Source of the DNA: a virus
Reading direction: 5' to 3' (one strand)
DNA: 20,303 nt
Virus record (IMG/VR): IMGVR_UViG_3300044613_002496
Location: 1-20,303 of that record
The notes under the pieces are model-generated. The model did no database searches. It worked only from the letters and a program-made list of their open reading frames with translations, and was not told the DNA's origin. The position numbers and the translations under genes are program-made. Of the stretch, positions 1 to 20,303 are shown one piece after another (position 1 is the stretch's first letter; every line of letters begins with the position of its first letter).

Positions 1-140
1 TGAGTAATGTACCACAAGATCTACAAGATCGCATTCTAGACACTTATGAATCACAGAAAGGAAAAGGCAGACAGAAACTGCTTCAGTATTTTATTGATCA
101 TAAACTGAAGACGTTAATGCCACATTTGGAGGAGTTTTGA
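1..140 (+). CDS. hypothetical protein, C-terminal part or nearly complete small ORF
   Basis: The reading frame is open from the left edge to a TGA at 138-140 and gives about 45 residues, beginning SNVPQDLQD and ending MPHLEEF. I recognise no family. It is rich in charged residues, with a likely amphipathic helix around KLLQYFIDHKLKTL. The first two bases of the window are TG. If the base before the window is A, the frame would start ATG AGT AAT and this would be a complete small protein; otherwise it is the tail of a longer one. Its stop codon shares one base with the next start (TGATG), and it contains that gene's Shine-Dalgarno sequence, so the two are probably co-translated. It lies where T4 has small genes and rpbA upstream of gene 45, but I see no RpbA signature. 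Confidence 0.55.
   Translation, partial: SNVPQDLQDRILDTYESQKGKGRQKLLQYFIDHKLKTLMPHLEEF
128..134 (+). promoter_or_regulatory. strong Shine-Dalgarno site for the 60-residue basic protein
   Basis: GGAGGAG lies inside the end of the upstream ORF, five bases before the ATG at 140. This sets the start at ATG 140 rather than the in-frame TTG at 137. It is the best Shine-Dalgarno match I noticed in the window. Confidence 0.7.
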
Positions 141-322
141 TGTACACACCTGAACCTGAATCGGAATATGAGCGTTGGAAGCGAGAACACAAAGAAGCTT
201 CGGCCCGTCGAAAAAAGAAGCGCGGGCGTAAACCCAATCAACAAGGTTGGTTAAATGATTTACGTCATGGCCATGTAAACGATAATGAAGACTTTCAAAA
301 CTTTGAACGATTTGACAAATAA
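140..322 (+). CDS. small basic charged protein, possible nucleic-acid binder
   Basis: The product is 60 residues from ATG 140. The N-terminus is acidic and aromatic (PEPESEYERW). A dense basic stretch at residues 23-32, RRKKKRGRKP, follows; it resembles an AT-hook core (RGRP), although here a lysine sits between the arginine and proline. The C-terminus is mostly polar and acidic with aromatics. There is no signal peptide or membrane segment. It lies immediately upstream of the sliding clamp gene with a 15-base gap, so it is probably expressed with the replication block. DNA or RNA binding is an inference from the basic patch only; I cannot assign a family. The strong GGAGGAG site and the tight packing support it as a real gene. 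Confidence 0.65.
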   Translation: MYTPEPESEYERWKREHKEASARRKKKRGRKPNQQGWLNDLRHGHVNDNEDFQNFERFDK

Positions 323-337
323 AAGGATTTTTATATT

Positions 338-1024
338 ATGACCAAAGCAATGACAAACATTTCTAAAGACACTCTTAATATCCTGAAGAATTTCAGTGGT
401 ATTAACTCTAATCTATACGTAAAACCCGGTTCCAAAATTACTACAATGTCTCCCACCAAAAATATCATGGCTGAGGTAGAGGTAGAAGAAACTTTCGACG
501 TGGAGTTTGGTATCTGGGATCTTAACAAGCTGCTAGGAGTGATTTCTCTGTTCACAGATCCAGAGTTTAGTTTTGAAGACAAGTACGTGACTATTACCGG
601 AGCCAGTGGTTCCAAGGTTAAGTATTACTACTCTGATCCCAAGCTTCTATCGTATCCCACCAAGAGTATTAAGAAGGTGGATGCTGCTGTGGAGTTTGAT
701 CTAACACACGACGACTTCCGCGAACTTCAACGAGCAGGTGCGGTTCTGGGTAATCCTGATCTGTGTTTTGTGTCTGATGATGACAAAGTTTTAGCAGTGG
801 TCAAGGATCTTAAGGATCCTACTTGCAACGTGTTTTCTATTGAAGTAGGAGACAATACTGCAGGAGCAGATTTCTCGTTTAATTTTAAACTTGAGAATAT
901 GAAGATGTTGGACGGTGATTACCATGTTGCTCTGTCTAAGAGTGTGATTGGACAGTTTAATCATGCTAGTCGCCCTGTGAAGTATTGGGTAGCAATGGAC
1001 GCGAGCAGTACCTACAAGGAATAA
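338..1024 (+). CDS. 45: DNA polymerase sliding clamp (T4 gp45-like)
   Basis: This is the processivity clamp that encircles DNA and tethers the replicative polymerase; in T4 it is also needed for late transcription. The product is 228 residues, the length of T4 gp45. Recognisable gp45 segments are LKNFSGINSN near residues 16-25, DLNKLLGVISL at 61-71, ENMKMLDGDYHV at 186-197, and the C-terminal YWVAMDASSTYKE, which matches the T4 ending VVALEADSTHDF in pattern. ATG 338 is preceded by AAGGA at 323-327. An in-frame ATG at 350 is a less likely alternative start. The gene is followed one base later by gp44, as expected for the T4-type replication cluster. In T4 this gene is under RegA translational control, and regA lies downstream here. 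Base composition is clearly more GC-rich than in the sugar cassette. Confidence 0.96.
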   Translation: MTKAMTNISKDTLNILKNFSGINSNLYVKPGSKITTMSPTKNIMAEVEVEETFDVEFGIWDLNKLLGVISLFTDPEFSFEDKYVTITGASGSKVKYYYSDPKLLSYPTKSIKKVDAAVEFDLTHDDFRELQRAGAVLGNPDLCFVSDDDKVLAVVKDLKDPTCNVFSIEVGDNTAGADFSFNFKLENMKMLDGDYHVALSKSVIGQFNHASRPVKYWVAMDASSTYKE

Positions 1025-1025
1025 T

Positions 1026-1982
1026 ATGCTAACAGCAAACAACGCTATTGGACTGTTGGTCGAAAAGTATCGACCAGCAATTATTGATCATTGTGTGCTT
1101 CCACAAGATCTTAAGGATACTTTTAACGCTATCATTCAGAGCGGAGAGTGTCCTAATCTACTTCTAGCAGGCAAGCCCGGTATGGGCAAGACTACGGTGG
1201 CTCGTGCGCTGTGTACGCAATTGGGAGCAGATTACATTATTATTAATTGTTCTGAAGACGGTAATATTGACACTCTCCGAACCAAGATTCGTCAGTTTGC
1301 CAGTACAGTATCTCTGTCCGAAGACGCTAAACAGAAGATTGTAATTCTGGACGAGTTTGACTACTCCAATGCCCAAAGCATCCAGCCAGCCCTTCGCGGG
1401 GCTATCGAGGAGTTTGCCAAGACGTGTCGGTTTATCCTTACCTGCAACTACAAGAACAGGATTATTGAACCTATTCACTCTCGTTGTACGGTGGTTGACT
1501 TTAACTTTCCGTCCAAGGAACGTCCAGAACTGGCCAAGCAGTTCCTTACCCGTTGTCAGGCTATTCTAGACGAGGAGGGCATCGAATACGATCTTAAGGT
1601 TCTGTCTCGGGTTGTGGTCAAGTATTTTCCGGATTTTAGGCGTACCCTAAACGAACTTCAGAGGTACTCTGCTGCTGGAGTAATCGATATTGGTATTCTA
1701 AGCACCGCTGGAGAACTAAACATTAAAGAACTTATGGAGTACCTAAAGGCTAAAAACTTTACGGAGATTCGTAAGTGGGTAGCCAACAACCTAGACAACA
1801 GCCCGCAGGACGTGTTCAGGAAGGTCTACGATGGCTTATACGAGCATCTAGAGTCTAAGAGCATCCCACAGGCGGTAGTTATTATTGGTGAATACCAGTA
1901 CAAGACTGCGTTTGTGGCAGATCAAGAGATCAATCTGTGTGCGTTTATGGTGGAACTAATGATGAACTGCGAGTTTAAATGA
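1026..1982 (+). CDS. 44: sliding clamp loader large subunit, AAA+ ATPase (T4 gp44-like)
   Basis: This is the ATPase subunit of the clamp loader that opens and loads gp45; in T4 four copies assemble with one gp62. The product is 318 residues (T4 gp44 has 319). It opens with the family motif EKYRP at 13-17. Walker A is GKPGMGKTT at 49-57 and Walker B is VILDEFD at 106-112. The sensor-1 region is FILTCNYKNRI at 137-147, and the SRC arginine finger is at 152-154. Further on, KYFPDFRRTLNEL matches the T4 segment KNFPDFRKTIGEL. It starts one base after the clamp stop. The stop overlaps the gp62 start (ATGA), a layout consistent with translational coupling and balanced subunit ratios. All catalytic motifs are intact. 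Confidence 0.97.
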   Translation: MLTANNAIGLLVEKYRPAIIDHCVLPQDLKDTFNAIIQSGECPNLLLAGKPGMGKTTVARALCTQLGADYIIINCSEDGNIDTLRTKIRQFASTVSLSEDAKQKIVILDEFDYSNAQSIQPALRGAIEEFAKTCRFILTCNYKNRIIEPIHSRCTVVDFNFPSKERPELAKQFLTRCQAILDEEGIEYDLKVLSRVVVKYFPDFRRTLNELQRYSAAGVIDIGILSTAGELNIKELMEYLKAKNFTEIRKWVANNLDNSPQDVFRKVYDGLYEHLESKSIPQAVVIIGEYQYKTAFVADQEINLCAFMVELMMNCEFK

Positions 1983-2374
1983 ATCCCTTTGACTTTTTAA
2001 ATTCCATAAATCAAACCAAAAATTCCATAATAGATACAGATCCAGAAACGGAACGGCAGTACAATCCATTCCTAGCCAACCGAGGGTTGTCGTATTTTTC
2101 TGATACCATATTTTTGGCAAACGAGATGAACCGATTACCTGGGCTGGGTAAGAAGCTACAATACGATTTCCTGCTTCAATCGGTTCGGCCTCGTAAGCGA
2201 TTCAGTAAATGGCTCAAGGACGAATCTAACGAGCGTATAGACGCCTTAAAGACCTTATACGGGTATTCTCATGCCAAGGCTAAACAAGCAGCAGAACTAA
2301 TATCAGAAGACGATTGGAAAGCTATTTTTGCTCTGGTAGATACTGGCGGGACAAATACCAAAATTCCTAAATAA
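1979..2374 (+). CDS. 62: clamp loader small subunit (T4 gp62-like, short form)
   Basis: This is the non-ATPase subunit that completes the clamp loader with gp44. The product is 131 residues, much shorter than T4 gp62 (187). The diagnostic region at 29-80 reads NPFLANRGLSYFSDTIFLAN, then EMNRL, then LQYDFLLQSVRPRKRFSKW. This form, with a nearly universal RPRKRFSKW-like stretch, is what I recall from T4-like phages of aquatic bacteria; T4 itself has VPRGKRYGKW at the matching place. It overlaps the gp44 stop by four bases (ATGA). The assignment rests on this motif plus the conserved gene order; most of the rest is divergent. A 38-base gap separates it from regA. Confidence 0.9.
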   Translation: MNPFDFLNSINQTKNSIIDTDPETERQYNPFLANRGLSYFSDTIFLANEMNRLPGLGKKLQYDFLLQSVRPRKRFSKWLKDESNERIDALKTLYGYSHAKAKQAAELISEDDWKAIFALVDTGGTNTKIPK

Positions 2375-2412
2375 TTCCGTGTTACTGAAATTTTAAATGA
2401 AAGCGGATTATA

Positions 2413-2817
2413 ATGGAACCTGAAGATATTTTCGATGGCCTTGGAGTGGAAGTCAAACTAAAAACTAAAGATGACTTCCTAAAGGTTAAAGAGACCCTTA
2501 CCCGTATGGGTGTGTCATCCAAAAAAGAAAAAAAACTATACCAAAGCTGCCACATTCTTCACAAAAGAGGACGGTACGCTATTATGCATTTTAAAGAAAT
2601 GCTTGATCTAGACGGTCTAGAAACAGATATAGACGATACCGATCTTGGTCGTCGTAACATGATCGTAAAGCTTCTAGTAGAATGGGGACTAGTTGAAGCG
2701 GTTGATCCAGAAGAATATGCAGAACCAATTATTTCTTTGGCTCAATTAAAAATAATTCCTCATAAAGAAAAGAAAGATTGGCAACTGGTACCTAAATATC
2801 ATATAGGAAACTCGTAA
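2413..2817 (+). CDS. regA: RegA translational repressor
   Basis: RegA is an RNA-binding protein that represses translation of phage early mRNAs by occluding start regions; in T4 it controls genes 44 and 45 and its own gene. The product is 134 residues against 122 in T4, with about ten extra N-terminal residues (MEPEDIFDGL). Near-identical T4 segments are DFLKVKETLTRMG at 21-33, LYQSCHIL at 42-49, HFKEMLDLDG at 59-68, and the ending WQLVPKYHIGN. A GTG at 2446 would give a T4-like N-terminus, but no suitable ribosome site precedes it, so ATG 2413 is kept. The Shine-Dalgarno upstream is weak (AAGCGGA). In T4 the DNA polymerase gene follows; here the next gene begins two bases after the stop and encodes a glycosyltransferase. 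Confidence 0.96.
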   Translation: MEPEDIFDGLGVEVKLKTKDDFLKVKETLTRMGVSSKKEKKLYQSCHILHKRGRYAIMHFKEMLDLDGLETDIDDTDLGRRNMIVKLLVEWGLVEAVDPEEYAEPIISLAQLKIIPHKEKKDWQLVPKYHIGNS

Positions 2818-2819
2818 AC

Positions 2820-3458
2820 ATGCAAACTCAAGTGATTTCTTTTTATAGTGATATAGACGGCAAAACGTATTATAGCGACCACGCAAAACGGTTAAAGACG
2901 CAATTAGACAATCTAGGTATTCCGTACGATATACGAGAAAAGCCGTCGTTAGGAACATACCAGAAGAATTGTTTAAGTAAGCCCCAATTCATTTACACTC
3001 TTTTAGTTGAAAAACAGGCTCCTGTTGTTTGGTTAGATATAGATTCTGATGTACGTAAATCTTTATCCCTGTTTGATCGATTTAACGGAAATACGGATAT
3101 TGTAGTTGCGTGTTCGCATCCTAAACTACACGCAGCCAAAGCTTCTCCCATTTATTTTGAATTTAATTCTAAAACTTTAGAATTTTTACAACACTGGATC
3201 TACATGACTAAACAAATGATGCGTTCTGGACAGTGGTTTGATCATGAAGCTTTGGTTGGTATATTACATTCATTTTATCAGAAAGACGGATTTCAAATGA
3301 AGTTTTTAGGACCAGAGTATTGTGTTTGGCCTGGTCATGAAAATGAAAATAGTGTTATTGTTATGGGATTAGCTGATGTTGATTCCAAAAAAGAAGCTTT
3401 GAAGAATTTAGGTATGAGTGAGGATTTAATAGAATGGCAAAGTCCGGGAACAAGTTAA
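2820..3458 (+). CDS. glycosyltransferase, nucleotide-diphospho-sugar transferase (GT77-like)
   Basis: A predicted GT-A fold glycosyltransferase of 212 residues. The core pattern of the nucleotide-diphospho-sugar transferase family is present: KPSLGTYQKNCLSKPQFIY near 41-59, then VVWLDIDSDV at 69-78, where DIDSD supplies the metal-binding DxD. A WFDHEAL segment near 119-125 and a downstream LGPEYCVWPGHE fit the acceptor half. No signal peptide or membrane segment is visible, so it is cytosolic. Donor and acceptor sugars cannot be read from the sequence. ATG 2820 lies two bases after the regA stop, with a weak AGGA at 2805-2808. It is the first cassette gene and its end overlaps the next gene by 25 bases. 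Confidence 0.8.
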   Translation: MQTQVISFYSDIDGKTYYSDHAKRLKTQLDNLGIPYDIREKPSLGTYQKNCLSKPQFIYTLLVEKQAPVVWLDIDSDVRKSLSLFDRFNGNTDIVVACSHPKLHAAKASPIYFEFNSKTLEFLQHWIYMTKQMMRSGQWFDHEALVGILHSFYQKDGFQMKFLGPEYCVWPGHENENSVIVMGLADVDSKKEALKNLGMSEDLIEWQSPGTS

Positions 3459-4303
3459 AAGGCATAGGTTTACCGTTCGATCAATCGTATTCGTCTTGTT
3501 CTAATATAAAACCAACAAATTTTGATTGGTCTATTAATATTGGTGACATTTCGGTACATGTAGATCGGGGAATCCTATTACAACCAGATCCTTCGGTTTC
3601 TATCTCTAAACGATATGGATGGATATGCGAGTCCAAATATATCATACCTGATGTGTATTCATTTTTAATACACAATCACAAACTATTGTTTGCAAATTTT
3701 TACAATAAAATTTATACATGTGATCACGAATTATTGGTTCTTAACGATAGATTTACGTACGCACCAAACGGTAGCAACTATCCTTGGATCGCTAAAACTG
3801 ATTGGAAGATATACCCCAAAACAAAAACATGTTCAATGTTCTGTTCTCCCAAACGTTTAACAGAAGGCCATATGTATCGACATCAATTAGCCAGATTAGC
3901 TTTAGATTTGGGAGTTGATGTTTTTGGTGGTGCACACGGAACAACGCGAACAGTTATAGATCCTAGAAATCCTTGGAATACTAAAATTAATGGAATTCGT
4001 GATTATATGTTTAGTATTGTTATAGAAAATGGTGTTTACGAATCATATACAACAGAAAAATTAACAGATTGTTTTGCTACAGGAACTATACCAATTTATT
4101 GGGGAACACGGAAACTACCAAATATATTCGATCCAGAAGGGGTAATTTGGTTAGAAGTAGGAAATGAACGAGAAGTATTTGAATCACTAACACCGGAGTT
4201 GTATGAGTCTAAACAAAAAGTAATTCAAAATAATTTAGAAGCATTACAACAATTAAAAATAGCAGATGATACTATATTTGAACTAATAATGGCAGATCAA
4301 TAA
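3434..4303 (+). CDS. GT10-like (alpha-1,3-fucosyltransferase type) glycosyltransferase 1
   Basis: A 289-residue predicted glycosyltransferase with the C-terminal signature of family GT10. FSIVIENGVYESYTTEKLTD spans 193-212 and IPIYWG spans 219-224, matching the GT10 pattern of a strand ending in E-N, then TEKL, then P-YWG, which binds the GDP-sugar. The N-terminal half (1-130) is not recognisable and probably forms the acceptor-side Rossmann domain. GT10 enzymes usually transfer fucose from GDP-fucose; a GDP-mannose 4,6-dehydratase is encoded further down the cassette, which fits. The start at 3434 has AGGA at 3421-3424. It overlaps the previous gene by 25 bases in another frame and is followed one base later by a second GT10-like gene. 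Confidence 0.82.
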   Translation: MAKSGNKLKGIGLPFDQSYSSCSNIKPTNFDWSINIGDISVHVDRGILLQPDPSVSISKRYGWICESKYIIPDVYSFLIHNHKLLFANFYNKIYTCDHELLVLNDRFTYAPNGSNYPWIAKTDWKIYPKTKTCSMFCSPKRLTEGHMYRHQLARLALDLGVDVFGGAHGTTRTVIDPRNPWNTKINGIRDYMFSIVIENGVYESYTTEKLTDCFATGTIPIYWGTRKLPNIFDPEGVIWLEVGNEREVFESLTPELYESKQKVIQNNLEALQQLKIADDTIFELIMADQ

Positions 4304-4304
4304 A

Positions 4305-5225
4305 ATGTATAAAGCTAATATAATTAATGTGGATTACTTTGGATTAGAACCAATTTATTTTAATTTTTCTTGTGAAATTCATTTTACACGATTTGGTAGA
4401 TGTAATCGTTTACATAATAACATAAATCCAATTCAATTTGATGATCCTAATTCTTATAAAGTTTTTGTGTCTTGTAATGAGCCAGCATCGTCTCCAAATC
4501 GTGAGCCGCCGTGGAGAATTATAGAAAATGCACATCAATATAATCTAATATTAACTACAGATCAAGAAGTATTAGACCGAGTACCCCATTCTGTTTTGTT
4601 TCCTTATGGCACTACTTGGTTAAGTAAAGGACAAAATAAACATAATGATTGTCTTGGTGTTTTTGATGAATCAGTATTAGAGCAAGTTCAAAACAAAGAA
4701 AATAATATAAGTTTTATGTCAACAAATCATTTTGGTCATGCTGGTTATGATATAAGACGACTTATATGGAATAACAGGCATTTAATAAAACCAAAAACTG
4801 TATTTTATTCTAGTACAAGATTTATTACAAATCAAAGATCATGGAATGGACAATTATTCTCCGACACTGTACATGATGGTCTCCTTCCGAATGATGATAA
4901 GATTAATTTATTTAAATCTATGTTTAGTATTGTGGTAGAGAGTAATAAAGAACCTTGGTATTTTTCAGAAAAAATAGTAGACGCTTTATTAACAAAAACG
5001 GTTCCAATATATTGGGGCTGCACTAATATAGGAACATTTTTTGACGAACGTGGAATAATGTCTTTTAATACTATTGAAGAATTTTTTGAAAAGATCAACA
5101 CAATAAATGAAAATACATATGAACAAATGTTACAGTATGTACAAAAAAATTATGAAACAGCTAAACAATATGGAAGATCGATTTTTGATCGAGTTAAAGA
5201 TACAATAGAAAGAGAAAAACGATAA
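4305..5225 (+). CDS. GT10-like (alpha-1,3-fucosyltransferase type) glycosyltransferase 2
   Basis: A 306-residue protein with the same C-terminal signature as its neighbour: FSIVVES at 207-213, SEKIVDALLTKTVPIYWG at 221-238, then FFDERGIMSF. The canonical E-N pair is E-S here, and the usual TEK is SEK, so it is a divergent member. The N-terminal part contains a cysteine-containing segment (KVFVSCNEPAS) and is unlike that of the upstream GT10 protein, so the two probably use different acceptors. It starts with TAA-A-ATG spacing after the previous gene and has no clear Shine-Dalgarno site, suggesting translation re-initiation. GDP-fucose or another GDP-deoxysugar is the most likely donor by family. 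Confidence 0.78.
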   Translation: MYKANIINVDYFGLEPIYFNFSCEIHFTRFGRCNRLHNNINPIQFDDPNSYKVFVSCNEPASSPNREPPWRIIENAHQYNLILTTDQEVLDRVPHSVLFPYGTTWLSKGQNKHNDCLGVFDESVLEQVQNKENNISFMSTNHFGHAGYDIRRLIWNNRHLIKPKTVFYSSTRFITNQRSWNGQLFSDTVHDGLLPNDDKINLFKSMFSIVVESNKEPWYFSEKIVDALLTKTVPIYWGCTNIGTFFDERGIMSFNTIEEFFEKINTINENTYEQMLQYVQKNYETAKQYGRSIFDRVKDTIEREKR

Positions 5226-5825
5226 ATGCACATTTTAAAAGAAAACGTATTATGTACTATAATGATTTTATCTATTCCTTCAAGAATACAGAAGTATCTG
5301 ATTCCATTGTATGAAAAATTATTAAAACAAGCTGAAAAATGTCCAGAAGTAGAAATTTTGTGTTTAATTGATAATAAAAAAATGAGTATAGGCGAAAAAC
5401 GCCAATCACTAATAGACGCCGCTAGAGGCAAATGGGTGGCATTTATGGACGATGATGATGATGTAACAGACGACTACATGGAAACTATTGTTAATACCAT
5501 AAAAGAACAACCAGCCGATGTCATAACGTTCGATCAACATTGCATAGTTAACGGTAAAGAGTTTACTGTGAATTTTAATATGGACAATCCAAATGAAAGA
5601 TATATTCCAGGAATGACACACGTTAAACGGCCACCATTTCATATGTGTTTTTGGAGAGCAGAAATAGCAAAACAAGCTAAAATGGAATCGTCTTCGTATG
5701 GAGAAGATTTTGCTTGGTGTTTATTGATGTACCCTAAAGTACAATCCGAAACCCATGTAGATAAAATATTACATCTGTATAGATATGATGACAGAATATC
5801 TGAGTCTATACAATTTATGAAGTGA
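5226..5825 (+). CDS. GT2-type glycosyltransferase
   Basis: A 199-residue GT-A fold glycosyltransferase of GT2 type. A first beta strand (VLCTIMILSIPSR, 8-20) leads to a helix. EKRQSLIDAARGKWVAFMDD at 57-76, continuing as a run of five aspartates at 75-79, is the donor- and metal-binding region. A GED triplet at 159-161 fits the catalytic-base region of GT2 enzymes. The length is short, containing only the catalytic domain. ATG 5226 follows the previous TAA with no gap, and there is only a weak purine stretch upstream. The sugar specificity cannot be read. It is followed by a 47-base gap, the longest inside the cassette. Confidence 0.82.
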   Translation: MHILKENVLCTIMILSIPSRIQKYLIPLYEKLLKQAEKCPEVEILCLIDNKKMSIGEKRQSLIDAARGKWVAFMDDDDDVTDDYMETIVNTIKEQPADVITFDQHCIVNGKEFTVNFNMDNPNERYIPGMTHVKRPPFHMCFWRAEIAKQAKMESSSYGEDFAWCLLMYPKVQSETHVDKILHLYRYDDRISESIQFMK

Positions 5826-5872
5826 TTATAAACTTTAATATTAGGAAAAGTTAAAGCTTTTATTTTTAAAAA
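5826..5872 (+). promoter_or_regulatory. 47-base leader with possible RNA structure before a glycosyltransferase gene
   Basis: This is the longest gap in the cassette. An AGGA lies at 5843-5846, about 26 bases before ATG 5873, too far for normal use. AAAAG (5846-5850) and CTTTT (5857-5861) could pair and bring AGGA to about 11 bases from the ATG. A competing pairing, CTTTAA (5833-5838) with TTAAAG (5851-5856), would place AGGA in a loop. Both stems are short and A+U rich, so this is tentative. TATAAACT at 5827-5834 also resembles a T4 late promoter at six of eight positions. Confidence 0.25.
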
Positions 5873-6706
5873 ATGATAATTCAAATAACCATGACGAAAA
5901 ATGAGCTATTTCTTCTCAAAGAAATGATTCCAATATGGCAAAAATATGCAGATGCATTTGTTTTTATGGATGATGGTTCTACTGATGGTACATACGAATA
6001 CTTAACAGAAAATAAATATAAATTTAATATTTTAAATGTTTTAAGAACAGAACAGATTAAAGATAAACTTTGTGTCGAATCCAATATAAGACAAACATTA
6101 TATGATGAAGCATTTCAGTATTCTGGTAATATTATTTGTTTGGATACAGACGAATATCTCGACGGTAATATAACAAAACAACAATTAGAACAAATTCTAG
6201 AAACATATAAAGACACTTTAATTTATTTGGACTGGATACAGTATACAGATAAAAATACAATAAGAGTAGACGGTAAGTGGCGAGATCATATAGCAGATAG
6301 AATTGGTTCTTACTCCAATAGAACTCTGTTTAAAAATGCCCAAATGCATTCAGAACATTTACCACATCCAGGAAAAGCAATTAAAATATCTCCTCCACTA
6401 TTATTCGTCGCGCATTTACAGTGGTTAGACAAAAAAACAGTTGCAGTTAAACAATATTTTTGGAAAATAACAGATTACGTAAATAGTACTAAATTTGGTG
6501 TAAAAACCACTGACCCAAAAGAATACGATAAGTCTGTAAATGACTTTAATTGGGAGTATAAAGTATTTGACTTTCCTTTAAAAGTAGCGTATAATGTATA
6601 CGAAAATCACGATATTGAAAACAGTTATAAATTTAAATTTATAAAAGAAAACATTAAACAATACAACATCCCAAATTTAAATGATTGGGGTATGGGAATT
6701 CATTAA
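5873..6706 (+). CDS. GT2-type glycosyltransferase (Glyco_tranf_2_4-like)
   Basis: A 277-residue protein starting directly with the first beta strand (MIIQITMTKNELFLLKEMIP, 1-20). MDDGSTDGT at 32-40 is the classic nucleotide-binding motif, and CLDTDEYLDG at 89-98 gives the DxD metal site. This arrangement is typical of the Glyco_tranf_2_4 group seen in phages and capsule loci. The C-terminal 150 residues contain aromatic-rich acceptor-side segments (PHPGKAIKI; HLQWLDKKTV). The start at ATG 5873 is chosen because it is needed for the first strand; a later ATG at 5891 would remove it. Specificity is unknown. It ends two bases before the 3-dehydrase gene. Confidence 0.85.
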   Translation: MIIQITMTKNELFLLKEMIPIWQKYADAFVFMDDGSTDGTYEYLTENKYKFNILNVLRTEQIKDKLCVESNIRQTLYDEAFQYSGNIICLDTDEYLDGNITKQQLEQILETYKDTLIYLDWIQYTDKNTIRVDGKWRDHIADRIGSYSNRTLFKNAQMHSEHLPHPGKAIKISPPLLFVAHLQWLDKKTVAVKQYFWKITDYVNSTKFGVKTTDPKEYDKSVNDFNWEYKVFDFPLKVAYNVYENHDIENSYKFKFIKENIKQYNIPNLNDWGMGIH

Positions 6707-6707
6707 T

Positions 6708-8024
6708 ATGAGCATGGAAGATATTTTAAAACAAGTAGAACAGTTTATAAACGAAAAGCACGCAGCAAAAAAATGGATTGCTGGTCAAGATTGGGTTCAA
6801 TACGCTGGTCCGTATTTTGACACAGAAGAATACACAGAATCTATCAAAACAATATTACAAGGTTGGTTAGTTTTGGGCGAAAACGGTATTCGTTTTGAAC
6901 AAATTTTTCCACGTTTAGTTAATAAAAATTTTGGTATTCTTACTAATAGTGGTAGCAGTTCAAATCTACTAATGATGTCGGCTTTGACATCTAAACGCCT
7001 TACAAACTTTCCCAAAGGCACAAAAGTAATAACTCCTATTGCAGGATTTCCAACAACCATCAATCCTATCTTTCAGGTAGGATTTGAGCCAGTGTTTGTT
7101 GATATTGATCTTGATACATTAAATCTTAACCTCGATCAAGTAGAACAGCGAGCTAAAGAAGGATGTAAAGTTATTACTTTTGCTCATGTATTAGGCAATC
7201 CTCCAAACATGGATCGTCTAATGGATATTATTAATGAGTATGGATTGATCCTGTTAGAGGATTGTTGTGATGCTCTGGGTTCAACATATAAAGGAAAACC
7301 ATTGGGGAGCTTTGGTGAATTTGCAAGTTTTTCTTTCTATCCGGCACATCATATTACTATGGGTGAAGGTGGGTTTATCGCATGCAATACTCCACATCAA
7401 GAGAAGATAGTAAGAAGTTTTAGAGAGTGGGGCCGTGGTTGCTATTGTGTTGGCCAAAAAGCCAATTTACTAAAGAATGGTATGTGTAAATCTCGATTCT
7501 CTAATTGGTTGCCCGCTTTACCTGATGAAATATTTGATCACAAATACGTTTACGACGAAATTGGTTATAATTTAAAGCCAACAGACTCACAGGCAGCTAT
7601 GGGTCTTGCTCAGATAAAGAAACTACCAAAAATTATTAAAATGCGTAATGCTAACCACGAACGCTTAACACAGATATTTTCTAAATATGAAGACTATCTG
7701 ATACTTCCAAAAGCAACTAAAGGTGCTGATCCTGCTTGGTTTGCGTTTGCAATAACTATTAAAGATGGTGCTCCATTTAAACGAAAAGACATTGTGGATC
7801 ATTTTGAAAGCAATAAAATTCAAACTAGACCATATTTTGCTGGTAATATTATGTTACAACCAGCATATTCAGGAATGATGGATCCATATGAAGTAATTAC
7901 TAAATATCCAAATGCAAGAAAAGTTACAACAGATACTTTTTTCTTAGGAACTAGTCCGGTAATTACTTCGGAGCAATTAAGTTATATTGAACAAGTGGCT
8001 GATAATTTTTTTAAAGGAATATAA
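6708..8024 (+). CDS. rfbH: NDP-4-keto-6-deoxyhexose 3-dehydrase (RfbH/E1-type, PLP and Fe-S)
   Basis: This is a member of the DegT/DnrJ/EryC1/StrS fold that removes the C3 hydroxyl of a nucleotide-bound 4-keto-6-deoxyhexose, the key step toward 3,6-dideoxy sugars. It has 438 residues from ATG 6708 (RfbH is about 437), chosen over an ATG at 6681 inside the previous gene. The usual PLP lysine is replaced: FYPAHHITMGEGG at 210-222 has histidine at 215, the hallmark of 3-dehydrases rather than aminotransferases. Cysteines 187, 245, 247 and 260 form C-X57-C-X1-C-X12-C; the E1 [2Fe-2S] motif that I recall is C-X57-C-X1-C-X7-C, so the last spacing is five longer. The Fe-S ligands argue for E1 rather than ColD. 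An E3-type reductase partner would be needed and is not in the window. Confidence 0.9.
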   Translation: MSMEDILKQVEQFINEKHAAKKWIAGQDWVQYAGPYFDTEEYTESIKTILQGWLVLGENGIRFEQIFPRLVNKNFGILTNSGSSSNLLMMSALTSKRLTNFPKGTKVITPIAGFPTTINPIFQVGFEPVFVDIDLDTLNLNLDQVEQRAKEGCKVITFAHVLGNPPNMDRLMDIINEYGLILLEDCCDALGSTYKGKPLGSFGEFASFSFYPAHHITMGEGGFIACNTPHQEKIVRSFREWGRGCYCVGQKANLLKNGMCKSRFSNWLPALPDEIFDHKYVYDEIGYNLKPTDSQAAMGLAQIKKLPKIIKMRNANHERLTQIFSKYEDYLILPKATKGADPAWFAFAITIKDGAPFKRKDIVDHFESNKIQTRPYFAGNIMLQPAYSGMMDPYEVITKYPNARKVTTDTFFLGTSPVITSEQLSYIEQVADNFFKGI

Positions 8025-8025
8025 A

Positions 8026-8718
8026 ATGAAAAATAGAATATTAATAATGACCGGTGGTGCTTCGATCAATAGGCCCTTGGAAGAAACGGATAACACAATA
8101 GAAGAAATTTTAGATGCAACATTACCATCCAAACAAAGATATGCCAAAAAATATGGTTATGATTTATTGTCAATAAGATCTTTTGGATCGGATAAAAAAA
8201 ATAGATTTAAAGATTTTCAAGTGGGGTTTTTAAGAGCATTACGTGCTTTTGAGATGTTAAATTATTACGATGTAGTAATGTGGTTAGATGCCGATTCTAT
8301 TATTACAAATGATGAGTATTCTATAAATGATTTTTTATTAGACGATGAGCATGTTTTTTATGCATCATATGATTGGTTTGGTAAAACATCATTTAGTGCT
8401 GGTAATTTTATAGTAAAAAATACAAAAGATACAGAAGAATTTTTAAATGTATTTTTTAATGTTTGTAAATACTTTCCAGAAGAACAAGCAACATTAAATA
8501 CAATGTATTTTAGTTCTTATTTATCTAATAAATTTAAAATATTAGATCATAAATATCTGGGATCAATTCCTACATTAGAAATGTATAAAAATTGGTTTAA
8601 ACCATTAAGACCTATAGTAGGAACGTGGGAAGAAGGTGCGTTTTTAGCACATATAGCTGGTTCGTGTAATGCTGGAAGATTAGAAATTTTAAACAATTAT
8701 TTTAAAAAATACTTATAA
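8026..8718 (+). CDS. GT34-like glycosyltransferase (galactosyl/mannosyltransferase fold)
   Basis: A 230-residue predicted GT-A enzyme resembling the GMA12/MNN10 (GT34) family. KQRYAKKYGYDLLSI at 36-50 precedes YDVVMWLDADSIITN at 81-95, where DAD is the metal site in the pattern typical of this family. SAGNFIVKNT at 124-133 and a C-terminal FLAHIAGSCN fit the later conserved blocks. ATG 8026 is used (AAGGA at 8014-8018), rather than an upstream ATG at 7987 inside the dehydrase gene. No membrane anchor is visible, unlike eukaryotic members. Sugar specificity is unknown. AT content is very high. Confidence 0.75.
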   Translation: MKNRILIMTGGASINRPLEETDNTIEEILDATLPSKQRYAKKYGYDLLSIRSFGSDKKNRFKDFQVGFLRALRAFEMLNYYDVVMWLDADSIITNDEYSINDFLLDDEHVFYASYDWFGKTSFSAGNFIVKNTKDTEEFLNVFFNVCKYFPEEQATLNTMYFSSYLSNKFKILDHKYLGSIPTLEMYKNWFKPLRPIVGTWEEGAFLAHIAGSCNAGRLEILNNYFKKYL

Positions 8719-8720
8719 AC

Positions 8721-9254
8721 ATGAAAACACAATATTCTCAAATAGGTCAAGATGTATTTGTAATTCAGACATTAAAACAAAAAACAAATGGTTTATTTTT
8801 AGATATTGGTTCTGCTGGACCAACTATTATTAATAACACTTATTTGTTAGAAAAAAAATATAATTGGACTGGCATATCAATTGATTTAGATAAAAATTAC
8901 GAAACAGAATGGAAAAATAGTGATAGAAATTCTAAATTCTTAATACAAGATGCATTAACTACAAATTATGATGAAATTTTATCTAATCTTTTAATACAAA
9001 ATAATAAAGATAGAATAGATTATTTAAGTATGGATTTGGAACCACCAGAAATAACACTTCAAGCATTATACAAATTGCCTTTAGATAAATTTAGATTTTC
9101 TGTTATAACTTTTGAACATGATTTTTATCGTAATAATTTACATTTATTAGAAGCTAGTAGGGAGCATTTTAATAAATTTAATTATAAATTAGTTGTATCT
9201 AATATTGCCAATCAAGAAGATTGGTGGATTGATTCTACTTTAAATATTATATAA
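8721..9254 (+). CDS. FkbM-type SAM-dependent methyltransferase
   Basis: A 177-residue protein of the FkbM (Methyltransf_21) type, which commonly O-methylates sugars. SQIGQDVFV at 6-14 is the usual opening. GLFLDIGSAGPTIINNTYLL at 24-43 is the SAM-binding strand and loop, followed by WTGISIDLD. YLSMDLEPPEITLQAL at 101-116 corresponds to the family's YLSxDxEGxE segment; here the canonical glycine-x is PP. FSVITFEHD at 126-134 also fits. Its likely role is methylation of a sugar hydroxyl in the glycan made by this cassette. It begins two bases after the previous stop without a visible ribosome site. Confidence 0.8.
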   Translation: MKTQYSQIGQDVFVIQTLKQKTNGLFLDIGSAGPTIINNTYLLEKKYNWTGISIDLDKNYETEWKNSDRNSKFLIQDALTTNYDEILSNLLIQNNKDRIDYLSMDLEPPEITLQALYKLPLDKFRFSVITFEHDFYRNNLHLLEASREHFNKFNYKLVVSNIANQEDWWIDSTLNII

Positions 9255-9266
9255 AGGATTTATTTT

Positions 9267-10049
9267 ATGAACGACTTATCTATTGGTATTGTTACTTTTA
9301 AAGAAAGAAAAGAACTAATCAAAGAGTTAGTTAAAAGAATACGTTTAACAGTTCCAGAAACTGTTGATATTATTTTAGCAGTAAATGGTAATAATGAAGA
9401 AGAAATGCCAAACGATTATAGAACAGAAATGTTAGATTTGGCAAAACAATATAAAAATGTTTATCCTATATTCTGTCCAGAGTTTAAAGGATTGAGTAAA
9501 CTGTGGAATAATTTAGTTATTTTTAGTAAAACTGAATATAATTTTATACTTTGTGATGATGTTGTGTGGGCAAATCAAAACATATACAACGATATTATAA
9601 ATCACATAGAAAAAACCAAACAAGAATTTTTTACAATTAATGGCGGATTTTCTCATTTTATTTGCACTAAAGGTATTTTACATAAAATTGGTTATTTTGA
9701 TGAAAGGTTATGTGGGTTTGGAGAAGAAGATGGAGATATGCATTGGAGGCACATTAAAACGATGGGTTATGATATACCTAAATTAACTATTTTTGGAATT
9801 TATAATAATGCTGCATACAATTTAAAAAATGAAAAAATAGAAACTCATCAAGATAATAAACCGCGATTTAATAGAGAATTAATTTTACAGATGTATGAAG
9901 AAAATAAAACAGAAGGTTACGCAACTTCTATGTGCCCATTTCCTATTAAAAAAATAATACCAGATTTACAACAATATCCATATGAAAAATTCATTAAAAA
10001 TAATAAACATAATATTAAAAAATTTGAAAGGGTAGTTTTTGATGAATAA
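9267..10049 (+). CDS. GT2-type glycosyltransferase
   Basis: A 260-residue protein with a GT-A type start (LSIGIVTFKERKELIKELV, 4-22). ILCDDVVWAN at 94-103 is the DxD-type site, and GFGEEDGDMHWR at 150-161 matches the G-x-E-D-x-D region of GT2 enzymes. The C-terminal 90 residues carry no known domain. A clear AAGGA (9253-9257) precedes ATG 9267; this AAAGGATTTATTTTATG leader resembles the one before the clamp gene at 321-340. The end overlaps the next gene by eight bases. Donor and acceptor are unknown. Confidence 0.8.
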   Translation: MNDLSIGIVTFKERKELIKELVKRIRLTVPETVDIILAVNGNNEEEMPNDYRTEMLDLAKQYKNVYPIFCPEFKGLSKLWNNLVIFSKTEYNFILCDDVVWANQNIYNDIINHIEKTKQEFFTINGGFSHFICTKGILHKIGYFDERLCGFGEEDGDMHWRHIKTMGYDIPKLTIFGIYNNAAYNLKNEKIETHQDNKPRFNRELILQMYEENKTEGYATSMCPFPIKKIIPDLQQYPYEKFIKNNKHNIKKFERVVFDE

Positions 10050-10857
10050 AATATCAATTTTTGGTGGTAATGGATTTATAGGATCTAAATTTTGTAAAAA
10101 TGATTATATATCAAAAACAAATAATATTCTTTATTTAATAAGCACAGTAGATAATTATAATGTTCATAATAATTTACATGTTGATATTGATACAAATTTA
10201 AAAGTATTAATGAATGTGTTAGAGAATATTCCAAAAAATAGTGATACTATATTTAATTTTATCAGTTCTTGGTTTGTCTACGGTCAAAATAATGAAATTC
10301 CTTTTAGAGAAGATTATTCAAAATGTAATCCAACCGGATTTTATTCTATTACAAAATACTGTGCAGAACAGCTATTAATATCTTTTTGTCAAACGTATAA
10401 TATAAAATATAGAATATTTAGATTAGCAAACGTATTAGGAGAAGGAGATACTAAAATCTCTAAAAAGAAAAATGCACTTCAGTATTTGATAAAACAAATT
10501 ACCGAAAATAAAGACGTAGAATTGTATTACGGTGGTCAGGTTTTGCGAGATTATATTTACGTGGATGATGTTTGTAATGCGATCAAACACTGCATGGATA
10601 ATGCACCTTATAATGAAATAATAAATATAGGGAGCGGAGAACCATTTGTCTTTATTAATCTCATTAATAAAGCTATAGAATACTCAAAATCTAAATCAAA
10701 AATTATTCATATACAACCAACAAATTTTCATAATATAGTTCAAGTAAGACATTCTTATTTGGACATTAAAAAATTATCTTCTTATGGATATAAAAACCAA
10801 TTCAGTATTGATAACACCATACATAAGTTAGTAGATTTTTATAAAAATAATATTTGA
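10042..10857 (+). CDS. NAD(P)-dependent epimerase/dehydratase (extended SDR)
   Basis: A 271-residue extended short-chain dehydrogenase. The dinucleotide-binding loop is GGNGFIG at 8-14, with serines at 75-76 and the catalytic pair Y101 and K105 in YSITK. RDYIYVDDVCNAI and NIGSGEPF are conserved downstream blocks of nucleotide-sugar epimerases/dehydratases. It lacks the DE pair of 4,6-dehydratases, so it is more likely a 4-reductase or an epimerase. ATG 10042 is preferred over an in-frame TTG at 10039. It overlaps the upstream GT gene by eight bases. It could reduce the 4-keto intermediates made by the dehydratases in this cassette, but the substrate cannot be read. Confidence 0.82.
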   Translation: MNKISIFGGNGFIGSKFCKNDYISKTNNILYLISTVDNYNVHNNLHVDIDTNLKVLMNVLENIPKNSDTIFNFISSWFVYGQNNEIPFREDYSKCNPTGFYSITKYCAEQLLISFCQTYNIKYRIFRLANVLGEGDTKISKKKNALQYLIKQITENKDVELYYGGQVLRDYIYVDDVCNAIKHCMDNAPYNEIINIGSGEPFVFINLINKAIEYSKSKSKIIHIQPTNFHNIVQVRHSYLDIKKLSSYGYKNQFSIDNTIHKLVDFYKNNI

Positions 10858-10868
10858 AAGAATTTAAT

Positions 10869-11822
10869 ATGAAAAAAATAGTATATGTGACTGGATGTTT
10901 AGGATTTATTGGTTCTTATGTTACCAGATTATGCCTAAAAAAGGGATGGTATGTAAAAGGCGTAGATAAAATAACATATGCCGCAAATAAAAATCTTTTA
11001 GAAGAGTTTAACAAATATGATAATTTTTCATTTGTTCATTGTGATATAAACGATCTTAAATTTTTATACGATTGTGATTATATTATTAATACTGCAGCAG
11101 AAACTCATGTGGGAAATTCTATAGCAAATAGTGACGATTTTGTTCACTCTAATATAAATGGTGTTCATAATCTTTTAGAACTAATTAAAAATTATAGACA
11201 AGAAAACGGGACAATTCCTACTCTTCTTCATTTTAGCACTGATGAAGTATATGGAGATATTGAATCTGGTGCACATACAGAAACAGATATATTAAAACCA
11301 TCAAATCCGTATGCTGCGACAAAAGCAGCAGCCGATATGTTAATTTTAGCTTGGTCTAGAACCTATAAAATACCATACGTAATAGTTCGACCAACTAATA
11401 ATTATGGTATAGGACAATATGTAGAAAAATTAATACCAAAGGCATGTAAATATTTAAAGCTAGGGAAAAAAATTCCATTACACAATAACGGAACCCCAAT
11501 TAGAAATTGGCTACATGCTGAAGATACTGCAGCAGCAACAGTAAAAATTATTGAAACCAATTCTAAAAATGAAATTTATAATATTTGTGGCGGATTTGAG
11601 CAATCAAATATTGATACAATTAAAGCTTTATTAATTGCTAATGGTATTGATATTAATGAGATAAACAAATATGTAGATTTTTCTTGCAACAGGCCGGGAC
11701 AGGATGTAAGATATGCATTGGATGATTCTAAATTGAGAGCTCTTGGTTGGATTTCAAATAAACATTTCAGTACAGAAATTAAAAATATAGTAGAATATTA
11801 TAAGGATAAATTTATATGGTAA
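10869..11822 (+). CDS. rfbB: dTDP-glucose 4,6-dehydratase-like (RfbB family)
   Basis: Converts an NDP-hexose to the 4-keto-6-deoxy sugar, the entry point for deoxysugars. The product is 317 residues, shorter than the roughly 360 of E. coli RfbB. Motifs are TGCLGFIG at 8-15, STDEVYGD at 123-130 with the catalytic T-D-E triad at 124-126, YAATK with Y148 and K152, and RPTNNYGIGQYVEKLIP at 174-190. RNWLHAEDTAAA and RPGQDVRYALDD are characteristic RfbB blocks. The nucleotide (dTDP, CDP or other) cannot be decided by eye; a CDP-glucose preference would suit the downstream 3-dehydrase. ATG 10869 is chosen over a TTG at 10854. No rfbA, rfbC or rfbD partner is visible, so the host may supply the activated sugar. 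Confidence 0.87.
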   Translation: MKKIVYVTGCLGFIGSYVTRLCLKKGWYVKGVDKITYAANKNLLEEFNKYDNFSFVHCDINDLKFLYDCDYIINTAAETHVGNSIANSDDFVHSNINGVHNLLELIKNYRQENGTIPTLLHFSTDEVYGDIESGAHTETDILKPSNPYAATKAAADMLILAWSRTYKIPYVIVRPTNNYGIGQYVEKLIPKACKYLKLGKKIPLHNNGTPIRNWLHAEDTAAATVKIIETNSKNEIYNICGGFEQSNIDTIKALLIANGIDINEINKYVDFSCNRPGQDVRYALDDSKLRALGWISNKHFSTEIKNIVEYYKDKFIW

Positions 11823-12364
11823 AAAACGCATTAATTATTACTTGGGAAAAATTTCAAGATCACGAATTAATTTATCCTTTTTATAGTTTAAAGGAAGCCG
11901 GATTCAATGTAACGCTAATGGCCAATAAAACTGGTAAGATCTGGGGTAGTTTAGGCACTCACATGTTATGTGATGTAGAGACCACAATTTTTGAAAACGA
12001 AACAACACGACAAAAGTATCTTAATGATTACGAACTCTTGGTGATTCCTGGTGGTGTTAAAGCATTAGAAAAACTAAGACAAGAAAAAGGAGTTCTTAAG
12101 TTTGTACAAGAATGGAATATTGCAAATAAAACTATTTTTTCAGTATGCAATGGTGCACAACTATTAATTTCTGCTAAGATTTTAAAAGGAAGAACTATTT
12201 CTGGTTATTATTCTATTGATATTGATATTGAAAATGCAGGTGCTATTTACAGCAGAGAACCTGTAGTAATTGATGGCAATATTATATCTTGCCCTCATTA
12301 TGATTTTATGGGAGAATGGTTGCGCGTTGGTTATCAAGTTCATAATGAAAGAACTAAAAACTAA
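11816..12364 (+). CDS. PfpI/DJ-1 superfamily protein
   Basis: A 182-residue protein of the class I glutamine amidotransferase-like (PfpI/DJ-1) fold. LIITWEKFQDHELIYPFYSL at 6-25 carries the conserved glutamate (E17). LLVIPGG at 74-80 is the central strand, and SVCNGAQLL at 109-117 is the nucleophile elbow with C111. ISCPHYDFMGEWLR at 157-170 ends the fold. Known members act as deglycases/glyoxalases, chaperones or hydrolases, and the exact reaction cannot be read here. It overlaps the RfbB-like gene by seven bases and the cupin by one, so it seems to be made with the sugar enzymes. Its place in a glycan cassette is unusual; a role in handling reactive keto sugars is only a guess. Confidence 0.82.
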   Translation: MVKNALIITWEKFQDHELIYPFYSLKEAGFNVTLMANKTGKIWGSLGTHMLCDVETTIFENETTRQKYLNDYELLVIPGGVKALEKLRQEKGVLKFVQEWNIANKTIFSVCNGAQLLISAKILKGRTISGYYSIDIDIENAGAIYSREPVVIDGNIISCPHYDFMGEWLRVGYQVHNERTKN

Positions 12365-13047
12365 TGAGTTATGATACTAATATTGTAAAAAAACCATGGG
12401 GATACGAATACTTAGCCTACCAAAATGAAGACGTTGGCTTATGGTTTTTATATATTTCTCCTAATCAGAGCACTTCTATGCATTGCCACCCCAAAAAAAC
12501 TACTGGATTGGTTTTATTAGACGGCAAAGCAGAAGTATCATTTTTAGCGGATACTCGTGTTTTAAACTCATTAGATAAAGTTATGATTAGACGAGGATTA
12601 TTTCATTCAACCAAAGCACTGTCTGATGATGGTGCTTGGATATTTGAAATCGAGACACCAAAAGATAAACACGATTTGGTTAGATTAAAGGATCGATACG
12701 GTCGTTCTCATAAACCGTATGAAGATAATACATTTGAAGAATCTAAAACAGATCAATGTTTATGGATAAACGAACCTAAATTAAATAAAAAAAATACTTA
12801 TCAGTTTGCAAATTGTACTATAACAATAGAAACTATAAATGATATTGAAATAATTAATAATAAACAGGATTCAGATTTAATCGTGTTTCTTAAAGGTGGC
12901 ATGGTAAGAATTATTGATGGAATATCACACTGTGTTACAATACCTGGAGATGTTGGATTTGCAAAAATCGTAAAACAAGTATCAAAAGAATTAGATGGTG
13001 TGATTTCTGAAACAATTTTATTAACAATTTGTAAAAATGAAAAATAA
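12364..13047 (+). CDS. cupin-domain protein (phosphomannose isomerase type II-like N-terminus)
   Basis: A 227-residue protein with a cupin in the first half. KPWGYEYLAYQ at 10-20 and HCHPKKTTGLVLLDGKAEV at 40-58 match the conserved start of type II mannose-6-phosphate isomerase and similar sugar cupins; H40, H42 and probably H81 would bind metal. HKPYEDN follows, and the remaining 100 residues may form a second, metal-free barrel (a VFLKGGMVRI segment near 178-187 resembles one). It may be a sugar-phosphate isomerase or epimerase, or a sensor; no residue settles this. It starts on the last base of the previous stop (TAATG) and overlaps the next gene by 11 bases. Confidence 0.78.
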   Translation: MSYDTNIVKKPWGYEYLAYQNEDVGLWFLYISPNQSTSMHCHPKKTTGLVLLDGKAEVSFLADTRVLNSLDKVMIRRGLFHSTKALSDDGAWIFEIETPKDKHDLVRLKDRYGRSHKPYEDNTFEESKTDQCLWINEPKLNKKNTYQFANCTITIETINDIEIINNKQDSDLIVFLKGGMVRIIDGISHCVTIPGDVGFAKIVKQVSKELDGVISETILLTICKNEK

Positions 13048-13426
13048 TACACACTTTCCTCCCGGTTATGAAAATGATAAAAATAATATAGCTATTGATT
13101 TTGATGGAGTTATTCATTGCTTTGATAAAGGATGGTATGATGGAACTTGTTATGGAGAACCAATTCCTGGTTCTTTGCAAGCAATAAAAAATTTATCTAA
13201 ACAATATAAAATTATTATTTTTACTGCTAAAGCAAAACCAGATAGGCCATTAGTAAACGGCAAAACAGGAACAGAATTAGTGGAAGAGTGGCTGCAGAAA
13301 CATGATATATTAGATTGTATTAGCGGTATTACTTCTGAAAAACCAAGAGCAATGTTATACATTGATGATAATGGTTATCGATTTGAAAATTGGAATGATA
13401 CTTTAAATTTTATTAATACATTATGA
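13037..13426 (+). CDS. small HAD-superfamily phosphatase
   Basis: A capless HAD hydrolase of 129 residues. Motif I is AIDFDGVIH at 19-27, with nucleophile D21 and general acid D23. Motif II is IIIFTAKA at 59-66, with T63. Motif III lysine is K102 in EKPRAMLYIDD, and motif IV aspartates are D110 and D111. A full active site is therefore visible. Such small HADs in glycan loci usually dephosphorylate sugar phosphates. Start and stop overlap both neighbours (11 and 4 bases), so it is translationally linked to the cupin and to the ThDP enzyme. The substrate is unknown. Confidence 0.85.
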   Translation: MKNNTHFPPGYENDKNNIAIDFDGVIHCFDKGWYDGTCYGEPIPGSLQAIKNLSKQYKIIIFTAKAKPDRPLVNGKTGTELVEEWLQKHDILDCISGITSEKPRAMLYIDDNGYRFENWNDTLNFINTL

Positions 13427-15186
13427 TTAAAGTTTCTGATTACATATTTGATTATCTTCTTTCTAAAGGCATTAATACTATTTTTTCAGTGTCTGGAGGA
13501 GCAGCTGCACACTTATTAAATTCTGTAAGAGAAAGGCCATTTACATACATTTGTAATTATCATGAACAAGCTTGTGCTATGGCAGCTGAAGGGTACGCAA
13601 GAATAGCAAATAAGCCAGCTTGTGTATTAGTCACAAATGGTCCTGGCTCTTCTAATACTATTACTGGAGTTTTAGGTGCTTATCAAGACTCCATACCAAT
13701 GATTATAATTTCTGGCCAAGTACCAGTAAATCAATCTCTTAGTAGTTTACAGGATATAAAATTAAGACAACTAGGTGTACAAGAATGTGATATTATTAGT
13801 ATGGTAACCCCCATCACCAAATATGCCGTTCAAGTAACAGATCCAAATACTTTACAATTTCATCTGGATCAAGCTTATACTATTGCTATGTCTGGCAGAA
13901 AAGGTCCAGTATGGTTGGATATTCCTTTAGACGTACAAAACAGTAAAATACAAATAAAAGAAATTAATGCTGAAATAAAAAATAATATAGTTGAATATAA
14001 TTTAGATGAAATAATTGATGTTATTTTTAAAGCTAAATCTCCAGTTATTATTACAGGCAACGGTATACATTTATCTCAAACAGAAAAATTATTTCTTGAA
14101 CTAAAAAACATGTTACAAATACCAGTAATATCTACATGGATATCTAAAGATTTAATGAATCAACAAGATCCATTATTTGTTGGAAATTTTGGTTTATTAG
14201 GAGAACGAGCAGCAAATTTTGCAGTTCAAAATTCAGATTTATTATTAATTTTGGGAAGTAGGATGTCTATTCCTAATATTGGTTATCAACCTAATTTATT
14301 TTCTCCAAAATCAATTAAAATAATGGTTGATATAGACGAAAATGAAATAAAAAAACCTACTATTAAAATAGATTATCCTATAGTAGATGATTTAAATTTT
14401 TTCTTTCCTAAGATATTATTAAAATTAAAAAATAAAAATATACCAAACTGGAATGATTGGGTAAATAAAACTCAATTGTGGAAAGAAAAATATCCAGTGT
14501 TTCAACCAGAATATAAAACAAATACAGATAAAATTAATTCATTTTATTTTATGGAAGTGTTGTCGTCTGTTTTGACGGATAATATAATAGTAACAGATAT
14601 GGGAACAAGTTATACTTGCACTATGCAATCACTACAAATGAACGGCAAAAATCGATTATTTACATCAAGTGCTTGCTGTTCTATGGGATTTGGTTTGCCA
14701 GGAGCTATTGGAGCATATTATGCAGATCCTCAAAAAAATATTATTCTTATTTCTGGTGATGGTGGATTACAAATGAACATTCAAGAATTACAAACAGTAA
14801 TTCATAATAATATTCCTTTAAAAATTTTTGTATTAAATAATAATGGTTATTTGGCCATAACACTAATGCAAGATAATTTATTTAATGGAAATTATATAGG
14901 TTCTAATAATAAAAGTGGAATTAGCTCTCCTAGTTTCATAAAATTAGGAGAAGCTTATGGTTTTAAAACCTTTAAACTAAAAAATAATACAGAATTACAA
15001 GATAATATTAATTTAATTTTAAACACAAAAGGCCCTGTATTGTGTGAAATTATGATGACAGAAAATCAATTATTAATTCCACGAGTGCAAAGCTCTAAAG
15101 ACTCCGAAGGCAAAATCACATCAACCTCTTTAGAGAATATGTTTCCTTATCTTGATGCAGCAGAGATGAAAGAAATCATGAAATGA
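13423..15186 (+). CDS. thiamine diphosphate-dependent enzyme, acetolactate synthase/YerE-like
   Basis: A 587-residue three-domain ThDP enzyme. The N-terminal PYR domain has the activating glutamate E48 in YHEQACAMAAEGYARI, then VTNGPGSSNTITGVLGAYQD at 70-89. A central domain runs about 190-330 (LGSRMSIPNIGY). The C-terminal PP domain carries GDGG at 445-448 and NNN at 472-474, the ThDP/Mg motif. A homologue, YerE, adds an acetyl unit from pyruvate to C4 of a CDP-3,6-dideoxy-4-keto-hexose to make yersiniose; this fits the 3-dehydrase in the same cassette. Authentic acetolactate synthase or another carboligase is the alternative. It overlaps its neighbours by four bases at each end. This gene is extremely AT-rich. 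Confidence 0.87.
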   Translation: MIKVSDYIFDYLLSKGINTIFSVSGGAAAHLLNSVRERPFTYICNYHEQACAMAAEGYARIANKPACVLVTNGPGSSNTITGVLGAYQDSIPMIIISGQVPVNQSLSSLQDIKLRQLGVQECDIISMVTPITKYAVQVTDPNTLQFHLDQAYTIAMSGRKGPVWLDIPLDVQNSKIQIKEINAEIKNNIVEYNLDEIIDVIFKAKSPVIITGNGIHLSQTEKLFLELKNMLQIPVISTWISKDLMNQQDPLFVGNFGLLGERAANFAVQNSDLLLILGSRMSIPNIGYQPNLFSPKSIKIMVDIDENEIKKPTIKIDYPIVDDLNFFFPKILLKLKNKNIPNWNDWVNKTQLWKEKYPVFQPEYKTNTDKINSFYFMEVLSSVLTDNIIVTDMGTSYTCTMQSLQMNGKNRLFTSSACCSMGFGLPGAIGAYYADPQKNIILISGDGGLQMNIQELQTVIHNNIPLKIFVLNNNGYLAITLMQDNLFNGNYIGSNNKSGISSPSFIKLGEAYGFKTFKLKNNTELQDNINLILNTKGPVLCEIMMTENQLLIPRVQSSKDSEGKITSTSLENMFPYLDAAEMKEIMK

Positions 15187-15974
15187 ATTTATTAATTACT
15201 GGTGGAAATGGTTATATTGCTAAAAGTCTTTATACTGGGTTAAAAGAAAAATATAATATAACCAAGATAACACGACAAGATTTTGATCTTATTGATTATA
15301 ATGCAACACGTGAATGGTTTCATCAACGTTATTTTGATGTTGTAATTCATACAGCAATTGTGGGCGGAAGTAGACTTAAACAAGAAGACGATGCTGTTGT
15401 TGAACAGAATGTTTTAATGTATAATAATTTATTAGCAAATAAACAACATTTTGATAAATTTATAACTTTTGGCTCGGGAGCAGAATTTTTTAAACAAAAT
15501 ACTCCTTATGGCATAAGTAAAAATATAATAACAGAATCAATTAAAAAAAATAATAATTTTTATAATTTAAGAATTTTTGCTGCATTTGATCATAATGAAT
15601 TAGATACAAGATTTATCAAAGCAAATATTTTACGTTATATCAATAAACAACCAATGTTAATCCATACAGATAAAATCATGGACTTTTTTTACATGAAAGA
15701 TCTAATAAACCTTACAGATTATTACATAAAAAATACTGAGTTAAAAAAAGAAATAAATTGTTGTTATGAACATAAATATACTTTGTCTAACATTGCAAAT
15801 ATAATAAATGAATTAGATATGTACAAAGTACCAATACAAATAGAGAATAAAAATACTCTTGAATTTTATTGTGGTGTGCACAGTGAGTTTCCTATAAAAA
15901 CTATAGGTTTGACAGACGGAATAAAATATACTTTTAAATCATTATATGAAAACAGCATTAATAATCGGAGCTAA
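15183..15974 (+). CDS. NAD(P)-dependent SDR nucleotide-sugar reductase/epimerase
   Basis: A 263-residue extended SDR. ITGGNGYIAKSL at 5-16 is the NAD(P) loop, VVIHTAIVGGSRLKQEDD at 53-70 the following strand and active-site loop, and FGSGAEF at 96-102 carries S98. The catalytic pair is Y109 and K113 in YGISK. The pattern resembles WcaG-like GDP-fucose synthases and other sugar 4-ketoreductases, but it is about 60 residues shorter than WcaG. It lies between the ThDP enzyme (4-base overlap) and gmd (29-base overlap). It could therefore serve either as a YerF-like reductase of the branched keto sugar or as a reductase of the Gmd product. The sequence does not decide. Confidence 0.8.
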   Translation: MNLLITGGNGYIAKSLYTGLKEKYNITKITRQDFDLIDYNATREWFHQRYFDVVIHTAIVGGSRLKQEDDAVVEQNVLMYNNLLANKQHFDKFITFGSGAEFFKQNTPYGISKNIITESIKKNNNFYNLRIFAAFDHNELDTRFIKANILRYINKQPMLIHTDKIMDFFYMKDLINLTDYYIKNTELKKEINCCYEHKYTLSNIANIINELDMYKVPIQIENKNTLEFYCGVHSEFPIKTIGLTDGIKYTFKSLYENSINNRS

Positions 15975-16923
15975 TGGTCAAGACGCATCGTATTTGGCAG
16001 AATTTTTATTAGACAAAAAATATAAAGTACACGGAACTATTCGTAGAAATTCTGTTCCAGAATCTCAAACTACCCGTATAGAACACTTACATGTTAGAAA
16101 CGATATAACACTTCACTACATGGATCTTATAGATCCTATAAGTGTGGATTCTGTTGTAAATAAAACACAACCAGACGAAATTTACCATCTGGGTGCTCAA
16201 TCACACGTTCAAGTATCTTTTGATCTACCAAAATATACTTTAGACGTAAATGGTGGAGGCACTCTGGCTGTATTAGAAGCTGTTAGAAGGTTTTCACCAC
16301 ATTCTAAAGTATATCATGCTGCAACTTCTGAAATGTTTGGCAACTCTTGTGATCCTGACGGCTTTCAACGAGAAACTACCCCAATGGTTCCTGTAAGCCC
16401 ATACGGGTGTGCAAAACTGTACGCTCACACGCTTTGTAGAAATTATAGGCAAGCATACAATATGTTTGTGTGCTCTGGAATTTTATTTAATCATGAATCA
16501 CCCAGAAGAGGAATAAATTTTGTCACAAACAAAACAGCGTTAGAGGCTGTTAAAATTAAATTAGGTTTATCCAAAGAATTAGTTTTAGGTAACTTGTATT
16601 CTAAACGCGACTGGGGGCATGCAAAAGATTACATTGAAGGCATGTGGCTCATGCTCCAGCAACAAACTCCCAAAGACTTTGTGTTGGCTACGGGAGAAAC
16701 TCGGACCGTAGAAGAAATGGTAAAATACGTATTTGATGAATTGGGACTAGACTGGAAATCTTATGTAAAAACTGATAAAAAATATGAAAGACCTGAAGAA
16801 CTAAACTATCTTCGTGGTGATGCTTCTTTGGCCAAAGCTTTTCTAGGTTGGTCGCCCAAATATACATTTGAATCAATGATGAAAGAAATGGTGCAACATT
16901 GGTTTCAAATATTACATAAATAA
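15946..16923 (+). CDS. gmd: GDP-mannose 4,6-dehydratase
   Basis: Converts GDP-D-mannose to GDP-4-keto-6-deoxy-D-mannose, precursor of GDP-fucose, GDP-rhamnose, GDP-colitose and GDP-perosamine. The product is 325 residues, close to the short end of the family. Motifs are GANGQDASYLAEFLL at 8-22 (canonical GITGQDGSY), HLGAQSHVQVSF at 81-92, TSEMFG at 127-132 with T127 and E129, and SPYGCAK with Y153 and K157. GILFNHESPRRG at 178-189 and KRDWGHAKDYIEGMWLMLQ at 220-238 are diagnostic. ATG 15946 lies inside the end of the preceding SDR gene. Base composition is less AT-rich than in the genes before it. Two GT10-like transferases in the cassette could use a GDP-deoxysugar derived from its product. 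Confidence 0.95.
   Translation: MKTALIIGANGQDASYLAEFLLDKKYKVHGTIRRNSVPESQTTRIEHLHVRNDITLHYMDLIDPISVDSVVNKTQPDEIYHLGAQSHVQVSFDLPKYTLDVNGGGTLAVLEAVRRFSPHSKVYHAATSEMFGNSCDPDGFQRETTPMVPVSPYGCAKLYAHTLCRNYRQAYNMFVCSGILFNHESPRRGINFVTNKTALEAVKIKLGLSKELVLGNLYSKRDWGHAKDYIEGMWLMLQQQTPKDFVLATGETRTVEEMVKYVFDELGLDWKSYVKTDKKYERPEELNYLRGDASLAKAFLGWSPKYTFESMMKEMVQHWFQILHK
16915..16922 (+). promoter_or_regulatory. candidate T4-type late promoter (CATAAATA)
   Basis: CATAAATA differs by one base from the T4 late consensus TATAAATA and fits the NATAAATA form described for cyanophages. It sits 18 bases before ATG 16941 and overlaps the end of gmd. This is where base composition changes from cassette-like to core-like. 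A transcript starting about six bases downstream would just include the GGAG ribosome site at 16928-16931. Such octamers also occur by chance in AT-rich DNA (for example at 6011-6018 inside a gene), so the confidence is modest. Confidence 0.4.
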
Positions 16924-16940
16924 CAGTGGAGATTTATACT

Positions 16941-18185
16941 ATGCCCAAAATATGCCTTTCAATGATCGTTAAAAATGAAACTCACATTATTAAAGAGTGT
17001 TTTGATTCTATCCACAAATATATTGATTATTGGGTAATTGTAGATACAGGATCTACAGACGGAACTCAAGACCTAATCAAGCAATACTTTGCAGAAAAGG
17101 GCATTCCTGGTGAACTTCACGAACGACCATGGGTAGGATTCGGTCATAATCGATCAGAAGCTCTTGCCCTTTGTGATGGTAAAGCAGACTGGGCGTGGAT
17201 GATTGACGCAGACGATTACATTCAAGGTAAGTTTGAATTTCCATTAAATCCACCACAAGAAATAGACGGTTGGGCTCTCAAGTTTGCTCGGGGAGAATTT
17301 GAGTGGTGGCGTACCCAAATCTTCCGTACTGGACGTGGTTGGAAGTACTTTGGAGTGCTCCACGAATACCCTAGTATCGATGAGAAGCAACCTGCAATAG
17401 GAAAAATTGAAGGGGGCTACGCAATCGTTGCCCGTACACTGGGCGCACGAAACCAAAATATTACACCAGTAGAGAAATACAAAAAAGATGCAGAGGTACT
17501 AGAAGAAGCCCTACAAAAAGAACCCGACAATATCCGTTATCAGTTTTATCTAGCCCAAAGCTATTTTGATTCTCAACAATGGGAAAAGGCAGAAGCAGCA
17601 TACGCCAAACGAGTACAGATGGGTGGATGGGAAGAAGAACAGTTTTACTCTGCTTATCGTATAGGATTGTGTCGGGGATTACAGAATAAACCTTGGACAG
17701 ATATTCAACAAGCGTTTTTGGAAGCATGGGAGATTCGACCAACTCGTGCAGAGCCACTACACCAGATAGCCAGAGTGTACAGACTTATGGGACATCCCCG
17801 TTTGAGTTATCTGTACGCCAAGATGGCACTAGACCTTCCGTATCCTCAAGACGATATTCTGTTCGTTTCTGCAGACGTGTACAAATACGGAGTTTTAGAC
17901 GAGATTGCATCTACCGCATTCTATGCGGGCAAGCCTCATATTGGTTACTCTGCGTGTAAAAAACTGTTAACAGAAAATCTACTACCAGAAACAGAAGTAG
18001 ATCGGGTTCAAAACAACTTTAAAGAATATCTTAGATTCTTTGAACAAACTAATCAGATGCATATACTGGAACAAGTGGATCAGCAAGCCCAAAAGCAAGC
18101 AGAAAAAAGAGATCATAAACCAGCCCTTTTCCCTGCCCAATTGCCTAAAAAGAAATTCAAGGAGCGTAAAGCTGTTAGCAGATAA
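16941..18185 (+). CDS. GT2 glycosyltransferase with C-terminal TPR-like region
   Basis: A 414-residue two-part protein. Residues 1-180 are a GT2 domain: ICLSMIVKNETHIIKECFDS at 4-23, VDTGSTDGT at 34-42, and WMIDADDYI at 86-94 with the DxD site. Residues 180-300 look like tetratricopeptide helices (for example IRYQFYLAQSYFDSQQWEKA at 198-217 and LHQIARVYRLMGHPRLSYLYA near 273-293). A basic, glutamine-rich tail ends the protein. The GT2-TPR fusion is a type I recall from T4-like phages of aquatic bacteria. ATG 16941 has GGAG at 16928-16931; a GTG at 16926 is rejected. GC content is about that of gp44, unlike the cassette, which suggests it belongs to the ancestral phage gene set. Confidence 0.87.
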   Translation: MPKICLSMIVKNETHIIKECFDSIHKYIDYWVIVDTGSTDGTQDLIKQYFAEKGIPGELHERPWVGFGHNRSEALALCDGKADWAWMIDADDYIQGKFEFPLNPPQEIDGWALKFARGEFEWWRTQIFRTGRGWKYFGVLHEYPSIDEKQPAIGKIEGGYAIVARTLGARNQNITPVEKYKKDAEVLEEALQKEPDNIRYQFYLAQSYFDSQQWEKAEAAYAKRVQMGGWEEEQFYSAYRIGLCRGLQNKPWTDIQQAFLEAWEIRPTRAEPLHQIARVYRLMGHPRLSYLYAKMALDLPYPQDDILFVSADVYKYGVLDEIASTAFYAGKPHIGYSACKKLLTENLLPETEVDRVQNNFKEYLRFFEQTNQMHILEQVDQQAQKQAEKRDHKPALFPAQLPKKKFKERKAVSR

Positions 18186-18201
18186 TTAATATATACTGTA
18201 T

Positions 18202-18609
18202 ATGGCAGCACAATACGATCTAAATTTAAACAAAAATTCTAGTTTTAGTGCATGGGTTCAATTCTTACAGGACGATAATACTCCTGTAGATTTAAGCGGT
18301 TATTCTGCAGAATTTAAAATTGAAAGATACAAAAACGCCGATTATCCTCTCGTTCGAGCAATTCCGGGAGAAGCCAGATACGGTTATACGGGACCGTCTT
18401 CTACTGGTATTTTAGCTACCTCTGGTGGTATACAACTCAACACAAATTACACAGGATCTGGTTTAACCGGAGGCATTTTAGTAGAGTTAAATAAAACAAC
18501 TACTAATTCTTTACCTGTAGGTAAACAATTTTATAATCTTAGATTAGAATTCGGTGAATCGTATTCCGAAGTTTTACTTGAAGGTAGAATGGACGTAAAA
18601 CCAGAATAA
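18202..18609 (+). CDS. small beta-rich protein, probable virion/baseplate component (BppU-N-like)
   Basis: A 135-residue protein beginning QYDLNLNKNSSFSAWVQFLQ and continuing with DNTPVDLSGYSAEFKIER. This pattern of a strand with 'DxTPVDLxGY' and then an 'F-I-R' strand resembles the N-terminal domain of baseplate upper proteins and related tail adaptors. A glycine/threonine-rich middle (residues 55-95) and a final strand pair (QFYNLRLEFGESYSEVLLEG) support a beta sandwich. No signal peptide is present. There is no clear Shine-Dalgarno site; TATACTGTATA, a short palindrome, precedes the ATG. It sits 16 bases after the GT2-TPR gene and before the FN3-repeat gene, so a structural role is likely but inferred. 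Confidence 0.65.
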   Translation: MAAQYDLNLNKNSSFSAWVQFLQDDNTPVDLSGYSAEFKIERYKNADYPLVRAIPGEARYGYTGPSSTGILATSGGIQLNTNYTGSGLTGGILVELNKTTTNSLPVGKQFYNLRLEFGESYSEVLLEGRMDVKPE

Positions 18610-18622
18610 TTTGGGGAATCTT

Positions 18623-18952
18623 ATGAAATTAAAAATAAGACAACCCGAATTATTTTATTCTGCAGAAATTAAACAGTTACCATCAAAACAAATATATTTA
18701 TTTACTTTAAAAAAACAAAGTAAACAATTTGTCGTTCCTGTAAAAATATTAAATTTAGTAATTGAACAACAACCAGAATCTTTATTTTCAGTGATCACGA
18801 ATAGATTTATAGATTTGGATGTTTATTATAATCCTATTAAAGAACAAATAAAAAATATACAAGAATCACAATTTCAATCATTAAAAATAGAATCAGATAC
18901 AAAACTTAAAGTAGACGTATCAGATAGACAAGAAGAAAACGAAGAAGCATGA
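18623..18952 (+). CDS. hypothetical protein, structural neighbourhood
   Basis: A 109-residue protein from ATG 18623, chosen over a TTG at 18611 because GGGGA (18613-18617) is well placed for it. I recognise no domain. The first half has alternating strands (IYLFTLKKQSKQFVVPVKIL); the second half is likely helical and ends in an acidic tail (DVSDRQEENEEA). Its stop overlaps the start of the FN3-repeat gene by four bases (ATGA), so it is probably co-translated with it and may be a partner or chaperone of that protein. This role is inference from position only. Confidence 0.6.
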   Translation: MKLKIRQPELFYSAEIKQLPSKQIYLFTLKKQSKQFVVPVKILNLVIEQQPESLFSVITNRFIDLDVYYNPIKEQIKNIQESQFQSLKIESDTKLKVDVSDRQEENEEA

Positions 18953-20303
18953 AACTTAAGTTACTATCTCCAGAATTACAAATATTAATAGGAGATGTTA
19001 CAACATCTACTGGAGATATTACATCAGTAAAAATAAGAAAAAAAAATAATTTTATTATATTAGAAACTTTTGGTGTTTATTTAGAAACAGATTTAATAGT
19101 AAGTGGATTGACTGCAAGTCGAGGAGAATATACAGATAAAATAACATTAGAATGGAATTCTTTTGACGGGGTTGATGGTTATAAAGTTATTAAATCACCC
19201 AACCAATTATTATCAATACAATCGGGAACAACTTTTGAAGATTTTGGCGAACCACAAGGAAAATTAACAAAATATATTGTAAAAACATATGTAGAGAAAG
19301 ACGGTCTTACATACGACAGTAAATCTGTGTACGCTGACGGTTGGAAAAAATTATCATCTCCCACATTAAGAGCAGTAGGAGACACAGACACACCAAGAGT
19401 TATTTTAGATTGGGATTTTATTTCAGGTGCTACTGCGTATAAAATATTTAAAACTCAAAGCTCTGATCCTAATTTATTATCGATAATTGGTATTACTACC
19501 GATAATTTTTTTGTAGATAAAAAAATTCAATTTGGAAAAGTTTATACGTATGCTGTTAAATCTTCTAATCCATTAAATGATAGTGATTTTAGTAACACAC
19601 AAAATGTACTACTAGTCGGCCAAGTGCCAGCAGCTCCAGCTCAAGTTTTTGCGTCAACTGGAACTTTTGATGATAAAATACGAGTAACGTGGACGCCAGT
19701 AAATAACACATTTTTTTATAATGTTTATAGGGATGTAGACTCTAACAGAATAGCAACAGGAATACTAGGAACAGAATTTGAAGATACGTTTATAGATCCA
19801 GATGAAGCTCATATCTATGGTGTAGCAGCAGAAAATGATAAAGGTCAAGGTCCTGTTACTTTTTCTTCTTCTGGATGGATAGGACTCACCGCCCCAAACA
19901 GTTTTATAGCTGCAAACGGAGGATCCACAAATTCTATTCTATTGAGTTGGTCACCAGTATCTGGTGCAAATTCATACATCATTTACAAAGGATCTCCATT
20001 ACAAGAATATCAATTAGGAATGCCAGGGGTTTCCTTTAACGATACATCTGGTGTTGAATATGGAACTATTTATAATTATGGTATTAAAGCCATAGGTGAT
20101 TTAAGTCAGAGTATTATTGTTGAAGACACTGGATTTGTAGATCAGTGGATACCAGAATCTGCACCGACTGGTGTATCGGCGTCTGATGGGGCCTTTACAG
20201 ACAGAATACAAATAGAATGGAATCCTGTTACTACTATACAAGGAGTATCGGGTTATCAGGTGTTTAAAGGTTCTGATCTGTTTACAACAACTACATCTAC
20301 ATC
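18949..20303 (+). CDS. fibronectin type III-repeat protein, probable tail fibre/virion protein (3' end missing)
   Basis: The frame is open from ATG 18949 to the right edge and gives 451 complete codons with no stop. After about 50 N-terminal residues (MKLKLLSPELQILIGDVTTS at the start) there are five FN3-like units at about 51-130, 137-222, 229-308, 314-395 and from 404 on. Each has a strand ending in W (ITLEWNS, VILDWDF, IRVTWTP, ILLSWSP, IQIEWNP), then a GxxxYxxxK/R-like strand (GYKVIKS, AYKIFKT, FYNVYRD, SYIIYKG, GYQVFKG) and a later Y-x-Y/V-A strand. FN3 arrays are frequent in phage tail proteins and bind carbohydrates or hold proteins apart. There is no signal peptide. The gene continues outside the window; a fibre, a baseplate or a decoration protein are all possible. 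Confidence 0.82.
   Translation, partial: MKLKLLSPELQILIGDVTTSTGDITSVKIRKKNNFIILETFGVYLETDLIVSGLTASRGEYTDKITLEWNSFDGVDGYKVIKSPNQLLSIQSGTTFEDFGEPQGKLTKYIVKTYVEKDGLTYDSKSVYADGWKKLSSPTLRAVGDTDTPRVILDWDFISGATAYKIFKTQSSDPNLLSIIGITTDNFFVDKKIQFGKVYTYAVKSSNPLNDSDFSNTQNVLLVGQVPAAPAQVFASTGTFDDKIRVTWTPVNNTFFYNVYRDVDSNRIATGILGTEFEDTFIDPDEAHIYGVAAENDKGQGPVTFSSSGWIGLTAPNSFIAANGGSTNSILLSWSPVSGANSYIIYKGSPLQEYQLGMPGVSFNDTSGVEYGTIYNYGIKAIGDLSQSIIVEDTGFVDQWIPESAPTGVSASDGAFTDRIQIEWNPVTTIQGVSGYQVFKGSDLFTTTTST

Follow-up and report, generated by a model that had tools for sequence, protein, structure and literature searches.

The 20,303-nucleotide stretch of viral DNA analysed here (the window) is likely to encode a virus-borne pathway to a C4-branched 3,6-dideoxyhexose, with an exchangeable cassette for the branch. 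The whole window is a fragment of a T4-like phage, in which gp45, gp44, gp62 and RegA are followed by a sugar cassette of ∼15 kb; its virus appears to be one of water bacteria. A preliminary description, made from sequence alone, had proposed a branched 3,6-dideoxy sugar pathway from an E1-type dehydrase (6708–8024), a YerE-like ThDP carboligase (13423–15186) overlapping an SDR (15183–15974), and an RfbB-like dehydratase (10869–11822). All of these genes are open frames at the coordinates given, and their family assignments held. The cassette as first described omitted the PfpI, cupin and HAD genes (11816–13426), which share the exchange unit of the ThDP gene. The features of the region are as follows.

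2820–6706, forward strand: glycosyltransferase-type genes adjoining the module (two GT10-like, at 3434 and 4305; GT2-like at 5226 and 5873).
6708–8024, forward strand: E1/RfbH-type PLP(PMP) [2Fe-2S] 3-dehydrase (NCBIfam NF011936, PDB 3bcx, His/Cys signature).
8023–10857, forward strand: the stretch separating E1 from RmlB, with an FkbM-like gene, an SDR and glycosyltransferase-like genes.
10854–11822, forward strand (TTG at 10854, ATG at 10869): RmlB-like NDP-glucose 4,6-dehydratase (TIGR01181, PDB 2hun, member of the complete module).
11816–12364, forward strand: PfpI/DJ-1-family protein, in the exchange cassette (PF01965, PDB DJ-1D and PfpI, swap boundaries).
11823–15178, forward strand: exchangeable branch cassette (PfpI, cupin, HAD and ThDP genes), flanked by the stop codon of RmlB and the start of the SDR.
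12364–13047, forward strand: bicupin, partner of the ThDP enzyme (model with pLDDT 90.6, cupin fold).
13037–13426, forward strand: small HAD-like phosphatase (weak Pfam Hydrolase_6 match, PHROG 1238, synteny).
13423–15186, forward strand: YerE-like ThDP carboligase, the branching enzyme (domains, PDB scores, tree, residues).
15183–15974, forward strand: extended SDR, likely an NDP-sugar ketoreductase with a YerF-like role (side-chain role by analogy), at the conserved module end.
15946–18185, forward strand: Gmd-like GDP-mannose 4,6-dehydratase (15946–16923) and GT2 glycosyltransferase, downstream and not constant in the module.

The E1 protein scores 468 bits against the NCBIfam RfbH equivalog model NF011936 (cut-off 423), and its closest solved structure is E1 of Y. 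pseudotuberculosis (3bcx, 346 bits). The equivalents of His220 and of Cys193, Cys251, Cys253 and Cys261 are present and invariant across 236 phage E1 homologues. The catalytic histidine stands where an aminotransferase would have its lysine, and the four cysteines are those for the [2Fe-2S] cluster, with the spacing to the last being 5 residues longer in the window protein. A second in-frame ATG for this gene is located at 6681. The reaction of E1, which we take to be the conversion of an NDP-4-keto-6-deoxyhexose into a 4-keto-3,6-dideoxyhexose, would require a 4-keto sugar, and a dehydratase is encoded in the same module. Its score against TIGR01181 (296 bits) is below the curated dTDP cut-off of 365, and its nearest solved structures are dTDP-glucose 4,6-dehydratases (RmlB-type 2hun, 227 bits). 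Membership in the RfbG CDP-glucose 4,6-dehydratase family is not met (TIGR02622, 72 bits, cut-off 278). The window dehydratase is thus RmlB-like, whereas bacterial relatives carry the CDP-glucose enzyme.

The ThDP protein contains all three TPP-enzyme domains, and both the ThDP motif (GDG...NN) and the catalytic Glu48 are conserved. Its top NCBIfam model is the acetolactate synthase TIGR00118, with a score (373 bits) under the cut-off of 538. The best solved relative (YerE itself left out) is JanthE, a YerE-like enzyme that accepts ketones, at 383 bits compared to 268 for the best acetolactate synthase. In a phylogenetic tree, the protein falls inside the clade containing JanthE, separate from five AHAS sequences. 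Residues F109, K159, M250, R276 and W464 are the keto-acid acceptor residues of AHAS; they are replaced by V, L, L, P and M, and the window protein agrees with JanthE at several of these positions. It is therefore very likely that the protein belongs to the YerE-like class and is not an acetolactate synthase, with acylation of a ketone being inferred without an assay. Grouping with true acetolactate synthases had been named as the outcome that would refute the preliminary proposal; since the protein falls with the YerE-like class, the phylogenetic half of that refutation was not met.

The SDR gene overlaps the ThDP gene by 4 bases. The protein belongs to the Epimerase family, with Ser98, Tyr109 and Lys113 present. 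Because a sequence search of the PDB gave only weak matches, its fold was modelled (pLDDT 94). The model has an NDP-sugar reductase fold, resembling GDP-fucose synthase and GDP-heptose C4-reductases. By analogy, it is possible that this enzyme reduces the acyl side chain, an activity that is inferred.

Support for a pathway also comes from the conservation of these genes in other viruses. A census sampled by similarity to the window, and therefore limited to one E1 lineage, gave 120 related viral loci (65 distinct) with a conserved module of E1, RmlB-like dehydratase, SDR and ThDP carboligase. All 65 distinct modules are co-linear and on a single strand, and since the same genes recur together in so many distinct modules, the gene set is far beyond chance. 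The pathway first proposed is supported, with its activity inferred. The carboligase slot is filled by a YerE-like enzyme, a split transketolase-like one or a split α-keto-acid-dehydrogenase-like one; all three of these ThDP superfamilies are known or proposed classes of keto-sugar branching enzymes. An E1-driven viral search gave 56 complete loci with E1, RmlB and SDR, where the slot is YerE-like in 29, split transketolase-like in 19, split aKADH2-like in 6 and double in 1; in the sole exception, a ThDP gene is present but frameshifted. The S-H68-type E1 lineage, used as a negative control, has a ThDP carboligase in none of 80 loci and also lacks this SDR.

DNA alignments delimit the exchanged unit. 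L080, a phage sharing 95% identity in E1, has a split aKADH2-like pair in place of exactly 11823–15178, and in a second close relative (L092) a split transketolase-like pair occupies this segment.

Within the exchanged unit, the nucleophile Cys111 of the PfpI-family protein is invariant among relatives, as are the DxD motif and further residues of the HAD-like protein, whose gene also occurs in HpaI-type cassettes. The cupin is fused to a YerE-like ThDP enzyme in two bacteria; a fold search matched several cupin enzymes, none of which points to one clear function. In other viral cassettes, the YerE-like gene lies beside enzymes that make 2-keto acids (PanB, HpaI, NeuB, or MhpF with DmpG), and the pairing with donor enzymes tracks the ThDP tree (12 changes, compared to 38.8 when shuffled). 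JanthE, which accepts 4-hydroxy-2-oxovalerate (PMC12188165), clusters in this tree with the MhpF/DmpG-linked phage enzymes. No donor-making enzyme could be named in the PfpI/cupin/HAD cassette.

The gene identities, catalytic residues, module conservation and cassette swaps rest directly on sequence; in the pathway we propose, the chemical steps, nucleotide, donor, product and sugar target are inferred. The RmlB-like enzyme would convert host NDP-glucose into NDP-4-keto-6-deoxyglucose, with dTDP a more likely nucleotide than CDP. E1 would then take off the hydroxyl at C3, with a ferredoxin or flavodoxin system of the host as the electron source. The YerE-like enzyme would decarboxylate a 2-keto acid and attach the resulting acyl carbanion at the ketone on C4, yielding an acyl-branched tertiary alcohol whose side-chain ketone may be reduced by the SDR. 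The PfpI, cupin and HAD proteins may make, isomerise or dephosphorylate the acyl donor, or trim the branch. Neighbouring glycosyltransferases would attach the sugar, probably onto a host surface glycan. The type of branch would be set by the exchangeable cassette that lies after the RmlB stop codon and ahead of the SDR.

E3 is a partner of E1 and not a part of it. As first described, the window contains neither an E3 reductase nor a sugar nucleotidyltransferase. Among 20 long related phage records, all of which may be fragments, no match to PF00970 or PF00111 was found for E3/Fer2, searches for ferredoxin and CTP-transferase gave nothing usable, and only 4 have an NTP_transferase match. Since no E3 or dedicated nucleotidyltransferase was found, the pathway probably relies on NDP-glucose and reductant from the host. 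SpnQ functions with generic reductases (PMC8987622).

The system shares an E1-type 3-dehydrase, a YerE-like carboligase, an SDR and the expected chemistry on a 4-keto-3,6-dideoxyhexose with the yersiniose pathway of Yersinia pseudotuberculosis. It differs in being virus-borne, in having an RmlB-like enzyme in place of the CDP-glucose dehydratase, in the absence of a detected E3 or nucleotidyltransferase, and in the PfpI, cupin and HAD partners of the carboligase, so that the donor may not be pyruvate. The product need not be yersiniose, as donor and nucleotide are inferred and the dehydratase is RmlB-like. In the ErwE/erwiniose and related bacterial clusters, too, the donor for a YerE-like enzyme is a functionalised hydroxy-2-keto acid, and the bacterial relatives identified in this analysis carry the same donor enzymes as the phages (NeuB, HpaI, MhpF/DmpG). 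However, these clusters, arranged as RfbF-RfbG-E1, have RfbF and RfbG of the CDP route, whereas the phage modules lack both and exchange the carboligase cassette in its entirety. The window enzyme and JanthE (PDB 8rph) agree in two active-site residues, V and P, and have a similar C-terminal tail, but JanthE has CDG in place of the usual GDG and lies outside the window's own clade.

No phage with YerE or branched sugars is reported in the literature searched, and the preliminary description knew of none. The gene set is widespread in IMG/VR and not confined to the window. The rfbH gene by itself has been given as a viral gene (PMC10653327). T4-like aquatic phages (pelagimyophages and cyanomyophages) have glycosyltransferases for which a role in altering the O-chain of the host has been proposed (PMC7029224), with no branched-sugar pathway described in the sections bearing on it. 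Matches to the ThDP protein in named phages (≤32% identical) were rejected as precedents. The five annotated ones examined are all acetolactate synthases, four next to a small-subunit gene and most next to other Ilv genes, and three sit in bacterial contigs filed as phage; hence they provide no phage precedent.

Three alternatives were considered. First, the core could make a plain 3,6-dideoxyhexose, with the SDR acting as an abequose/paratose-like reductase of the C4 ketone, while the ThDP cassette makes a separate compound, such as an acyl group decorating a glycan. The SDR fold, which is like that of NDP-sugar C4 reductases, and the sulfotransferase- and methyltransferase-like genes in some cassettes favor this view. 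We consider it unlikely, as a carboligase is present in every intact complete module, three superfamilies of known or proposed keto-sugar branchers alternate in one slot, and the S-H68-type lineage lacks both SDR and carboligase. Second, a GDP sugar could be branched, with Gmd supplying E1 along a route like that to colitose, while the RmlB-like protein would serve another sugar. The Gmd-like gene directly downstream and the GT10 fucosyltransferase-like genes upstream are consistent with this, but many modules have RmlB and no Gmd, and the Fe-S cysteines, missing from ColD (PMC8987622), are present in the window E1, making this alternative very unlikely. Third, an acetolactate synthase, present by accident in a sugar cassette as an auxiliary branched-chain amino-acid gene, would agree with the top NCBIfam model and with ilvB among viral auxiliary genes in one study (PMC8226683), but is all but excluded by the sub-threshold score, the separate AHAS clade and replaced AHAS-specific residues, the absence from the window of a recognisable small subunit or any further Ilv gene, and the constant linkage to E1, RmlB and SDR.

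Beyond the branched-sugar pathway itself, we lean, by a modest margin, towards a broader reading in which T4-like phages of aquatic settings maintain a modular system for building branched sugars. A constant core (RmlB-like, E1, SDR) would make and finish the sugar, and an exchangeable cassette (a carboligase of any of the three ThDP superfamilies with its own donor-making enzymes) would set the branch. This would entail phage-driven diversification of surface sugars on a nucleotide other than CDP and with no dedicated E3. It would also mean that short split transketolases work on a 3,6-dideoxy keto-sugar and that the PfpI, cupin and HAD proteins form a new route to the donor. The swaps between close relatives suggest modular diversification of a sugar coating by phages, not reported in the literature searched. 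If correct, viruses carry a swappable pathway for a rare class of sugars in at least 65 distinct versions, some viral genes annotated as "acetolactate synthase", "transketolase" or "pyruvate dehydrogenase" encode sugar-branching enzymes, and many new carboligases with adjoining donor enzymes are available. It would also offer a concrete test of how phages alter glycans, for example to exclude rivals.

The superfamilies that fill the carboligase slot in sister phages are those of the split-gene transketolases (miharamycin, amipurimycin) and the aKADH2 enzymes (aldgamycin, paulomycin type). A review lists split transketolases for keto-sugars from streptomycetes alone, and the phage modules, if interpreted correctly, would make this role testable beyond them. 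The phage split pairs are short, two-domain proteins (about 207+158 and 209+178 residues) encoded adjoining E1.

The window record, from IMG/VR, is a linear viral fragment of 20303 bases. Its left end is T4-like and encodes the sliding clamp gp45 (338-1024), the clamp loader (gp44 and gp62) and RegA; the nearest proteins to gp44 are from Methylophilales phage Melnitz, a Synechococcus phage and Pelagibacter phage Mosig (∼57-58% identity). The T4-like end is followed by ∼15 kb of sugar genes, on a single strand and mostly of low G+C content, and structural-type genes begin at 18202. The genes discussed here are:

6708-8024, E1 (RfbH-type 3-dehydrase)
10854-11822, RmlB-like dehydratase
11816-12364, plus strand, PfpI
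12364-13047, plus strand, cupin (bicupin)
13037-13426, plus strand, HAD protein
13423-15186, ThDP protein (YerE-like carboligase)
15183-15974, SDR

Directly after the sugar genes, the region 18202-20301 encodes a small LtfC-like protein as well as a long protein of structural type that contains repeats. A Gmd-like dehydratase (15946-16923) and two GT10 fucosyltransferase-like genes (within 3434-5225) are also present, and suggest that the cassette provides for a further 6-deoxy sugar, this one GDP-linked.

Related viral loci were collected by three queries (ThDP, E1 and SDR), of which the E1 query is unbiased towards ThDP. An intact ThDP carboligase is present in 55 of the 56 complete loci found with E1: 29 are YerE-like, 19 are split transketolase-like pairs, 6 are split aKADH2-like pairs, and one locus has two types. 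Pfam and PDB matches, one of them to a split-chain transketolase, identified the split pairs. The sole exception, locus L081, has a frameshifted ThDP gene, and other genes in that assembly are also broken. Seven more loci with E1 and RmlB lack both the SDR and ThDP genes; those whose gene order was inspected stop soon after RmlB. Pooling all queries gave 120 loci, of which 65 are distinct at a 95% E1 identity threshold; the four genes share a strand in all, and 48 have the order E1, RmlB, ThDP, SDR. The 80 control loci, which belong to the cyanophage S-H68 E1 lineage, lack this SDR and all three ThDP types. These three ThDP superfamilies are those for which keto-sugar branching is known or proposed (PMC12247030). 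LPS-type genes are known in pelagimyophages, where O-chain modification was proposed (PMC7029224), and rfbH and ilvB are already listed as viral genes; no report of a viral branched-sugar pathway uniting these genes was found in the open-access literature searched, which excludes most subscription journals.

Some split ThDP enzymes are very short (∼207+158 and 209+178 residues; L103:10455-11548, L092:11023-12124 and L080:8996-10164, all related loci), and seem to be without the C-terminal domain normally present in transketolase or E1-beta.

The preliminary description had named an RfbH/E1-type 3-dehydrase, and this assignment held. The window E1 exceeds the curated NCBIfam RfbH cut-off and aligns over almost its full length with the Y. 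pseudotuberculosis E1. The catalytic histidine and the four [2Fe-2S] cluster cysteines are conserved in the window protein, as they are in 236/236 aligned phage homologues; these cysteines distinguish it from ColD, which has no Fe-S cluster (PMC8987622). The RmlB-like protein is nearest to dTDP-glucose 4,6-dehydratases, yet its score falls short of the curated cut-off. The SDR is confidently predicted to adopt an extended-SDR fold, with NDP-sugar reductases as nearest structures. The S-H68-type cyanophage loci (L252-L331) also keep all Fe-S cysteines, without a ThDP carboligase, window-type RmlB or SDR; judging by gene content, this second phage E1 lineage would have to serve another 3-deoxy sugar.

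Identity of the ThDP protein as an acetolactate synthase (AHAS) was considered and rejected on its sub-cut-off score, the tree and replaced AHAS residues. It scores 373 bits against the acetolactate synthase model, well below the cut-off of 538. Among solved structures, its best match is JanthE (8rph; 383 bits, versus 268 for the top acetolactate synthase), a YerE-like enzyme whose reaction couples 2-keto acids to ketones (PMC12188165; reviewed in PMC12247030). The phylogenetic comparison suggested in the preliminary description was run with 72 proteins: the ThDP protein did not group with the five annotated AHAS, which form one clade, and fell instead in the JanthE-containing group, together with phage proteins and bacterial ones, many of them encoded in sugar clusters. 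The tree was built by a quick method with few AHAS. The AHAS residues F109, K159, M250, R276 and W464 are V, L, L, P and M in the window, close to V, M, V, P and T in JanthE.

In a partial, pattern-based scan of one genome per species, the bacterial relatives found for the YerE-like protein reach at most 49% identity, compared to up to 90% for viral ones. E1 is present in many of these neighbourhoods. In all four bacterial clusters tested with NCBIfam, glucose-1-phosphate cytidylyltransferase exceeds its cut-off, while CDP-glucose 4,6-dehydratase does so in two and, in the remaining two, outscores all other models; together with E1, these are as expected for 3,6-dideoxyhexose clusters. In contrast, the window has neither enzyme, and the phage modules carry the RmlB-like enzyme instead. 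A search of 20 related phage records, the longest of 212 kb, gave no E3-like reductase and no 2Fe-2S ferredoxin, and only four contained a nucleotidyltransferase; all 20 may be fragments. Since the E1 homologue SpnQ functions with generic ferredoxin or flavodoxin reductases (PMC8987622), supply of reductant and NDP-glucose by the host is, by analogy, a plausible possibility. In an Elusimicrobia genome (L191:7424-11827), two YerE-like genes are neighbours; in the first, which is a cupin fusion, the GDG motif for ThDP has been lost, and the two products may therefore act as a heteromer.

The region between RmlB and SDR behaves as an exchange cassette. The E1 proteins of the window and the related locus L080 are ∼95% identical, and their DNA is 87% identical up to 11822, the final RmlB base; similarity resumes at 15179, just ahead of the SDR start. 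This interval holds the PfpI, cupin, HAD and ThDP genes in the window and an aKADH2-like pair in L080; a transketolase-like pair fills the same interval in L092. The same kind of switch is seen between L092 and L134, and between L118 and L114. The four window genes thus move as a unit, which is the strongest argument for our inference, made from sequence alone, that PfpI (a DJ-1 family member), cupin and HAD would serve the ThDP step. Cupin-ThDP fusions in a Nitrospinaceae genome (L164) and in L191, where the fused ThDP domain lacks the GDG motif, further support this inference.

Other YerE-like cassettes encode enzymes that make 2-keto acids: PanB-like (31 loci), NeuB-like, HpaI-like, or MhpF with DmpG. 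Partner type tracks the ThDP tree (12 changes, versus 38.8 in shuffles), a contrast inflated by near-copies. JanthE, which accepts 4-hydroxy-2-oxovalerate (PMC12188165), groups with phage enzymes adjoining MhpF and DmpG; these two enzymes make that compound. The small HAD protein, which also occurs in HpaI cassettes, hints at a phosphorylated precursor; the donor for the PfpI/cupin/HAD type cannot be named. A NeuB-like enzyme fused to a cupin adjoins one YerE-like gene (L095:14871-16379), and weaker cupin matches lie beside bacterial YerE-like genes, in ORFs of similar length; cupins therefore recur with keto-acid donors. In L099 (13866-18125) and its relatives, an HpaI-like aldolase, an SDR and a 3-dehydroquinate-synthase-like protein adjoin the YerE-like gene, and a cyclised unit may be part of the branch. 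One HpaI-type cassette also encodes an LdpA-like ferredoxin-domain protein (L100:16091-17266).
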